Shown here: positions 1 to 64,000 of the stretch, piece after piece
Numbering within the stretch: position 1 is the stretch's first letter
Layout: each line of letters begins with the position of its first letter
DNA from: Arthrobacter sp. V1I7
GTDB taxonomy: Bacteria > Actinomycetota > Actinomycetes > Actinomycetales > Micrococcaceae
Direction: 5' to 3'
NCBI RefSeq assembly: GCF_030817015.1
Contig: NZ_JAUSYS010000001.1
Coordinates: 3,472,001 to 3,536,000, forward strand
Length of the DNA stretch: 64,000 nt
Notes under the pieces: generated by a model
Told to the model about the DNA's origin: nothing
The model's input: the letters and a program-made list of their open reading frames with translations, nothing else
The model's database searches: none
Program-made: the position numbers and the translations under genes

Positions 1-1552
1 CGCCACAGTGGAGGAGATCACCGCCGTAATTCCCGCCGCTTCGTCCCGACTCAGATCACCCCATGGAATGAGACGCAATGGGTTTCCTGCCGCCAGCCGG
101 ATACGTTCGACATCGGACGATTCGTGATCCCTCTCGCCCAGCGGCTCAACCTCCGCAATTATCAAGCGGTTGAGTTGTATCGCCCTCTCTCGCCACTGCT
201 CGCCCGTCGTACAGCCTCTAAAAAATGGTAGACCGCGACGCAGAGCGCTGACATAGTCCACGGTCTGGCCTCTCAGCCCATGGGTCTCTAGATAACCGCT
301 CGCGGCAATGTCAAGAAGCGTTTCATCACTAAGCACCACCTCCGCACCGCCGCCGGCCAGCGGCTTGATGCAGTCGTGGATAGCGAGAAGGAACGTCCCA
401 ATCGGCAACTGTGCCAAATCTGTCGGGCCAGACCCCGCGTCCCCGGCCAATCTCCTGACGAACCTCTCCACGGATTTCGCATCAGCGCCCAAACCAGCGA
501 GGAGGATTTCCCCTTCCGGCTACGGTTTCACGCCGCCACTGCCGTACGAGTTCCGCTGGACTGCGGCATTCCAAAACGGTGACGCTCTCAGCGAGCCCGT
601 CCAGCGCGACAGGTTCACCGCTGAGCGCCTTGAGAAGCGCTTCCCCCCCAGGGGCAATATCCGCAGCTCCACTCGAGCCGCCTTGAGGGGTGGTTACAGG
701 CCCGGGTACTGGCATGTCCCACTTATCGACGAAGAATCGACGCCATGTTTCGAAGGCGGGATTGGCTCCATCGTCATGCACTACGAAAATCTGGTCGACA
801 TTGGGAATGCACCGAAGTAGTTGGAACAAGGCCCACTGTGGCGGCGTGAAAAAGTAGAAACCGTGGTGGACGATCGCTCTCGTACCGCGGGCGATCCCAA
901 ACGCGGCCTCCAGAGCACGGTCAATCCGGTCACGCAAGTTGCGTGCATGACTGGTCGATTGCGTCTTAAACTCTTGAAAATCGATCCAAAGATCCGTTCG
1001 AGGCGCTGCCAGCGACGGGATCTCGTTCTCTAGCCAAGCCCACGCATCCACGGCCGCTCGGCCTAGGTCATCGCTCACGGACAGTTCTCGAGGATGAACA
1101 CCCGCAGCAGTCAGCGTATGAACGGTGCGGGAGAACTCCCGCCGAGATCTTACTAGGAGTCGTCCCATCGCAGGATCTGGAGCCATAACTCTGGCGAACC
1201 GCCTCAGTGCGTCATCAAACTGAATACCCAGCCGAAACCGGCGGCCAGTGGCTAGCTGCTGCCATTCAGAGATTTCTCGCTCATAGCTTTTGTTGCCTTC
1301 CCTCCCCAGAACGTCCGGACCGGGGAATCTTTCGAGAGGCAGCGCCATATCCGGCATCCCTGGCAGCAAGACGAGGTCCGTCAATGTCGCGATAGGCAAA
1401 CCGACGACACCCGAAGCTCGCACGCTCCTCGCAAGCGAGCCCGTTGCTGTCACATGGGAAGCGGCTTCCCAGCTGGTCCCATGCTCATTCAACATTGCAC
1501 GCAGAAACTGCTCATCAACCCGTCCGCTGGCTACAGCCTTCCATCCACCCAT
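1..1552 (-). pseudogene. AddB-like helicase/nuclease subunit, frameshifted, 3' end outside window
   Basis: The open frame from ATG 1552 (GGAGGT ribosome site, 12 bases after the helicase stop) runs to a stop at 482. Reading the minus strand on from about 510 in the next frame gives open, similar-looking protein without stops to base 1. The break falls at a CCCC run (plus strand 510-513): one G fewer would join the frames as AGREILLAGLG. The N-terminal part resembles AddB-type inactivated helicases, with HGFYFFTPPQWALFQLL followed by a strand ending IFVVHDD and later VTVLECRSPAELVRQWRRE. The C-terminal half, where AddB proteins carry a nuclease, is off the window. It is probably cotranscribed with the helicase upstream. 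The family assignment is inference from pattern; the frameshift could be a sequencing error or real decay. Confidence 0.6.
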
Positions 1553-1564
1553 TCACTACCTCCG

Positions 1565-4500
1565 CTAGATTAGAAGATCTGCCCAGGACTTGGGCTGCCC
1601 GTTTCGCGTACTCCGACGATACGGAACGTAGACCCGAAGCTGGTCTTTGGCACGCGTCAGGGCCACGTAAAGGAGCCGGGCCTCCTCACGAGCCGTTTCT
1701 AGGTCGTCTTGAGCCCAGAGGGACTGATCCTCCTCGGAGACGTTCGAGAACCTCGCCGGTCCACTTCCGCCGTTCCATTGCCAGACCACTCGAGGGAGCT
1801 CGCTGTCCCTACGTAATACGGCGACTCGCGTCGCAACGTTTTTGGGTGTCTCGAACTTCGTCCAGCTATGAGGCACTATGACGCGGTCAAACTCAAGCCC
1901 CTTGGCCTTATGGACGGTGAGAGCTGTCGTCCTGCCCTCGAGGTCGCCCCATTCAACCGGCTCGTCCTCGGCACGGTTGGTGGCTATATTCAGCTGAAGC
2001 CAGGAAAGCACTCTCTGCAAGCTGACTGGTCCGTCCTTGAAGTTTGAATCCAGAAGCGTTACCAGATGATCGAAACAGCGAACGTATCGTCTCCGCTCGG
2101 AATCATCGGTGGTCGAAGTCAACTGGGATGCCTCGGGCGCGAAGGCTCTGGCACACTCCACAATCCAAGCCATGACCGGCATGCGGCTGAGTAGCGCACC
2201 GATGGACTGGATTCGGACCCGTAGTTGCTCGAGATCCGACCTGTCGTAGGTGTCTGAGGTCGATAGGGAGCCAAGCCTGTCGTGCCACGTCTTGACCGGT
2301 GGAACGTTGACTCGCCATGAAGGATCGAATACGCCTATTGGCGGCTGCCCACGGAGAAGGCCTGCTGCCCACCTCGTCTCGCACAGCTGCAGCAGAGCTG
2401 CATCGTCCGACGGTTGCGCGACGGCCTGGAGGAGTACGTGGAGTTCTCTCACAGCTGGCGATGTAAAGAAGCTACCCCCGACAAGTAATTCGCAGGGCAA
2501 CCCTGCGGCTTGAACCTCAGATCGCACCGCAGCCGCTTGCCAGTTTCGTCGGCAGAGAATAGCGATCGACGCCTTCGGAGCCTCGCGCCTCCAGACCGCC
2601 ACGTCGACAGCCGCACGCTCCGCGAACTTGGTCACCGTAATCTGCTGGAAGGAAATCTCCTTGCTCTTGTCCGTATCTCGAATTTGAGCCCGAAGTTTCT
2701 CCGCTTCCGTATAGACCAGAAGGCCCGCCGATCCCCATCGCTCGAAGTGTGCGTGGAGCGAGTTGAGAAGGCTCGCTCCGGAGCGGAAATTGCGCGACAG
2801 AGGGTACTCGCCGAAATCATCAAGGTTTCGGGCTCTGACGCGAGAACGAAGTTCCTGGAAGGCGTTGCCTTCCGCGCCCCGAAACCTGTAGACACCCTGC
2901 TTCGCATCACCGACCGCGAACAGCCTGGCGCCAAGCAGTACTTTGATGTCCAAGATGAGCTCCATTTGAAGCGCATCAGTATCCTGGAACTCGTCGACGA
3001 AGAGGTACCGCGGCTTCATGACGCGGGGATCTTTCTGACTCCTTATAGCCGCGAGCGCGAAGGGGACGAGGTCCGAGGTGCGGATCGATTGATTCTCCAA
3101 GCAAAGTTCACGGAACCGGACAGCTATCTCGTTCACGACGAGTTGGGTTGCTCGTTGTACCTCTCCCTGCAAGCCGTCCGATCCCTCCCCACCCCAGTCA
3201 ACCCCAGGTACTTCCCCGGACTGGCCAGTGATGGGCATCAAGTCCACGCCATTATTTTCGAGGGCCGCCCAGATAGCCTCGAAATGATCCTCCCAGAGGT
3301 AGGAAGCCGGGACGCCTTGAGGGTACCTCTCAAGCAGCTTCGTGAGGTAGGGGGATAAAGCATCGTGCAGTATAGATCGAAAGGCGACGGTCTGGCGGCT
3401 AACTTTTAGCGCGGGCGACAGCCCGAGTGCGCCACCGCCCGACTGCACAATATGCTTTGCAAAGGTATGGATCGTTGTGATCTCAGCACTGCTTAGTTGC
3501 ATCATCCAAGCAAGGGCAGGGAATACGCCTCGACGGCAAAGCCGCTGCCTGAGCATCAGTGCGCGGCCAATCCTCTCCCGCATCTGTCGGGCCGCGTCGC
3601 GCGTAAAGGTCATAAGGACGATATCGTCGGCCCGAAGATCGAAAGGCATCGGGGTATCAGACTCTTGAGTATCCTCGGTGCCGCTGCACGTAGCCAGAAG
3701 GTAGATCACTCGCTCCGACATAGTTTCTGTCTTGCCTGTTCCAGCGCCTGCTGTAATTAACAAGTCGGCGTTCGCAGGAGCGTGGACGATGTTGTACTGG
3801 CCGACGTTGATCCCGCCCACTTCGTCGGCGACATCAAGGGCCCGCTTCAGGGCATTGGGAACTGGGGAGGGAAGGGCACCATCGACCACCCATGTCCCGT
3901 GTGCGTCGTCAAGGGCACTTCCGACCACGGCCCACTCAAGCAGGCGGCTGTCCTTGAACGCTTGGTACTCAATCGAGTCGAGGGATGTCTCAACTTCCGT
4001 TTGAGTAATCAAGAAGACCCGAATGCCATAGTGGAGGAGTCCGAGAAGATCATCAATCTCTACGTCATCAAGGCCTACCCGAAGGACGCTATATCGGGGA
4101 ATTATCGGGATCCCAAGAGACCGGCACAAGACATCCAGGGCCACGGCGGGATCGCCCTCGAGAACTACTGTCCCCGAGTCCGGCACAGCAAACGGCACCG
4201 ACTGTTTGCCCGGCTTTCGCTTCCTGAGTTCACGCTCGATTGGTTCAAGTCGCTTGGGCTGAAGCGCATGCTGGTCGCCTTCAATTGGAAGGAGATCAAC
4301 TGATGCCCCGGTGAGGTCAACATTAGGTCCTGAAACAATCTTCATCACAGCGGCCGGCCAGACCCAAGCGTCGACTTCGTTGCCTCCCCTGCCGAAACGC
4401 ACTCCGTTTCGCCCATGTTCTAGCAGCTCATGGACCTCTGCGCACAACCAGCGGCCAGAAGACGTGGATGTGGGTCCTTCAAACAGGATAAGCCAAACCT

Positions 4501-4828
4501 TGCACCGGGTTTCATCAGCGACCGCCAGGTAATCCTTAAACGCCGCGTACGTTGTCCAATGCACTCGTTCACCCGTCAGCGGATCAAAGTCTGTCCGCGC
4601 CCGGAATTTGATTTCCCAGTACTCGCTGCTTCCGGCCTTCGTCGTCTGCAGGTCTGGCGCTCTCCTGCGTTTGCCACCAAAGGAGATCAGGGGTGCCCTC
4701 GTACCTGATGAGTTGCCAACAGCCTCGCTCAGGTAGATGACGGCATATCGCTCAGCCAGAAGCCAGTCAGCCCACGCTATTTCGCACCGGCGCCAAGCTT
4801 GATTCTCGTCTTCGAGGGCTGATGTCAT
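1565..4828 (-). CDS. UvrD/AddA-type superfamily 1 helicase with N-terminal PD-(D/E)XK-like domain
   Basis: A 1087-aa ATP-dependent DNA helicase. Residues about 40-80 contain APDL then EYWEIK (D59, E72, K74), the D...ExK pattern of restriction-type nucleases. A Q-motif-like QYNIVHAPAN precedes Walker A TAGAGTGKT (359-367). Further motifs are TFTRDAARQM (Ia), LFVDEFQDTD (II), GDAKQGVYRFRGA (III), PLSRNFRS (IV), ALTVHKAKGLEF (V) and EEARLLYVALTRAKDQL (VI). The protein stops soon after motif VI, so it lacks the C-terminal RecB nuclease of true AddA; the N-terminal domain could replace it. The start overlaps the preceding gene by ATGA (4825-4828), implying translational coupling, and an AddB-like gene follows. 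A DNA-end-processing complex in phage defence is inferred from context. Confidence 0.85.
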   Translation of the reverse strand: MTSALEDENQAWRRCEIAWADWLLAERYAVIYLSEAVGNSSGTRAPLISFGGKRRRAPDLQTTKAGSSEYWEIKFRARTDFDPLTGERVHWTTYAAFKDYLAVADETRCKVWLILFEGPTSTSSGRWLCAEVHELLEHGRNGVRFGRGGNEVDAWVWPAAVMKIVSGPNVDLTGASVDLLPIEGDQHALQPKRLEPIERELRKRKPGKQSVPFAVPDSGTVVLEGDPAVALDVLCRSLGIPIIPRYSVLRVGLDDVEIDDLLGLLHYGIRVFLITQTEVETSLDSIEYQAFKDSRLLEWAVVGSALDDAHGTWVVDGALPSPVPNALKRALDVADEVGGINVGQYNIVHAPANADLLITAGAGTGKTETMSERVIYLLATCSGTEDTQESDTPMPFDLRADDIVLMTFTRDAARQMRERIGRALMLRQRLCRRGVFPALAWMMQLSSAEITTIHTFAKHIVQSGGGALGLSPALKVSRQTVAFRSILHDALSPYLTKLLERYPQGVPASYLWEDHFEAIWAALENNGVDLMPITGQSGEVPGVDWGGEGSDGLQGEVQRATQLVVNEIAVRFRELCLENQSIRTSDLVPFALAAIRSQKDPRVMKPRYLFVDEFQDTDALQMELILDIKVLLGARLFAVGDAKQGVYRFRGAEGNAFQELRSRVRARNLDDFGEYPLSRNFRSGASLLNSLHAHFERWGSAGLLVYTEAEKLRAQIRDTDKSKEISFQQITVTKFAERAAVDVAVWRREAPKASIAILCRRNWQAAAVRSEVQAAGLPCELLVGGSFFTSPAVRELHVLLQAVAQPSDDAALLQLCETRWAAGLLRGQPPIGVFDPSWRVNVPPVKTWHDRLGSLSTSDTYDRSDLEQLRVRIQSIGALLSRMPVMAWIVECARAFAPEASQLTSTTDDSERRRYVRCFDHLVTLLDSNFKDGPVSLQRVLSWLQLNIATNRAEDEPVEWGDLEGRTTALTVHKAKGLEFDRVIVPHSWTKFETPKNVATRVAVLRRDSELPRVVWQWNGGSGPARFSNVSEEDQSLWAQDDLETAREEARLLYVALTRAKDQLRVYVPYRRSTRNGQPKSWADLLI

Positions 4829-5427
4829 TGGTTGTCTCCAATAAGAGGCGCCACCTTAACGGCGGGCGGCGGTGGGATGATACCGTGCGCTTTCATGGCG
4901 CCTCGAAGGGCGTCCCTTTCACGGGCGATCCGTACGCGATCCTTTGCGATGGCCTCAACGGGCTTTGTCTCATTGTCTGCACTTGTCAGTCTCTTGGTCC
5001 ATTCCTGAAATACAAGGTCCTGAATTTCCTGTGGCAGCGCTGGTGTCATTCCCCATCGGGCAAGTAACTCGGCTTCCACGGTGAAGGTCGCACGAAGGGA
5101 TTCAAAGGCCCGTAGTAGCGATTCATGCTCCTCCGCGGAGACGTGGGGCGTCGGGAGGGTCGCGGCAATCGACGGCTCCTGACAGGAAACTGCTGAAACT
5201 GGCGGGACCGCGTTGGGCTTCCCAGACGATTCGCTTCGAGCTGATCTCCCAGCAGACTGGGGCGGGATCGTACCCTCTAGTCGAGACTTGAGCCGCTGGG
5301 CACGAGGATTCTTACGATGTTGAAGTTCTGCCACCAGACGCCGATGAACCTCCGAGTCGCCACTAGCGGACTTCGCCAGTTCCTCCAGTTGTTCGATCTT
5401 CATCGGGGCGTATGGCCTTACATTCAT
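4825..5427 (-). CDS. Conserved-looking 200-aa protein, first gene of the AddAB-like module
   Basis: I do not recognise a family. The protein is highly charged: residues 1-50 look helical (IEQLEELAKSASGDSEVHRR), a low-complexity Ser/Pro linker covers about 55-95, and a second helical region follows with TPALPQEIQDLVFQEWTKRL and a basic stretch RVRIARERDALRGAMKAH. It ends PPPPAVKVAPLIGDNQ. There is no signal peptide or membrane segment. Its stop overlaps the helicase start, so the two are probably made in fixed ratio; a specificity or adaptor subunit for the helicase is a guess. ATG 5427 follows GGGGAG; an in-frame ATG at 5403 is an alternative start. Confidence 0.65.
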   Translation of the reverse strand: MNVRPYAPMKIEQLEELAKSASGDSEVHRRLVAELQHRKNPRAQRLKSRLEGTIPPQSAGRSARSESSGKPNAVPPVSAVSCQEPSIAATLPTPHVSAEEHESLLRAFESLRATFTVEAELLARWGMTPALPQEIQDLVFQEWTKRLTSADNETKPVEAIAKDRVRIARERDALRGAMKAHGIIPPPPAVKVAPLIGDNQ

Positions 5428-5767
5428 GCAACTCCCCGCAGGCGGCGAAGGTCCACCTCAGATATTCGGACCACGCAGCGCCGCAATGTCCCCCCTAATA
5501 AGATACCCACCACCCTAGCAACTACGCCCTGATAATCCTGCGGATTTGCACGGGCGTCGGCTCCATGCGTGTCGTGCTGCTCCGCCCACTACGGGAGAGA
5601 ATCAGAGCCCGGGCGGACAAGCACATCACTGACCTTCGGATATCGGTGGCCGTCGCTTCTGTGCCGTTAGCCCCGCCCGGAATGAAGTCTGGGCCATCGT
5701 CCAAGACCGGTGTGCTGCAATCGAAGTGAGCTAATCGCGAAGGCGTCTTTGGTTTCAGCGCGGCTGT
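5428..5767. other. Intergenic stretch between vsr and the helicase module
   Basis: About 340 bases with no gene I can support. Both neighbours read on the minus strand, so this stretch probably holds the promoter of the 200-aa/helicase/AddB-like genes. A 60-codon minus-strand open frame at 5522-5704 has no recognisable features and is not called. Confidence 0.4.
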
Positions 5768-6199
5768 TCACCGAGGTGTTTTCTCGGAGAGCCCCCGCTT
5801 CGGGGGACCGAGAAAACTCATTAGACTTGCATCCAAGGGCGAATTTGGCGGTAGCTCGCACTCCCAAACTACGAGGACACTCCACCCCAGGGACTCCAAT
5901 TCCCGCAGCTGTCGGGCGTCGCGCTCCTGATTCTTCTCGCGCTTCAGCGCCCAAAAATCTGTGTTCGTCTTTGGTAGCCGCGAGCCAACTGAGCAGTCGT
6001 GTCCGTGCCAGAAACACCCGTTGACGAAGATGACCTTTCGACGGGCCGTGAAGACTAGGTCGGGCCGACCCGGAAGTGATCGCTCGTGAAGCCTAAACCT
6101 GTATCCGGCGCGATGCAGAAGACTGCGTAGTCGGACCTCCGGCTTCGTATTCTTGGAGCGGATCTTGGCCATATGAGCGCTCCGTTGCTCCGTGTTCAT
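5768..6199 (-). CDS. vsr: Very short patch repair endonuclease (Vsr)
   Basis: A mismatch endonuclease that nicks 5' of the T in T:G mismatches left by deamination of 5-methylcytosine, limiting the mutational cost of the neighbouring C5 methyltransferase. The sequence MNTEQRSAHMAKIRSKNTKPE opens the family, followed by GYRFRLHERSLPGRPDLVF and VIFVNGCFWHGHDC with the catalytic Asp and the His/Cys metal-site residues. A C-terminal WALKREKNQERD and a conserved LGWSVLVVWECEL finish the fold. Starting at ATG 6199 gives 143 aa, normal for Vsr; the open frame extends 48 codons further upstream but that part is not Vsr-like. It diverges from the restriction gene across about 210 bases. Confidence 0.93.
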   Translation of the reverse strand: MNTEQRSAHMAKIRSKNTKPEVRLRSLLHRAGYRFRLHERSLPGRPDLVFTARRKVIFVNGCFWHGHDCSVGSRLPKTNTDFWALKREKNQERDARQLRELESLGWSVLVVWECELPPNSPLDASLMSFLGPPKRGLSEKTPR

Positions 6200-6342
6200 G
6201 AAATCCGCCACATGATCAATCCTAGAACCCAATCGCCTTCGCCGACTGATCAAAGTCTTTTCAGACACATAGAGCGTCGTCGACAGATCCCACGTCCACG
6301 GTGTGGTCTTGCTGGTCCGGCACGAGACAGGGTTCCCTATCA

Positions 6343-6375
6343 AGTTAACCTATATAGTTTGTGACCGAGATAGTC
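6343..6375 (+). promoter_or_regulatory. Candidate promoter for the restriction endonuclease gene
   Basis: An AT-rich island in the divergent vsr/restriction-gene spacer. It contains TTAACCTATATAGTTTG, with TATAGT as a plausible -10 and a partly symmetrical AACCTATATAGTT. No C-protein gene is present nearby, so controller-type regulation is not suggested. Pattern only. Confidence 0.3.
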
Positions 6376-6409
6376 AGTGCTGAGCATTATCCGGGGAAAG
6401 GGATACGAA

Positions 6410-7609
6410 ATGAGAGAATTATCGGATCTTGAGCGTCTCAATGTCGAATTATTAGTGAGATTGGATGTACCATTCGGACTGCTAGAGCAGACAGAAACGA
6501 CTCTTGAAAAGGCTTATTCGGATGCTACGCAAGAGTTTCGTGAGTTCTTAGTTTCCACGGGCATTCACGACTACGCCAAGCGAGGCCAAGGTCAAGAAGC
6601 AAAGATCATTCGCATGGCAACGATTATGGAGAATGGCGCGTTTCTGAGGTCAGAAGTTGCCATGTACAGGCCCTGCACCAAAAAAGGTGACCCACGGTTT
6701 CGGATTTCACATATTAAGAAAATCTGCATGTCTGGTGATATAGCTGCAGTGCTATATCTAGATGACGAACTCTTTGTGCTTCGACTCGGTGAATCGGATA
6801 TTGAAGCTGAATTGGAACGTCCAGGGGCGCTCCAAGACGTTCTGGGCGGGATAGCGAGAAATAGACTCTCGGCGTCGCAGGAGTTGCTTCAGATGATTCT
6901 TGATCTGGCGGAGCGCGGTTTCATCAAGACCCACAGGGCCGGCGACACGGCAGTAGGGCATCTTCTAGAGACAGAATTGGGTATTTCGGCCAACTCCAGC
7001 AAAGCACCCGACTACAAGGGAATCGAGATTAAGTCCACGAGGGCAAGAGTGCAGAATCGGCACACGATGTTCGCCAAAGTGCCTGACTGGCATCGGAGCA
7101 CGCTGTCGAGTACGGCGGAATTCCTCGAGCTTTTTGGCTACGACCGACGGGGATTTCCTGAACTGAACTGCGAAGTCGGCGCCAAACGAGCCAATTCTCA
7201 AGGTTTGAGACTGCGAGTCTCCGCGGACGAAACGGTACTCGAAGAATTCTGCGAAAGGCAGCACTCAGCGTTCCGATTGCGCTGGACTCTGGAGTCGCTG
7301 CGGACTGCACTAAAACGAAAACACGCCGAAACATTCTGGGTAAAAGCAACGTCCGAGCTGAGGCATGACGGAGAGTACGTGCGCTTCGACTCGATCGTCC
7401 ATACGAGCAAACCTGTGCTCAATCAAGTCGTACCGCTTCTAGCATCAGGAGCCATCACTGTCGATCACCTCATCTCAAAGAAACCGGGAAAAGGTGTCAA
7501 AGAACAAGGCCCACTGTTCAAGATTGCGGATCGTGAATTCGACGCACTCTTTCCACTCATTGAGGTCTATCAGCTAAGTCAAGGATTCGTTGGGCGATCT
7601 CGACGTTAG
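6410..7609 (+). CDS. MvaI/BcnI-family type II restriction endonuclease
   Basis: A 399-aa predicted restriction enzyme. The catalytic region at about 178-211 reads GDTAVGHLLETELGI then APDYKGIEIKSTR, giving D201, E206 and K208 of a PD-(D/E)XK site; this arrangement is characteristic of the MvaI/BcnI family, whose characterised members cut CCWGG or CCSGG. Residues 43-130 form a separate N-terminal domain (FREFL, HDY, MYRPCTKKGDPRF, LYLDDELFVLRL) that resembles the N-terminus of the nuclease at 9464-10378. ATG 6410 is chosen because a GGGGAAAGGG site lies 8 bases upstream; GTG 6377 would add 11 residues without such a site. It converges on the methyltransferase across a hairpin. Base composition is noticeably AT-richer than the flanking chromosome. 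Confidence 0.88.
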   Translation: MRELSDLERLNVELLVRLDVPFGLLEQTETTLEKAYSDATQEFREFLVSTGIHDYAKRGQGQEAKIIRMATIMENGAFLRSEVAMYRPCTKKGDPRFRISHIKKICMSGDIAAVLYLDDELFVLRLGESDIEAELERPGALQDVLGGIARNRLSASQELLQMILDLAERGFIKTHRAGDTAVGHLLETELGISANSSKAPDYKGIEIKSTRARVQNRHTMFAKVPDWHRSTLSSTAEFLELFGYDRRGFPELNCEVGAKRANSQGLRLRVSADETVLEEFCERQHSAFRLRWTLESLRTALKRKHAETFWVKATSELRHDGEYVRFDSIVHTSKPVLNQVVPLLASGAITVDHLISKKPGKGVKEQGPLFKIADREFDALFPLIEVYQLSQGFVGRSRR

Positions 7610-7617
7610 AGATAGAT

Positions 7618-7655
7618 AAGTCCGGCGCCGAGCATGTCTGTTCGGCGCCGGACTT
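7618..7655. terminator. Bidirectional hairpin between convergent restriction and methylase genes
   Basis: A perfect 14-bp stem AAGTCCGGCGCCGA / TCGGCGCCGGACTT with a 10-base loop sits just past the restriction gene stop and before the convergent methyltransferase stop. There is no strong T tract, but position and stem strength fit a two-way terminator. Confidence 0.8.
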
Positions 7656-7708
7656 CGCCTGACCGCTCTCATTCAAAGCTTGAACCAGACTTCCGGCACA
7701 GCTCAACA

Positions 7709-9082
7709 CTACGAACCGTTTAACACCTTAGAGACCATCTTCCCGACAGCGAGGGATAGCCAAGGGGATACTGCGTTGCCCACTTGCGAGTATTGGGGCA
7801 CTTCCACCCGCCGTCTGTGTGCCCCCGTCGTCTCTTTGCCCAGGAATTCGAATGCTGCCGGGAAACCTTGGAAGCGTGCCATCTCCCTTACTGTGAAAAT
7901 ACGCGGCTCCAGTGGATGGACATAGTCGTCCGGCAATGTCACTACTGTTCTCGCAGGACTCTTCCAACCCAGGACTTTCTGGGAATGCTTTTTTGTGGCG
8001 AGACTGATAACCAATTGGCAAAGCTCATCCAGCGTGGATGCCAGAACATTGCCGTCTGGAGATGTAGCTGGCATCTCGGCGTCCAACAGTTGCGTCTTCA
8101 CGTAGAGCATCGCATCCGACTCTGGCAAGGACGCAGCACGACTCACCACTCGTTGATCAAGCCCGGCACCCGCTAAGTACTGATAGAGGCGAAACCGTTC
8201 GACCGTCCGCGCCGCATGTTTACGAGGCACGTGATTCTGTTCGTCTCGTCTTGCCTTCAGCCGAAGCTTCCAGCCCACGTCACGCATTTCCTTGACATAC
8301 TCGCGGTTTCGCGGCCGGCTTACTTTGCTGGCGTGGGGTGAGAGGTCGGATATGGCATCCTCGACCGTACGAACACTTGAGCGCTCTACGGTTGGTACCG
8401 GTGCCAGATCGGGCAAAGGAAGGGTCATGACATCAGCGAAGTCCGACTTCCACAACACGCCGGTAGACCGAAGGCCCCGCCCCTTGGCTACGTCTGCTCG
8501 GACACCGATGATCATTAGACGTGGCCGGTGTTGAGGCGCACCGTAATGCATGGCATTCACTAACACCCCCTGAACAACGTACCCCGGTTCAGTCTCTGCC
8601 AGAGCTTGCTGCAATTGGACGAACGAGGACTCTTCATCGGGCGTGAAGCGCTGGTTCATCCCGACGACATTCTCGATGACAACTGCCTTGGGCTTGGTCC
8701 GGGCAACGAACTCCAGATACTCCCAGGGTAGCTTGTTCCGGACATCGTCCCGGTTGCGGCGGCCAGCAAGCGAAAATCCTTGGCAAGGGGGTCCTCCAAC
8801 GACTAGGTCGATTCCTTCTGCCGCCAAACCGGACATTATGTCGTCCTCCGCCAGCAGCGAGTTCAGCTCGCGTACCAGCACGCCTCTCTTGACCTGATCA
8901 GCCACCGGGCTGGCGACGTACTGCAGCCACTCCTGCATGTCCGATGCGTCATCGACCAGATTGTGGAAGAACGTCCTCGCCGCCATGTCGGATTTTTCAA
9001 CGGCGACTACCAGTTCCCCTCCCGCTCTCTCAATGCCCAGAGAGAGTCCACCGCACCCGGCGAAGAGATCAACGTATTTCAT
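7709..9082 (-). CDS. DNA (cytosine-5-)-methyltransferase
   Basis: Transfers methyl from S-adenosylmethionine to C5 of cytosine, protecting host DNA from the partner endonuclease. From ATG 9082 the protein opens MKYVDLFAGCGGLSLG (motif I), then GGPPCQGFSLAGRR (motif IV with catalytic Cys), VVIENVVGM (VI), QHRPRLMIIGVR (VIII), SPARTVVTLPDDY (IX) and SQVGNAVSPWLSLAVGK (X). The order is that of canonical m5C enzymes, 457 aa. The open frame begins 34 codons earlier, but the family starts at motif I, so 9082 is preferred. Together with Vsr and the MvaI/BcnI-like nuclease it forms a complete type II system, probably recognising a CCNGG-type site (inference from family). Confidence 0.93.
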   Translation of the reverse strand: MKYVDLFAGCGGLSLGIERAGGELVVAVEKSDMAARTFFHNLVDDASDMQEWLQYVASPVADQVKRGVLVRELNSLLAEDDIMSGLAAEGIDLVVGGPPCQGFSLAGRRNRDDVRNKLPWEYLEFVARTKPKAVVIENVVGMNQRFTPDEESSFVQLQQALAETEPGYVVQGVLVNAMHYGAPQHRPRLMIIGVRADVAKGRGLRSTGVLWKSDFADVMTLPLPDLAPVPTVERSSVRTVEDAISDLSPHASKVSRPRNREYVKEMRDVGWKLRLKARRDEQNHVPRKHAARTVERFRLYQYLAGAGLDQRVVSRAASLPESDAMLYVKTQLLDAEMPATSPDGNVLASTLDELCQLVISLATKKHSQKVLGWKSPARTVVTLPDDYVHPLEPRIFTVREMARFQGFPAAFEFLGKETTGAHRRRVEVPQYSQVGNAVSPWLSLAVGKMVSKVLNGS

Positions 9083-9463
9083 CACTGCCCTATTCTGTCT
9101 GATTCTCGGATGATTTTCCAGGACCAATTTTCCCGCGGAGATCCCATACCGGAACCATATTGCCGAGCACTGACAGAACTTCATCTGCTGGTGTGGCCGT
9201 CTACCCCTGGGCGGCGTCGGTCATGCTCTCCCGGCCGCGGCCAGTCGGCAGTTCATTGTTTCACAGACCCCGACCGCCACGCGCGCGACGAGCTCGACCG
9301 AGTGGCGAAGTATCCCGTCCGACGTAGAGGTTAGTTCTAGAACGAGCGGCTCAAGGGCTACATTTGCCGCACAGCACACTGATGTGTGGCCGGGCCACCG
9401 GAGTTCACACAGGTGCGTCGTCAAGCTTCATTTCCTCAGCGGGACGATCAGATCAAGCCGTTC
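9083..9463. other. Intergenic stretch upstream of the methyltransferase
   Basis: About 380 bases without a supportable gene. A 67-codon minus-strand open frame (9221-9424) shows no family signal. The stretch must carry the methyltransferase promoter, but no clear -35/-10 pair is visible. Confidence 0.4.
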
Positions 9464-10378
9464 TCAGTGGCAATCGTTGATCCAGCCCAATCGACCCTCG
9501 GTCTTCCAGACAGCAGCAATTCCCAGCTCCTCCAGCAGGCCGACGAAACCATCCCCGACTGGTTCGTTGAACAGGGCCATTAGACGGGGACGATTTTGCT
9601 TCTCGTACAGGAAGTGCGAGTACTCCGAGAGTTGGCCAATTGCGGCCCGCACAGCTTGGGTCGCGTTTCCCTCATACACGACTTTTGCTTCGACTAGCCA
9701 ATCATCCTTGCCTACCCTGAGCGTGAGGTCACGCGGATGGACACTTGTGTTCGATGGCCTATGCCCACGAGGGGTCACATGCGACGCATATTCGGTCAGG
9801 AGAAGCTCATGCCGGTCTCCTCTTCGACGCGAAGTCCTTGCGGCAACTTGGACGATGTACTCTTGGCGGTCCTTTGGTTTGAAGTGAACCGGGACATCCT
9901 CATACTCCGTTCGCCTCCCCGGCTGTGCCGGCTGCCCAGTTTCAATCCCGTTGTTCGGTGCTGGGATGATCCGTGTGATCCAGGGCAGACGTCCGAAATC
10001 CTCTTGCGATGCATTCAGTAGACACAAATGATCGTCGTTCCAGAGGCACACAAGCACTTCACCGGCCGACACATAGTTTCTCACTCGGGGAAACCATATT
10101 CTGGGGTCTCCTCTGGACTCAGCACGATAAAGCGACGCGTCTGGGAGCTCCACGACGCCGGAACGCAGGATGAACTGAACGGGCAAGCGCCGCTTACCGC
10201 CGTCACCATATTTCTGAGTATCGTAGTCGTGGACGAGCTGCCGCAAAAGGAATTTTCTGAATCCCTCTACAGCGTCGATGATGCTGTTATCCAAACCATT
10301 CTGAGTTGGATAAAGCAGCGCGTAGTCGATTTTACACCTGGCGAGATACTCAATGTTCTGTTCTTCACGTAAATCCAT
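9464..10378 (-). CDS. PD-(D/E)XK nuclease sharing an N-terminal domain with the neighbouring restriction enzyme
   Basis: A 304-aa putative restriction nuclease. Residues about 36-127 (GFRKFL, VHDY, SLYRAESRGDPRIWFPRVRN, CLWNDDHLCLLN) parallel residues 43-130 of the MvaI/BcnI-like enzyme. The C-terminal half has RHELLLTEYASH, then PRDLTLRVGKDDWLVEAKVV (D217, E230, K232) and AAIGQLSEYSHF (Q249), the D...ExK...Q arrangement of Mrr/McrB-associated and similar nucleases. It lies immediately upstream of the methyltransferase on the same strand but with a 380-base gap. Possible roles are a second enzyme of the same modification system or a modification-dependent nuclease; I cannot decide. The start abuts the transposon scar, so the upstream promoter may have been replaced. 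Confidence 0.7.
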   Translation of the reverse strand: MDLREEQNIEYLARCKIDYALLYPTQNGLDNSIIDAVEGFRKFLLRQLVHDYDTQKYGDGGKRRLPVQFILRSGVVELPDASLYRAESRGDPRIWFPRVRNYVSAGEVLVCLWNDDHLCLLNASQEDFGRLPWITRIIPAPNNGIETGQPAQPGRRTEYEDVPVHFKPKDRQEYIVQVAARTSRRRGDRHELLLTEYASHVTPRGHRPSNTSVHPRDLTLRVGKDDWLVEAKVVYEGNATQAVRAAIGQLSEYSHFLYEKQNRPRLMALFNEPVGDGFVGLLEELGIAAVWKTEGRLGWINDCH

Positions 10379-10634
10379 TTAGACGGCCCCAGCCTCGTTC
10401 GCCATATGACTTCGAACCGAAAGGATACCGCGAAATCCAAAGCACCAGACGCTGGATTCGATAGTGTCGCCAACGCGGCTTGGCAGCCGAACGCAGGGCG
10501 GTACTGGCCCCAATTCGTTCTCCAAGATATTGATGGCCCGTCGGTGCCCCACTGGTCTTGGATCCTCGCGGTGATGAGTCATTCCACCGGCGAGAAAACT
10601 GTCGATGAGGCCAACTTGGTGGAAGTAGCCAGTC
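10379..10634. other. Unassigned DNA between nuclease gene and permease fragment
   Basis: Open in both directions (plus 10406-10648; minus continuous with the chimeric frame above the IS remnant) but with no recognisable protein in either. It probably belongs to the rearranged block that joins the nuclease start to the permease and transposase fragments. Confidence 0.35.
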
Positions 10635-10850
10635 GGGCCTGGCGCTGATCTTCGCCTACTGCCTGGCGCCGTTCTACTGGATGCTGGTCTCCAGCCTTCG
10701 CCGCACCGCCGACATCTTCGACATCTTCGACAACACCCTGCTGCCGGCGCCGTTCTCGCTGGAACTACGCCAAGGTGTTCGACGGCTCCACGATGTTCGG
10801 CCAGGCCCTGCTGAACTCCCTGATCGTCGCCGGCACCACCACCACGTTTC
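10635..10850 (+). pseudogene. Fragment of a sugar ABC transporter permease (copy of part of 23797-24010)
   Basis: These 216 bases are closely similar to an internal part of the intact second permease gene: the encoded FAYCLAPFYWMLVSSLRR and TADIF segments are recognisable. The copy differs by scattered substitutions, a 9-base tandem duplication (GACATCTTC twice), a 2-base loss in the LENY codons, and a further indel at its end, so it cannot encode the transporter. It joins the truncated transposase directly at about 10851. An acquired or duplicated scrap at an island junction is the likely explanation. Confidence 0.85.
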
Positions 10851-11400
10851 GCCGGCCAGCAGCCACTGCGTGGAGTCAATCTGCCAGCATCCGTTGGGTT
10901 CCGGATAGACGAATTTGTTAGGCGCTGCGGTGTTTTTTCCTCGGTTCCGGGACCACGACTCCGGCCCGGGTAAAGATCCGGGCCAAGGTGGCACGTGATG
11001 GAGGCGGGACCCCCCTGGCGTCGCAGTTTGGCCGCGACGCTCAGGGGTCCGTGGTCATAGCCGAGGCTCCTTAGCGACTCCCGGGTCGCGAGAGCCAGCT
11101 GCGCCAATGAGGCATCGATCTGTGCCGGGCTGGCCGCTGGCCTGATAGAGGCCGTTTCCATGGCTTTGACCGGCCCCACGGCGGCTGCTGCGGCCCGAAG
11201 CTTGTAAAACCAGGCCCGGGACACCTTATGACGCCGGCAGTGCTGTTTAACCGCACCCCTCTCGGCGTCGTCAGGCCATGTCGCCACCAAGTGCCGGATC
11301 TTGATATCGGGGTGCATTTTTGCTCATGAACCGAGCAAAACCGGTCCGAGTGTCCACGATGTCTTGAGACAGAAACGTCCATTAAGTCATGAGACTCCAC
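10851..11400 (-). mobile_element. Truncated IS481-family transposase and element end
   Basis: The minus strand encodes a transposase N-terminus starting MHPDIKIRHLVATWPDD, with the helix-turn-helix HCRRHKVSRAWFYKLRA and LGYDHGPLSVAAKLRR, typical of IS481/IS3-like elements. After a frame change the next part reads FVYPEPNGCWQIDSTQWLL, containing the first Asp of the DDE site, and then stops abruptly at the permease fragment. The rest of the catalytic domain is missing here. Upstream (11330-11400) is the element's leader region. The remnant cannot transpose; it probably mediated or recorded assembly of the island edge. Confidence 0.8.
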
Positions 11401-11424
11401 AGCTACCAAAACCAGCTCAGAAGG

Positions 11425-11448
11425 ACCAAAGGTGATAGCGCAACGGGA
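11425..11448. repeat. 24-bp repeat, copy 1 (second copy at 47641-47664)
   Basis: The 24 bases beginning ACCAAAGGTGATAGCGCAAC recur identically at 47641-47664, where the inner 15 bases form half of an inverted repeat. Probably a mobile-element terminus. Confidence 0.7.
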
Positions 11449-11482
11449 CCACGTCGCCGCGACTTGAAACACATGCATTTTG

Positions 11483-12178
11483 TCAGGCCAGCAACTTGAG
11501 GGGAGGACGTCGCTCTGCGGAGAGCCCGGATCGTTCGGGCTCAGGCCAATGGGGGAAGTCGTCAGGTTCTCCCCCGAAGGCGAGGACGGTCTGAGCGGCA
11601 AGGTCGCAGCATGCCTGAATAAAGCCCTCAGCCCCCATGAGGCGCATCGAGTGCTTCCCGCTGACAAGAGGCCAAAGCGCGCCAGAGTCGTTCGACACCA
11701 ACTGCGGGTCTCCGCCGTGGCTCAGGATGTTGCGGAGATTCTTCATGTCAGCGAGGTACACCTGCAGCTCCTGCGTCCCGCTATAGACCCTCCATCTGGA
11801 CCGATTCCCAGCCGCGCCGGGAGTTCTCGTGCGAACGCCCCAATCCTTTGTGAAAAGCCGGACGCCTGCCTGCTGCCCCGCTTGCCGGAGTCTGTCTGGA
11901 TTCAACGGCAAGTGCCTCGTCTGCGAAGGGTCAAACGAGAGCGAGTCATTGAAGAAAGCTTCGATGGCCGCATACGTCATCGTGAAAATTCCGAAACGAA
12001 GCGCGTACTGCTTCGATGAGCGTCCGAGCGGTTCCCCGTCCTTCCCCTTCAGCTTTTCGATGTCGCGGTGAAGGCTCACGAGCAGAGAAGGGTTGACGAG
12101 ACCTTCCGCGAGAGAGTTCGCGGCTTGGATGACGGCCGGTAGGTGAGAATGTGCAGGCATGTGTCGGATCGTATGCAT
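11483..12178 (-). CDS. HEPN-like protein
   Basis: A 231-aa soluble protein from ATG 12178 (an ATG six codons later is also possible). Two features recall HEPN ribonuclease/toxin domains: an N-terminal helix YAAIEAFFNDSL and LRNILSHGG, which supplies the R-N-x3-H (R149, H154) signature in the R-x(4-6)-H class. The long open frame upstream of this start is Arg/Ser-rich and not domain-like. It lies on the same strand as, and 233 bases after, the Lamassu-like ATPase gene, so it may be an accessory RNase of that system or an independent abortive-infection protein. The assignment rests on motif spacing only. Confidence 0.6.
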   Translation of the reverse strand: MHTIRHMPAHSHLPAVIQAANSLAEGLVNPSLLVSLHRDIEKLKGKDGEPLGRSSKQYALRFGIFTMTYAAIEAFFNDSLSFDPSQTRHLPLNPDRLRQAGQQAGVRLFTKDWGVRTRTPGAAGNRSRWRVYSGTQELQVYLADMKNLRNILSHGGDPQLVSNDSGALWPLVSGKHSMRLMGAEGFIQACCDLAAQTVLAFGGEPDDFPHWPEPERSGLSAERRPPLKLLA

Positions 12179-12411
12179 GTTTTGCCTGCAGGTGCACGAT
12201 GTAAGCCGCGGCCCGCGATAGGCGTGTCTTCCGCATGAGACTGACAATGAGAGCAGGAACAGCTGTAAGCAAGCACGAAATTGCCGCCATGCCGCCCCAG
12301 GAAGTCGCGGCCAAATTAGGGGAAATTGTTGACGCAGACGTGCTGCCGCAAACGAAGGTGTACCGCGCATCTCTACCCCTCCGGGTAGCGGCGGCTGTCA
12401 GGATGCGCCCC

Positions 12412-14553
12412 TCAGATGGCTCGACGGAGCAACCGAACCGGGTCCTCAAGTATCTGTCCATCGACGTCGCGCTCATCGACGGTGGGGCCGCTGCGATCCC
12501 ACCCCGTAAACCTGATGATCTTCGTTCGGGCTCCTTCGGCACGGGGCGCCAGCTTTCGTTCGAGTAACCCTGAAAGCCGCCGCTCATGTGTAGACACTAT
12601 GAGCTGTCGGCGCACTCTGAGGTGCCGACACAGGTCAGCAAACCCGAGCACATTCACGTCATCCATCGACTGCACTGGGTCATCCAGCAGTAGGAATGGC
12701 AGTCCTGTGCCCTCCATCGACAGGCTCATCGCGATGAAGTACGACAGGGCGACAATGTTTGCTTGCGAGGTCGAAAAGATCAAGAGAGGGTCGGCCGAGA
12801 TGCCCGCCACGTGATCAACGACCAGGGGACTCGTAGTCCCCCTGCGATAGTAAGTGTCCAGTTCGAACTCAACAGTCTTGAATGCAGGATGGGGGTCGAG
12901 ACGGTGGAATATGTCCGCGACCAACGGTTGGATCGAACGCAGCCGTCTTTCAGTGACTTCCACTCGGGCCTCAAGCGTCTTTGCGGCGAGTACTCGGAGC
13001 CTCTTGGCACGAGCAGTTTCCGTGGCCAGCTGCGCCTCTGCAGTGGAAACCGCCGCCTCCAAACTCATGCGTTCTGCATCGGCACGCTCTCTTGCGCTTT
13101 GGTCGCTCTGACGATCGAAGGCCTCCAAGAAGTCAAGCAGGATCCGACGTGCGCCACGCAAATACTCCGCTACTGAAACAGCGACTGAACCAAAAGATTC
13201 CGCGGTGAATTGATCAAGCCTCACGAGAGAAATGTCCGAAGCGAGAGCGGCGACGGCGTTGGCAGCTGCCCTATCTGCGGCTCTGTATATCCGCCAGCGC
13301 TCCGCTTGCTGCTCCGTTTCGGTCAGCGCTTCCGAAGCCTCGGAGGCTGCAGTTGCTGCCTCCGAGAAGTCGTTGGCCCGCTCGACGAATTCGTTTTCCA
13401 ACTCGAGCAGGGTTCCGCCTGAACGCGCCCGCAGAATCAGTTCACGTTCCACATGCTCACGGTCGATGCCCTGGCGACAGACTGGGCAGTTATCCGACAG
13501 CATCGGTACGGCAAGCGCTGCCAACTTAGCCACATCAGCAGCCGTCAGCCTCGCAGCGTTCAGCTGTGATTGCGCCGCCGCTCGTGAGGCTTCGGCCGCG
13601 GCTTTGGTCGCCTTCGCCTGTTCGACATCAGCACGGAGAGCATCGATCTCGTCAGTGCCAGGAGCCTCCCCCAAGCCTTCGCGCAGCTCAGACGCACGGC
13701 GAACGAGAGCGTAAGCAGCATCCACAAGTTCAACCGCACGGCCGAACGCCCTCGCTGTGACACTAACATCATTCGGCAGTTCTAGATTCAGGTCAGCCTC
13801 ACTGAAGAGCACACCTTCGGGCGTTGCACGTAGCTTCTCAAGAACTTCGTTGCGCACGGCTTCTATTTGGGGGCGACTGGCCAACCGCGCTTGAGCTGTC
13901 TCGAGTCGGTCCTGAGATTGGTTCAGGGCAACGGAGAGCCGGGAGAGCTCACTCCGGACGAGCTCCACACGGTCGGAAGCTTGCGTCACGACATTCTTCG
14001 TCGCGTCCTCAAAGACCTCCAGGGCGCCAAGACCGAGCACTGTACTGAGCTGCCGGTACCGCTCAGTCGGCTTGGCTTCCAGCACGCTCCGCAGCACGTC
14101 TTGCTGCATCAGACCGGAAGTGGTTAGCGCCGAATGTAATGATAGTTCGTTACGGGGCAATAGGATTCGCCGCAGCTCCACCTCGGCTTCTTCGCCAAAT
14201 AGCGAGGCTTCGCCCAGTCGGCTAAGTTCGAGGGTGCTTCCGCCTTGATCGCCCGTACGTCGCACGGTCGCGTGCCCTGTCGGCAGACTAAGGTCAATCT
14301 CGACCGAAGCCTTTCGCCCTATGCGATATTGATTGACGACATGCTCCACGTTGCGCCGCGAGCGAAGTGCTTCAAGTCGTTCGATTCTGCCGAGCAAAAC
14401 CCACTGCAATGCGTCGAAGAAGCTAGTCTTGCCAGTGCCGTTCGGGCCGGTGACGACAACTGCTGATGCTGAGAGATCGAACTCTCGGGCATCACGAAAA
14501 CCGCGAAACGCTTCAATTCGCAATCGGTCAATGCTGGGATTAAAGGACGTCAT
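12412..14553 (-). CDS. lmuB: Lamassu-type LmuB: SMC/Rad50-like ABC ATPase with zinc hook
   Basis: A 713-aa DNA-sensing type ATPase. Walker A GPNGTGKT is at 36-43 after IEAFRGFRD, typical of RecF/Rad50-like ABC enzymes. Long coiled coils flank a CPVC zinc hook at 356-359. The C-terminal lobe has STSQANIVALSYFIAM in the signature position, Walker B FLLLDDPVQSMDD, and a switch histidine in LIVSTHERRLSGLLERKL. In Lamassu/ABC three-component systems such an ATPase senses foreign or replicating DNA and releases the effector. ATG 14553 is chosen because the fold starts here; it overlaps the middle-component gene by 14 bases. Confidence 0.85.
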   Translation of the reverse strand: MTSFNPSIDRLRIEAFRGFRDAREFDLSASAVVVTGPNGTGKTSFFDALQWVLLGRIERLEALRSRRNVEHVVNQYRIGRKASVEIDLSLPTGHATVRRTGDQGGSTLELSRLGEASLFGEEAEVELRRILLPRNELSLHSALTTSGLMQQDVLRSVLEAKPTERYRQLSTVLGLGALEVFEDATKNVVTQASDRVELVRSELSRLSVALNQSQDRLETAQARLASRPQIEAVRNEVLEKLRATPEGVLFSEADLNLELPNDVSVTARAFGRAVELVDAAYALVRRASELREGLGEAPGTDEIDALRADVEQAKATKAAAEASRAAAQSQLNAARLTAADVAKLAALAVPMLSDNCPVCRQGIDREHVERELILRARSGGTLLELENEFVERANDFSEAATAASEASEALTETEQQAERWRIYRAADRAAANAVAALASDISLVRLDQFTAESFGSVAVSVAEYLRGARRILLDFLEAFDRQSDQSARERADAERMSLEAAVSTAEAQLATETARAKRLRVLAAKTLEARVEVTERRLRSIQPLVADIFHRLDPHPAFKTVEFELDTYYRRGTTSPLVVDHVAGISADPLLIFSTSQANIVALSYFIAMSLSMEGTGLPFLLLDDPVQSMDDVNVLGFADLCRHLRVRRQLIVSTHERRLSGLLERKLAPRAEGARTKIIRFTGWDRSGPTVDERDVDGQILEDPVRLLRRAI

Positions 14554-15106
14554 CAAGAGGTGCTCCCTGTCTGAAAGCGGTAACAGCACGCCCCGCAAGC
14601 TCCTCGGCAACACCGTTTGCGATGAGTGCGTGTAGAAGCAAATCGAGTGCGTCCACATGTGCGACCGGGGTTGTAGGGGTCATCGGCACAATGAAAGGCG
14701 CTAAAGCATGTCTCACCGCTTGTGGCGTCGGGTCGACCCCGGTGTGCGCTATGCGACGCACACGTGACGTGTCGTGATTTATGGCGTAGAGGTCACGAGT
14801 GACGGCGTCATCCTCAGCGGACTTCTCCTGCGTGAGCAAGACGAGGTACGTATCCCATTTTTTCGCCCCAAGTGAGACAGACTCGATGCGTTGTGAGAGA
14901 GCCTCGAGGACAACGGGCTCAGCCAGTACCAGGTTGCTTATGGTGTTCATTGCGACCACCGCAACAATTGAGTAGCGGTTCTCCGCAAGGATGAACTCAA
15001 TATTTTCTGCCATAGTCTCAACCTGAAACCCCTGCTCGGACAACACAGTTTTGGTGAGACTGAGCAGTTCGTCGTCGGACCGCCAAGTCAATGGTGTGGT
15101 CTTCAC
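14540..15106 (-). CDS. lmuC: Lamassu-type middle component (LmuC-like)
   Basis: A 188-aa protein between the SIR2 effector and the ABC ATPase, the position of LmuC, the middle component of ABC three-component systems. It has an N-terminal alpha/beta region (LTKTVLSEQGFQVETMAENI, then IVAVVAMNTISNLVLAEPV, LVLLTQEKS) and a helical C-terminus ending RQGAPLDDVL. The identification rests mainly on size and gene order. It starts at GTG 15106 overlapping the SIR2 stop (GTGA) and overlaps the ATPase gene at its end, so all three are translationally coupled. Confidence 0.7.
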   Translation of the reverse strand: MKTTPLTWRSDDELLSLTKTVLSEQGFQVETMAENIEFILAENRYSIVAVVAMNTISNLVLAEPVVLEALSQRIESVSLGAKKWDTYLVLLTQEKSAEDDAVTRDLYAINHDTSRVRRIAHTGVDPTPQAVRHALAPFIVPMTPTTPVAHVDALDLLLHALIANGVAEELAGRAVTAFRQGAPLDDVL

Positions 15107-16440
15107 GCCGCGATCACGTCATCGGCATGTGTAATGTCTGGCACCAACGCAAATGGCCCAGCTACGATGTCCAGCTCATCCGACTCACCCATGATGTTGT
15201 TGGGTAGGGAACGGAACTTCGAGATTGGCCCCACACCGCCAGCCACGACGAAACGCGGATGAGGTTCACCCCTATATGCATGGGCGTGCAATCGATATTC
15301 CGCGGTCTCGAGGAGATGCCGCGGCGACGCCGTCTGCGTCGCAACAAGTACCTCAATAGGGCCATCATCGGTTTCGAATACGAGATTCTGGCCGAGCCGC
15401 GCCGAGTTCCCCGCCAAACGCCCCAAAGCGATAAGAACCTTCGCGAGCTCGGGACTCTTGAGGACGGCTTCACCTGCCCGAGGATTTATGTCGACCTCAC
15501 GCGCCCATTTGAGCACCGTCAACGAGTCAGACATATACAGCCCTTCCGTTGCCTTATCCAGGTCCGCCGTTAGCCCTTCGTCGGATGATAGGGCCGCAAT
15601 ATGCTCACTAAGTCGCCCCGTGATGTATGCCGAAGCCACCTGCTCCATAAACACATCGGCCGTCACCGGGATCTTATGATCATCTAGAAGATTCGGTGCG
15701 ACGGACTTCCACTGGGAGTTCTCCCAGCCGGACTCGATGTCTGGCGTAACAACGCGAATATTTTCGACCGTGCCGACTTCGTAAACCGCTTCCTCGATGC
15801 GCTGCTTCACGTAGCCTGCGACGTCCCCGATGCCAACAAACACCACAACTGCGCTACCGAGCCGGGCGTGCGTCTGCTCGCGCACCCAAGGAGGAGGGTT
15901 TTTCAAATGATCGCTCGTCACGAGCAACGAATTCGGCTGTGAGGCGCAGCCGTGAATCTTTAGAACCGAGGGTGGAACGACATCACTAAGGTCACGCCTG
16001 CTGATGACGGTTTGCAGACGTTCCTCCCCAGCTCCCCGCTCGATGCAGTTATCCCAATTTGTCGTTAAGACATCAATCGCTCCTTCGAGCATCAGATGTG
16101 CCATGACGCGATGAGCGTATCCGGGTTTAGCAGACTTGAAGTTTGCAGCATTGGCAGATGTTTGACGCAAGGCGTTTTCGCCGTCGGGAAGAGCCGCTAT
16201 CGCATCTGCAACGGCAACAAGGTCACCCGGGAGTACGCCGTCAAGAACTGGGAACGCAAGCTTGAGCTGTGTGTGGATTTTTTTTGCGAGAGCCGGTCCC
16301 GTCGGGAGATTGGTTGGCTGGGACAGGCTGATCCCTGCCCCGGCGTAAATGACGATCTTGCCACCTGACAAGGCTTTCGCGGCGAGCGCAACTGCATACG
16401 GCGGTAAAGTGGCTGAAACCGAAGACGGGGAATGTGGCAT
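15103..16440 (-). CDS. lmuA: SIR2-domain effector of a Lamassu-like system
   Basis: A 445-aa protein whose first 200 residues are a SIR2-type NAD-binding domain: IVIYAGAGIS (GAGIS at 34-38), VLTTNWDN and VLKIHGC, the glycine loop, the N/D pair and the histidine of the NAD site. The C-terminal 250 residues are unassigned. In bacterial defence SIR2 domains commonly deplete NAD+ on infection, killing or arresting the cell; here activation would come from the downstream ATPase and middle component. ATG 16440 is used because the protein becomes SIR2-like from there; the frame extends 23 codons upstream. Order effector, small protein, zinc-hook ATPase matches Lamassu. Confidence 0.82.
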   Translation of the reverse strand: MPHSPSSVSATLPPYAVALAAKALSGGKIVIYAGAGISLSQPTNLPTGPALAKKIHTQLKLAFPVLDGVLPGDLVAVADAIAALPDGENALRQTSANAANFKSAKPGYAHRVMAHLMLEGAIDVLTTNWDNCIERGAGEERLQTVISRRDLSDVVPPSVLKIHGCASQPNSLLVTSDHLKNPPPWVREQTHARLGSAVVVFVGIGDVAGYVKQRIEEAVYEVGTVENIRVVTPDIESGWENSQWKSVAPNLLDDHKIPVTADVFMEQVASAYITGRLSEHIAALSSDEGLTADLDKATEGLYMSDSLTVLKWAREVDINPRAGEAVLKSPELAKVLIALGRLAGNSARLGQNLVFETDDGPIEVLVATQTASPRHLLETAEYRLHAHAYRGEPHPRFVVAGGVGPISKFRSLPNNIMGESDELDIVAGPFALVPDITHADDVIAA

Positions 16441-16698
16441 GCCCGCAAGTCTAATGGCAACGCCTAGCAGCAAACCGGGAGGTGCGCGCGCCTGCTCGCG
16501 TCTCTGCACTTACATGTCCAACTGACGCCTAGGATACGAACGAAACTATATGGCGAACGGACTGCCCATCTTCTGTTGACTCTCGCCAAAACGAGGCAGG
16601 GGCACCCGCCCAAGGTTTACGGCTACTTCTTGCCTTGGCCGGCAGACGTTATTCGTGACGGAACTCCACGCCGTTCCGCAGTTGACTAACCTCCGGGG

Positions 16699-18000
16699 TT
16701 ACTTCTCGACCACTTCCTCGCTGCCGGTCCCAGACCCGCCCGCCGTCTGTTCGCCGCGCTTTTTCCGTTTGAACAGCCCTGCGACGCTCCCTCCGACCGA
16801 GCCCGCCGTACCGGCAATGGCGCCACCGACGCCCTTGACCGCGGTGAGGGCCTGGGGCTCATCCGGGATCCCGTCCCCGTCGATGTCCACGCTCCGGAAC
16901 GCACGCGATACCGTGTCGGCTGCGGTTGCTACCCCGGCGCCCACTGCCACAGCGCTCGTTGCGACGCCGCCTCCGAGTGTGCCGGCAGTACCCGCGATCC
17001 AGTTTCCCGTCACCTTTGCTGCGTCCTCCATGGCAGCGAGAGCTCGGTTCTGGTCGACGTCGCGGTCTTCTGCGTCAGCCTCGACAGGAACGGCAAGATG
17101 TTCGGGGAACATGTCTGGGGCATCGGCGAACGCTGCCCGGGCTGCGATGACGACGTCGCGACCGAACACGAAGCGCGTGACTCCTCCCGCCAAGGCTCCA
17201 ACTCCGTATTCAATCGTTGCCTGCTGCTTTCCACTCAAATTTTCGCGCACGGCGTCCAGCTGACCCGTCTCCATGGTCCGAACCAAACTCTGCGCGGCGC
17301 CTCCAGGGAGAGTGTCCGCGAGCGTGTTCGCCCAGTGCGACCAGTCTGTGCGACCAGCAGCGATCCTATTGCCAACACCGACGACGCCGTCAGCGCACGC
17401 ACTCGATAGGTCCGTCGCCATCGTTGCGATTTGCTTCTGGCTCACGCGTTCGTTCGAGAGTCCGTAGACAAGGGCGAGAGCCTGGTCATTGTCGAGTTCC
17501 ATTCCGTGAATATCGGCAACAGCGAGCGCGAAAACGGCGGTGATCTCGAACTGCAGCTGCTCATCGCCTGCGGGAAGGAGAGCAGCGGCTCGCTGTGCAC
17601 CGTTTTTCGCAGTACCCAGCGCCATGTTCTTTGCGGCCTGTTTCGCAGCGCTCTTTGCGGCAAGTTTGACGGCTTCCTTGCCAGTCTTCTTGGCGGCCTG
17701 TTGTCCCGCACTCTTCATGCCGGCTGCTGCCGCCCCGACTCCAGGAATCATCGCGACACCAATATCAGCCGCGATCGCGCCGGCGCTGATGAGGGCACCA
17801 GCGGTGGTGATCGAGGTTCCGTAGTGACGCTCCAACATCTGGATCACCTCAGCGGGCGTTGCGCCCGGATGCCGCCGGCGGAGCCTCATGACGTACTTGC
17901 GGGCGATCAAGTGACGAGCGCTGACCGCCTTCGCAATGTCACGCGTAGCGTCCTCGCCGACGAGCTCCGCCTCCAGCGTGATGCTCTCGATATTGGTCAT
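16699..18000 (-). CDS. EcsC-like protein with calcium-loop motif
   Basis: A 433-aa protein with a GAGGAG site upstream of ATG 18000. Residues about 60-150 are Ala/Gly/Lys-rich with hydrophobic glycine runs (ALISAGAIAADIGVAMIPGVGAA) that could associate with membrane. The central ITAVFALAVADIHGMELD is reminiscent of EcsC-family proteins. Near the C-terminus SVDIDGDGIPDE is a DxDxDG calcium-binding loop as in EF-hand or type-3 repeats, followed by glycine-rich segments and a Lys/Arg cluster KRKKRG. No signal peptide is evident. Function unknown; it sits just outside the Lamassu-like operon on the same strand, about 260 bases upstream, so linkage to defence is possible but unsupported. Confidence 0.6.
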   Translation of the reverse strand: MTNIESITLEAELVGEDATRDIAKAVSARHLIARKYVMRLRRRHPGATPAEVIQMLERHYGTSITTAGALISAGAIAADIGVAMIPGVGAAAAGMKSAGQQAAKKTGKEAVKLAAKSAAKQAAKNMALGTAKNGAQRAAALLPAGDEQLQFEITAVFALAVADIHGMELDNDQALALVYGLSNERVSQKQIATMATDLSSACADGVVGVGNRIAAGRTDWSHWANTLADTLPGGAAQSLVRTMETGQLDAVRENLSGKQQATIEYGVGALAGGVTRFVFGRDVVIAARAAFADAPDMFPEHLAVPVEADAEDRDVDQNRALAAMEDAAKVTGNWIAGTAGTLGGGVATSAVAVGAGVATAADTVSRAFRSVDIDGDGIPDEPQALTAVKGVGGAIAGTAGSVGGSVAGLFKRKKRGEQTAGGSGTGSEEVVEK

Positions 18001-18322
18001 CGCTTACTCCTCTGTGGTTGCACCCCTCCGGGAGGTGTGAACGCGACTGATAGGTGAGAATCCGCCAGTGCCGCCCTGGATCTATGGCGATTGTATTCAT
18101 GGATCCAGACCTGATGGGTCGCGGCGCGTTCAAACTCCTCGACTAAGTGACTCCCGCCTCCCAAACGAAGACCGGCCCTGACCCTAACAAAGTAGGCGGC
18201 CCGTCGTCTTGCGGCTGAGGTCTTCACCAATCCGCGCGGCACGTGGCCCTCAGTCCCGACAGGATCGATGCCGGCGCCAGGGGAACCTTCGTGGCCTACT
18301 GCGTGCTGCCCGGCTGGCGCGA
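18001..18322. other. Intergenic stretch with a possible IS481 integrase C-terminal remnant
   Basis: No intact gene. On the minus strand at about 18050-18170 the reading FERAATHQVWIHEYNRHRS resembles the C-terminal end of IS481/IS3 integrases (WIxxYNxHRxHxAL). If correct it would be another decayed piece of the element type seen at 10851-11400. Weak evidence. Confidence 0.3.
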
Positions 18323-18369
18323 AAAAGGAGGCCGACGACGACACCCAGTGTCGCCGTCGGCCTCCTTTT
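18323..18369. terminator. Strong rho-independent terminator
   Basis: A stem of 22 positions with a single mismatch, core GGAGGCCGACG / CGTCGGCCTCC, a 3-base loop and runs of A on one side and TTTT on the other, so it can act on both strands. It follows the GSYVT-repeat gene on the minus strand. Confidence 0.88.
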
Positions 18370-18409
18370 ATGCCCCCGCGGTGGTGCTATCCCCGCAGGG
18401 CGCCGGACC

Positions 18410-18697
18410 CTAGGCCGCCGTCGGAAGCGTTACGTAGTTGCCCTCGATGGCGCCGGCGGCAACAACGGGGGTGCCGTCTACTGTGACATAGCTGCCACGG
18501 GTGACGGGGGTCAGATTTCGTGCGCCAGCGACGGTGACATAGCTGCCCTCGAGGCCGACGCGGACGAGGCCGGCGGGGAGAGTCACGTAGCTGCCGCCGC
18601 GCACTGCGGTGTCAGCGACACTGGTCCTGGTACCGGCCTTGAAGGTGGCTTCGGTGGTGGATGAGGAGGTTGCGGGGCGTTCGGTCAGCAAAGTCAT
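18410..18697 (-). CDS. Small protein with four GSYVT repeats
   Basis: A 95-aa protein from ATG 18697 (CGGAGAACC upstream) to a stop 40 bases before a strong terminator, so it is a single-gene transcript. After a Ser/Thr-rich N-terminus (about 1-33) the sequence carries four spaced repeats: GGSYVTLP, EGSYVTVA, RGSYVTVD and EGNYVTLP, separated by 8-15 residues. The alternation of small, aromatic and beta-branched residues suggests a short repeated beta-strand structure. No signal peptide or cysteine. I do not recognise a family or function. Confidence 0.75.
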   Translation of the reverse strand: MTLLTERPATSSSTTEATFKAGTRTSVADTAVRGGSYVTLPAGLVRVGLEGSYVTVAGARNLTPVTRGSYVTVDGTPVVAAGAIEGNYVTLPTAA

Positions 18698-18966
18698 GGG
18701 TTCTCCGTGGGGTTTCGGGATGAGGGACGTACAGGTCCTTGTGCCGCTCAAGCAGGAGGGCGGTTGCGCGTTGTGTCGCTTGCCCCGCTGGCCCGGGTGT
18801 CTTCACCGGTGCGGTACTCAAGGGCTACGTCGGCCTGCACCTAACTTTACCGGCTTATCGTGAGTTACTCATAATAAGGTGGGAAGGCTCACGTTTTACG
18901 CAAGGCATCTACGGACTACTCCGAATGGCGCCGGCGCCATAGAAACGCACAGGTCCGTCACCTAAC

Positions 18967-19929
18967 ATGGCCCAAATGAAGGCAGCCCGAGACGCCCGCT
19001 CTGCCGCCGTTGTGATCAACGCCGGATCACGCCGAGGGGCGGCACACGAACTTGCGGTGGACACGATGCGAAAGGCAGGCGTGCCGATCTCCTCCGTGCA
19101 CCCCGTGCTGTCCGGGGGCGAGCTGGCCGGGACGCTTGATCGGGTGCTTGCGGACGGGCACGACCTGGTGGTTGTCGGCGGCGGCGACGGGACGGTGTCT
19201 TATGCTGCCGGCCGGGTTGCCGGCACCAACGTTGTGCTCGGTGTTCTTCCGCTGGGCACCGCCAACGACTTCGCCCGCACGCTGGAGATTCCGAACAATC
19301 TTCTGGACGCCTGCGCCGCCGTCGCGGAGGGGAAGGTGGTGGACATCGACCTCGGCCGGGCCAACGCTGAGCCATTCCTCAACGTCGCGTCCGTGGGCCT
19401 TTCCGTGGCTGTGACTGAGGCCCTCAGCCCCCGCCTGAAGCGGTACATCGGGCCATTGGCGTACAGCATCGCCACGCTTCTGGCTTATACCCGGCACAAG
19501 CCGTTCGGGGCCCGCCTCGAGTTCCCGGAGGGGGACCACGAGCCGCTGGAGCTCGAGGACCTGCTTCAGGTGGCGGTCGGCAACGGCCGCCACTACGGCG
19601 GCGGCAATACGGTCTCCCCCACCGCCGGGATCGATGACCACATCCTTGACATCTACGCCATCCTGGCCGGCCCGCTCCGGGAGCACGTGAGCATCGCACG
19701 GTTGCTCAAGGACGGAAGCTTCATCGAACACGACCGGGTGTACCACCTGACCAGCCGGCATGTGCGGCTGGTCACCGAGCCACCGCTGCCGGTGAACCTC
19801 GATGGCGAGATCGCGACCACCATGCCCACCGACTTCACCGTCCAGCGCAACGCCGTCCACGTGGTGGTGCCCCAGAGCAGCACCAGCGCATTGTTCGACG
19901 GACCGGGCGCCGCGACCTGGCCGTCCTGA
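18967..19929 (+). CDS. Diacylglycerol kinase-like lipid kinase (YegS/DagK family), copy 1
   Basis: An ATP-dependent lipid kinase of the diacylglycerol/sphingosine kinase fold. The nucleotide loop VVVGGGDGTVSYAAG, followed by LGVLPLGTANDFARTL, is diagnostic; the C-terminal beta domain contains GNGRHYGGGNTVSPTAGIDD and LVTEPPLPVNLDGE. Full length, 320 aa. A very similar paralogue occupies 32825-33781. In copy 2 the equivalent of the first ATG reads into a TGA, so both proteins may really begin at the shared MKAARDARSAAVV (18976 here). It probably phosphorylates a membrane lipid or isoprenoid; the substrate cannot be told. Confidence 0.88.
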   Translation: MAQMKAARDARSAAVVINAGSRRGAAHELAVDTMRKAGVPISSVHPVLSGGELAGTLDRVLADGHDLVVVGGGDGTVSYAAGRVAGTNVVLGVLPLGTANDFARTLEIPNNLLDACAAVAEGKVVDIDLGRANAEPFLNVASVGLSVAVTEALSPRLKRYIGPLAYSIATLLAYTRHKPFGARLEFPEGDHEPLELEDLLQVAVGNGRHYGGGNTVSPTAGIDDHILDIYAILAGPLREHVSIARLLKDGSFIEHDRVYHLTSRHVRLVTEPPLPVNLDGEIATTMPTDFTVQRNAVHVVVPQSSTSALFDGPGAATWPS

Positions 19930-20003
19930 GCGCGTTGTTTCCTAAACAGTCACGCCTCCGGCACGACTCCCCTTAGTGTTGGTGCAGCAGCTCACGAAAC
20001 CGA

Positions 20004-20024
20004 TTACGTAAACCGCTTGCGTAA
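20004..20024. promoter_or_regulatory. LacI-type operator upstream of the sugar operon
   Basis: A 21-bp imperfect palindrome with arms TTACGTAAAC and GCTTGCGTAA around a central C; 8 of 10 arm positions are symmetrical and the centre is CG-like, as in LacI-family operators. It lies 36 bases before the lacI-type start, fitting autoregulation and control of the transporter genes. Confidence 0.7.
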
Positions 20025-20059
20025 CACGGCCCGGCAGACACCCTCAGGGAGGAGGAACA

Positions 20060-21097
20060 GTGGTCACCATCCGCGATGTCGCCAAGCACGCCGGCGTCTC
20101 ACCCGCCACCGTCTCCCGGGTTGTCAACGGGCTCGTGGGCTACTCCGACGAAACCCGCGAACGTGTCGAAACCGCGGTGAAAAGCCTCAGCTACGAGACG
20201 GACTACCTCGCCCGCGGCCTCAAGACCCGGCAAACGTCCGTGATCGGGCTCCTCGCCCCGATGGTCTCAGATGCCCTCGCCTCGCAGGTCATGCAGGGTG
20301 TGGAGGAGGAGGCCCAGGAACGTGGCTACGCTGTGATGCTCGGCCGCACCGGCGCCAAGTCCACCTACATCGCCGGCTACCTGCGGACCCTGCGCACTTA
20401 CCGGGCCGCCGGCGTCATTCTCATCTCCTCGGTGATCACGCCCGAGACGCGGCAACTGCTGGGGCCCAACGTCCCGATCATCTCCGTCGCCATCAGCGAC
20501 AAGTCCGGCTCCCCCAGCGTGGCCATCGACGACGAGCAGGCAGCCTACGACGCGACCCGTCACCTGCTGCGGCTCGGGCACCGGCGCATCGGTCTCCTGG
20601 CCGGTGATCCGGCGTCGATCTACGTCGCCCAGCCCCGGAAACGCGGCTACCTCCGCGCCATAAGCGAAGCCAACTGCACTCCCGTGACAGCGACCGGCAG
20701 CTTCTTCTACGAAAGCGGCGCCGCCGGCGTTGACGAACTGCTGCAGAAGGAACCCGGCCTCACCGCGATCTTCGCGATGAGCGATGAGATGGGCGCCGCC
20801 GTCGTCAATGAACTGCAGCGCCGCGGCCTCCGGGTGCCGGAAGACGTCTCCGTCCTGGGCTTCGACAACACTTCCACCTCGCTGCACGTGAACCCGCCGC
20901 TGAGCACCATGGCGCAGCCGCTCGAGGAAATGGGGCGGATGGCCGTTAAAAAACTGCTCCGCTCCCGCGACCTGGGGCCGAAGATCATGCCGCACCGGCT
21001 GATCGAGCGCGGCTCCACCGCGCCGCCCAGTTCAGCAGTGCCCAGTGCGGCGCCGGCGAACGCAGCCCAACCCGGAGATCCAGTCCTGGTCAGCTAG
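20060..21097 (+). CDS. LacI-family transcriptional regulator of the alpha-glucoside operon
   Basis: A 345-aa repressor starting at GTG 20060 behind GGGAGGAGG. The N-terminus VTIRDVAKHAGVSPATVSRVVNG is the classic LacI helix-turn-helix and hinge region; a periplasmic-binding-protein-like sensor follows (VIGLLAPMVSD, LGHRRIGLLAGD, ITAIF-type loop LTAIFAMSDEMG, VSVLGFDNTS). A proline/alanine tail of about 25 residues is extra. It should bind the operator just upstream and respond to the sugar, or a derivative, imported by the downstream ABC transporter. Confidence 0.92.
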   Translation: MVTIRDVAKHAGVSPATVSRVVNGLVGYSDETRERVETAVKSLSYETDYLARGLKTRQTSVIGLLAPMVSDALASQVMQGVEEEAQERGYAVMLGRTGAKSTYIAGYLRTLRTYRAAGVILISSVITPETRQLLGPNVPIISVAISDKSGSPSVAIDDEQAAYDATRHLLRLGHRRIGLLAGDPASIYVAQPRKRGYLRAISEANCTPVTATGSFFYESGAAGVDELLQKEPGLTAIFAMSDEMGAAVVNELQRRGLRVPEDVSVLGFDNTSTSLHVNPPLSTMAQPLEEMGRMAVKKLLRSRDLGPKIMPHRLIERGSTAPPSSAVPSAAPANAAQPGDPVLVS

Positions 21098-21216
21098 CCC
21101 CACAAACCACCCATTACCGGCGGCAGCCGGCACTCTCCCTGTGCCACAAACCGGCCAGCCGCCGAAGTTCCGCATGCACCAAACCACCCGCACCCCCCAA
21201 ACACAAGGAGCAACAC

Positions 21217-22536
21217 ATGAGGCAGCGCCGCCGCACCTGGCAGACTCTACTCGCCACCACCGCATCCCTGACCGTCGCCGCCGTCGCCCTCACCGGCTGC
21301 GGCGGGACCGCCACGGAAGCGAAGAGCACTCCGAAGGCCGCCGCCGCGTCCTTCGAGGGCAAGGGCCCCATCAACTACGTCTCCAACCGCGACGCCTCAG
21401 GTGCCGCGAACAAGAGCATCGAGGAATGGAACGCCGCCCACCCGGAGGAGAAGGTCACGTTCATCGAACTGCCGGACTCCGCGGACCAGCAGCGCCAGCA
21501 GCTCATCCAGAACGCGCAGATCAAGTCGGACACCTTCAGCGTGCTGAACCTGGACGTCGTCTGGACCTCCGAGTTCGCCGCCAACAAGTGGATCCTGCCG
21601 CTGCCCGAGGACGCCGTCCCCACCGACAAGATGATTCCCGCTACGGTCAACGCCGCGACGTACCGGGACTCCCTGGTCGGCGCCCCGTACTACACCGACG
21701 GCGCCCTGTTCTACTTCCGCTCCGACCTGCTCAAGGCCGCCGGCATCGCCGCCCCACCGAAGACCTGGGACGAGATGAAGACCGCCTGCAAGGCCATCCT
21801 GGCCCTCCCGGAAGCGGCCGGCATGTCCTGCTACACCGGCCAGTTCGACAAGAACGAGGCCCTTACGGTCAACTTCTCCGAGGCCGTCGCCTCCGCCGGC
21901 GGCACCGTGGTGGACGCCGACGGCAAGCCCACCGTCGACACCGCCGAAGCGAAGAAGGGCCTGAACCTGCTGGTGGACGGCTTCAAGGAAGGCCTCTTCC
22001 CCTCCGACGCCATCACCTACCTCGAAGAGCAGGGCCGCCGCGCGTTCCAGGACGGCAAGCTGGTCTTCATGCGCAACTGGCCCTTCCTGCACGCCTCCCT
22101 GAGCGCCACGGACGGCTCCAGCAAGGTGGCCGGCAAGTTCGACATCACCTCCATCCCCGGCACCGACGGCCCCGGCGTCTCCACCCTCGGCGGCCGCAGC
22201 CTCGCCATCTCGCCGTTCACCCCGAACAAGGCCACGGCACTGGAGTTCGTCAAGTTCTTCACCAGCGAGGAGCAGGCCCAGAAGCGCCTCGCGCTCAGCT
22301 CCCGCGCCCCGGTGTACGCCACCCTGTTCGCAGACCCCGCCGTCGTCGCCAAGCGCCCGTTCTTCCCCACCCTGCTGACCTCGCTGAACAACGCCCAGCC
22401 GCGGCCCAAGGTGGTCCAGTACGGCGCCACCACCAAGGCCATCCAGGAAGAGGCCTACGCGGCCATCACCGGAACCAAGGACACGGACACGGCCCTGAAC
22501 GACATGCAGGCCAAGCTCACCGAGCTGACCAAATAG
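21217..22536 (+). CDS. Sugar ABC transporter substrate-binding lipoprotein
   Basis: A 439-aa extracellular solute-binding protein of family 1 (maltose/trehalose type). An Arg-rich N-region, hydrophobic segment and lipobox VALTGC place the mature protein on the outer face of the membrane through Cys 27. The body shows WNAAHPEEKVTFIELP, LNLDVVWTSEFAANKWILPL and GAPYYTDGALFYFRSDLL, hallmarks of oligosaccharide binders. AAGGAG lies 7 bases before ATG 21217. It delivers substrate to the two permeases downstream; the ATPase is not encoded here and is probably a shared MsmK-like subunit elsewhere. The GH13 enzyme in the operon suggests an alpha-glucoside ligand. Confidence 0.9.
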   Translation: MRQRRRTWQTLLATTASLTVAAVALTGCGGTATEAKSTPKAAAASFEGKGPINYVSNRDASGAANKSIEEWNAAHPEEKVTFIELPDSADQQRQQLIQNAQIKSDTFSVLNLDVVWTSEFAANKWILPLPEDAVPTDKMIPATVNAATYRDSLVGAPYYTDGALFYFRSDLLKAAGIAAPPKTWDEMKTACKAILALPEAAGMSCYTGQFDKNEALTVNFSEAVASAGGTVVDADGKPTVDTAEAKKGLNLLVDGFKEGLFPSDAITYLEEQGRRAFQDGKLVFMRNWPFLHASLSATDGSSKVAGKFDITSIPGTDGPGVSTLGGRSLAISPFTPNKATALEFVKFFTSEEQAQKRLALSSRAPVYATLFADPAVVAKRPFFPTLLTSLNNAQPRPKVVQYGATTKAIQEEAYAAITGTKDTDTALNDMQAKLTELTK

Positions 22537-22568
22537 TCCGGCAGTAATTCAGCAGTTCAGACCACACG

Positions 22569-22600
22569 CCTGGCCGGCCGGTCCACCCCGGCCGGCCAGG
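22569..22600 (+). promoter_or_regulatory. Intercistronic stem-loop between binding-protein and permease genes
   Basis: A perfect 13-bp stem CCTGGCCGGCCGG / CCGGCCGGCCAGG with a 6-base loop and no T tract. Placed between a binding-protein gene and its permease, such hairpins often protect the upstream mRNA or attenuate, giving excess binding protein; that role is inferred. Confidence 0.7.
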
Positions 22601-22629
22601 CACGCTGCAACTCCAGTTAGGTACCCAGC

Positions 22630-23661
22630 ATGACGACGACCACCGCCCCGCCCGCCGGCGCGCAGACCGGCACGCCCCAACCGGGCAGCCCGCGCAGACG
22701 CGGCAAACGCTCCCCCGGCGAAGGCCGCATGGCCGCGATGCTGCTCTCCCCCACCATCCTGGTGCTGGCCCTGGTGATTGTGTACCCGCTGCTGTCCGCG
22801 GTGCACCAGTCCCTGTTCCGCGCCGAATCCGGCGTGGACGCGGACGGCTTCGTCTCCGACGTGGAATCCTTCGTGGGCCTGGCCAACTATGCCGACCTCT
22901 TCGTCGGCGAATCCGGCCGGCGCTTCCTCAACGCCTTCGCCAACACCACCTTCTTCACCGTCACCACGGTGTTCCTCGAGACCGTCCTGGGCCTCTGCCT
23001 GGCCCTCGCCATGAACCGCGCCTTCCGCGGCCGGTCCTTCCTGCGCGCCAGCATCCTGGTCCCGTGGGCCGTCCCCACCGCCGTCTCCGGCCTGCTGTGG
23101 CGCTGGATCTTCCAGTCCGACGGCATCGCCAACACCCTGCTCGGCAGCGAGATCCTCTGGACCGCCGAGGGCAACGCCTCCAAGGTCGCCGTCATCATCG
23201 CCGAAGTCTGGAAGACCGCGCCGTTCATCGGCCTGCTGGTCCTCGCCGGCATGCAGATCATCCCCGGCGAAGTCTACGAGGCCGCCAAAATCGACGGCGC
23301 CGGCTGGTGGCGCCAGCTCGGCTCCATCACCCTCCCGCTGGTCAAGCCCACCCTGCTGGTCGCCGTGCTGTTCCGCATGCTCGACGCGCTGCGCATGTTC
23401 GACCTGCCCTTCGTGCTGGTCGGCCCCGGCAAGGAATCCGTGGAGACCCTCTCCATGCTGGCCTGGGACGAATCCAACCAGCTCCGCTACGGCTCCGCCT
23501 CCGCGTTCGCCGTCATGCTCTTCCTGTACGTCGCCGTCGTCGCGATCGTGTTCGTGAAGGTCCTCGGCGCCGACGTCACCGGCGCCAAAGAACTGAAGCT
23601 GCTCTCAAAGAAGTCCCGCACCAAGGCAACCCGCACCCAGAAGGCCGAGGCCACCCGATGA
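22630..23661 (+). CDS. Sugar ABC transporter permease 1 (MalF/ThuF type)
   Basis: A 343-aa inner-membrane permease. The N-terminus is soluble and Pro-rich, then six hydrophobic segments follow, the first being MLLSPTILVLALVIVYPLL. The cytoplasmic EAA loop reads EVYEAAKIDGAGWWRQLGSITLPLVKP, the site that contacts the ATPase. The last bases overlap the next gene by ATGA, indicating coupling to permease 2, with which it forms the translocation channel. Confidence 0.92.
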   Translation: MTTTTAPPAGAQTGTPQPGSPRRRGKRSPGEGRMAAMLLSPTILVLALVIVYPLLSAVHQSLFRAESGVDADGFVSDVESFVGLANYADLFVGESGRRFLNAFANTTFFTVTTVFLETVLGLCLALAMNRAFRGRSFLRASILVPWAVPTAVSGLLWRWIFQSDGIANTLLGSEILWTAEGNASKVAVIIAEVWKTAPFIGLLVLAGMQIIPGEVYEAAKIDGAGWWRQLGSITLPLVKPTLLVAVLFRMLDALRMFDLPFVLVGPGKESVETLSMLAWDESNQLRYGSASAFAVMLFLYVAVVAIVFVKVLGADVTGAKELKLLSKKSRTKATRTQKAEATR

Positions 23662-24584
23662 CCATCTCCGACCTCCGCAAGGCCGCCGCCGATTCCGGCG
23701 CAACCGAGGCGACGGCCGCCGTCGTCGACAGCTCCTCGAAAGCAGGCCGGCCCAAAGCCAAGCGCACCTGGCGGTCCTACGCGGTCTACGCCGGCCTGGC
23801 GCTGATCTTCGGCTACTGCCTGGCCCCGTTCTACTGGATGCTGGTCTCCAGCCTCCGCCGCACCGCCGACATCTTCGACAACACCCTGCTGCCGGCGCCG
23901 TTCTCGCTGGAGAACTACGCCAAGGTGTTCGACGGCTCCACCATGTTCGGCCAGGCGCTGCTGAACTCCCTGATCGTCGCCGGCACCACCACGGTGTTCG
24001 CCCTGGTCCTCGGTGTCTTCGCCGCCTACGCGATCTCCCGGCTGAACTTCCGCTTCAAGTCGGTGATCCTCGGCGTCATCATCGCGACGTCGATGTTCCC
24101 CGGCATCTCCGTCGTCGTGCCGCTGCTGCGCCTCTTCACGGACATCGGCTGGATCAACACCTACCAGGCCATGATCGTGCCGAACCTGTCCTTCGCGATC
24201 CCGCTCGCGGTCTGGAACCTCACCACCTTCATGAAGGCCCTGCCGTTCGACCTCGAAGAAGCCGCCATGATCGACGGCTGCACCAAATGGCAGGCGTTCC
24301 GGCGGGTCCTGCTTCCGCTCGCGGCGCCGGGAGTCTTCACCACCGCGATCCTGACCTTCATCCACAGCTGGAACGAATTCATCATCGCGCTGTCCATGAT
24401 CAACGATCCGAAGATCCAGACCGCCACGGTCGCGATCTCCAAGTTCACCGGCGCCACCGAATTCCAGGCGCCCTTCGGCGAACAGATGGCCGCCGGCGTG
24501 CTCGTCACCGTACCGTTGGTCATTATGGTGCTGATCTTCCAGCGGCGGATCGTCGAAGGCCTCACCGCGGGCGCCAGCAAATGA
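23658..24584 (+). CDS. Sugar ABC transporter permease 2 (MalG/ThuG type)
   Basis: A 308-aa permease partner. After a Ser/Ala-rich N-terminus of about 35 residues come six membrane segments, including AYAGLALIFGYCLAPFYWML-like TM1 and the EAA loop DLEEAAMIDGCTKWQAFRRVLLPLAAPG. ATG 23658 overlaps the preceding stop, and the end overlaps the glucosidase start (ATGA). Part of this gene (about 23797-24010) exists as a decayed copy at 10635-10850 beside a transposase remnant. Confidence 0.92.
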   Translation: MTISDLRKAAADSGATEATAAVVDSSSKAGRPKAKRTWRSYAVYAGLALIFGYCLAPFYWMLVSSLRRTADIFDNTLLPAPFSLENYAKVFDGSTMFGQALLNSLIVAGTTTVFALVLGVFAAYAISRLNFRFKSVILGVIIATSMFPGISVVVPLLRLFTDIGWINTYQAMIVPNLSFAIPLAVWNLTTFMKALPFDLEEAAMIDGCTKWQAFRRVLLPLAAPGVFTTAILTFIHSWNEFIIALSMINDPKIQTATVAISKFTGATEFQAPFGEQMAAGVLVTVPLVIMVLIFQRRIVEGLTAGASK

Positions 24585-26248
24585 GCGGGCACCCGCCCGT
24601 CAGCCTGGTCGAGGAAACCACCCTCACCCCCGCGGCGAACTGGTGGCAGTCCGCCGTCATCTACGAGGTCTACCCGCGCTCCTTCGCCGACGGCGACGGC
24701 GACGGCGTGGGCGACCTCGCCGGGCTGATCGCCCGGCTGCCGTACATCGCCGCCCTCGGCGTCGACGGCATCTGGATGACCCCATTCCAGCCCTCCCCGC
24801 AGCTGGACCAGGGCTACGACGTCACCGACTACTGCGGCGTCGACCCGCTGTTCGGCACCATCGAACAGTTCGATACTTTGCTGGAGCTGGCCCACTCCCT
24901 GGGCCTGCGGATCCTGCTCGACGTCGTCCCCAACCACTGCTCCTCCGAGCACCCCCTGTTCCAGGCGGCCCTCGCGGCCGGGCCGGGCTCGCCGGAGCGG
25001 GACATGTTCCACTTCGCTCCGGGCCGGGTTCCGGCGTCCGACGACGGCGGCTTGGTTGCCGCTGCTGCCGGCGGCGTTCCACCGAACAACTGGCAGAGCG
25101 TCTTCGGCGGCCGCGCCTGGAGCCGCGCCCACCCGGAGTCCGAGAAGGACTCGGACTGGTACCTGCACCTCTTCTCCGCCGGGCAGCCGGACTGGAACTG
25201 GCGCAATCCCGCCGTCGGCGACTACTTCGACGGCGTGCTGCGCTTCTGGTTCGACAAGGGCGTGGACGGGCTCCGGATCGACGTCGCGCATGCCCTGTTC
25301 AAGGCCGAGGGCCTGCCGGACTCGCCGTCCATGGGCGGGGTGGTGGACGGGCTGCGGTCCAACCCGCAGGTCTCGGACCAGGAGGAAGTCCATGAGGTCT
25401 ACCGCCGCTGGCGCACCCTGGCCGAGAAGTACCAGCCGCACCGCCTGCTGGTGGGCGAGGTCAACCTGGAACCGGCCCGCGCCGCCCGGTACACCCGCGC
25501 CGATGAGATGCAGCAGGCCTTCGCGTTCGCCTTCGTGAAGCTCGGATGGGACCCCGCAGCCTGGGCCGCCGTCGGCAACGACCTCGAAACCGCCCGGCAG
25601 CTGCACGGCGCCACCCCCACCTGGGCGCTGGAAAACCACGACATCGTCCGCTCCGTCACCCGCTTCGGCGGCGGCTCGATTGGGAGCGCCCGCTCGCGGG
25701 CGGCACTCGTGGCGTTGCTGGGCCTGCCGGGACCGGCTTATATCTACCAGGGCCAGGAGCTCGGGCTGCCCGAGGTCGACGTCCCGCTCGAGGCCCGGGT
25801 GGATCCCATGTGGGCCCGCGGCGGTGTCTGCCGCGACGGCGCCCGGGTTCCGCTGCCCTGGACCGCGGACGACGCGCTGAACCACGGCTTCTCGCTGTCC
25901 GAGCCGGCTGCCGAACCATGGCTCCCGCAGCCCGCGGGCTGGGGCACGCACGCAATCGAGCTGCAGCAGCAGGACCCGGAGTCCACGCTGGCGTTGGCCA
26001 CGTCGGCGCTGGAGTTGCGCCGGCTGCTCTGGAAGAACGAAGTCTTCGGCCCGAACGACGGCGGCACCTGGCGCGTCGAACCGGGCAATCTGCTGATTTG
26101 CGAACGGAGCGAGGACTTCTTCGTCGCCGTCGCGATGGGAACCGAGCCGGTGCAGCTGCCAGCCGGGACGGTGCTGCTCAGCGCCGCGTCCTTGACTCAG
26201 GACCGCAGGCTCCAACCGAACAACGCCGCGTGGGTGCTGCGCGACTGA
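24581..26248 (+). CDS. GH13 alpha-glucosidase
   Basis: A 555-aa glycoside hydrolase family 13 enzyme, cytoplasmic. WWQSAVIYEVYPRSFADGDGDGVGDLAG opens the TIM barrel; conserved regions are DVVPNHCS (I), GLRIDVAHAL with the nucleophile Asp (II), LLVGEVNLE with the acid Glu (III) and LENHDIVRS with the stabilising Asp (IV), all intact. It probably hydrolyses the alpha-glucoside imported by the transporter with which it is coupled by ATGA overlap. A truncated, frameshifted relative of this gene lies at 46488-47558. Confidence 0.92.
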   Translation: MSGHPPVSLVEETTLTPAANWWQSAVIYEVYPRSFADGDGDGVGDLAGLIARLPYIAALGVDGIWMTPFQPSPQLDQGYDVTDYCGVDPLFGTIEQFDTLLELAHSLGLRILLDVVPNHCSSEHPLFQAALAAGPGSPERDMFHFAPGRVPASDDGGLVAAAAGGVPPNNWQSVFGGRAWSRAHPESEKDSDWYLHLFSAGQPDWNWRNPAVGDYFDGVLRFWFDKGVDGLRIDVAHALFKAEGLPDSPSMGGVVDGLRSNPQVSDQEEVHEVYRRWRTLAEKYQPHRLLVGEVNLEPARAARYTRADEMQQAFAFAFVKLGWDPAAWAAVGNDLETARQLHGATPTWALENHDIVRSVTRFGGGSIGSARSRAALVALLGLPGPAYIYQGQELGLPEVDVPLEARVDPMWARGGVCRDGARVPLPWTADDALNHGFSLSEPAAEPWLPQPAGWGTHAIELQQQDPESTLALATSALELRRLLWKNEVFGPNDGGTWRVEPGNLLICERSEDFFVAVAMGTEPVQLPAGTVLLSAASLTQDRRLQPNNAAWVLRD

Positions 26249-26412
26249 GGCTCCCACCGCAGTGCCGTCCGCATCTCCTCGTGGACTCGATCTCCGACCG
26301 TAATCCAGCGGCTATCAAGGGCGTGACGCAGAGGCTTCCAGGAATGCCCGGACTGTAAACGTCGCGGCGACAGGCCATTCCGATCTGGCCCACATTTCAA
26401 GAGGGAATTAGT

Positions 26413-26715
26413 TTGAAACTCACCACAACTTTGGCCAGCGGCGCGCTACTGGGCTTGGCCCTTTCGAGCTGCGCGGGGTCACCGCAGGCAGTTCCCACCG
26501 TCACGCATACCGTGGCTGAGACGGCCACGGCAACAGTGACCGTGACGGCAACCGCTCGACGATGAGCTATCGGTTCTGGGCTTCAGAATGTCGTTTACAA
26601 CTCTGACACTGGCAAGACCGTGTTATTGCTCAGCAACTGGACAGTCACAGGTATTGATAACGCCGGTGTGGAACAAGCCGTCGATAAGGCAGTCGTGGTT
26701 CACGTAACGAAGTAG
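26413..26715 (+). pseudogene. Small lipoprotein gene with in-frame TGA before a PASTA-like tail
   Basis: From TTG 26413, with GAGGGA 6-8 bases upstream, the first 50 codons give a lipoprotein signal (LASGALLGLALSSC, Cys 20) and a Thr/Val-rich linker ending TATARR, then TGA at 26563. In the same frame the sequence stays open for 49 more codons to TAG 26713, with VYNSDTGKTVLLLSNWTVTG and a terminal VVVHVTK that resemble the C-terminal part of PASTA-like domains of actinobacterial lipoproteins. So it is either a nonsense-truncated gene or one that makes only the 50-aa lipopeptide. The first half of the expected domain is also missing. Confidence 0.55.
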
Positions 26716-26731
26716 GTTCTGCAGCGCGAAA

Positions 26732-26758
26732 GGCGCGCCCGGCCAGACCGGACGCGCC
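26732..26758. terminator. Hairpin between convergent lipoprotein and permease genes
   Basis: Stem GGCGCGCCCGG / CCGGACGCGCC (one mismatch in 11) with a 5-base loop, no T tract. The position between two convergent genes suggests a terminator. Confidence 0.55.
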
Positions 26759-26801
26759 CTCAGTTCGCACGGACCCCACGAAAGGGTTCATGGCGATTGA
26801 G

Positions 26802-28214
26802 TCAGTCGATGAGCACCGGGAGCTTGGCGCGATCCGATGCGTCAACACGAACCGCAACCTTGCCGGAACGGTGGTGAAGCCAGTTCGCCACCGCCAAAAG
26901 CGCCACGAGTGCGAAGGTGCTCAGCAGCTGGGGGCGCGAATCCTCGCCGATGAAGCCCACCGTGAAGATCGCCGCGAGGATGAGCAGGCCAAAGCCCGTG
27001 AGCCACGGGAACCCGGCCATCCGCAGGGGAAGCTCCGTTCCCTCACGGTCGGCGCGGAGGCGCAGCGCGAGCTGGGCGAGGAGCGCGGACGTCCACACCA
27101 GCAGGCAGGTCGAGCCGACGATGTTGAGCAGGACGGGAAGGACCTTCTCGGGGAAGGCCAACTCCAGCACCACCGTGACAATGCCGAAGGCAACGCTGGC
27201 GAGGACTGCGACCACCGGGACCCGGGCCTTGGACACGGAAGCGAGCAGGCGCGGTGCTTCACCGCGCTCGGCGAGGGAGTAGGCCATCCGGGAGGCGCCA
27301 TAGAGGTTGGCGTTGAGGGCGGAGAGCAGCGCTGCAACGGCCACCAGGGTGATGGCGGTGGCCGCGCCGGGCATGCCGGCGGCCTCCAACACCGCGGCGA
27401 ACGGGCTCTTCAGCCCCGCCGAACCCACGGGAACCACCGCAGCGATAACGAAGATCGCACCGATGTAGAAGACCAGGATGCGCCACAGCACCGTCCGGAC
27501 TGCTGTCCGCACACTGCGGGCCGGCTCCGCGGTCTCAGCTGCCGCCACGGACACGATCTCGGTGCCGCCGAACGCGAACGCCACCACGAACAGTGCCGTG
27601 GCGATCCCGGCGAAGCCGTCGGGCGCGAATCCGGCGCCGGTGAAGTTGGACAGGCCCGGCGACTGGACGCCCGGCAGCCAGCCGAAGAGCAGGGCAGCGC
27701 CCACAAGGAGGAACCCGACGATTGCTGCCACCTTGAGCAGGGCGAACCAGAACTCGAACTCGCCGAAGTTCTTCACACTGGTGAGGTTGACGGCGGTGAG
27801 CACCACGATGAACACGAAGGCCATCAGCCACACCGGCAGGGCCGGGAAGATGGTGGACAGCAGGCCTGCCGCACCGAGCGCTTCCGCGGCGATGACAACC
27901 ACGAGCTGCAGCCACCACAGCCAGCCCACGGTGGCACCGGCCACCGGCCCGTAGGCCTTGGCGGTATAGACGGAGAAGGCGCCGCTGTCCGGGTTGGCGG
28001 CGGCCATCTCACCGAGGGCCCACATCACCAGGATGATGAGCGTGCCGGCCACGAGGTAGGAGATAAGCACGGCCGGGCCGGCAGCCTGGATGCCGGCGCC
28101 GGAGCCGATGAACAGGCCCGCGCCGATGGCGCTTCCGAGCCCCATCATCGTGAGCTGGCGGGGTTTGAGTGCCGCGCCCAGTGCGCGGCCAGACGTCTTT
28201 GTCTGTTGTTCCAT
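26802..28214 (-). CDS. APC-family amino acid permease, likely for aromatic amino acids
   Basis: A 470-aa transporter with about twelve membrane helices. The start ATG 28214 has AGAGGA upstream and gives MEQQTKTSGRALGAALKPRQLTMMGLGSAIGAGLFIGSG, the unwound TM1 signature of the amino acid transporter family (AroP/GabP/ProY-type). FAFGGTEIVSVAAAET in TM6 is the second substrate-binding segment. The open frame extends upstream through the aminotransferase gene in a non-coding phase. The aromatic preference is inferred from the adjacent phenylalanine/aromatic aminotransferase on the same strand. Confidence 0.85.
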   Translation of the reverse strand: MEQQTKTSGRALGAALKPRQLTMMGLGSAIGAGLFIGSGAGIQAAGPAVLISYLVAGTLIILVMWALGEMAAANPDSGAFSVYTAKAYGPVAGATVGWLWWLQLVVVIAAEALGAAGLLSTIFPALPVWLMAFVFIVVLTAVNLTSVKNFGEFEFWFALLKVAAIVGFLLVGAALLFGWLPGVQSPGLSNFTGAGFAPDGFAGIATALFVVAFAFGGTEIVSVAAAETAEPARSVRTAVRTVLWRILVFYIGAIFVIAAVVPVGSAGLKSPFAAVLEAAGMPGAATAITLVAVAALLSALNANLYGASRMAYSLAERGEAPRLLASVSKARVPVVAVLASVAFGIVTVVLELAFPEKVLPVLLNIVGSTCLLVWTSALLAQLALRLRADREGTELPLRMAGFPWLTGFGLLILAAIFTVGFIGEDSRPQLLSTFALVALLAVANWLHHRSGKVAVRVDASDRAKLPVLID

Positions 28215-28257
28215 GGGGAGTCCTCTGGTTGTTGGTGGAACGGATGGGGGTTTCAGG

Positions 28258-29368
28258 TCAGTCGATTGTCGAGGCCGCGTGGGCTTCCAAAATCCGGAGC
28301 ACGCGATCGTTGGAGGCAGGGGCAGCAACGGTGATCCGCACTCCGTCCCCCTGGTACGCCCGGACCAGGATGCCTGCACGGTCAAACGCGTCCACCAGCC
28401 TCGCCTGGAGGCTGTCATCCGCACGGATCCACAGGAAATTGCCCTGGCTCGGCTGCAGTTTCCAGCCCTGGGCTTCCAGCTGCGCATCCATCCGAGCGCC
28501 CTCCTGTTTGACGGCGGCCACCCGCGCTTCCATCTCCTCCCCGGCGTCCAGCGACGCGATGGCCGCCGTTCTGGGCCAGCGCGCTCACGGAGAAGGGAAG
28601 GGCGGTCCGGCGCAGTCCCTCAGCGATGGCCGGCGCCGCCACGGCGTAGCCCACGCGCAGGCCGGCGAGTCCGTAGGCCTTCGAGAAGGTGCGCAGGATG
28701 CAGACATTCGGGTATTGGCGGTAGAGCGCCAGGGAATCGGGGCCGTTGCCCGCTTCGGCGTATTCCACGTAGGCCTCGTCGATCACCACCAGGATGTCGG
28801 AGCGGACGGACTGCAGGAAGGCCTCGATCCGTTCGTGGCTGATCGGCACGCCGGTGGGATTGTTGGGGGTGCAGAGCAGGATGACCTTCGTGCGGTCAGT
28901 GACGGCCGCGGCCATGGCATCGAGGTCGTGGCCCTCAGCGGCATCCAGCGGAATGCGGACCGGCCGGGCGCCTGCCAACTCAACCAGGATGGGGTAGGCC
29001 TCGAAGGATCGCCACGCGAAGATCACGTCATCCCCGGCGTTGCACAGGCCGGTGATGATCTGCTGGAGGACGCCGACGCTGCCGGGTCCCACCGCGACCT
29101 CTCCGGCCGTGACGCCGAGGTGGCGGGCAAGCCGTTCGCGGAGTTCGACGGCGGCACTGTCCGGGTAGCGGTTCATCGTACCGGCCGCCGCGGCCACAGC
29201 GGCGGCGGCAGCGGGCAGTGGCTCGTAGTGGCTTTCGTTGCTGGCGAGGGCCGCGATGTTCAGGCCGGCGCTGCGCCGGCCCGGGACGTAGGGCGGAAGT
29301 CCGGCCACCGCGCTACGAAGGGTGGGAAGCGCGGTGTCCGGTGCGGTCAGGATCTGATCACTGGTCAT
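28258..29368 (-). pseudogene. pat: Aromatic (HisC-like) aminotransferase, frameshifted
   Basis: A PLP-dependent class II aminotransferase, about 370 residues if continuous. The N-terminal frame from ATG 29368 contains VPGRRSAGLNIAALASNESHYEPLP, CTPNNPTG, VVIDEAYVEYA and RTFSKAYGLAGLRVGYA with the PLP lysine. After SVSALAQ the frame breaks near 28566; the remaining MEARVAAVKQEGARMDAQL and GNFLWI continue one base out of phase to 28258. Removing one G from GGCGGCC would restore NAAIASLDAGEEMEARV. All active-site residues up to the break are present, so an assembly error is possible. Converts aromatic or histidinol-phosphate substrates. Confidence 0.8.
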
Positions 29369-29461
29369 GAGGAACGATCATGATTGTGACCCGGCCCACA
29401 ATGCAAGATACCCTCAACCCACTGGGACTTCTGCTCAACTTCTACTGTCTGTGGTGAAAAT

Positions 29462-29580
29462 ATGACCATCCCGAACCCCCGCACCCTCGATTCGCTCGAC
29501 GGCAGGATCATCCTTGCCCTCGACAAGGATCCCGAAGCCAGCGCCCTGGCACTCTCGCGCACGCTCGGCGTCGCGCGGGC
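29462..29580 (+). pseudogene. 5' fragment of an Lrp/AsnC-family regulator
   Basis: ATG 29462 opens MTIPNPRTLDSLDGRIILALDKD and continues PEASALALSRTLGVAR, the first helices of an AsnC/Lrp helix-turn-helix. After about 39 codons the sequence switches into another gene, so the recognition helix and effector domain are lost. Divergent from the aminotransferase gene, the usual place for its regulator. Confidence 0.75.
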
Positions 29581-30528
29581 GAGGGGTACCTTGGCGTCGC
29601 CGGCGGCTTCGGCACGGACACCGCGGCCGGGCTCATGGGTGAGGCCGATGTGGTCCTCGTGGCCGGGGCCAGCCTGAGCCCCTTCACCATGCGGTTCGGG
29701 CACCTGCTCGGCCCGGACAGCACCGTCATCCAGATCGATGCCGCCCTGCAGCCAACGCACCCCCGGGTGGATACGTTCCTCAGCGCGGACGTGAAGTCTG
29801 CTGCGGGACAGATCCTCCGGATGCTGGATGGCGGAACTTCAGGGGAAGCCTGGCGCGCGGAAGCCCGCAAACGCCTGGCCGAAGGGCCCGCCCACCACGC
29901 AGGCTCCGTGGAGACCCCGGACGGCCGGCTGGACCCGCGCTCCCTTGCCACGGCACTGGATGCCATGCTGCCGGAGCGCCGCACGGTGGTCCAGGACGGA
30001 GGGCACTTCATGGGCTGGGCACCGATGTATTGGCGCATCCCGCGGCCCCAGGACCTGGTCATGGTGGGGACCGCGTACCAAACCATCGGGCTCGGCCTTG
30101 CCAGCGCCGTCGGGGCAGCCCGCGCAGTGGAGGACAGCCGCACCCTGGTGCTGGCCTCCGGGGACGGCGGCTTCCTGATGGGCCTGTCCGACCTCGAATC
30201 GCTCATCGCTGCGGCGAGCAGCGCCGTCGTCGTCATCTACAACGACGCCGCCTACGGAGCCGAAATCCATCAGTACGGTTCCCGGGGACTGACCGAAAAG
30301 CCGATGTTGATCCCCGAGGTGGACTTCAGCGGCGTCGCCCGGGCGCTCGGTGCCGAATCTGCGATTATCCGCTCGCTGGCGGACCTTGACGCGCTCACGG
30401 ACTGGATCGACGCCGGCGCCAACGGAACCTTCGTGGCCGACTGCCGGATCACGTCGAGCGTCCGGGCCCCGTGGATGAGCGAGTGGATGCAGGCCTCGCA
30501 GGCCGCGAAGGCGGCGGTGGCAGGCTAA
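29576..30528 (+). pseudogene. 3' part of an acetolactate-synthase-like ThDP enzyme
   Basis: The frame EGYLGVAGGFGTDTAAGLMGEADVVLVAGASL enters from the Lrp fragment and runs to TAA at 30528. It corresponds to the middle and C-terminal domains of thiamine-diphosphate enzymes: LGPDSTVIQIDAAL, and the cofactor motif GDGGFLMGLSDLE ending in YNDAAYGAE. The N-terminal domain with the catalytic Glu is absent. From ATG 29635 a 297-aa product could be made, but it would lack half the active site. A deletion that fused the Lrp gene to this gene explains the junction. Confidence 0.8.
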
Positions 30529-30618
30529 TTACTCCGCCGGCGCGTTCGATCTGATCCTGCATCGCTGCGCCGATCGAATTTAAGCTGTCCGGCTTCTTCA
30601 TCGTCGCTCCGGACGTGG

Positions 30619-30653
30619 GGAAGCCCCGGCATGTTCATCATGCCGGGGCTTCC
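30619..30653. terminator. Perfect 15-bp hairpin between convergent genes
   Basis: GGAAGCCCCGGCATG / CATGCCGGGGCTTCC with loop TTCAT, between the ThDP-enzyme fragment (plus) and the phosphoesterase gene (minus). It fits a bidirectional terminator although T runs are short. Confidence 0.8.
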
Positions 30654-30697
30654 ATACCGCTTCCTGCCGGAACTACACGTGGGCCGTGATCCTATTG

Positions 30698-32518
30698 CTA
30701 TCCGGCGACCTGGAAGGTCAGGGTCTGCGTGAAGGGGCGGCCGTAAACATCGGTGGAGGTGACCGTGGCGGTGTGCTCGCCGGCGGCCAGGTCGGCGGGC
30801 AGCTGCAGCCGCCACAGGTGCATCATGCGGTCGGCCAGGCTTCCGCCGTTGACCAACTGCTCCTGAACCGCCACCGGATCGGAGTATTCGGCGCCGACCA
30901 ACTGGCCTTCGCCCTGCATCTGCTGGGTGCGGACAGCCTCAACTGCCTGGCCGCCGTCGATCTGCACCTTCACCGTGGACCCGGTGCTGCCCATCCAGAA
31001 GTTGGTGGTCAGCCAGGTGGTGTTGGCCAGGTCATCCCGGGAGACTGTCAGCGGGTCGGCAAATTCGGGGGCGCTGCCCTTGGTACCGAGGTTCTGGGCG
31101 TACCACTCGCGGTAGCGCGGCGTGTTCACTCCCAGGGACATCTGCAGTGAGTCTTCTTCGCCGCGGACGGTGAATCGCTCCTGGAACTCCGTGTTCTTGA
31201 TGTCCAGGGTCAGCACGCCCGGCAGGCCGCCGTCGCGCTGGTAAGCGAGCGGGTAGCCTTCGGAGGTCTGGCGTCCGGAGTACCAGTCGCCGGAGATCGC
31301 GCCGGCGGTGATGTGGGTGAAGGGGAGGGCATCGATACCGAACAGCTCGGACCAGCCCTCCAGGGAGTCGCCTTCGCGGAGGTTCTCGATGCTGTGGGTG
31401 TGTCCGCCCAGAGCGACGACCTCGCGGCCTTCAAGGATCTTGTAGATCTCCTTGACCTGCTCCACCTGGTGCTTGCTGCTGCCTTGGTCGGCGTAGTCGA
31501 GCAGCGGGATGTGTGCTGCCAGGACGATCAGCTGGTTCTTCGGGACCTGGGCGATGTCATTGCGCAGCCATTCGAGCTGCTGCTCGTCCAGCGAACCGGT
31601 GTAGTCGCCCTTGGCGGCCGGAAGCTTGGTGGGGAATTCCACGGTGTTCAGGGCTACGACGTGCGCCTTGCCGGCATCGTAGGAGTAGTACTCCGGGCCA
31701 AGGTTGGCCTTGAAAGTGTCGAATGTGTGCTCGCTGCTGGTTGCATCGAAGTCAAGGTCGTGGTTGCCGGGGAGGAAGCGGGCCGGGCCGTTCAGCATGC
31801 CAGCCAGTTCCCGGGTCTGCGGGTACAGCGAGAGGTCATCTCCGACGACATCGCCGATGAACAAGGCGCCGCAGCCTGCATAATCCGTGCGTGCGGCCAA
31901 GTCAGCGAAGGCGCCGGTGCGGGCGTATTCCACTTCATCCTGGTCGTACGTCTGGACGTCTCCGCCGATAACGCAGTGCTGTTCAGGCGACTCGGTCAGG
32001 CTGCTCTTGGCCAGCGGGAAGTTCACCTGATCCGGCAGTGCGCCGGTCGGGTCGATGCCTCCGAACTTCAGTTCCGGGGAACCCTGGGGCAGGTGGTGGT
32101 AGAAGAACTGGGCCACGTTGTCCTCGTCCACCGGGACCTGGTAGCCGCGGGGCTGGGTCACGGACACGGTCATGTTGTCGAACGCCGGCAGCTCGTAGCG
32201 GCCCTGGCCGTCAGTCTTCGTAACGTCACGCCCGTTGGATACGGCCACCCCGGCCAGACCGCGCTCGTTTCCGTCCTGCACGGAGTCCTGGTCCTCGTCC
32301 ACAAAGGCGATTCCGTCGATCAGCTGCTGGTCTTCGTCAGGTCCTTCGATCACGTTAACGCTTCCGCGGTAGGCCGAGGCAGCCCAGTCTGTGGACTCGG
32401 CGGCGTTGCCGGCAGAAGGGTTCAGAAGGGACGCGGCGGCAATGACGGCCAGGGTGCTGGCTGTCAAGGTCAAAGGCCGGGCGGGGTACAACTTGGACGG
32501 TTTGGCAATCAGATACAC
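30698..32518 (-). CDS. Secreted calcineurin-like metallophosphoesterase
   Basis: A 606-aa exported phosphoesterase starting at GTG 32518 with CGGAGGATC upstream. Residues 1-40 form a signal peptide (LTLTASTLAVIAAASLLNPSAGNAA). A beta-sandwich N-domain follows, with DEDQDSVQDGNERGLAGVAV (SdrD B-like/calcium-rich), then the catalytic domain with GDVQTYD, FIGDVVGDD, PGNHDLDFD, LAAHIPLLDY and ALGGHTHSIEN, the complete set of metal ligands of the calcineurin fold. The C-domain ends with a beta-rich module, TLTFQVAG. Domain order matches metallophosphatases with N- and C-terminal beta domains. Probable substrate is a phosphomono- or diester outside the cell; phosphate scavenging is inferred. Confidence 0.9.
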   Translation of the reverse strand: MYLIAKPSKLYPARPLTLTASTLAVIAAASLLNPSAGNAAESTDWAASAYRGSVNVIEGPDEDQQLIDGIAFVDEDQDSVQDGNERGLAGVAVSNGRDVTKTDGQGRYELPAFDNMTVSVTQPRGYQVPVDEDNVAQFFYHHLPQGSPELKFGGIDPTGALPDQVNFPLAKSSLTESPEQHCVIGGDVQTYDQDEVEYARTGAFADLAARTDYAGCGALFIGDVVGDDLSLYPQTRELAGMLNGPARFLPGNHDLDFDATSSEHTFDTFKANLGPEYYSYDAGKAHVVALNTVEFPTKLPAAKGDYTGSLDEQQLEWLRNDIAQVPKNQLIVLAAHIPLLDYADQGSSKHQVEQVKEIYKILEGREVVALGGHTHSIENLREGDSLEGWSELFGIDALPFTHITAGAISGDWYSGRQTSEGYPLAYQRDGGLPGVLTLDIKNTEFQERFTVRGEEDSLQMSLGVNTPRYREWYAQNLGTKGSAPEFADPLTVSRDDLANTTWLTTNFWMGSTGSTVKVQIDGGQAVEAVRTQQMQGEGQLVGAEYSDPVAVQEQLVNGGSLADRMMHLWRLQLPADLAAGEHTATVTSTDVYGRPFTQTLTFQVAG

Positions 32519-32641
32519 GAAGATCCTCCGGTCGAGTGAATGCTGCCGGCCATTTCAGCCGGTGCGTCCACCCTCACAGGAGCGGGTGAACGGTTACCCA
32601 CGGGTAAACCACGGGAAGTGGACGTGCACGTAACCACTCGT

Positions 32642-32794
32642 CGGCACCCTGGCCGGCTCCTCCTGGGTCCTCGCGCTGCTGCCGGCCGAACTGCTGATGG
32701 AGCACCGGTTTGTCCTCGAGGAAGAAGCCGCTCTCGCGCGGCTGTTTCCGCAGGCCTGCCCGGACTACGCGGAACTGCACCGCGGCCTAGAGGA
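32642..32794 (+). pseudogene. Fragment resembling an isoprenylcysteine carboxyl methyltransferase-type protein
   Basis: A short open stretch reading LLPAELLMEHRFVLEEEAAL then ARLFPQACPDYAELHRGLE, which recalls the C-terminal EExxL...F...Y segment of ICMT-like membrane methyltransferases. There is no start and no upstream domain. Weak family call, but it clearly looks like coding sequence welded in front of the lipid-kinase gene. Confidence 0.35.
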
Positions 32795-32824
32795 ATTCAC
32801 AGGTCCACCACCTAACATGTCCAC

Positions 32825-33781
32825 ATGAAGGCTGCCCGGGACGCCCGCTCTGCCGCCGTTGTGATCAACGCCGGATCACGCCGAGGGGCGGCACACGAAC
32901 TTGCGGTTGACACGATGCAAAAGGCAGGCGTGCCGATCTCCGCCGTGCACCACGTGCTGTCGGGGGCAGACCTGGCCGCATCGCTTGACCGAGTGGTTGC
33001 GGACGGGCACGACCTGGTGGTTGTCGGCGGCGGTGACGGGACAGTGACCTACGCCGCCGGCCGGATTGCCGGCACCCACGTTATGCTCGGCGTTCTTCCA
33101 CTGGGCACCGCCAACGACTTCGCCCGCACCCTGGAGATACCGAATAATCTTGCCGAGGCGTGTGCCACCGTCGCGGAAGGGAAGGTGGTGGACATCGACC
33201 TCGGCAGGGCCAACGGTCAGCCGTTCCTCAACGTCGCGTCCCTGGGCCTGTCAGTGGCTGTTACCGAAGCTCTCAACCCCCGCCTGAAGCGGCTTCTCGG
33301 GCCGCTGGCATACGGCATTGCCACCCTGCGCGCTTACGCCGGGCACAAGGCGTTCGGGGCCCGGCTCGAGTTCCCCGAGGGGGACCACGAGCCGATGGAG
33401 TTCGACAACCTGCTTCAGGTGGCCGTCGGCAATGGCCGGCATTACGGCGGCGGCAACACGGTCTCCCCGACCGCAGGGATCGACGATCACACTCTCGACA
33501 TCTACGCCATCCTGGCGGGGCCGCTCCGGGAGCACGTGAGTATCGCCCGGCTGCTCAAGGACGGAAGCTTCATCGAACACGACCGGGTGTACCACCTAAC
33601 CAGCCGACGCGTCCGGCTGGTCACCGATCACCCGCTGCCGGTGAACCTCGACGGCGAGATCGCGACCACCACGCCGGCCGACTTCACCGTCCAGCGCAAC
33701 GCCGTCCATGTCGTAGTACCTCAGAGCAGCAACAGCGCATTGTTCGACGGACCGGGCGCCGCGAACTGGCCGCCGTCGTAA
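32825..33781 (+). CDS. Diacylglycerol kinase-like lipid kinase, copy 2
   Basis: A 318-aa close paralogue of the gene at 18967-19929, collinear throughout with only scattered substitutions: VVVGGGDGTVTYAAG, GTANDFARTLEIPNN and GNGRHYGGGNTVSPTAG are all kept, so it should be active. About 30 bases upstream of the start are also shared (ACAGGTCC...CACCTAACATG), showing that the duplication included the translation start region. ATG 32825 is the only workable start, because the ATG eight bases upstream runs into TGA. Differences cluster at residues such as SGADLAASLDRVVADG, compatible with older divergence or relaxed selection. Confidence 0.88.
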   Translation: MKAARDARSAAVVINAGSRRGAAHELAVDTMQKAGVPISAVHHVLSGADLAASLDRVVADGHDLVVVGGGDGTVTYAAGRIAGTHVMLGVLPLGTANDFARTLEIPNNLAEACATVAEGKVVDIDLGRANGQPFLNVASLGLSVAVTEALNPRLKRLLGPLAYGIATLRAYAGHKAFGARLEFPEGDHEPMEFDNLLQVAVGNGRHYGGGNTVSPTAGIDDHTLDIYAILAGPLREHVSIARLLKDGSFIEHDRVYHLTSRRVRLVTDHPLPVNLDGEIATTTPADFTVQRNAVHVVVPQSSNSALFDGPGAANWPPS

Positions 33782-33809
33782 TTCCCGACGGCGGAAGCTT
33801 GTGTCTATT

Positions 33810-34237
33810 GGGGAACAAGCCGCCACAGGGACGTGACCTCGGCCGCGCGCGCCTCGAACAAAGGATCGTCGCGGTCCGATGCCTTCGGATGCGTTGGCTT
33901 GGTGTCGAGCCGTTCCATCACCTTCAGCCCAGCCGCCTTGATGGCGGTCAGCAGATCCTCACGCGACCGCAGGCCAAGGTGCTCGGCCAGGTCGGAGAGG
34001 ACAAGCCAGCCCTCACCGCCCGGCTCCAGATGGTCGGAGAGTTCGTTCAGGAAGCGGAACAGCATCCTGCTCCCGGGGTCGTAGACCGCGCTGTCCAGGG
34101 TGGAATGCGGCGTGGCCGGAATCCAGGGCGGGTTGCACACGACGAGCGGTGCCCGTCCGGGCGGGAACATGTCGGTCAGGACGGCCTCAGCACGGTCCTG
34201 GACACCGAGGTTCCGGAAATTCTCACCGGCGCAGGCG
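33810..34237 (-). pseudogene. 428-bp copy of the 3' end of the methyltransferase gene at 39476
   Basis: These 428 bases align base for base with 39484-39911; by eye I find only two differences (V to M and G to D codons in the encoded tail). The encoded piece begins at NLGVQDRAEAVLTDMFPPG, keeps the NPPW methyltransferase motif and ends SLWRLVPQ, but lacks the S-adenosylmethionine-binding GTGTG loop. An ATG 34170 could start a 121-aa peptide. The near identity implies a very recent duplication; the right end is joined to an SNF2-helicase fragment. Confidence 0.9.
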
Positions 34238-34383
34238 GCTTGCCCGTCAACGCCATCACAGACACGCTGAAGCGCAGCGGGACGGATCTTGCGGCCCTCA
34301 CTTCAGCGTCCGACGTCGTGGTTGTCTGCTACACGCTCGTCCGGCTCGACTCCGATGCCTACGCCGCCCGACCACCAGCGGCA
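34228..34383 (+). pseudogene. SNF2-family helicase fragment, piece B
   Basis: Reads GLPVNAITDTLKRSGTDLAAL then SDVVVVCYTLVRLDSDAYAA, matching the region after motif Ia of SNF2/DEAD-like helicases (ADVVVTTYTLFRLD-type). Its first 34 bases are repeated at 41023-41056, where the preceding part of the same protein is preserved. No ATPase motif survives. Confidence 0.65.
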
Positions 34384-34513
34384 TTTGCAGTGCGAACGGC
34401 AGAAGGTTCCGGGACCCGGGAGGACATGGACAAAAACCGCTTGGTGCCCTCGCAGTATCAGCACGCACCTTCGGGTCGTTCTGAATGTCCTTAGCTTGGG
34501 CGCCCAGTCAGCC

Positions 34514-35293
34514 CTACAGCCGGCGCTGCCGGAACATCGGGAACGCCTCCCGCACCCGAGCCACCGTCTCGAGTGAGACATCCACCGACCGCACGCCGGG
34601 TTCAAGACCAAGATCAGCTTCAATGACCCCCATGGGATCTACCAGGATGCTGCGGCCCACCGAGACCGGCGGCGCCTGGCACACCCCTGCTACATACACG
34701 CTGTTCTCGATGGCGCGCGCCGTATTGAGCGCCAGCCACTGCTCGGTCTTGTGGGTGCCCGGCACCCACGACGAGCAGACCAGCAGGACCTGTGCGCCGG
34801 CGTCGGCCAGTTGCCTGGCCAGCTCCGGGAACCGCAGGTCGTAGCAGGTCATCAGGCCGAAGCGCGCTCCCCCGGACTCGAACATCACCGGGCTGGTGGA
34901 CGGACCCGGTTTGATGAACGTCGATTCCCCGAAGCCCTGGGCGTCGAAGAGGTGGATCTTCCGGTAGAAGGCCAGCCGGTTTCCGTCTGGCCCGAAAGCC
35001 ACCAGGGTGTTGTAGGCCTTCCCCGGTTCCTCCGAGGTTTCCACTACGCCCGCCACCAGCGCGATTCGGTGGCGGCGGGCGGTGCGGGCGAGTTCCCGGC
35101 AGATGGGACCGTCCAGCGGCTCGGCCACCTCGGGGAACGAGGCGTCCACGGTCTTTTTCTCGTAGGTGGCGTATTCCGGGAAGGCGACCAGTGTGGCGCC
35201 GTCGAGCGCGGCCTCGGCGGCGAACCGGTCGATTGCGGCAAGGTTGGCCTGGATGTCGGTGCCTGACTCCAGCTGCCCGAGCGCTATCCTCAC
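34514..35293 (-). CDS. Carbon-nitrogen hydrolase (nitrilase superfamily), first of two
   Basis: A 259-aa amidase of the nitrilase superfamily starting at GTG 35293 behind AAGGAAGGAAC. The catalytic triad is visible: Glu in LVAFPEYATYE, Lys in FYRKIHLFDAQGFGES and Cys in LMTCYDLRFPELAR. The last pattern, with an R after CYD-LRFPEL, is typical of omega-amidase/Nit2-like and other amidases rather than true nitrilases. It is followed upstream by an APC permease and another family member, so the cluster probably imports and deamidates an amino acid amide or related compound. Confidence 0.9.
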   Translation of the reverse strand: MRIALGQLESGTDIQANLAAIDRFAAEAALDGATLVAFPEYATYEKKTVDASFPEVAEPLDGPICRELARTARRHRIALVAGVVETSEEPGKAYNTLVAFGPDGNRLAFYRKIHLFDAQGFGESTFIKPGPSTSPVMFESGGARFGLMTCYDLRFPELARQLADAGAQVLLVCSSWVPGTHKTEQWLALNTARAIENSVYVAGVCQAPPVSVGRSILVDPMGVIEADLGLEPGVRSVDVSLETVARVREAFPMFRQRRL

Positions 35294-35344
35294 GGTTGTT
35301 CCTTCCTTGGGTCAGGCGGCGGTCCGGGTCAGGCGGCGTCCGGG

Positions 35345-36697
35345 TCAGGCGGCCGCTTCGACCGTCGCCTTCTCCGTGGCCGTCATTTCCGGCGGTGCCG
35401 CTTTGAAGCCGCGGGTGATCAGGGCCAGGACCACCACGCCCAGCACCAGCCAGGACACTCCCAGCGTAATGGCGTTGCCGTCCAGCTGGGAGAGCAGGTA
35501 GGCGCAGACGACGGCACCGACCACCGGCGCCACCACGTAGGACACGGGGTTCAGCAGGTTCCCGCTACGGCGCTGGCGCAGGTAGTGGAACACCACGGAG
35601 GCGTTGACCAGGGTGAAGGCGGTGAAGGCACCGAAGTTGATGAACGAGGTGGACGTGGCAACGTCGAGGAAGATCGCGATCAGGCCAACGATGCCCGTGA
35701 TGACCAGGTTCACCACCGGGGTGTGGAACTTCGCGCTGAGCCCGCCGAAGACCGCCTTGGGCAGAACGGAGTCGCGGCCCATCGCGTACAGCAGGCGTGA
35801 GGCGCTGGCCTGTGCCGCGAGGCCGGACGCGAACTGCGCCACCACCAGGCCGGCCAGGAACACCGCGCCGAACAGCTGGCCGCCGATCTGCAGGGCGATG
35901 GAGCTGGCCGCGGAGGCCGAGTCCTCGAACACCCCGCCGGGGTGGACCAGCTGGGTCACGTAGGACACCGTCACGAAGATGCCGCCGCCGATCAGGGCGA
36001 TGAGCATGATGGCGCGGGGCATGTTCTTGCGCGGTTCAATGGTCTCCTCGGTGAGCGTGGTGACGGCGTCGAACCCCAGGAACGAGTACGCGGCGATGGC
36101 GGCGCCGGCGGAGATGGTGGCGAAGCTGGAGGTGTCGTTGAAGAACGGCTGGGTGCTGGCCAGGCCGCCGGCGCCCGAGGTGGACACCACGTTGCCGATG
36201 GAGAGCGCCACGAAGAACACGATGACCAGCAGCTGGAACGCCATCAGCACGAAGTTGGCCTTGTCCGCCACCTTGATGCCCAGGATGTTCAGCAGCGTGG
36301 TGATGACGATGAAGCCCACGATCCAGAGCCCGATGGGGATAGCGGGGAACTGCGCGCTGAGGTAGGAGCCGCCGATGAGCCAGATGACCATGGGCAGGAA
36401 GAGGTAATCCAGCAGGATGGCCCAGCCCACCAGGAAGCCCACCCGGGAATCGATGGAGCGGCGCACGTACGTGTAGGCGGAACCGGCCACGGGGTAGGCG
36501 ATGGCCATCCGGCCGTAGCTGTGCGCCGTGAACAGCATGGCGATCAGGGCCACCAGGTAGGCGGCCGGCGATGCCCCGCCGGTGGCTTCGGCGATGATGC
36601 CGAAGATCCCCAGGACGATCAGCGGTGTCAGGTACGCGAGGCCGAACAGGACCAGGGAGGGCAGCTTCAGCGTGCGGGTAAGGGTGGGTGTTGTCAC
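35345..36697 (-). CDS. APC-family amino acid/polyamine permease
   Basis: A 450-aa transporter of about twelve helices. GTG 36697 is chosen: AAGGAAA lies 8 bases upstream and the product begins VTTPTLTRTLKLPSLVLFGLAYLTPL; the open frame upstream is the out-of-phase nitrilase gene. TM1 GLAYLTPLIVLGIFG and TM6 AYSFLGFDAVTTLTEET are the substrate-binding segments of APC proteins (PuuP/YjeM-like). It lies between two nitrilase-family genes, 11 bases after the second one's stop, so it is surely cotranscribed with it. Confidence 0.88.
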   Translation of the reverse strand: MTTPTLTRTLKLPSLVLFGLAYLTPLIVLGIFGIIAEATGGASPAAYLVALIAMLFTAHSYGRMAIAYPVAGSAYTYVRRSIDSRVGFLVGWAILLDYLFLPMVIWLIGGSYLSAQFPAIPIGLWIVGFIVITTLLNILGIKVADKANFVLMAFQLLVIVFFVALSIGNVVSTSGAGGLASTQPFFNDTSSFATISAGAAIAAYSFLGFDAVTTLTEETIEPRKNMPRAIMLIALIGGGIFVTVSYVTQLVHPGGVFEDSASAASSIALQIGGQLFGAVFLAGLVVAQFASGLAAQASASRLLYAMGRDSVLPKAVFGGLSAKFHTPVVNLVITGIVGLIAIFLDVATSTSFINFGAFTAFTLVNASVVFHYLRQRRSGNLLNPVSYVVAPVVGAVVCAYLLSQLDGNAITLGVSWLVLGVVVLALITRGFKAAPPEMTATEKATVEAAA

Positions 36698-36707
36698 GAG
36701 TGTTTCC

Positions 36708-37586
36708 TTAGGCGTTGAAGGACTGGGGAGCCCATGTGGCCGGGGTGATCCGGCCCTGGTAAACGGGCAGTTCGACGGCGTCTTCGCCGTCGCGGAACTG
36801 GGACCAGGGGCGGTTGAGGTTTTCGGTGCCGTGGGTGCGGACGTGCCCGACGGCGGCAAGGTCCAGTTCCGCGGTGAGCAGCACCGGGGCGTCGTCGGGG
36901 GCCTCGGCGAGGGTGTTGCCCTCCGGGTCCACGATGATGCTCTGGCCTTTGCCGGTGGGACCGGCGCAGTTGACGCTGACCACGAAGACCTGGTTCACGA
37001 TCGCGTTGGCCTTGGCGAGCACCAGTTCCTGCCGGCGGTCCGGTGTCGTGGTTTTGACGACGTTGAGGATCACCTCGGCGCCCATCCAGGCGAGCTGGCG
37101 GGAGACCTCGGGGAACCACGCGTCGTAGCAGATGTTCAGGCCCACCCTGCCGACGCCGGCCAGGTCCACGGTGGTGAATCGGTCGCCGGGGTCGTAGGGC
37201 TCGAACGGGCGCCAGGGGAAGACCTTCCGGTAATAGCCGGCAAGCTCTCCCTCCGGGGACAGGACCAGCTGGGTGTTGAACAGCTGCCCTTCCGGACCGC
37301 GCTCGCAGACGCTGCCCGGGACCAGCCAGATGCCCAGGTCCGCGGCGAGCTGCCGGAGTTCCTTGACCCGGGGACCGTCCAGCGGTTCGGCGGAGGCCTG
37401 CAGCACTTCCGTGCGCTGCCGGTCGGGGTTGGAATCCCCGAACAGGTGCAGCTCCGGAAAGACCACCAGCCTGCTGTGGGGCTGGACGGCGAGGGCGGCC
37501 GTGACCTCGTCCGCGAAGCCGGAAACGGGTTCGCCGATGAGCCGGGGCCGGGCCTGGGCCGCGATAAGGGGAAGGGTGCGTTGCAT
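36708..37586 (-). CDS. Carbon-nitrogen hydrolase (nitrilase superfamily), second of two
   Basis: A 292-aa amidase with Glu in VVFPELHLFGDS, Lys in YYRKVFPWRPFEP and Cys in GLNICYDAWFPEV. The YRKVFPWRP and ICYDAWFPE forms point to aliphatic amidase or N-carbamoyl-type branches rather than the Nit2-like neighbour, so the two enzymes probably act on different substrates. ATG 37586 has GGAG six bases upstream; GTG 37598 would add four residues. First gene of the permease/amidase operon and divergent from the GntR regulator. Confidence 0.88.
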   Translation of the reverse strand: MQRTLPLIAAQARPRLIGEPVSGFADEVTAALAVQPHSRLVVFPELHLFGDSNPDRQRTEVLQASAEPLDGPRVKELRQLAADLGIWLVPGSVCERGPEGQLFNTQLVLSPEGELAGYYRKVFPWRPFEPYDPGDRFTTVDLAGVGRVGLNICYDAWFPEVSRQLAWMGAEVILNVVKTTTPDRRQELVLAKANAIVNQVFVVSVNCAGPTGKGQSIIVDPEGNTLAEAPDDAPVLLTAELDLAAVGHVRTHGTENLNRPWSQFRDGEDAVELPVYQGRITPATWAPQSFNA

Positions 37587-37622
37587 CGTGTTCTCCACGT
37601 TGGGGATGTGATCTGCACTATA

Positions 37623-37641
37623 TTAGATCAGAATGATCCAA
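37623..37641. promoter_or_regulatory. Operator palindrome between amidase operon and GntR regulator
   Basis: Arms TTaGATCA and TGATCcAA around GAA form a 19-bp near-perfect palindrome 36 bases from the amidase start and 39 bases from the regulator start. Size and symmetry fit a GntR-type dimer site controlling both directions. Confidence 0.75.
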
Positions 37642-37680
37642 TTATGGGAAGGGGCGGGGTTGGGCCGTAAAGTAGCGGTT

Positions 37681-38445
37681 ATGACCCGTCAGTTGGAGGA
37701 CAGCGCCGACCCCTCGCCCATCGGCGCCGGCAGGCTGGCCGGAATCGACCGCCGAAGCGCGATCGACGCCGTCCGCCTGCGGATCGGGATGGCGATATCG
37801 CTGGGCCTGCTGAAACCCGGTGAACGTCTGCCCGACCAGGAGGACGTGGCCCTGGGCCTGTCGGTCAGCCCGATCACCGCCCGCCGCGCGCTGGCGAGCC
37901 TGGCGGACCAGGGCGTGGTGGTCCGCCGCCGCGGCCGGGGCGGCGGAACGTTCGTGGCCGACGAGCCCCCGCGGAGCGTGCTGGCCGAACTCTCGGCGTC
38001 GCCGGCCGAGTCCCGGGCCGTAAACCGGCTGGTGGACCGGAGGCTGCTCTTCGAATGCGCCGTGACGCACTACGCGGTGCTCAACGCCACGGCTGAACAG
38101 CTGGATGAGCTCGACCGGCTGACCCGGGACATGGCCGAATCCACGGACTGGTCCGACTACCATCAGGCGGACGAGCAGTTCCATCAGCTGGTGGGCACCG
38201 CGTCGGGGCTGGGTACTGCGGTGGCGGCGTACCACGAGGCGCTGGCCGAGCTCTATGCCTACTTCATCCCCTACCCGATCGAGCTGCTGCACAAATCCAA
38301 CTGCGACCACGTCGCTCTGGTGGCAGCCCTGCGTGCCGGCGAGGGCAACGAAGCAGTGGAGATCTCCCGCAAGCACGTGGACGTCCTGCACCGGACGATG
38401 TTCATGGGCCTGGCGGACGGCGGAGCCGGTTCCTCGCCTGCTTAA
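37681..38445 (+). CDS. GntR/FadR-family regulator of the amidase-permease operon
   Basis: A 254-aa regulator. The winged helix covers about 20-90: RLRIGMAISLGLLKPGERLPD, then EDVALGLSVSPITARRALASL and the wing GVVVRRRGRGGGTFV. The helical FCD domain follows, with FECAVTHYAVLNATAEQLDEL, YHQADEQFHQLVG and HVALVAALRAGEGNEAVE (metal/ligand histidines). ATG 37681 places the HTH at the usual distance; upstream in-frame starts overlap the operator. It is likely to repress the divergent amidase/permease genes in the absence of substrate. Confidence 0.88.
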   Translation: MTRQLEDSADPSPIGAGRLAGIDRRSAIDAVRLRIGMAISLGLLKPGERLPDQEDVALGLSVSPITARRALASLADQGVVVRRRGRGGGTFVADEPPRSVLAELSASPAESRAVNRLVDRRLLFECAVTHYAVLNATAEQLDELDRLTRDMAESTDWSDYHQADEQFHQLVGTASGLGTAVAAYHEALAELYAYFIPYPIELLHKSNCDHVALVAALRAGEGNEAVEISRKHVDVLHRTMFMGLADGGAGSSPA

Positions 38446-38593
38446 AACACATCGGAAGATCCTGCGCCAGACTCGGTGCCCAAGCCAAGCGGCAGGCTCT
38501 ACCCCCGCACCTTGCCGCACCCTCCAGGACCGGCCGCGCCGCCCACCACCGGTGCCCCAGGCTCAGACCCGCCACCGGGAACGGGGACACGCG

Positions 38594-38701
38594 ATGTCTA
38601 CACTCGCACACGGCCGGGAAGCCTACGCCGAACGGCGCTGGCCGGACACCGTAGGGCAGTACACCGCTGCCGACCACGACGCCGAACTGCCGGCCAGCGA
38701 T
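38594..38701 (+). pseudogene. N-terminal scrap of a LuxR/TPR-type regulator in a gene-free stretch
   Basis: MSTLAHGREAYAERRWPDTV then AADHDAELPASDLE resembles the first TPR-like helices of actinobacterial LuxR-type regulators, and then stops making sense. The rest of 38446-38970 holds nothing I recognise. The family call is weak. Confidence 0.35.
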
Positions 38702-38970
38702 CTGGAACCTGTCGTCCAAGACGTCCAGGGGGACGATGTGAACGTTTTGTTTGGCCCTCTGGGTGGAAGGCGCGGTGTGATGCCGGGCTCCGCGGATGGA
38801 GAGCGAGTCGGTCGCCGATAGGCACCGGGCCCAGTCTTCCGAACTGTCGGAAATGGGCACCGGAACGACGTCGACTCGAACGGTCTGCGGCCCTACGCTT
38901 GGAGCGTCACGTCAGTCGCCGTGGCATTCGTTCCGGTCCATGCACCGATCCAATTGGCAAGGAGATCATG

Positions 38971-39372
38971 ATGCACGGAGAGCAAATCGGGGAACTCAAG
39001 GGACAAACCATCAGCACACGGGTTCTGGAAGACATTGGTCTCGGTCCGCGCACCGAAGTGACCGACCATCAGGTCGGCACGCTCTGTGGTGTCCAAGTTG
39101 ACGTCACGGTCACCTACGTCGGCACGATTCGTCCCAGCGGCACGGTCGCCGGCCCCGGAAACGGTTTTGTAGTCACCGCAAGCGGGCAGACCGCGACCTT
39201 CACCGGCAAAGGCGTCGGTAGATTCACCGGTCCGGGCCAACTTGCCTGGCGGGGTGCGTTGTTCTACGAAACCACCTCGGACGAGTTGAGTAGCCTCAAC
39301 GGGATCGCGGTCTTGTTCGAGTACCAGGTGGCCGACGGCAAGTCCGAAGGCCGCCTGTTCGAGTGGAAGTAG
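38971..39372 (+). CDS. Conserved hypothetical beta-rich protein
   Basis: A 133-aa protein with AAGGAG placed for ATG 38971 (ATG 38968 is one codon earlier). It has alternating hydrophobic strands: GEQIGELKGQTISTRVL, VDVTVTYVGTIRPSGTV, GFVVTASGQTATFTGKGVG, LAWRGALFYETTS, LNGIAVLFEYQV and the terminal RLFEWK. The pattern recalls small beta-barrel (calycin/allene-oxide-cyclase-like) proteins. No signal peptide. It is flanked on both sides by gene fragments but itself looks intact. Function unknown. Confidence 0.7.
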   Translation: MHGEQIGELKGQTISTRVLEDIGLGPRTEVTDHQVGTLCGVQVDVTVTYVGTIRPSGTVAGPGNGFVVTASGQTATFTGKGVGRFTGPGQLAWRGALFYETTSDELSSLNGIAVLFEYQVADGKSEGRLFEWK

Positions 39373-39475
39373 CGCTGCAAACTCGGAAATCGACGCAGAT
39401 GAGGCCCGGATTCCAGCGGCGGAGCAGCTGGCCCGCCTGGGGACAGCGCCTCGGCGTTCCGACGGCGAAGAGCGG

Positions 39476-40822
39476 CTACTGCAGGGGAACAAGCCGCCAC
39501 AGGGACGTGACCTCGGCCGCGCGCGCCTCGAACAAAGGATCGCCGCGGTCCGATGCCTTCGGATGCGTTGGCTTGGTGTCGAGCCGTTCCACCACCTTCA
39601 GCCCAGCCGCCTTGATGGCGGTCAGCAGATCCTCACGCGACCGCAGGCCAAGGTGCTCGGCCAGGTCGGAGAGGACAAGCCAGCCCTCACCGCCCGGCTC
39701 CAGATGGTCGGAGAGTTCGTTCAGGAAGCGGAACAGCATCCTGCTCCCGGGGTCGTAGACCGCGCTGTCCAGGGTGGAATGCGGCGTGGCCGGAATCCAG
39801 GGCGGGTTGCACACGACGAGCGGTGCCCGTCCGGGCGGGAACATGTCGGTCAGGACGGCCTCAGCACGGTCCTGGACACCGAGGTTCCGGAAATTCTCAC
39901 CGGCGCAGGCGATTGCACGCGGTTCAATGTCCGTCGCTACCACGCGGTGGACGCCACGGCGCGCGAGGACCGCAGCGAGCACCCCGGTGCCGGTTCCGAC
40001 GTCGAACGCCAGCGAGTCAGAGGGCAGTGCAGCGGCGGCCACGAGATCCACATACTCACTCCGGGTGGGGAAGAACGTGCCATAGTGCGGGTGGATGCGG
40101 CCCTGCAGGGCATCGACGTAGACGCCATTCCGTCGCCACTCATGGGCACCAATTGCCCCGACAAGCTCATGCAAGGACACAACGGAAGATTCGCCGATAT
40201 CACCGTACGCCTCAGCGGCGGCCTCCCGGATATCCGGTGCGCGGCGCAGCGGCACCACCGGACCCGGATCAAGAGGAATCAGCAGCAGGCCGAGAATGCG
40301 TGCACGATGCGAGCGGGACTGGCGATGCCGATAGAACTCATCGGCCGGAGTTCCTGCAATCTTTTTCTTTCCGGCGCCTACCCGCCGGTCCAAGGCGTTG
40401 AGGATCTGCCGCGCGTTGTGGAAGTCACCGTGCCAGAGCATCGCGATCCCCTGTGACGCCATCCGGTTCGCATCATCGGCCGTGAGAGAGTCGGAGACCA
40501 CTTCGACGCGCGTCGGCGCCGGCCTGCCGTTCGCCGACCGCCATCGCGCGGTCATGCTGCCGCCAGCCTCGACCCAGGTCACGACGGCGCGCTCATCCAC
40601 CGAAGCTGTGCGCGAAGGCTTGGGGACCGATGTCGGGATTCCCACGTGAGCTGGCGTGTCGGTACTGATAAAGAGATCCATTCCAAGAGTCCGGGGGCCG
40701 ATCAGAGACTGCCGATTGCGGCGGCGATTCACGACGTCCAAGGCTACGGCCCAAGATTCCGGACCGTCATCCGGCCGCGAACCGAGCTTGGTCAATGACC
40801 GCTGGAGCCATTCAACCCACAT
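39476..40822 (-). CDS. Class I SAM-dependent methyltransferase (HemK/N6-methylase-like)
   Basis: A 448-aa protein. The C-terminal 200 residues are a class I methyltransferase: HPHYGTFFPTRSEYVDLV, SAM loop LAFDVGTGTGVLAAVLA, acidic VVATDIEPRAI and the catalytic-type LVVCNPPWIPA, the NPPW form of N-methylases acting on glutamine or adenine. The N-terminal half (MWVEWLQRSLTKLGSR, DLFISTDTPAHVG, ASQGIAMLWHGDFHNARQIL) is an unassigned domain common in actinobacterial relatives. ATG 40822 is the likely start. The last 428 bases before the stop are duplicated almost exactly at 33810-34237. Confidence 0.85.
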   Translation of the reverse strand: MWVEWLQRSLTKLGSRPDDGPESWAVALDVVNRRRNRQSLIGPRTLGMDLFISTDTPAHVGIPTSVPKPSRTASVDERAVVTWVEAGGSMTARWRSANGRPAPTRVEVVSDSLTADDANRMASQGIAMLWHGDFHNARQILNALDRRVGAGKKKIAGTPADEFYRHRQSRSHRARILGLLLIPLDPGPVVPLRRAPDIREAAAEAYGDIGESSVVSLHELVGAIGAHEWRRNGVYVDALQGRIHPHYGTFFPTRSEYVDLVAAAALPSDSLAFDVGTGTGVLAAVLARRGVHRVVATDIEPRAIACAGENFRNLGVQDRAEAVLTDMFPPGRAPLVVCNPPWIPATPHSTLDSAVYDPGSRMLFRFLNELSDHLEPGGEGWLVLSDLAEHLGLRSREDLLTAIKAAGLKVVERLDTKPTHPKASDRGDPLFEARAAEVTSLWRLVPLQ

Positions 40823-40947
40823 AGTCAGGATACAGGGGTGCCGTAGCCGCCACCCGCCGATATGGGCTTGCAAAACCTCCAGACCATCGCTGACCTGCCA
40901 CGCCAAAAAACAGCATCGGCCCACCGGACCGGGCCGAAAGCGCAAGC

Positions 40948-41056
40948 CACCCCTTCCTGGTGGTCGCCCCTACCTCCGTGTTGCCCAACCGGGCCGCGGA
41001 AATCGGACCCTTCGCCCTCGGCTTGCCCGTCAACGCCATCACAGACACGCTGAGCA
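40948..41056 (+). pseudogene. SNF2-family helicase fragment, piece A
   Basis: Reads HPFLVVAPTSVLPNRAAEIG then PFALGLPVNAITDTL. LVVAPTSVxPNW is motif Ia of SNF2 helicases (W is R here). The last 34 bases recur at 34228-34261, where the protein continues downstream, so pieces A and B come from one lost gene. It joins an SRPBCC 3' fragment directly. Confidence 0.7.
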
Positions 41057-41153
41057 GCTCTACGGCGGCTGGCACATGATCCTTTCCGGGCTGAAGACTC
41101 GGCTGGAGACCGGCGAACTCCTCACCACGCCCGGCTCACTGATGTACACCTGA
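41054..41153 (+). pseudogene. 3' end copy of the ArsR-SRPBCC gene
   Basis: About 100 bases encoding QLYGGWHMILSGLKTRLE and ending SLMYT-stop, closely matching 42974-43072 (QLYGGWPMILSGLKTWLE...SFMYT) with scattered substitutions. Only the last 33 codons are present, so it is non-functional. Confidence 0.85.
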
Positions 41154-41362
41154 CGCAACCAACGCACCCAACCCGGGCGCGCCGCCGTCGTACTCTCCTA
41201 TGCCCGGCAACGGATGCGTTGTGTTCCGCCCCGCTTCGCCTGCTCCTCAGGATGCGGGGGGACGTTGCCCGTCGAATGGATCATCGGTGAAAGGGCATCG
41301 GCGTCAACCTGTCCCGTGATGTCCATCGCGGCTTCGAAACAGTGCCGCCCATAAGATGAGGC

Positions 41363-42256
41363 ATGGACTTCGAGGGTATGCTCTGGACGGTTTTGGGTGC
41401 CGGGCTGGTTCTGCTGATGCTCGTTGACGTCTTTCGTACGCTCCTTTACCCGCACGGTTCTGGTCCTGTAGGCCGGGCGATCATGCGCGGATTCTGGCTG
41501 GTGTCGAGAAGACTGCGGGGCCGGGGCACCTTCATCGCAGCACCTTTGGCCATGGCTGCTGTCATTGGCACCTGGGCAGGCCTGGCGGCCATCGGCTGGG
41601 CCCTGCTCTATCTGCCCCATCTGCCGGCCGGTTTTGTTCACGGAGCCGGGGTTCCACAGCGAGGCGACTTTGCCGAAGCGCTCTACATCTCCCTTGTCAC
41701 TCTTTCCACTGTGGGTTTCGGCGAAATCGTGCCGGCGCATCCGCTGCTCAGGCTGGTGGTGGCCCTCCAGGCCGTCACCGGTTTCGGGTTGCTGACGGCA
41801 ACGGTCACTTGGATCCTGCAGACGTACCCGGCCCTGAACCGCCGCCGCGCCCTTGCCCACCAGCTGAACCTGTTCAGGGAAGCTGCAGGTCCGGCGGGCG
41901 TATTATCGCTGGACGCCAGGCATGCTGCCGGACTGTTGGAATCAATGGCCGGAAACGTGGCTTCGGTGAGCATAGATCTGCTTGCGTTCCACGAAACCTA
42001 CTACTTCCGTGAAGTCGAGCAGCGCGGCTCCTTGCCGGCCACGGTGGCCTACGCCCAGGAGCTGGCATCCCAGGCCCAGCGCAGCGAGAGCCCTGAACTC
42101 CAGTTCGCCGGACGGATGCTCCACGCGGCGCTGGACGCACTCGCGGAGGTTCTTCGCGGCAAATTCGGCCACTCAGGGACCACTTCTTCCGATGTGTTCG
42201 ACAGCTACGAGCTGCACCACCGACACCTGCGGCGGGGGGAACCGGACACGAACTAG
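41363..42256 (+). CDS. Two-transmembrane potassium channel family protein
   Basis: A 297-aa membrane protein. Helix 1 is MLWTVLGAGLVLLMLVDVF, a second hydrophobic segment is AMAAVIGTWAGLAAIGWALLY, then a pore loop LYISLVTLSTVGFGEIVP with the TVGFG selectivity filter, and an inner helix LVVALQAVTGFGLLTATVTW. The C-terminal 130 residues are a helical cytoplasmic domain (LLESMAGNVASVSIDLLAF, YAQELASQAQRSESPELQ). Likely a K+ channel. Its 3' end and the following promoter region are duplicated in degraded form at 48470-48610. Confidence 0.85.
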   Translation: MDFEGMLWTVLGAGLVLLMLVDVFRTLLYPHGSGPVGRAIMRGFWLVSRRLRGRGTFIAAPLAMAAVIGTWAGLAAIGWALLYLPHLPAGFVHGAGVPQRGDFAEALYISLVTLSTVGFGEIVPAHPLLRLVVALQAVTGFGLLTATVTWILQTYPALNRRRALAHQLNLFREAAGPAGVLSLDARHAAGLLESMAGNVASVSIDLLAFHETYYFREVEQRGSLPATVAYAQELASQAQRSESPELQFAGRMLHAALDALAEVLRGKFGHSGTTSSDVFDSYELHHRHLRRGEPDTN

Positions 42257-42322
42257 CGTCACGGCGCATGCTCCCTGAGAAGCCCCTAGACATGTGACCA
42301 ATTAGTCACCTATCCTAGAACC

Positions 42323-43072
42323 GTGGACGCCGTATTCAAGGCTCTGGCCGACCCCACCCGCCGCGATCTCCTGGATGAGCTCTTCCGGGAGGACGGGCAG
42401 ACCCTGCACGCGCTCGAGGCCCGTTTCGACATGACCCGTTACGGCGTGATGAAGCACCTCAAGCAGCTGGAGGAAGCCGGCCTGGTGGTCACCCGCCGTC
42501 GGGGCCGCGAGAAGCTCCATTTCCTGAATCCGGTGCCCATCCGCCTGGTCCACGACCGCTGGGTGAGCAAATATGCCGAACCATGGGCCGCTGGCCTCAG
42601 CGACCTCAAAACCAGATTGGAAAGTTCCATGGAAAAGATCTTCGAAATCTATATCAAGACCACTCCTGAGCAGCTCTGGGAGGCCATCACAAACGGCGAA
42701 ATCCGCAGCAAGTACCAGTTCGGGTCCATGGTCACCTCGGACTGGACGCCGGGGTCCCGGTTCGAGATGGCGCCCAAGGGCGGGGAACCCCTGGGCGAGG
42801 GCGAGAACCTGGAGGTGGACCCCCCCCGCCGGCTCGTCCAGAGCATGCGCGCGCTCTGGGGCGAGGACGTCAAGGCCGAAGGCACGTCCCGGGTTACCTG
42901 GGAGATCGAACCGGTGGGCGATTCCTGCCGCCTGACCGTCACCCACGACCAGCTCCGCGAAGGCGCCAACGAACAGCTCTACGGCGGCTGGCCGATGATC
43001 CTCTCCGGCCTGAAGACCTGGCTGGAAACCGGCGAGCTCCTCACTACGCCCGGCTCCTTCATGTACACCTAA
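42323..43072 (+). CDS. ArsR-type HTH fused to SRPBCC (AHSA1) domain
   Basis: A 249-aa fusion starting at GTG 42323. Residues 1-95 are an ArsR winged helix (VFKALADPTRRDLLDELF, then LEARFDMTRYGVMKHLKQLEEAGLV and VVTRRRGREKLHFLNP). Residues 105-249 are an activator-of-Hsp90-like SRPBCC ligand-binding domain (KIFEIYIKTTPEQLWEAITN, SDWTPGSRFEM, GTSRVTWEIEP, GWPMILSGLKTWLETG). Such fusions are likely small-molecule sensors that control their own operon. A T-rich palindromic ATGTGACCAATTAGTCAC segment just upstream (42293-42310) may be its operator or promoter. Confidence 0.88.
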   Translation: MDAVFKALADPTRRDLLDELFREDGQTLHALEARFDMTRYGVMKHLKQLEEAGLVVTRRRGREKLHFLNPVPIRLVHDRWVSKYAEPWAAGLSDLKTRLESSMEKIFEIYIKTTPEQLWEAITNGEIRSKYQFGSMVTSDWTPGSRFEMAPKGGEPLGEGENLEVDPPRRLVQSMRALWGEDVKAEGTSRVTWEIEPVGDSCRLTVTHDQLREGANEQLYGGWPMILSGLKTWLETGELLTTPGSFMYT

Positions 43073-43235
43073 GGCGGCCGGCAAGCGCAAGCCGGGCGCC
43101 GCCGTCGCACTCCCCCGCCCAGCCTGCTTCCTCCGGTCCACTACCTCTGGCGCCCACCGGGTGCCCGTCCAGGTGCCGGAGCAGGGCTTCGCATGGCGGC
43201 CTCCGCCATCTGGACCACTGTGCGACGATGTCGGA

Positions 43236-44093
43236 ATGGAACCGACCTCGGAAGTACTGCGTTATGCCGCCTTTACCACCACCCCCGACGGGGGAAATCC
43301 GGCGGGGGTTGTCCTGGACGCAACCCGGCTCGACGACACCCGGATGCAGGCCATCGCGGCCGACGTCGGATATGCGGAAACGGTCTTTGTCACCGAGGCG
43401 GCGGTTGACCGGGACTCCCGCCGAAACCGTGTGCGGTACTTCTCCCCGATCGCCGAGGTGCCGTTTTGCGGCCATGCCACGATTGCTTTGGCCGTCGCGC
43501 TGTCAGGGCGTGATGGTACGGGGACTTTTATCTTCGACACGGCGGTAGGACCTGTCGTGATCGAGACCGCAGGACAGGGCGCAGCGGTGACGGCACGCTT
43601 CACGAGCGTGGAGCCGCGAGTGGCCGAGTTCCCCGACGGTGTTCTGAGCACCCTGCTCGGGTTGCTCGGCGTGGGCCGGGGCGAACTGCACCCTGCGTAC
43701 CCTCCGATGATCGCTTTTGCCGGAAACTGGCACCCCATTCTTGTCTTCGCAGAACGGAGGACCTTTGACTCGTTCGTTTTCGACCCGGATCCCATGCGCA
43801 GCCTGATGGATGCCCAGAACTGGGCCGGCACCGTCACGACGCTCTGCGAGATTGGACCGGGCGAGTTCGACTCGCGCAACCTCTTCCCGGTGGGCACCAT
43901 CACTGAAGATCCGGCGACAGGCTCGGCAGCCGCTGCCTTCGGCGGATACCTCCGCTTGCTTTCACTCGTGGAGCCGCCAAGCCGCGTGGTGGTGCACCAA
44001 GGCAGCCATGTCGGCCGCGCGAGCGTGCTCACTGTCGACATTCCTGCGTCCGGCGGGATTATCGTGAGCGGTGAAGCCGTCGAGATTACTTGA
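43236..44093 (+). CDS. PhzF-family isomerase
   Basis: A 285-aa member of the PhzF phenazine-biosynthesis-like fold, which has two similar halves. From ATG 43236: EVLRYAAFTTTPDGGNPAGVVLDA, then IAADVGYAETVFV with the catalytic Glu, RYFSPIAEVPFCGHATIALAVAL, and in the second half GTITEDPATGSAAAAFGGYL. All signature motifs are intact. Actual substrate unknown; most such genes are not in phenazine clusters, and nothing of that pathway is nearby. Confidence 0.9.
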   Translation: MEPTSEVLRYAAFTTTPDGGNPAGVVLDATRLDDTRMQAIAADVGYAETVFVTEAAVDRDSRRNRVRYFSPIAEVPFCGHATIALAVALSGRDGTGTFIFDTAVGPVVIETAGQGAAVTARFTSVEPRVAEFPDGVLSTLLGLLGVGRGELHPAYPPMIAFAGNWHPILVFAERRTFDSFVFDPDPMRSLMDAQNWAGTVTTLCEIGPGEFDSRNLFPVGTITEDPATGSAAAAFGGYLRLLSLVEPPSRVVVHQGSHVGRASVLTVDIPASGGIIVSGEAVEIT

Positions 44094-44177
44094 ATCGTAC
44101 GAGCCTTTTTTGCGTGCGGTGAGCCGACACTGCGAACTCTCTGCCAGGGTGCGGGAAGGGGCGAGCGACGCTAGGAT

Positions 44178-44680
44178 TCCCGCATCGCGTTCATCTTCCT
44201 CGGCGCGGGCCTGATAAACAGCTTTGCCTGGGTGTTCTACATCTTCGGATTGATCCTGCTGATCACCGCCGGCCACCTGCTCACACCGGATTCCCACGAT
44301 CACCGCCACGGCTTTCTCGCTCATGGGCCTGCGGCAGCTGTTCTTCGGCATCGACGGGCTGCTGGACCGTCTCGTCTACCTCTCCCGCGGCCTCGCCGCC
44401 AACCTTGGCTTCATCGACGTCAAGCTCTTCCTGCACGCCCTCCGCGAGAACACCTGCCGTTCATCAACGACGGCGAACACGTCAACGTCGTTGAGGTCAG
44501 CACCGCTCTCTCAGTTGGCGTGATCCTCGGCGTCCTGGCCGTCACCGTGCTGCGAACGAATCTTCGACAAAATGATCAGCGAAGAGGAGTAGCTGAGGAA
44601 GCTCCCGGAGAAATACAGCGGCTCATCCGCAAGGCACACGCCGAGCACTACGAAGACCTCCACCGTGAGGAGCAGCGCTA
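44178..44680 (+). pseudogene. TerC-family membrane protein, degraded
   Basis: Pieces of a TerC/Alx-type integral membrane protein in changing frames: IAFIFLGAGLINSFAWVFYI then FGLILLITAGHLLTP, a jump, then MGLRQLFFGIDGLLDRLVYL, GFIDVKLFLHALREN and, after another shift, PFINDGEHVNVVEVSTALSV and GVILGVLAVTV. The N-terminal half and an internal block are missing and at least two frameshifts separate the rest. Non-functional. Confidence 0.85.
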
Positions 44681-44837
44681 AGGGCCCCTGGGCACTGCTG
44701 ACTGGGCACCCACCACGCCAAAATAGGTTATCCAAGGCCGTGTAGACCGCGCACAATGTCGTGAAGTACTGGATCGAGTCCCGCTCCGCACGTCGCAGCG
44801 CGGCAGACCAACCGTCACCAACCTGAGGGAGATCTTC

Positions 44838-45377
44838 ATGGGCAAGCTCACCGTCACCGCTTTTACCACTCTGGACAACGTCGCCGAGGAGCCCCATCTC
44901 TGGTCGGGCGAGTTCTTCAGCGACGCCACCGGCGCGTTCAACGACGAAGTGCTGGCCGAGGCGGACTCGATGCTGCTCGGTCGGGTCACGTACGAGGGCT
45001 TCGCCGCTGCCTGGCCGTCGCGATCGGGCGACTTCACCTCCGACAAGTTCAACGCCATGCCCAAGTATGTTGTGTCAACGACCCTGGAACGCGCCGACTG
45101 GAACAACAGCACGATTATTGCCGACGACGTACCCGGCCGGGTCCGTGCCCTTCGCGAGCGGGAGAACGTGATTGTTTGGGGGAGCCCGACGCTCGTCAAA
45201 ACGCTCATGGAGGAGAACCTCGTCGACGAGTACGTTCTGTTGGTCTCGCCCATCGTGCTCGGGCACGGCAAGAAGATGCTCCCGGAGGACCGAACCCAGC
45301 ACACGCTGCGGATCGTCGAACCGCGGCTCCTCGAAGGCGGGATGCTGGCACTACGGATGACACCGGCGGTGGCCTGA
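44838..45377 (+). CDS. RibD C-terminal/dihydrofolate-reductase-like protein
   Basis: A 179-aa NAD(P)H-dependent reductase-fold protein with GAGGGAGATC before ATG 44838. Features are MGKLTVTAFTTLDNVAEEP, ADSMLLGRVTYEGFAAAWP, FNAMPKYVVSTTLERADW, ENVIVWGSPTLVKTLMEENL and DEYVLLVSPIVLGHGKKML, the standard order for RibD-C stand-alone proteins. Substrate unknown. A decayed relative follows on the opposite strand. Confidence 0.88.
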   Translation: MGKLTVTAFTTLDNVAEEPHLWSGEFFSDATGAFNDEVLAEADSMLLGRVTYEGFAAAWPSRSGDFTSDKFNAMPKYVVSTTLERADWNNSTIIADDVPGRVRALRERENVIVWGSPTLVKTLMEENLVDEYVLLVSPIVLGHGKKMLPEDRTQHTLRIVEPRLLEGGMLALRMTPAVA

Positions 45378-45423
45378 GGAGCGCCTCTAATAGCCGTCGG
45401 CAGCGTCAGCAGTGGCCGACTCA

Positions 45424-45905
45424 GCGGTGGACGCGGTAGCGGATGTGTGTGGCCTCCGGGGTATCGATCACGCGAACAATCTCCAGCTCAACGCGACGGC
45501 TACAGCTCGAACAGCCGGCGGCCACCACTGAACAGCACCGGGATCTGGCGAATCTGTAGCCCGTCCAACACACCGGCCTCGAGCGCCCGCTGCGACGTGT
45601 ACGCGGCAGGCACCAGCATGTTCCGGCACCCGGCACCCGGCGGCCTTCACCTGAACCATCGCGCTGTCGATCCCGACTTTCACCTACGTCACCAACGGAT
45701 AGTTCGCCACCGAGGGATCCGGCGGACGGTGGCTGAGCATGAAAATCGGGACACCGCAGAGATCACCTTTCCAGTGATCGGCCTGCTCCGCGGTACGCCG
45801 ACCCGCCAGCACCGCACCGGGCGCGAGCATCTCGTCGAACAACTCCCCTGGCCGACCCGGACGGCCGGAACTACTCCTCCGTCGTCCCACCGTACTCTCC
45901 CGCCA
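45424..45905 (-). pseudogene. RibD C-terminal-domain gene, degraded
   Basis: Minus-strand sequence FDEMLAPGAVLAGRRTAEQA, then CGVPIFMLSHRPPDPSVANY, an in-frame TAG after PLVT, GIDSAMVQVKAAG, then after a frameshift NMLVPAAYTSQRALEAGVLD, IRQIPVLFSGGRRLFEL, another TAG, and RVELEIVRVIDTPEATHIRY. It is a recognisable RibD-C reductase but carries two nonsense codons and a frameshift, with a damaged N-terminus. Confidence 0.85.
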
Positions 45906-46005
45906 GGCTATGACTAAAAGCAAAGCTGCTGACGCTCGCGACGTGACAGACGGCTGCCAGCCCAATCCGCTTCCGTCAGCGTCCGCAGGATGACAGAGTT
46001 GAACG

Positions 46006-46458
46006 ATGAACGAGGAAACTAACGGGCTGGTCCTAAACCTCGACTGCACGCTCGATGCTCCCCCGGAAGAAGTCTTCAGGATGCTGACGGAATCGACCGA
46101 ACTGGTGAAGTGGTGGGGTCCGCACGGCTTCACCATCCCTGCAGCCGAACTGAACCTCACGGAAGGCGGCCGCTACGGATTCCGCATGACGCCACCGGAC
46201 GGCGAACCGTTCCACCTCTCAGGGGAGTTCCTGGAGATCGATCCTCCATGGCGCCTGGTCTACACATTCCGCTGGGAGGAACCGACACCAGACGACCGGG
46301 AAACCGTCGTAGACCTCTCACTCGGGAGTACCGGCGAAGCCACGCGCCTGGTGCTCTCACAGGGACCGTTCCTGACGGAAGAGCGGCTGGCCCTGCACCG
46401 CAACGGGTGGACCGAGTCGTTAGAAAAATTGCAGACGGTATTAGATAGTCGCACCTGA
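46006..46458 (+). CDS. SRPBCC (AHSA1-like) domain protein
   Basis: A 150-aa single-domain START-fold protein: LVLNLDCTLDAPPEEVFRML, LVKWWGPHGFTIP, GRYGFRMTPPDGEPFHLSGE, IDPPWRLVYTFRWEEP and LHRNGWTESLEKL are the usual landmarks. It likely binds a hydrophobic ligand in the cytoplasm; no partner gene is adjacent, as both neighbours are pseudogenes. Confidence 0.88.
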   Translation: MNEETNGLVLNLDCTLDAPPEEVFRMLTESTELVKWWGPHGFTIPAAELNLTEGGRYGFRMTPPDGEPFHLSGEFLEIDPPWRLVYTFRWEEPTPDDRETVVDLSLGSTGEATRLVLSQGPFLTEERLALHRNGWTESLEKLQTVLDSRT

Positions 46459-46487
46459 AATCGCGCGGCCCGCGCGCCGATATCGTG

Positions 46488-47558
46488 TTGCGGGACATGT
46501 TCCACTTCGTGCCTGGCCGGGTTCTGGAGTCCGGACGACGGCGGACCTGCTGCGCTTCTGGTTCGACAAGGGCGTGGACGGCCTGCGGATCGACGTCGCG
46601 CATGCGCTGTTCAAGGCCGAGGGCCTGCCGGACGCGCCCTCGATGGGCGGGGTGGTGGACGGGCTGCGGTCCAACCCGCAGGTCTCGGACCAGGAGGAAG
46701 TCCACGAGGTCTACCGCCGCTGGCGCACCCTCGCCGAGAAGTACCAGCCGCACCGCCTGCTGGTGGGCGAGGTCAACCTGGAACCGGCCCGCGCCGCACG
46801 GTACACCAGGGTCGATGAGATGCAGCAGGCATTCGCGTTCGCTTTCGTGAAGCTTGGCTGGGACCCCGCGGGCTGGGCAGCGATCGGGAACGACCTCGAA
46901 ACCGCGCGCATGCTCCACGGCGCCACCCCCACCTGGCACTGGAAAACCACGACATCGTCCGCTCCGTCACCCGCATCGGCGGCGGCGAACTCGGCAGCGC
47001 CCGGGCCCGGGCCGCGCTCGTGGTGTTGCTGGGCCTGCCCGGCCCGGCGTACATCTATCAGGGCCAGGAACTTGGACTGCCCGAGGTCGACGTCCCGCTC
47101 GAAGCCCGGGTGGATCCCATGTGGGCCCGCGGCGGCGTTTGCCGCGACGGCGCCCGCGTACCGCTGCCCTGGACCGAGGATCTGGCGATGAACTATGGCT
47201 TCTCGCTTGCTGAGCCGTCGGCCTCGCCGTGGCTGCCGCAGCCCGAGGACTGGGGCACGCACGCGATCGAGTTGCAGCAGCAGGACCCGGAGTCCACGCT
47301 GCGGCTGGTTACCGCGGCACTGGAGATGCGCCGTCTGCTTGGAAAAACGAGGTCTTCGGCCCCAACGACGGCGGCACCTGGCGGGTCGAGCCTGGCAACC
47401 TGCTGATCTGTGAGCGGGGCGCGGACTTCTTCGTCGCCGTTGCGATGGGAACGGAGCCGATGCAACTTCCGGTCGGATCGGTGCAGCTCAGCGCCCCACC
47501 GCTGGCCGAGGACGGCTGGCTGCAGCCGAACAACGCGGTGTGGGTGCTTCGGGACTAA
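46488..47558 (+). pseudogene. GH13 alpha-glucosidase, truncated copy
   Basis: Closely similar to 25000-26248 of the intact alpha-glucosidase gene. It starts inside the enzyme at RDMFHFVPGRV, skips about 190 bases of the parent (joining to LRFWFDKGVDGLRIDVAHAL), then runs collinearly. A one-base loss near 46940 breaks the ENHD region and another indel near 47340 shifts the C-terminus, which still ends NNAVWVLRD-stop. The first third of the barrel is absent. Similarity is high but not perfect, so it is older than the 428-bp methyltransferase copy. Confidence 0.9.
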
Positions 47559-47596
47559 CGCCTATCCGTTTAGGGCCGCCCGCGTTCCAGACGAAC

Positions 47597-47663
47597 CCCG
47601 TTGCGCTATCAGTTGTAGCTGCTCTCAGGTCCTGAGAACGACCAAAGGTGATAGCGCAACGGG
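47597..47663. repeat. 67-bp element with 15-bp inverted repeats
   Basis: CCCGTTGCGCTATCA and TGATAGCGCAACGGG are perfect inverted repeats bounding 37 bases that include a second palindrome CTCAGGtCCTGAG (47623-47635). The right arm with its inner neighbour is the second copy of the 24-bp repeat at 11425-11448. It may be a miniature inverted-repeat element, abutted insertion-sequence ends, or a terminator for the GH13 remnant. Confidence 0.6.
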
Positions 47664-47666
47664 AAC

Positions 47667-47933
47667 GTGGACGCCCATTTTTGCGTTTCCGCCGTAGCTT
47701 CTTGCCGGGCGGCAACTGTGGCTCCAAGCGCTAGGGCAACCTACAGTCTCTCGGTGACGCAGGCAGAACACGACACCACAGGGGACATTCTGGAGAACTG
47801 CCCCGACACGGCCGTGCCGGCCAACCAGCCCGAGCCGCTGCCGGATCCGATTCCTGAGCCGGAGCCCACGCCACCGCCCGCACCCGTGGTGCCTGCGTCG
47901 GCCCCCGCTCCGGCTCCGCCCGCTCCGGGTTAG
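47667..47933 (+). CDS. Hypothetical short proline-rich protein
   Basis: An 88-codon frame. The first half has no clear character (MDAHFCVSAVASCRAATVAP); the second half is a Pro/Glu/Ala spacer (PEPLPDPIPEPEPTPPPAP) like the stalk of surface or excalibur-type proteins. No ribosome site is clear and it starts four bases after the inverted-repeat element, so it may be the tail of a disrupted gene. Confidence 0.35.
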   Translation: MDAHFCVSAVASCRAATVAPSARATYSLSVTQAEHDTTGDILENCPDTAVPANQPEPLPDPIPEPEPTPPPAPVVPASAPAPAPPAPG

Positions 47934-48049
47934 GCAAACTGCACCGCAATCCACCGCGACGGCGGCACCCGGCTAAACGGAGGATCGCTTGCGTGTACCG
48001 GTGACTAAGCGATCAGCCACGGCAGTTCCCTCTAAATGTCTCTGACGCC

Positions 48050-48361
48050 CTACAGCGGAGCGTCAGAGAAGAACAGGTCAACCGGGGCCGCGTTCCCTGC
48101 CCTGCAGACGATCACCGTCTGCCCACTGTCGTCAACTTCTCGCGCCAACCGAATCATGTCCGTCATCGGACGATTGCAGAACTCAGAGGCAATTTTCGCC
48201 GCAGATCCTATGGATTCGAGTGGGGCGTTCTTACCAAAACCGACATAGATGCGGCCGGGATCGCCACTGGGTGCCGCACTGGCCGGTGAGGCACTCACGG
48301 CGGGCAGCAACAGCGACGCTCCTAGTGCCGCCACCGCGCCGGTCTTCTTCCAGGTTTTCAC
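48050..48361 (-). CDS. Small secreted protein of unknown function
   Basis: From GTG 48361, with GGAAAGGAA upstream, a 103-aa protein begins with a Sec signal peptide (KTWKKTGAVAALGASLLLPA, cleavage after ASAAP or SPASA). The mature part of about 70 residues contains GRIYVGFGKNAPLESIG, two cysteines (EFCNRP and VIVCRAG) that could form a disulfide, and ends LFFSDAPL. No family recognised. The upstream open frame to 48415 lacks a signal-like start. Confidence 0.65.
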   Translation of the reverse strand: MKTWKKTGAVAALGASLLLPAVSASPASAAPSGDPGRIYVGFGKNAPLESIGSAAKIASEFCNRPMTDMIRLAREVDDSGQTVIVCRAGNAAPVDLFFSDAPL

Positions 48362-48469
48362 ATTCTCATTCCTTTCCGATGTGGGTGAATTGATGTACGG
48401 GAAATCTAGACCCACGTGCGCGGGTTATCAATGGTTGTTTTTCTCGCCCTCACAGTGCTCAGATTCCGT

Positions 48470-48610
48470 GTCTTCCGATGTGTTCCACAGCTACGAGCTG
48501 CACCACCGACATCTTCGGCGTCGGGAACCGGACACGGAATAGGATTCCTGCGCATGCGTGAAATGAAATCGCAAGACAGGCGACCAATCAGTCACCTATT
48601 CTGGGCCTGG
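48470..48610 (+). pseudogene. Copy of the 3' end of the K+ channel gene plus downstream promoter region
   Basis: The sequence from CCGATGTGTTCCACAGCTAC to about 48602 follows 42186-42315: it encodes the same DVF.SYELHHRHLRR.EPDT tail, a stop, and then the CCAATcAGTCACCTATtCT-like segment that precedes the ArsR-SRPBCC gene. Several substitutions and small indels show it is a degraded duplicate of the junction between those two genes. Confidence 0.8.
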
Positions 48611-48943
48611 GCCGCGCGATTGGCCGCACGCTGCAGAGCATCGACAACGCCGTGCTGAACCTTGCCCACCACCACGCGGTCGACGGCTGGCAGCTCGAAT
48701 ATCTCAACGGCGAACCCTTGACCGCGGCCACCGTCGGCTGACCGCGCACCGCCTAACCGGCCGCCAGCCTCCGACGTCACACGCGCGTTGCCCGCAACAA
48801 ATCCGACTCAAAGTTGGTCCGAAAAGTCAGTCAAAAAACATCCATGTGAACAGCATATTAAAGCCCGTTTCGGGCCCGTAAAAGTCTCCTAACCAGCGGA
48901 AAATCAAGGGTTTTTCGCTCCAGTGGCCCCCTAGCTTGGTACC
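48611..48943. other. Gene fragment and promoter region before the MFS cluster
   Basis: 48600-48741 is an open piece reading GRAIGRTLQSIDNAVLNLAH then DGWQLEYLNGEPLTAATVG-stop; it looks coding but I cannot name it and it has no start. The AT-rich 48800-48940 should carry the promoter of the downstream plus-strand cluster. Confidence 0.4.
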
Positions 48944-48954
48944 TGGTCCTACCA
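48944..48954. promoter_or_regulatory. FadR-type operator TGGTCCTACCA
   Basis: TGGT-CCT-ACCA is a perfect match to the TGGTnnnACCA form bound by FadR-subfamily GntR regulators; TTGGTA and TGGACCA flank it. It is 36 bases upstream of the MFS start, and a FadR-type gene is second in the cluster. Confidence 0.7.
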
Positions 48955-48990
48955 ATGGACCAATCAGCCAAGAGCCTTCAGGAGCATCCC

Positions 48991-50376
48991 TTGAACGTTT
49001 CCACCGCAGCAAAACCGGCGAGCGCCGAGTCCCTGCCGCCCGGCATCGAACTGTCCGGCACCACCTCGTCCAGCACCGAAACGCCCGCCCTCCCGCCGGC
49101 GTCCCGCCGCCGCTTCCTCCCCGTCAGCGGAAAGCGCCCCGGGCCCGTCGCCGTCACCCTGCTGTTCTCCCTCGGCTGGGTCTTCATGTACGCGGACCGC
49201 AACATCCTCTCCCCGGTCATGAGCGTCATCCAGGAGCAGTGGGGCCTCAACAGGGGCCAGCTCGGACTGATGTCCACGGTCTTCTTCATCACCTACGCGC
49301 TCATGCAGATCCCCACCGGCTACCTCGCGGACAGGATCGGCCGGGTCAAGGTGGTGGTTGCCGGATACGTCGTGTTCGGCATCGGCACCATCCTCAGCGG
49401 CTTCGCCCCCGGCTTTATGATCTTCCTCCTGATGCGCGCCTTCACCGGAATCGGCGAGGGAACCTTCTACAGCCCGGTCTACGGCATTTCCTCCAGCTAC
49501 ATCTCCGACAAATGGCGCGGCGTCTCCGCGGCCCTGATCAACAGCGGCATGGCCGTCGGCATTTCCCTCGGCTTCATCGGCTCGAGCTACTTCACCTTCA
49601 CGCTGGGCCTGGAATGGCACGTCACCTTCCTGATCTTCGGCGCCGCCACCCTGGTGGTGGCCTTCCTGATCAACTACTTCCTCGCCCCCATCGACGCCGA
49701 ACACAAGGCCAAGGCGGCGGCCGACGCTGAAGCCCGGCTCGGGAGCGACGCCCCGGCGGTCAAGGAATCCAGCAAGGCGCTCTTCACGCGCAACCACATC
49801 CTGACCTACGTCCTGATCTTCTGCTCCCTCTACGGCTTCTTCTCGATGCTGACCTGGCTGCCCACCTACCTGCAGCAGGCCCGCGACGTTGCACCGTCCC
49901 AGACCGGCATCATCGCCTCGCTCGTCCCCTGGGCCTCCATCCCCGGCGCCATCCTGCTGAGCATGCTGGCCCGCCGGCTGCGCAACACCCGCCCGCTGAT
50001 CGTCCTGCTCGCCGTGCTCGGCGGACTCTGCCAGGTCCTCGTCCCGCTGACCGGCGACTACTCCCTCATGATCGTGGGCCTGGTGGTCTACGGACTGGTC
50101 GGCAAGCTCGCCCTCGACCCCATCCTGATCGCCTTCCTGGCCGAGAACACGCCGCGCTCCATGTACTCCCGGGCCTACGGCTACTTCAACTTCGCCGGCA
50201 TGCTCTCCTCCATCTTCGCCCCGTACATCACCGGGGCCCTGGCGGACGCCACCGGAGCCCTCGAAGCAGGCTTCTACCTCTCCGCGGTGCTGCTCCTGAT
50301 CGGCGCCATCGCGTTCTGCTTCACGAAGCCGGCCGCCGTCGCCGCACCGGAACCGGCCCTCCGGCCCGTCGGCTAG
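48991..50376 (+). CDS. MFS transporter (anion/cation symporter type)
   Basis: A 461-aa major facilitator with twelve helices. TTG 48991 is preferred to ATG 48955, because CAGGAG lies six bases before it while ATG 48955 abuts the operator and lacks a site. After a 45-residue Ser/Pro-rich tail come ALLFSLGWVFMYADRN-like TM1, the loop motif GYLADRIGRVKVVV and a central hydrophilic loop (AEHKAKAAADAEARLG). WVFMYADRNILSPVMSVI with D/R in TM1 is typical of the ACS subfamily of organic anion importers. It probably imports the amide hydrolysed by the downstream enzymes. Confidence 0.85.
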   Translation: MNVSTAAKPASAESLPPGIELSGTTSSSTETPALPPASRRRFLPVSGKRPGPVAVTLLFSLGWVFMYADRNILSPVMSVIQEQWGLNRGQLGLMSTVFFITYALMQIPTGYLADRIGRVKVVVAGYVVFGIGTILSGFAPGFMIFLLMRAFTGIGEGTFYSPVYGISSSYISDKWRGVSAALINSGMAVGISLGFIGSSYFTFTLGLEWHVTFLIFGAATLVVAFLINYFLAPIDAEHKAKAAADAEARLGSDAPAVKESSKALFTRNHILTYVLIFCSLYGFFSMLTWLPTYLQQARDVAPSQTGIIASLVPWASIPGAILLSMLARRLRNTRPLIVLLAVLGGLCQVLVPLTGDYSLMIVGLVVYGLVGKLALDPILIAFLAENTPRSMYSRAYGYFNFAGMLSSIFAPYITGALADATGALEAGFYLSAVLLLIGAIAFCFTKPAAVAAPEPALRPVG

Positions 50377-50420
50377 CGTCCAGCAAGCACACCCTAGTTC
50401 CACCGCAGAAAGGCCCTCCA

Positions 50421-51122
50421 GTGACCCCGCATGCAGACCCGCGTTCCGCCCTCCGCTCCGCTGCGCCGATGAGCGCGGAGGTCGCCGCTTACATCGAGCG
50501 TGAAATCGCCTCCCGCGGCCTCCAGCCCGGCGACAAGCTCCCCACCGAGCGGGAGCTCGCCGCGCAACTGTCTGTATCGCGGGGCACTGTACGGGCCGCC
50601 CTGCAGGACCTCGCCGCCAAGCACCTGCTGGAACGGACCCCGGGCCGCGGCACCGTCGTGGCCGAGCCGCCGGCCGGGGTGAGCGAACTTTACGCCCGCC
50701 TCGCCGGCGTCGGCCAGGCCCAGCAGGACGTGGCCGAGCTCCGCGGCTCCATGGAACCGCTGGTGGCCGAGCTCGCCGCCCTGCGGTCCAGCGCCGCGGA
50801 CCTCATCCAGCTCCAGGACGTGCTCAACGGCTCCAACGAGCACCTCTCCCCCGAGGAAGCGCTGCGCCTGGACATCCAGTTCCACACGCTCCTGGCCCAG
50901 GCCGCGCGGAACCAGCTCATGGCCACGGTGCTGACCATGACCAGCTCCTGGACCTCCGAGGTCCGGCTGCGCTCCCACGCCACCATCGAAGGGCGCCGGA
51001 CGTCGATCGAGGGCCACCGCCACATCCTCGAAGCCATCCAGACCAGGGACGCCACCGGCGCCGGTATCGCCATGCGCGACCACCTCGCGGACGTCGCCCT
51101 CCTCATCAGCGGCCACCACTAA
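50421..51122 (+). CDS. FadR-subfamily GntR regulator
   Basis: A 233-aa regulator from GTG 50421. The winged helix is IEREIASRGLQPGDKLPTER, LAAQLSVSRGTVRAALQDLA and LLERTPGRGTVVAEPP; the FCD domain follows with LRLDIQFHTLLAQAARNQLM and EGHRHILEAIQTRDATGAG. The spaced Asp/His residues fit a metal-dependent effector pocket. It likely binds the TGGTCCTACCA site upstream of the MFS gene, an autoregulated cluster. Confidence 0.88.
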   Translation: MTPHADPRSALRSAAPMSAEVAAYIEREIASRGLQPGDKLPTERELAAQLSVSRGTVRAALQDLAAKHLLERTPGRGTVVAEPPAGVSELYARLAGVGQAQQDVAELRGSMEPLVAELAALRSSAADLIQLQDVLNGSNEHLSPEEALRLDIQFHTLLAQAARNQLMATVLTMTSSWTSEVRLRSHATIEGRRTSIEGHRHILEAIQTRDATGAGIAMRDHLADVALLISGHH

Positions 51123-51179
51123 CCGCAAAAACAGCCGAACCAAAGACGCCACACCGATCCCCCCGACCGGAGAACCACC

Positions 51180-52340
51180 GTGACCACCTCACTCATTTCG
51201 CCCCCGACGGCAGCCCACCCCGGCACAGCCACAGCCACAGCCACAGCCACCAAACAGGCCGCCGCCGCCCTGCAGCCGTGGCAGGGGGTCCAGGACGGAA
51301 AGCACTACCTGCCGTCGTCCGTCGAGAACGTCCTGTGGGGCGCACTCCCCTGCGCCGGCGACCGCCCCGTCCTCAGCATCGACTCCGGCACCGACGTCAC
51401 CATCGACACCATCAGCCACGAAGGCATTTTGGAAGACCAGGGCCGGGACCCGCTCGCCTTCTTTGCCTCACACGGCGTCGAGGACCGGCAGGTCCTCGAC
51501 GACGCCATCGCCCTTGCGGCGTCGGACGTCCAGCGTCTCCCCGGCGGCCTCGGCCCCCACGTGGTCACCGGCCCCATCGCGGTCCGGGGCGCCCGGCCCG
51601 GCGACCTCCTCAAGATCACCGTCCTGGAAACCACCCCGCGCGTGCCCTACGGCGTGATCTCTAGCCGGCACGGCCGGGGCGCGCTCAACGGGGAATTCCC
51701 GCTCGGCCCTGACACCTACAGCGCCTTCGCCACCGTCAAGGACACGGCGGACGGCAGGGCGTCGGGCTGGCTGCCGCTGCGACCCGGCGCGGAACCGTCC
51801 GTGCACTTCCCGCTCAACCCGTTCCTGGGCATCATGGGCGTCGCCGTGGACGGTGCACAGCGTCCGCATTCGGTCCCGCCTGGACGCCACGGCGGGAACA
51901 TCGACATCAACCTCCTCACCGCCGGCAGCTCCCTGTACCTGCCCGTCCAGGTCGCGGACGCCCTCGCTTATGTGGGCGATCCGCACTTTGCGCAGGGCGA
52001 CGGCGAAGTCTCCCTGACCGCGATGGAGGCCTCCCTCCGGGTGAAGCTGCGCTTCGACGTCGTGCCGCAGGACGAGGCGGTACGAAACTTCGGCGTCCTG
52101 GCCGGCCCGCTGGCCCAGACCCCGGAGTTCCTGGTTCCCACGGGGATGGACGAAGACCTCGACACGGCCGTGCAGAACTGCGTGCGCGCCGCCGTCGGCC
52201 TGTTGCAGGCCCGGTACGGGATGGATCCCAGCCTCGCCTACGCCTATCTCAGCGCCGCCACAGACTTCAACATCTCACAGGTGGTGGACCTCGTGAAGGG
52301 CGTGCACGCCCGCATCCGGGTCGAGGACTTCCTCCGGTGA
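51180..52340 (+). CDS. Acetamidase/formamidase family protein
   Basis: A 386-aa FmdA/AmdA-family hydrolase from GTG 51180 (CGGAGAACC upstream). HYLPSSVENVLWGALPCAGD, VTGPIAVRGARPGDLLKITV, GIMGVAVDGAQRPHSVPPGRH, GGNIDINLLTAGSSLYLPV and the acidic YVGDPHFAQGDGEVSLTAME are hallmark blocks, with conserved His/Asp residues for metal or catalysis. It hydrolyses a short-chain amide to acid and ammonia. The N-terminus carries a (Thr-Ala)n stretch encoded by a hexanucleotide repeat. The stop overlaps the amidase start (GTGA). Confidence 0.9.
   Translation: MTTSLISPPTAAHPGTATATATATKQAAAALQPWQGVQDGKHYLPSSVENVLWGALPCAGDRPVLSIDSGTDVTIDTISHEGILEDQGRDPLAFFASHGVEDRQVLDDAIALAASDVQRLPGGLGPHVVTGPIAVRGARPGDLLKITVLETTPRVPYGVISSRHGRGALNGEFPLGPDTYSAFATVKDTADGRASGWLPLRPGAEPSVHFPLNPFLGIMGVAVDGAQRPHSVPPGRHGGNIDINLLTAGSSLYLPVQVADALAYVGDPHFAQGDGEVSLTAMEASLRVKLRFDVVPQDEAVRNFGVLAGPLAQTPEFLVPTGMDEDLDTAVQNCVRAAVGLLQARYGMDPSLAYAYLSAATDFNISQVVDLVKGVHARIRVEDFLR
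51225..51248 (+). repeat. Four ACAGCC hexanucleotide units inside the acetamidase gene
   Basis: ACAGCC occurs four times in tandem plus a partial unit, encoding an alternating Thr-Ala run near the N-terminus. Changes in unit number keep the frame and would only alter tail length. Confidence 0.85.
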
Positions 52341-53590
52341 CGGCACCAGCAACCGCCCCCTCTCCCAGCATCCCGTCCGACGGGCGGGTCTGGCGCACCG
52401 CAGGCGACCCCCTGCTTCCTCCCGCCGGAACCGGACCGCTGATTGGCTTGTCCGTCGCGGTGAAGGACCTCTTCGCGGTGGAAGGGTTCGCGATCGGGGC
52501 CGGAAACCCGGAATGGCTCGCCGAGCGCTCCCCGGAAACGGCGACGGCGCCCGCCGTCGCCGCGCTGCTTGCGGCGGGTGCCTCGGTCGCCGGGATCGCC
52601 CGCACCGACGAATTCGCCTACAGCCTGGCCGGCACGAATGCGCACTACGGCACCCCGCCCAACCCCACGGCGCCCGGCCGGATCAGCGGCGGCTCCTCGT
52701 CCGGCTCGGCGAGCGCCGTCTCCCTGGGCCAGGCGTCAATTGGCCTGGGCACGGACACGGGCGGGTCCATCCGGGTGCCGTCGGCCTATCAGGGCCTCTA
52801 CGGGATCCGCACCACCCACGGCGCAGTGGCCACTAAGGGACTCCTGCCCCTGGCGCCCTCGTTCGACACCGTCGGCTGGATGGCCCGCGACGCCGCAACA
52901 CTGGCCGCCGTCGGACACGTCCTGGTGCCGCCGGCCGCCCCGGAGTGGCCGCCGGACGAAGCGGTGGTTTCGCCCGAGCTGATCGCGCTGGCCGAACCCG
53001 ACGTAGGCCACGCCGTCCAGCAGTTCCTCGCAGACTGGGCCGGAACTCCGGAACTGCCGGCCCTGGAGTCCGCCGGCCTCAGGACGGCCGAGCTGCCCGG
53101 CTGGCTCGCGGCGTTCCAGACCGTGCAGGGCTACGAGGCCTGGCAGCAGCACGGCGGCTGGATCAGCCGGCACTGGGAATCCCTCGGCGCGGACGTCGCC
53201 GCCCGATTCCGCACGGCCTCGACCATAGAGCCGGGCCAGGCCGAGGGCGCCCGGGACGTGCTCCGGGCCGCCCGGCAGCACATTCGCTCCGTGGTTGGCG
53301 GCGGGATGCTGATCCTGCCGTCGGCGTCGTCCGTGGCGCCGCTCCTCCGCGAAGCAGCCCTCGGAGGGGACGCGATCGAACGCGTCCGCCGCGCCACCAT
53401 GCAGCTGACCTGTGTGGCGGGGATCGCCGGGCTGCCGGCAGTCAACGTACCCCTCTCCACCGCCGACGGACTGCCCTGCGGCGTAAGCGTGATCGGCCCG
53501 GCGCACCGCGACGCCGACCTCCTCGCCTTCGCCGTGCGCCTCGGAACCTCCCTCCTGCACCGAAAGAACACACCATGCCCAACCGCCTGA
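52337..53590 (+). CDS. Amidase (amidase-signature family)
   Basis: A 417-aa hydrolase with the Ser-cisSer-Lys triad: Lys in IGLSVAVKDLFAVEGF, Ser in TDTGGSIRVPS and Ser in RISGGSSSGSASAV. Length is shorter than GatA and lies near amidases such as AtzF-core or indoleacetamide hydrolase types. GTG 52337 overlaps the acetamidase stop, so both enzymes are coupled and may act in sequence on one imported compound, for example a diamide or ureido derivative (inference). Confidence 0.9.
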   Translation: MTAPATAPSPSIPSDGRVWRTAGDPLLPPAGTGPLIGLSVAVKDLFAVEGFAIGAGNPEWLAERSPETATAPAVAALLAAGASVAGIARTDEFAYSLAGTNAHYGTPPNPTAPGRISGGSSSGSASAVSLGQASIGLGTDTGGSIRVPSAYQGLYGIRTTHGAVATKGLLPLAPSFDTVGWMARDAATLAAVGHVLVPPAAPEWPPDEAVVSPELIALAEPDVGHAVQQFLADWAGTPELPALESAGLRTAELPGWLAAFQTVQGYEAWQQHGGWISRHWESLGADVAARFRTASTIEPGQAEGARDVLRAARQHIRSVVGGGMLILPSASSVAPLLREAALGGDAIERVRRATMQLTCVAGIAGLPAVNVPLSTADGLPCGVSVIGPAHRDADLLAFAVRLGTSLLHRKNTPCPTA

Positions 53591-54327
53591 CCTCCGCCGA
53601 TCCCGCCCGCCTGCACCTGATCCTGATGCTGGTCCTGACGTTTTCCACCGGGGTCATCGACGCGGTGGGTTACCTGGGGCTGGACCGCGTGTTCACCGGC
53701 AACATGACCGGCAACGTCGTCATCCTCGGGATGGCCCTCGTGGGCGCCGACCAACTGCCGGTCCTGGGACCGTCCATTGCCCTGGCCGGGTTCATCGTCG
53801 GCGCCGTTATCGCCGGCCGCGTCCTCAAGCCGGAAACGGCGGGCTGGAGCAAGCGGACCACGGCCCTGCTCAACGCCGTCGGGGTGGCGATGGCCGCCGT
53901 GGCAGCCGTGCTGTTCGTGCATGCCCCGCAGGCCGAAGACCCGGTCACGCTGGGCGTGACCGGCGCGATGGCGACGGCGATGGGCGTCCAGGCCGCCACT
54001 GCCCGGCACCTCAGCATCAAGGACGTCACCACGGTGGTGGTGACGTCGACCCTCACCGGACTCGCCGCCGACTCACGCCTCGGCGGCGGAACCGGCGTGC
54101 ACTGGGGAAGGCGGCTCGGCGCCGTCCTCCTGATCCTGGCCGGCGCCGCCGCAGGCGCCGCACTCCTCCACGTTCACGCCGGCCTCGGCGTCCTGCTGAC
54201 GGCCGTGCTCACCGTCGCGGTTGCGGTCACGGGCGGGGTGGCCCGGGCCCGAAGGCAGCGCAGGACCAACGCCGCCGCCGAGCCTGCGGCACCCGTGGAT
54301 TCCCCGGCGTCGTTGGCCCGACGCTAG
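53575..54327 (+). CDS. DUF1275 (YoaK-like) membrane protein
   Basis: A 250-aa inner-membrane protein starting at ATG 53575 within the last 16 bases of the amidase gene. Six hydrophobic segments, with LTFSTGVIDAVGYLGLDRVFTGNMTGNVVI, the FxxNMTGN signature of DUF1275, near the N-terminus and GVQAATARHLSIKDVTTVVVTSTLTGLA in the middle. Function of the family is unknown; cluster position suggests transport of the substrate or product. Confidence 0.88.
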   Translation: MPNRLTSADPARLHLILMLVLTFSTGVIDAVGYLGLDRVFTGNMTGNVVILGMALVGADQLPVLGPSIALAGFIVGAVIAGRVLKPETAGWSKRTTALLNAVGVAMAAVAAVLFVHAPQAEDPVTLGVTGAMATAMGVQAATARHLSIKDVTTVVVTSTLTGLAADSRLGGGTGVHWGRRLGAVLLILAGAAAGAALLHVHAGLGVLLTAVLTVAVAVTGGVARARRQRRTNAAAEPAAPVDSPASLARR

Positions 54328-54393
54328 ATGGTCACGGCATGGGTGCAAGCGGCCGGGAGGTCGGCCGCCTACTGTCATCATCCGCACCGCAGG

Positions 54394-55041
54394 TCAGGAA
54401 ATCCGCAATTCCCGCTTGACGAACTTCACCAATAGCTCACGGGCCATATCCACGGGGATGACGGATCCGCGGGAGTAACACTGCACCGCCAGCCCGTCCA
54501 CCATGGCGGCGGTTTCAATGGCAAAACCGCGGGGATCAGCGCAGTGAAACGACCCTTCGCTAACTCCGCGCTCGGTCACGTCCTGAAGGGCGTCACGCCA
54601 AGCCGTGTAGTGCGCGTTCATCCATTCGCCATACTGTTCGTCCCGGGCTGCCGCTGACCAGAAGTCGAGCCAAATCAGCCAGTGCCGACGGGAGTTGGCG
54701 TCAGACCCGAACATTCCTTCCAGGAAATACAGGAGCTCCTTCCCGGGGTCGCCGGAGCCCTTGGCGCTTTGCTGCAATGGAACGTAGAAATCGGCTGTTT
54801 CCGCCTTCACCACTTCCATGAGCACTTCGTCCAACCCCTTGAAGTGATAGGAAATTGTGCCGGGGGAAACGCCGCAGGCCTTGGAGATATCCCGGATCAG
54901 CACATTGAACAATCCCTTGTCCGCTATGAGGTCGCGGGCGGCGTCCACCACCAGTTGCCGGCGGACCTCGGTGGGGTGACGCTGACGCTCCCCCGCTGTC
55001 TTGGCGCGCGGACGATCGAGGTGATCCTGTGCGGCGGCCAT
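54394..55041 (-). CDS. TetR-family regulator of the peptide-transport operon
   Basis: A 215-aa regulator from ATG 55041. The helix-turn-helix reads RRQLVVDAARDLIADKGLFN, then IRDISKACGVSPGTISYHFKGLDEVL, a TetR/BetI-like pattern; the C-terminal domain ends with FAIETAAMVDGLAVQCYSRG. The upstream open frame overlaps the hydrolase gene and is not domain-like. It is the last gene of the operon, 25 bases after the hydrolase stop, so it probably controls its own transcript through the site upstream of the binding-protein gene. Confidence 0.85.
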   Translation of the reverse strand: MAAAQDHLDRPRAKTAGERQRHPTEVRRQLVVDAARDLIADKGLFNVLIRDISKACGVSPGTISYHFKGLDEVLMEVVKAETADFYVPLQQSAKGSGDPGKELLYFLEGMFGSDANSRRHWLIWLDFWSAAARDEQYGEWMNAHYTAWRDALQDVTERGVSEGSFHCADPRGFAIETAAMVDGLAVQCYSRGSVIPVDMARELLVKFVKRELRIS

Positions 55042-55066
55042 CTCGTTGTGCTCGCTCTCCCCTAAT

Positions 55067-57094
55067 TTACGCAGACGTCCGGTCAATGTGTTTCTCAAAG
55101 GTTCTTTCAAAGAATAGGTCCTCGCCCTTAAAGGTACGCACCGTATTGCGCAGCACATAGTGCTCCGACGAGGCCGTGACGGTCGCATGGGTTTCTATCC
55201 GAACAGCCCAGTCATCCTTGTGCAAGCTGATTTTCCATTGCGATTCAGCTTTGGCGCTCAACGGGTCGTTGCCCGAAATAAAATAGGATTCCAGGGCGTC
55301 TTCACCGAAATGCAGTCCATCCGGATAGATCCGGTTCCCGCCGTAATTCGGATCCACCGTGAGGGTCCAGCTTTCCGACTGCGGCTCGTATCGGACTTCA
55401 CGTTCGGGCCGGGCCGGCAGCGGCGGCCCGGCATCGATCCGCAGCGCGGGCGCTTGTTCCGCCTCCTCAAAGCGGATGTCAGCCGCTCCGATTGCCGACG
55501 GATCAAGTTCATCCAGGGTCAATTCGCTGGCAGCAGCATCTATGGTCACAGCGCCCTGATCCCCGTGCGGCCAGATCCAGGGCCAGTAGGTGGTGGACAG
55601 CGCGAGCCGCAGCTTGTGCCCCGCCGGTACCTGCCATGACATGGCGACAAGCTGGATCTCCGCATCCACGAACTCGCCGGGCACCAGCGCGTCCGCCCGG
55701 TCCATCCCGTGGCGGCGGGCGAGGTTGATGGCTCCGCGGGTAATCAGGGTAGAGGACCCGTCCGGAGCGACATCGCAGAGCCGCGCGATGACGTTTCCCC
55801 GCGCTGTGGTGCTGGCAACACGCAATCGCAGGCGCGCGAAGCCGAGCAGGTTGATGTCCTTGCCCAGGACGCCCGTCTCGAAGACCACCGATCGTCCGTC
55901 TTCCGAGCGCTGGTCCGGCGGGAGATCGGAAGCATTGCCGAACGGGAACCACCGGGCGGCGTCCACGCCGTTGTGCTGGGGGGTGTCCACCACCGCGTGC
56001 TGATGGTGGTCCATTGCAAGGCTGCGCATGTCGGTGGCCAGGTTAAAGGTGGAGCGTCCGACGGCGGCCGAGGGCCAGCCTTCGAGGCCCACCCAGGAGC
56101 CGGGGCGTTCCGGGTAGTTTGTGGCCGGCCGGACTGACTCCTGGTGATAGGCACGCAGGGCAGGTTCATCCATGATCTTGGTGTCGATGCCCTTGAGCCA
56201 GTAATCCCACCAGCGCAGCGTTTCCTGCAGGAAGCCGATGGTGGGCCCGGGCGTGCGGGCGATGTCGGGATACTGGTGCGACCATGGCCCAATCAGTCCC
56301 TGCACGGGCGATCCGAGGTTTTCCAGGAGCCGGAACACCGTGTTCCGGTAGGGATCCGCCCAGCCTCCTACGGCCATCACCGCCGCGGTGATTTTGGAGT
56401 AGTCCTCGTTGACAGAGCCGTGACGCCAGTAATCGTCCCGTTCCTGATGGTCCATCCAGATTTCGGAGAACGGTTGGAGGGCTTCCAGCCTCTCCTTCCA
56501 CATGACCTCCCAGTTCTCCCCGACCCGCCACGGCGCGGGCGGCCGGCACTGGAAGGCCAGCATCGTGCCCGCCCACGAGGTCATGTCGATGCCGAGCATG
56601 GCACCGCCGAAGTAGTGGACGTCGTCCGCGTACCGGTCGTCGCTGGAACAGACAGTGACAATCGCCTTCAGCGCTTCAGGCTGCTCGGCAGCCAGCTGGA
56701 GTGAATTGAAGCCGCCCCAGGAGATGCCGAACATTCCGACCTTCCCGGTGCACCACGGCTGGGCAGCCAGCCACTCGATGACCTCGACGCCGTCGGCCTG
56801 TTCCTGTTCGTGGTATTCATCGAGCATCACTCCTTCCGAGTCGCCGCATCCGCGCATGTCGACGCGCACCGACGCGTAACCGTGGCCGGCGTACCAAGGG
56901 TGCCGCTGGGCGTCGCGGGGCGCCGTCCAGTCGCCTCTGCGGTACGGAAGGTATTCCAGCAGCGCCGGCACCGGCTCCGCCGCGGCGTTGTCCGGCAACC
57001 AGATGGTCGCGGCCAGTCTGGTGCCGTCTTTCATGGGGATGACAACGTTCTCCATCACGCTGACGGTGTGGGGAAAGTCGGTGCGAATCAGCAT
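55067..57094 (-). CDS. CocE/NonD-family X-Pro dipeptidyl-peptidase-like hydrolase
   Basis: A 675-aa alpha/beta hydrolase from ATG 57094 (GGAAGGACACC upstream). It opens LIRTDFPHTVSVMENVVIPMKDGTRLAATIWLP, has VRVDMRGCGDSEG near the oxyanion region, the nucleophile Ser in GKVGMFGISWGGFNSLQLA, a cap region (WKERLEALQPFSEIW), Asp in VGGWADPYRN and His in GPWSHQYPD. The C-terminal beta sandwich is the PepX_C domain (PSWQVPAGHKLRLALSTTYWP-like). It hydrolyses esters or Xaa-Pro peptides; pairing with a peptide-type transporter favours a peptide or amino ester substrate. It overlaps the ATPase gene by seven bases. Confidence 0.9.
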   Translation of the reverse strand: MLIRTDFPHTVSVMENVVIPMKDGTRLAATIWLPDNAAAEPVPALLEYLPYRRGDWTAPRDAQRHPWYAGHGYASVRVDMRGCGDSEGVMLDEYHEQEQADGVEVIEWLAAQPWCTGKVGMFGISWGGFNSLQLAAEQPEALKAIVTVCSSDDRYADDVHYFGGAMLGIDMTSWAGTMLAFQCRPPAPWRVGENWEVMWKERLEALQPFSEIWMDHQERDDYWRHGSVNEDYSKITAAVMAVGGWADPYRNTVFRLLENLGSPVQGLIGPWSHQYPDIARTPGPTIGFLQETLRWWDYWLKGIDTKIMDEPALRAYHQESVRPATNYPERPGSWVGLEGWPSAAVGRSTFNLATDMRSLAMDHHQHAVVDTPQHNGVDAARWFPFGNASDLPPDQRSEDGRSVVFETGVLGKDINLLGFARLRLRVASTTARGNVIARLCDVAPDGSSTLITRGAINLARRHGMDRADALVPGEFVDAEIQLVAMSWQVPAGHKLRLALSTTYWPWIWPHGDQGAVTIDAAASELTLDELDPSAIGAADIRFEEAEQAPALRIDAGPPLPARPEREVRYEPQSESWTLTVDPNYGGNRIYPDGLHFGEDALESYFISGNDPLSAKAESQWKISLHKDDWAVRIETHATVTASSEHYVLRNTVRTFKGEDLFFERTFEKHIDRTSA

Positions 57095-59025
57095 GTCCGG
57101 TGTCCTTCCAGTGTTGGTGCAGCTGCGCCAGCGAGTTCGGCCACGTCGGCGTGGCATTGGATATTGTGGCTGGCACTGACGGCGATGGTGGGCGGGGCGA
57201 CGGTGTGGCAAACGTCCCGGACCAGGGGGCAGCGGCTGGCGAAGGGACAGCCGTGCTCGGGCGGGGCGGCGGGAATCTCGTCTTTCACGGCCTTCGTCTT
57301 GGCCTCGTGGTCATCCCCGAGCTCAATGACGGAGTCCAGCAGCAGCCTGGTGTAGGGATGGGAAACGGCCGCGAAAATCTCCTCCACCGTCCCTTCCTCC
57401 ACAACCCGGCCCAGGTAGAGCACCACGACCCGATCGGCGATTGCGCGCACGACAGCCAGGTCGTGGGTGATGAACAGAAAGCCGAGGGACTTCTCCCGGC
57501 TTAAGTCATCCATCAGCCGCAGGATCGAGGACTGCACCGAGACGTCAAGCGCGGAGACCACCTCATCCGCCAGCACCAGCGCAGGCGCTGCCGCCACGGC
57601 CCGGGCTATGCCCACCCGCTGGCGCTGTCCGCCAGAGAGCTGGCCGGGAAGGCGCTGCGCAAAACTGTCCGGCAGCTCCACGTCCGCCAGGGATTGCTGA
57701 ACGCTGGCGTTCTTCACGCCGAACAGATTGATGGGCCGCTGGATAGCGGTCCGGACAGTCTGGCGCGGGTTCAGGGACGTATCGGCGTTCTGGAAAATCA
57801 GCTGGATTGCCTGCCTGAGGTCCTTGGGCCGGCCGGACACCGTCTTGGCCAGATCGCCGCCACTTGCACCACCACCTGCAAGAGTGATCCGGCCTCCGGC
57901 GGTTTTCTGCAGCCCGGCGATCGCATTGGCGATGGATGATTTGCCCGAGCCGGATTCGCCCACCAAGGCGACCACTTCGCCGGCATTGACAGTGAAACTG
58001 ACGTCTTTCACGGTGGCCCCGGTGCCGGGCACGTGCTTGCGGCGGTAGTCGATGCTCAATGACTCCACTGTCAGCACGGGCTGCGCCGTCTGGGGCGCGG
58101 TCCGCCGGTACACCTCCTGGCCCTGTACCGGGTCCAGGCCGGCGTCGATCGCGTCCTGGTCCATGCTCGGCGGGATGCCAGGGACGTCTATCCGCGGCAC
58201 GCTTGCCAGGAGCCCGCGGGTGTAGGGGTGCCGGGGATTTGCCAGCACCTCCCGGGTGGCACCGGCTTCCACGATTTCGCCGCGCCGCAAGACGGCAACG
58301 TCGGTGCACATTTTGTCGATGACACCCAGGTCGTGACTGACCAGCACCATGGACATGCCCAGTGAAACCTGCAACTCCGCGAGCAGGTCCAGGATGGCCG
58401 CCTGCGTCACGACGTCCAAGCCGGTGGTGGGCTCGTCCAGCACCAGGAGGGTGGGGTCGGCTGCCAGCGCGACGGCGATCCCGATGCGCTGCTGCTGTCC
58501 GCCGGAAAACTGGTGGGGGTAGCGGCCAAGGGCCTGGGCGGGATCGGGCAGGCGTACCAGGCGCAGTAGTTCTTCGGCCCGGTGGCGCTGGGCGGCCTTG
58601 TTCCCTTTAAGCGAATGCAGCGACTCCGCGATTTGCTCCTGGATTTTCATGGTCGGCGTCAGCGCGCTGCCCGCGTTTTGCGGGACCAGCGCCACTTCGC
58701 TGATCCGGAACCGGCGCAGTTCCTTCGGCCGGAGGGCGAAAACGTCCTGACCGGAAACGCTGGCGGTTCCGGTGGCAACGAAAGAGCCGACGCGCAGGGA
58801 TCCCAGCAGGGCGCCGGCGAGCGTGGACTTTCCGGAGCCGGATTCACCCACCAGGCCCAGGACACGTCCCCGGCCCAGCGCGAGGTTAATGTCCTTGAGG
58901 ACGGAAACCTCGCGGTTGCCGGTCCGGTAGGAAATGCCGAGGTTTTGGATCTGCACCACGTGGTTCGCATCGACGCTTTGGGCGGATCCGCTCCGGGTCT
59001 CGGAGGTTATGGTCTCTGGTGTCAT
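57088..59025 (-). CDS. Fused double ATP-binding protein of a peptide/nickel-type ABC importer
   Basis: A 645-aa protein joining two ABC ATPases (DppD and DppF types). Half 1 (about 25-280): Walker A GESGSGKST, signature FSGGQQQRIGIAVAL, Walker B LLVLDEPTTGLD. Half 2 (about 325-600): GESGSGKSS, LSGGQRQRVGIARAV, LVLADEVVSALD. The C-terminus GCPFASRCPLVRDVCHTVAPP is the oligopeptide-transporter C-terminal cysteine region. The ATG overlaps the DppC-like stop by one base. Confidence 0.93.
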   Translation of the reverse strand: MTPETITSETRSGSAQSVDANHVVQIQNLGISYRTGNREVSVLKDINLALGRGRVLGLVGESGSGKSTLAGALLGSLRVGSFVATGTASVSGQDVFALRPKELRRFRISEVALVPQNAGSALTPTMKIQEQIAESLHSLKGNKAAQRHRAEELLRLVRLPDPAQALGRYPHQFSGGQQQRIGIAVALAADPTLLVLDEPTTGLDVVTQAAILDLLAELQVSLGMSMVLVSHDLGVIDKMCTDVAVLRRGEIVEAGATREVLANPRHPYTRGLLASVPRIDVPGIPPSMDQDAIDAGLDPVQGQEVYRRTAPQTAQPVLTVESLSIDYRRKHVPGTGATVKDVSFTVNAGEVVALVGESGSGKSSIANAIAGLQKTAGGRITLAGGGASGGDLAKTVSGRPKDLRQAIQLIFQNADTSLNPRQTVRTAIQRPINLFGVKNASVQQSLADVELPDSFAQRLPGQLSGGQRQRVGIARAVAAAPALVLADEVVSALDVSVQSSILRLMDDLSREKSLGFLFITHDLAVVRAIADRVVVLYLGRVVEEGTVEEIFAAVSHPYTRLLLDSVIELGDDHEAKTKAVKDEIPAAPPEHGCPFASRCPLVRDVCHTVAPPTIAVSASHNIQCHADVAELAGAAAPTLEGHRTC

Positions 59026-59915
59026 CAGCCCAGCACTTCTTTCATACGGTCAACACCGAGGCTCTTGGCGAGCCCGTCGGCTGCGAGGTTGAGGCCGACG
59101 ATCAAGGTGGCCAGCGCCACGATCGGGGACAGGGTGGCGAGCGGCACGACGGACATCAGGTTTCGGTTTTCCGCCACCATCAGGCCCCAGTCAGGCGTGG
59201 GCGGACTGGCTCCGAAGCCCAAAAAGGACAGCGAGCTGATCAGCAGCACCACCCAGGAAGCGCGCATGGCGAACTCCACCAGAATGATGTCCAGTACATT
59301 CGGGAAAACCTCGCGGGCAAGGACGGAGAACATCCCCTCGCCGCGGGCTTTGGCGGCGGTGATGTAATCCTTCGGGAGCACATCCATGACCGCTGCCCGG
59401 ACTATGCGTGTCACGCCGCCGGTGTAGACGACCACCACCGCCAGGATGATCACCCATGGACCGGTCCCGAAGATGGTCACCACCACGAGCATGGACAAGA
59501 TGGCCGGGACGGCCAGCACGGAGTCCAGCACCCGGGTGATGACGTCGTCCACGATGCCGCCGCGGTAGGCGGCGATGCCCGCGATGACGGATCCCAGCAG
59601 CACCGTCAGGGCGGTGGCCGAGAAACTGATGGCCAGCGCGTACTGGCCACCGAACAGCGTCCGTGTGAGCGTGTCCCTGCCGAGTGCATCCGTGCCAAGC
59701 AGGTGCGCGCCCGAACTCTCCTGAAGCGCGCCCATCGCGTCCGTGGCTATGGGGTCGTATGACGTCAGCAGCGGTGCGAACAGCGCAAGCAGGATGTTCA
59801 GGATCACCAGCGCGAAGCCGAAGGTTGCAGAGCGTGACTTCAGGATGGACCGGACCACCCGGGAAAGGTTTCCGGGCGCCGTAAAGGCGGGGGCCGCCGT
59901 CGTCGTGGCACTCAT
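59025..59915 (-). CDS. Peptide-type ABC permease, DppC-like
   Basis: A 296-aa permease from ATG 59915. FALVILNILLALFAPLLTSYDP is the OppC/DppC N-terminal segment, GAHLLGTDALGRDTLTRTLF the following conserved loop, and the EAA loop reads DYITAAKARGEGMFSVLAREVFPN. Six hydrophobic segments. The upstream open frame is the DppB-like gene out of phase; the start overlaps that gene's stop (ATGA). Confidence 0.92.
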   Translation of the reverse strand: MSATTTAAPAFTAPGNLSRVVRSILKSRSATFGFALVILNILLALFAPLLTSYDPIATDAMGALQESSGAHLLGTDALGRDTLTRTLFGGQYALAISFSATALTVLLGSVIAGIAAYRGGIVDDVITRVLDSVLAVPAILSMLVVVTIFGTGPWVIILAVVVVYTGGVTRIVRAAVMDVLPKDYITAAKARGEGMFSVLAREVFPNVLDIILVEFAMRASWVVLLISSLSFLGFGASPPTPDWGLMVAENRNLMSVVPLATLSPIVALATLIVGLNLAADGLAKSLGVDRMKEVLG

Positions 59916-60868
59916 CTGGCGCTCCTCGGGTAACGCAGTCGTGGATTGAGCAGGAACGCCGCAAGGTCCGCCAGCAGATTGCACACCACATAGGTCAGTG
60001 CGCTCATTACCGTGATCAACAGGATGGCGGGGAGATCGCGCGTCTGGACGGAGCGGATCATCAAGGTGCCGATGCCCGGGTAATTAAAGATGCTCTCCAC
60101 CACCACGACGCCGCCCACCAACCAGGCGACGTTCATTGCGATGACGTTCAGCGTGGGGAGCATCGCACTGGGAAGGATGTGCCGGAACACAATCCGCGGC
60201 GTGGAGTTCCCCTTCAGGATGGCGGCGCGGACGAACTCGCTGTCCATCACATCAATCACGGAGGTCCGCATCATGCGGATGATGTAGGCCGCCAGGACGC
60301 AGATCAGCGCGGCCGCGGGCAGCCACACGGACGGCAGGATCTCGGCAAGCGAGGCATTCTGACCGGCTATCACGACAGCTGGAAAGATCGGGATGTAGAT
60401 GGAGAACAGCAAAACGAGCACCGTCGCCACCACAAACTCCGGGACGCTCATCCCGACGAGCGCCAACGTGGAAATCGAGATGTCGGGCCAGCGGTCGCGG
60501 GTCAGTCCGGCCACCAGTCCCAAGACCAGGGAAAGCAGGATGCCGATCACGATGGTGATGCCGGCCAGTACCGATGTGTTCACAAGCGCGGAGCCTACTT
60601 CTGCCCCCACACTGCCGCCACTTACCAGGGACGTCCCGAAGTTGCCCTGCAGTGCGTTGCCCAGCCAGCTGAGGAACCGTGAAACGGGAGGCTCGTCGAG
60701 CCCCAGCTGCTGGCGCATCGTGGCAACTGCCGCGGGTGTGGCGTTCTGCCCCAGCAGCTGGCTGGCCGCGTCTCCCGGCAAAGACTGGATGGCGCTGAAG
60801 ACCAGCACCGTCGCCAGTAGCACCGTGAAGACGGACCAGCCGATCCGCTTTGCGAAAAACGTCAGCAT
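59912..60868 (-). CDS. Peptide-type ABC permease, DppB-like
   Basis: A 318-aa permease: FFAKRIGWSVFTVLLATVLV opens the family, then LPGDAASQLLGQNATPAAVATMRQQLGLDEP in the periplasmic loop, and the EAA region EFVRAAILKGNSTPRIVFRHILPSAMLP. Its ATG shares one base with the stop of the binding-protein gene (TAATG). It forms the channel with the DppC-like protein. Confidence 0.92.
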   Translation of the reverse strand: MLTFFAKRIGWSVFTVLLATVLVFSAIQSLPGDAASQLLGQNATPAAVATMRQQLGLDEPPVSRFLSWLGNALQGNFGTSLVSGGSVGAEVGSALVNTSVLAGITIVIGILLSLVLGLVAGLTRDRWPDISISTLALVGMSVPEFVVATVLVLLFSIYIPIFPAVVIAGQNASLAEILPSVWLPAAALICVLAAYIIRMMRTSVIDVMDSEFVRAAILKGNSTPRIVFRHILPSAMLPTLNVIAMNVAWLVGGVVVVESIFNYPGIGTLMIRSVQTRDLPAILLITVMSALTYVVCNLLADLAAFLLNPRLRYPRSAR

Positions 60869-62445
60869 TAGGCCTGCAGCCCGATGTTGATGTAGTCGAA
60901 CTCGAAGCCGTGCTCGCTGTAGTTGACTACCTTTTTGCTCAGCCCGGTGATCCGGTCGGAGAAGAACGGAGTCAGCGACCCGCCGTCGTCGATCAGGATC
61001 TTCTGGGCATCCTGGTAGAGCGTCTTGCGCTTGCCGGCGTCAACCGTAGCGCGGGCTGCGTCCAGGGTCTGGTCGAACAGTGCGTTGGAGTACGCCGTCT
61101 CGTTGTAGGAGGAGCCGGTGCGGAAGATCTGGTTCAGCAGCTGGTCGATCGGACGGCCCGTGTACCAGTAGGTGGTCATCAGCGGCTTCTTCATCCAGAC
61201 ATCCGTGAAGTAGGAATCCGCGGGTGAGTTGGTCACCGTCAGGTTGATATTGGCGGACTTCATGGAACTCTGCAGGGCCAGCGCGAGCGGGGACAGGACC
61301 GGATCGTAGCTGGACGTGTAGACGGGAACCTCAAAGGTGTCGAACCCTTTGGCCTTGAGCAGGGACTTCGACCTGTCCGGGTCATAGCCCAGGCCGTAGT
61401 CGAGGTAGTACGCCTCGCTGGGCGGCACGGGGTTGTTGTGCGCGATGGTTCCGTTGCCCTGCACCGCCAGCTTGAAGACCTCTTCAGGGTTGTAGGCGTG
61501 GGCGAAGGCACGACGGATGTCCGCGTCCTTGAATTGCTCGCTGGTGTTCAGCATGGGAACCGGGTACCACTGGGCGTTTTTGACGCTGGACACCGTGGCC
61601 ACGGACGAGGCGGAAACCGTCTTGGCGGTGGCGAAGTCCAGGTTCGTCTGGGCGATGAGGTCCACCTGTCCGGCCAGCAGGGCGTTCACCCGCGCCTGCG
61701 TATCAGCAATGCTGGAGAACTCGATGGCGTCCAGCTTGGGCTTGTCGCCGAAGTAGTTCTCGTTTCGCACAACCGAACCGGGTCCTGCCGCCGTGAAGCT
61801 CTTCAGCTTGAACGGCCCGGTGCCGATGCCGCTGGCGCCGATGCTGGCGGCGGAGCCGGCGGGGATGATGTAGCAGTTGTAGCCGGTCAGGAGGCTGGCG
61901 AATTCCGCGTTCGGGGACTTCAGCGCAAAGACCACCGTGTTGGCGTCCGGGGCGGTGATGGAATTGCCGTCAACGAAGGGCGACAGCACTCCTGCCTGGG
62001 GCGACTTGGTGGCCGGATCCAGAATGTGCTGGATGGAGTAGATGACGTCCTGGGCAGTGAACGGCTTACCGTCATGCCAGGTCACACCCTTCCGCAGCAC
62101 GAACGTCCAGCTCAGCGCATCCGCCGAAAGGCTCCACGAATCCGCCAGATCCTTGACGATCTCGCCGGTGGGCGACAGTTTGACCAGGCGGCTGTAGAGG
62201 GCGCCCAGGTATTCGTAGGCGGACAGGGAGCTGGCCGGGTCCAGCGTTTCGGCCTTCGACGCCGGCGGCCGGGCAACGCGCAGCGTCCCGCCCTGGCGGG
62301 CCGTTCCGGTCGCTGCACCGGCGGCCGACGGCGACGGGCTGACCCCGCAGGCGGCGAGCACTGCGGGGGCCAACAGAAGGGCCGAACCGGCGAGAAGGGT
62401 GCGCCGGGAAAGCTGCCCCGAGGATGCTTTGATCCTTGAATCCAT
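60868..62445 (-). CDS. Peptide-type ABC substrate-binding lipoprotein
   Basis: A 525-aa family 5 solute-binding protein. The signal has a twin-arginine-like LSRRTLLAGSALLLAPAVLA followed by lipobox LAAC, so export may use Tat and the protein is lipid-anchored. The family landmarks are TLDPASSLSAYEYLGALYSRLVKL, SWTFVLRKGVTWHDGKPFTAQDVIYS, GTGPFKLKSF and RRAFAHAYNPEEVFKLAV. First gene of the operon; it selects the peptide or amino ester for import. Confidence 0.92.
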   Translation of the reverse strand: MDSRIKASSGQLSRRTLLAGSALLLAPAVLAACGVSPSPSAAGAATGTARQGGTLRVARPPASKAETLDPASSLSAYEYLGALYSRLVKLSPTGEIVKDLADSWSLSADALSWTFVLRKGVTWHDGKPFTAQDVIYSIQHILDPATKSPQAGVLSPFVDGNSITAPDANTVVFALKSPNAEFASLLTGYNCYIIPAGSAASIGASGIGTGPFKLKSFTAAGPGSVVRNENYFGDKPKLDAIEFSSIADTQARVNALLAGQVDLIAQTNLDFATAKTVSASSVATVSSVKNAQWYPVPMLNTSEQFKDADIRRAFAHAYNPEEVFKLAVQGNGTIAHNNPVPPSEAYYLDYGLGYDPDRSKSLLKAKGFDTFEVPVYTSSYDPVLSPLALALQSSMKSANINLTVTNSPADSYFTDVWMKKPLMTTYWYTGRPIDQLLNQIFRTGSSYNETAYSNALFDQTLDAARATVDAGKRKTLYQDAQKILIDDGGSLTPFFSDRITGLSKKVVNYSEHGFEFDYINIGLQA

Positions 62446-62486
62446 TGTGCTGAATCCTTTACATTTTTGCTTTCGTGAACGAGCTA

Positions 62487-62505
62487 ATTCATGTACTGTA
62501 CGAAT
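62487..62505. promoter_or_regulatory. Possible TetR operator upstream of the peptide-transport operon
   Basis: ATTCATGTACTGTACGAAT is an imperfect 19-bp palindrome (outer arms ATTC/GAAT, inner GTAC repeats) in the AT-rich divergent spacer, 42 bases from the binding-protein start. Candidate site for the operon's TetR protein. Confidence 0.4.
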
Positions 62506-62585
62506 AAATCGTCATGGAGAGCAATAGTTCGGCGATAAATTAACAGCCCAGAAACAAAGGGCGATTCCGACCGAAAGGCCCTGCA

Positions 62586-63479
62586 TTGACGGGTTGGTAC
62601 CGAAGACCAGATGTGCTGATGGTCGTTACGTCCGCGCCCACCTATGTGGCGACGCGGGAAGCTCTCAAGGTACTTTCTCCCCAGGACCTGACTCCGGTCC
62701 GATTCCTGGTGTCCGCCGGCATAGTGGGCGCGTTCCTGCTGATGCGGGGGCAGCGGTTGGCACTGACGCGCGCCGACGTGCCCCGCATGCTGCTCACCGG
62801 GATCCTTGGCTATGCCGGCTACGGCTTCCTGCTCAATCTGGGCCAGGCCACCGTGCCTGCCGGCACCACGAGTTTGCTCTTGAACATATCTCCGGTTTTC
62901 GCATTTCTGCTCAGCTACCTGGTGCTTAGGGAACGGACCACACGGCTTGGCTACGTTGGCATCGTGATAGCTGTGCTGGGCGTTGCCATGATTACCCTCG
63001 GGGACAGCAACGCTGTCGGATTCAACCCTGACGCGATGTACATTGTGGCCGCCGCTTTGGTGCTGTCCGTCTTCCTCATAGTCCAGCAACCGCTGTTCAA
63101 ACGCATACCCCCAGTGGAGGTGGTGTTCTGGGGCAGCGTCATCGGCGGTGCGGCGACCTTGCCTACCGCAACATTCACGGCTGATCCGGAGGCTTTCACC
63201 CCGATGTTCTGGACCGCTCTCGTCGTCCTGGCCGGAATAAGCACGGCCGTGGCCTACGCCTTCTGGAACGTCGCATTGGCCCGCACCAGCGTCGCGGAAG
63301 GAGGCGCACTGCTATACGTCGTGCCTGTGCTTTCCTTGCTTCTGGGCTGGGGCTTGCTCGCGGAAGTGCCCACTGCCGCCTCGCTCGTGGGTGGGGCCGC
63401 GGCACTCACGGGCGTAGTGCTGCTCTCCCGGGCGACTCCCCCAGCATCCCAAATGAAAGAACTGAGGTCGGTCCCATGA
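62586..63479 (+). CDS. EamA-family (drug/metabolite) transporter
   Basis: A 297-aa inner-membrane exporter with about ten helices in two EamA repeats. TTG 62586 is the first in-frame start; the opening VLMVVTSAPTYVATREAL corresponds to helix 1, which usually reads WGxxYVxxR, so the far N-terminus is slightly unusual. Repeat 1 ends PVFAFLLSYLVLRERTTRLGYVGI; repeat 2 ends VPVLSLLLGWGLLAEVPTAASLVGGAAAL. The stop overlaps the GAF gene by four bases. It diverges from the peptide operon. Confidence 0.85.
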   Translation: MTGWYRRPDVLMVVTSAPTYVATREALKVLSPQDLTPVRFLVSAGIVGAFLLMRGQRLALTRADVPRMLLTGILGYAGYGFLLNLGQATVPAGTTSLLLNISPVFAFLLSYLVLRERTTRLGYVGIVIAVLGVAMITLGDSNAVGFNPDAMYIVAAALVLSVFLIVQQPLFKRIPPVEVVFWGSVIGGAATLPTATFTADPEAFTPMFWTALVVLAGISTAVAYAFWNVALARTSVAEGGALLYVVPVLSLLLGWGLLAEVPTAASLVGGAAALTGVVLLSRATPPASQMKELRSVP

Positions 63480-64000
63480 CGCCGGAACAGAAGAAGCCTG
63501 CGTCCGGAGAGCGCACTCACCACACCGCTTTAGAACCTGTTTCCGAGAGCATCATCGAGTTCACCGTTCCCCGGCAGGCGGCCCTGGCCATGGAGTCCGT
63601 GGCCAACACGGCACTACGCCTGGTTGGTGGGCGGCTCGTCACCGTCTCGATGTGGCGCCCAGCCAGGCAAGATCTCGTACGCGTTTACTCCAACATGCCC
63701 CGGATCTACCGGCCGGGCGGCGTTTCAACAGTGTTGGGGGCAGAGTGGACACGACGGTGCGTAGGACAACTGGAATCCTTCCTTGCGGAAGATGAGCATG
63801 CCATCAATTCCGACGCCTTCGAACACCAGGACACCTTAGGCGCGCTTCAGTTGGGGGCCGCAGTAAATGCCGTCGTAGCCAAAGATGGCGCTTTCCTCGG
63901 GTGCCTGAACCTGCTGGGGAGCCGCGGCTCGTACACCGAGCAGAGCGTTCGCGACGCCGACACCCTGACCGTCCAGTTGGCCGAGGTACTGGCGCAGCTC
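63476..64000 (+). CDS. GAF-domain protein, incomplete at the window edge
   Basis: ATG 63476 overlaps the transporter stop (ATGA). The 175 visible residues have an N-terminal helix-rich ESIIEFTVPRQAALAMESVA followed by a GAF fold: RLVTVSMWRPARQDLVRVYS, LGALQLGAAVNAVVAKDGAF, LGCLNLLGSRGSYTEQSVRD and LTVQLAEVLAQL. Such domains bind small ligands in regulators or signalling proteins; the output domain lies beyond 64000. Confidence 0.75.
   Translation, partial: MTPEQKKPASGERTHHTALEPVSESIIEFTVPRQAALAMESVANTALRLVGGRLVTVSMWRPARQDLVRVYSNMPRIYRPGGVSTVLGAEWTRRCVGQLESFLAEDEHAINSDAFEHQDTLGALQLGAAVNAVVAKDGAFLGCLNLLGSRGSYTEQSVRDADTLTVQLAEVLAQL

Follow-up and report, generated by a model that had tools for sequence, protein, structure and literature searches.

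The locus raises the question of what an AddAB-like helicase pair does directly beside a restriction-modification (RM) set, i.e. whether it is the housekeeping enzyme of its host, a defence system of its own or a part of the restriction machinery. The window analysed here is a stretch of 64,000 nucleotides from Arthrobacter sp. V1I7, and the operon in question consists of a small gene (SMALL), a helicase gene (HEL) and an AddB-like gene.

Gene content of the locus

The RM set that the initial annotation saw next to the helicase module was confirmed by family searches, which recognised a Vsr endonuclease, an MvaI/BcnI-type restriction endonuclease and a cytosine-5 (m5C) methyltransferase (Table 1). 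The profile databases used were PADLOC (2023 version), Pfam and NCBIfam; the 304-aa protein has no family match in any of them, and it could be a second member of the RM set. Vsr has a second copy elsewhere in the same genome. The defence region also contains GmrSD/HEC-05-like, LmuB-like and SIR2-like genes, Rfam gave no match in positions 1-20000 of the window, and there is no tRNA gene in the locus region (L007). The base composition of the HEL-AddB locus is atypical, and the pair was probably acquired by horizontal transfer.

Table 1. Features of the locus (window positions)
Feature	Position	Strand	Remarks
AddB-like subunit, C-terminal piece, other frame	1..492	-	runs beyond the window to about G000:C1:3470774
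AddB-like subunit, N-terminal piece before the frame break, 356 aa	482..1552	-	
HEL, AddA/RecB-like SF1 helicase, 1087 aa	1565..4828	-	N-terminal nuclease-like domain; C-terminal nuclease not found
HEL helicase core, about residues 343-1079	1592..3802	-	domain matches and structural match
HEL N-terminal PD-(D/E)XK-like domain, about residues 1-170	4319..4828	-	E16, P58-D59, E72-x-K74
SMALL, 200 aa	4825..5427	-	no family; ATGA overlap with HEL; one block conserved at the C-terminus, a short one at the N-terminus
Vsr (very short patch repair) endonuclease	5768..6343	-	family match
MvaI/BcnI-family restriction endonuclease, extra N-terminal stretch	6377..7609	+	family match
Cytosine-5 DNA methyltransferase, Dcm-like	7709..9184	-	family match
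304-aa protein	9464..10378	-	weakly similar to the MvaI/BcnI-type ORF

SMALL resists placement in any family, as was noticed earlier. The only Pfam match of the window copy is CATASP (14.5 bits, E 0.034, below the cut-off of 29), PADLOC and NCBIfam gave no match, and the PDB gave no notable one (best E 0.11). Among 24 members the best Pfam values are 0.0045 for CATASP (2 members) and 0.0004 for KfrA_N (4 members); there is a weak hint in the sequences that SMALL may bind DNA.

The helicase and its AddB-like partner

The UvrD-type helicase domains of HEL are present, and so are the N-terminal residues D59, E72 and K74 to which the initial annotation had pointed. P58, D59, E72, K74 and R76 are invariant in all 106 aligned rows, i.e. 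the PD...(D/E)xK residues are conserved throughout, and E16 is identical in 102 rows, the other 4 having a gap at this position. The predicted secondary structure of the N-terminus (helix-strands-helix-strand) has an order that would fit PD-(D/E)XK. Searches by sequence with this domain were empty or spurious and gave no family or solved structure, and HEL has no nuclease family match in Pfam or NCBIfam. The N-terminus seems, from its conserved residues, to be a PD-(D/E)XK-like nuclease domain at the opposite end of the motor as compared to AddA. A C-terminal RecB-type nuclease, reported missing before, was indeed not found, and the structural match to AddA stops at AddA residue 921. HEL is an AddA-type SF1 helicase with UvrD domains (Z 22.0 against AddA), although monomeric PcrA/UvrD/Rep chains score slightly higher (Z up to 24.6). 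In PADLOC, the best 25 of its 49 matches were GajB or RTasHel helicase models. A distant HEL from Geobacillus lacks the first ~240 residues, including the nuclease-like motif.

The gene that follows HEL had been called AddB-like as part of a module contained in positions 1-5427. The AddB/RecC fold was found in a close relative, but the gene is not contained in that interval: its frame breaks near 482-492 and resumes in another frame beyond the window edge. The C-terminal piece (L007:13774-15492, 572 aa) carries four cysteines, and an in-frame copy of the gene exists in another record (P0142). Detection of AddB similarity by sequence only was unsuccessful, therefore a fold comparison was needed; the top match of the close relative P0143 was 4cei_B, both by Foldseek and by Z (19.1). 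The four cysteines are invariant in all 105 aligned rows. Their spacing is like that of the iron-sulphur cysteines of AddB, and we infer that they may bind an Fe-S cluster. A Walker A motif occurs in only one of the 105 rows. In the model, the ~130 residues that separate the first cysteine from the second form helices and no strand, and the 105-row alignment has no conserved catalytic set in this part of the C-terminus. PF12705 was matched by one of 23 members (E 0.23); the Exiguobacterium protein, placed by its annotation in the PD-(D/E)XK nuclease family, matches it with E 0.011 over the last 27 positions only. The AddB-like subunit is probably a dead helicase fold that has no nuclease and probably keeps an Fe-S clasp.

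It is useful to compare the pair with known systems. As the initial annotation had supposed, HEL-AddB as a system has no match in the catalogues (PADLOC, Pfam, NCBIfam). It shares with AddAB (3u4q, 3u44, 4ceh, 4cei, 4cej) an AddA-like active SF1 motor beside an AddB/RecC-like dead-helicase subunit, as well as the four cysteines. In contrast to AddAB, neither the C-terminal nuclease of AddA nor an active C-terminal nuclease of AddB was found, a PD-(D/E)XK-like domain stands at the N-terminus of the motor, the AddB-like rows almost always lack Walker A, and the pair is rare and RM-linked. RecBCD membership was rejected as the operon has no RecD-sized or RecD-like gene, the next downstream ORF being listed with 157 aa. 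Gabija was rejected as well: GajB is also a UvrD-like helicase and its models match HEL generically, but HEL is about twice as long, has an AddB-like partner, and is adjoined by SMALL and the AddB-like gene rather than by a GajA-type gene. Related loci have a sigma-70-like gene in divergent orientation, similar to the sigma part of MzaA in both loci scanned (L010 and L011), but the complete mzaABCDE set was not found and Mza membership was rejected; our literature search found nothing on sigma control of such a module. Among the literature matches listed, the one close precedent, bearing in mind that a paper may be missed, is a UvrD-Cas4 fusion found in Dcm/Vsr loci, with a predicted defence role in genomes that have another RecB (PMC5704561). 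This fusion shares with our locus an SF1 helicase plus nuclease and the Dcm/Vsr context; however, its Cas4-like pfam12705 domain is unmatched in HEL, which led us to reject membership, and the section of the study that describes it mentions no AddB-like partner (PMC5704561).

Distribution and companions of the pair

The initial annotation proposed a three-gene module. SMALL is present in 4 of 11 loci, so we rejected this unit in favour of a two-gene HEL-AddB core. Rare co-occurrence outside this lineage, which the initial annotation had named as a refuting case, does not hold for HEL-AddB, which was found in other Actinobacteria, in an Acidimicrobiaceae MAG, in a Phycisphaera MAG and on two Bacillota plasmids, but SMALL is often missing. 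In the genus itself only 2 of 206 genomes have the pair, this genome included. The match lists of HEL (116) and AddB (120) have 32 contigs in common, matched by size, versus 0 or 1 after a size shift, which shows that the pairing is not due to chance. The loci were located via the AddB-like protein, therefore the figure of 12/12 is conditional on AddB; in the reverse view, of the 31 best HEL contigs 24 correspond in size to an AddB contig.

The genome contigs were scanned with two peptide patterns, and 24 matching stretches resulted in 7 loci. L013 and L027 lie on one contig, judged by its length, and make one count, while L029 was inside the sigma scan and outside those for SMALL, methyltransferase and Vsr. 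The loci are partly non-independent, as two share a genus (G000, G205) and another three belong to Nocardioides/Marmoricola, and "non-plasmid" denotes loci from genome assemblies, some of them draft or MAG contigs. There was no relative among 23 pattern matches in viral contigs, nor was one found in phage records. Plasmids yielded one distant record by search, and a second, more distant one was found from the protein of the first: the Geobacillus helicase matched 444 plasmid records, and the Exiguobacterium plasmid comes from the best 15 of these 444.

The methyltransferase lies at most 8 kb from the pair in 10 of 10 non-plasmid loci, more constant than the other neighbours seen, and it is present in all 11 genomes or records scanned. 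That the most constant companion is an m5C methyltransferase points to an accessory of restriction. Eight of these 10 loci also have Vsr at a distance of up to about 6 kb, and the assemblies of L014 and L016, both MAGs that may be incomplete, gave no Vsr match. On the 35-kb plasmid L020, which is outside the 8-kb count, the methyltransferase is 10.2 kb and Vsr 7.5 kb from the pair; in the 20.6 kb covered of the Exiguobacterium plasmid no gene is annotated as a methyltransferase. The methyltransferase is not the sole recurrent neighbour, since DrmD-like helicases adjoin the pair or lie near it in four loci (L011, L012, L015, L016): in L011 and L015 the DrmD-like gene follows AddB immediately, and in L016 it borders on SMALL. 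The neighbours scanned in L010, L012, L015, L016 and G527 include no recognised restriction enzyme; other loci have separate, recognisable restriction endonucleases. Further proteins considered were a 1103-aa protein of L014, relatives in L010/L012 and a 259-aa protein of G527, with no family match.

Function of the pair

We consider it fairly probable that HEL pairs with the AddB-like protein in a heterodimer of AddAB type and that this dimer serves m5C restriction-modification systems as an accessory. Since other bacteria have similar pairs next to restriction systems that methylate cytosine, the pair probably destroys the DNA that those systems cut. Unmethylated incoming DNA would be cut by the restriction endonuclease and the heterodimer would load on the cut ends; HEL, as the single active motor, would unwind the DNA, the AddB-like subunit would bind and split it in the manner of RecC/AddB, and the unwound strands would be cut by HEL through its N-terminal domain. 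The cut DNA would be destroyed beyond repair, which may benefit the host against phages. One subtype might use SMALL, and the other the divergent sigma-70-like factor, to control expression or assembly. Of the "undescribed anti-phage or DNA-end-processing complex" first suggested, an AddAB-like complex distinct from AdnAB is retained, but a free-standing anti-phage complex is not, given the m5C methyltransferase as companion. There are points against the accessory reading: defence genes cluster anyway, the chance figures suppose a uniform genome and take their limits from the distances observed, monomeric helicases outscore AddA by Z for HEL, the N-terminal domain of HEL is unmatched by sequence, the distant Geobacillus HEL has no nuclease-like motif, the AddB-like protein of Exiguobacterium bears a nuclease annotation and the plasmid stretch covered has no annotated methyltransferase, five loci gave no recognised restriction enzyme among the neighbours scanned, DrmD-like helicases recur near the pair, and the AddB-like frame is broken in this genome's copy.

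The fold similarity to AddAB might suggest that HEL-AddB does the ordinary housekeeping work of AddAB/AdnAB in this genome, but this is extremely improbable. AdnAB, an SF1 helicase-nuclease heterodimer too, is encoded elsewhere in this genome by AdnA and AdnB genes whose best matches are solved AdnAB chains (E 1.8e-99 and 4.5e-171), so the pair is not the only such enzyme, it is distinct from the host's own, and a housekeeping identity was rejected; the rarity of the pair in the genus argues in the same direction. Two other helicases of the genome were called UvrD2 and PcrA by eye. An unlikely alternative is that the pair protects the host by processing breaks or Vsr nicks that RM/Vsr makes in its own DNA, e.g. 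when methylation lags. The proximity of Vsr and the fold of a recombinational repair enzyme are consistent with it, and so is the report that Caulobacter cells without the cytosine methyltransferase show a DNA-damage response dependent on Vsr (PMC12907096). On the other hand, L014 and L016 carry the pair with no Vsr match in these possibly incomplete MAGs, within the genus Vsr occurs in 199 of 204 genomes as opposed to the 2 of 206 with the pair, and the host already has AdnAB.

It is rather improbable that the pair acts against phages as a stand-alone system, or belongs to a larger DISARM/ARMADA-like cluster, with the RM genes as mere neighbours in defence islands. The other defence genes of the region, the DrmD-like helicases of the four loci and the Exiguobacterium plasmid would fit such a view, but the constancy of the methyltransferase within 8 kb does not, and there is no DrmD-like gene among the PADLOC matches listed for the scanned window proteins. 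Finally, HEL-AddB itself could be an HsdR-like restriction motor that obtains its specificity from the methyltransferase, which we regard as very improbable. HsdR has an N-terminal nuclease followed by a motor of SF2 type. The order of domains is similar in HEL, the methyltransferase is there in 11 of 11 genomes or records, and several loci have no recognised restriction enzyme; however, separate restriction endonucleases are recognisable in other loci, and HEL is an AddA/UvrD-type SF1 helicase.

Returning to the RM accessory, it is possible, although we propose it with reserve, that such pairs make up a distinct class: a mobile AddAB-type machine with an N-terminal motor nuclease and a nuclease-less iron-sulphur AddB, which would serve m5C systems of differing specificities, make a single cut the start of processive degradation of the invading DNA, and exist in two regulatory forms (SMALL or the sigma-70-like factor). 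RecBCD and AddAB are usually seen as repair enzymes of the chromosome with an additional part in finishing off restricted DNA. If our proposal is true, restriction systems can bring their own degradation machine, a mobile AddAB-like pair tied to m5C systems, and such an RM-borne machine would possibly escape phage inhibitors of the host enzyme. The pair would also be a natural rearrangement of AddAB, with the nuclease at the other end, the catalytic site of AddB lost and its cysteines kept, which would allow the role of the iron-sulphur domain to be tested without the nuclease.

Conserved gene pair and its variable companions

The AddA/RecB-like SF1 helicase of the window (HEL) directly precedes an AddB-like gene in all 12 loci compared, i.e. 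in the window genome, in G205 of the same genus, in G527, in loci L010 to L016 from genome contigs, and on two Bacillota plasmids, from Geobacillus (L020) and Exiguobacterium (L029, reached via L020). Approached from the helicase side, 24 of the 31 best HEL contigs have exactly the same length as an AddB contig. The 200-aa protein (SMALL) is less constant, as its profile matches in 4 of 11 loci (window, G205, L014 and L016), always just upstream of HEL. A divergent sigma-70-like gene lies upstream of HEL in six of the seven loci without SMALL (L010, L011, L012, L013, L015 and G527) and in none of the four SMALL loci, and the Geobacillus plasmid carries neither gene. PADLOC was run on two of these loci, L010 and L011, and in both the sigma-70-like gene matches the sigma portion of MzaA. 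From the pattern of presence and absence we take SMALL and the sigma factor to be putative alternative control modules. The initial annotation proposed a three-gene module as a candidate anti-phage or DNA-end-processing complex; the module is real and uncommon, but a two-gene, AddAB-like core linked to m5C restriction describes it better than a three-gene, stand-alone defence system.

SMALL and HEL are joined by the ATGA overlap already reported, and SMALL is adjoined, as also reported, by a restriction-modification set: a very short patch repair endonuclease (Vsr), an MvaI/BcnI-family restriction endonuclease and an m5C methyltransferase. The 304-aa protein located there scores 48 bits to the MvaI/BcnI-type ORF, a weak match, and 88 bits to the G205 counterpart of that ORF, and is possibly a second restriction-type protein. 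The AddB-like relatives listed are mostly 905-960 aa long in a single frame, and P0142, a copy from another record that is identical over the matched part, is also read in a single frame, so the break in the window gene is either an error of sequencing or a mutation that disables the gene.

Features of the locus and its surroundings (window coordinates, except where L007, a region of the same genome reaching left beyond the window, is named)
Feature	Position	Strand	Remarks
SMALL	5427-4825	-	200 aa
HEL	4828-1565	-	1087 aa
AddB-like gene	start 1552	-	frame break near 482-492; other frame to ~G000:C1:3470774, outside window
304-aa protein	9464-10378	-	possibly restriction-type
IS3-type-like ORF	10379-11317	-	reads as broken transposase, by eye
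SMC-like ATPase	12412-14658	-	748 aa; LmuB models, E 2.3e-48
SIR2-like protein	15103-16509	-	468 aa; PF13289
Diacylglycerol-kinase-like proteins	18967-19929, 32825-33781	+	named by eye
ORFs with common peptide	33160-34494, 39563-40456	+	
Antisense gene	39476-40945		
IS30-type-like ORF	L007 3488-5272	-	reads as transposase, by eye
ResIII/DEAD helicase	L007 7893-11159	-	1088 aa; match PDC-S71
GmrSD-type protein	L007 11258-13012	+	match HEC-05, E 6.5e-206

The helicase and its N-terminal domain

HEL matches only helicase/ATPase models in Pfam and NCBIfam, and AddA is its top match among sequences of solved structures. The predicted structure (mean pLDDT 90.3) has AddA and RecB as best Foldseek matches; by Z score PcrA/UvrD/Rep (up to 24.6) stand slightly above RecB (22.1) and AddA (22.0), whose alignments are longer (675 residues for 4ceh_A). 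The match stops at AddA residue 921, hence no C-terminal nuclease is seen on HEL, while residues 1-243 are extra. As the initial annotation stated, D, E and K residues are found at this N-terminus: P58, D59, E72, K74 and R76 are invariant in 106 aligned rows, and E16 occurs in each of the 102 rows with a residue there. The predicted order is helix 11-25, strands between 47 and 76, strand 88-93, helix 94-107 and strand 110-117; with D59 just before a strand and E72/K74 inside one, this model fits a PD-(D/E)XK core. The family search gave no match for the N-terminal part, and PDB sequences gave four weak ones (best E 0.18), all unrelated, so the nuclease assignment rests on motif and topology. 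The Geobacillus plasmid HEL is without the first ~240 residues, which makes the N-terminal domain itself a variable part.

The pair would work like AddAB, but the C-terminal nucleases, two features of AddAB, are not seen in it, and it is therefore filed as a variant rather than a member. Among published systems, the closest precedent found is a UvrD-Cas4 fusion in Dcm/Vsr loci (PMC5704561); as described there it carries a pfam12705 domain, which HEL does not, and no AddB partner is mentioned in the text of section 8. The literature search listed no named system of the same make-up among its matches.

Rarity, origin and surroundings

The pair occurs in 2/206 genomes of the genus, 1/395 of a family sample, 3/347 of an order sample, 2/394 of a class sample and 1/186 of the family of another genome, G731; the samples overlap, and all except the last include the window genome. 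GC3 is 0.53-0.69 for the pair, the restriction-modification genes and other island genes. It is higher in the chromosomal genes compared, at 0.84-0.95 in four on the right side and 0.75 in one on the left, and AdnA, AdnB and a neighbouring helicase have 0.85. The lower GC3 suggests that the pair came from another source.

Several neighbours deserve mention. The SMC-like ATPase and the SIR2-like protein, ~445 bases apart, may be a Lamassu-like system in which SIR2 is the effector, and the ResIII/DEAD helicase and GmrSD-type protein, next to the AddB-like gene, are additional defence candidates. The two transposase-like ORFs flank the defence genes on either side. The diacylglycerol-kinase-like proteins are very similar and ~14 kb apart, as if duplicated; one long peptide stretch is common to two other ORFs, so a piece of the antisense gene seems repeated near 34 kb.

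Link to m5C restriction and proposed role

All 10 non-plasmid loci have a PF00145 methyltransferase at 0.27-8.0 kb from the pair, with no more than 1-3 such genes per genome; the chance of this proximity, estimated for a uniform genome from the distances observed, is 0.2-1.6% per locus. In 8 of these 10 loci a Vsr gene is no more than 6.1 kb away, and the other two assemblies, both MAGs, have no Vsr match. Since 199 of 204 sampled genomes of the genus have a Vsr (two copies in the window genome), its presence alone says little, and the copy adjoining the pair is what counts. The restriction enzyme, where one was recognised, varies: the window and G205 have MvaI/BcnI, L014 has Sau3AI and the Geobacillus plasmid AlwI, while L013 has a match to a type IV/II model and L011 a type IIG-like enzyme. 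The neighbours scanned in L010, L012, L015, L016 and G527 yielded no recognisable restriction enzyme.

Three points count against the link. On the Exiguobacterium plasmid, the 20.6 kb displayed contain no annotated methyltransferase; defence genes generally cluster; and DrmD-like SNF2 helicases are found near the pair in L011, L012, L015 and L016, with the helicase immediately downstream of AddB in two of these, L011 and L015. These neighbours are DISARM- or ARMADA-like; L011 also has a PglX/type IIG-like methyltransferase and L012 a NERD+UvrD-like helicase. A stand-alone or DISARM/ARMADA-like defence is doubtful, and somewhat less probable than host repair of Vsr or restriction-modification damage, itself an unlikely reading. 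That the pair is an HsdR-like restriction motor seems remote. The housekeeping role raised by the initial annotation is practically dismissed, as AdnA and AdnB are encoded separately, side by side, in the same genome, with solved AdnAB chains as best PDB matches (E 1.8e-99 and 4.5e-171).

We consider it reasonably probable that the pair acts on restriction-made ends: the restriction enzyme would cut, and the pair would load onto the resulting DNA ends, unwind the DNA and degrade it. Folds, conserved residues, linkage and the second system, AdnAB, were computed; activity, substrate and benefit are what we infer. A helper that serves different specificities, as this pair would, is expected to work on DNA ends once the cut has been made.
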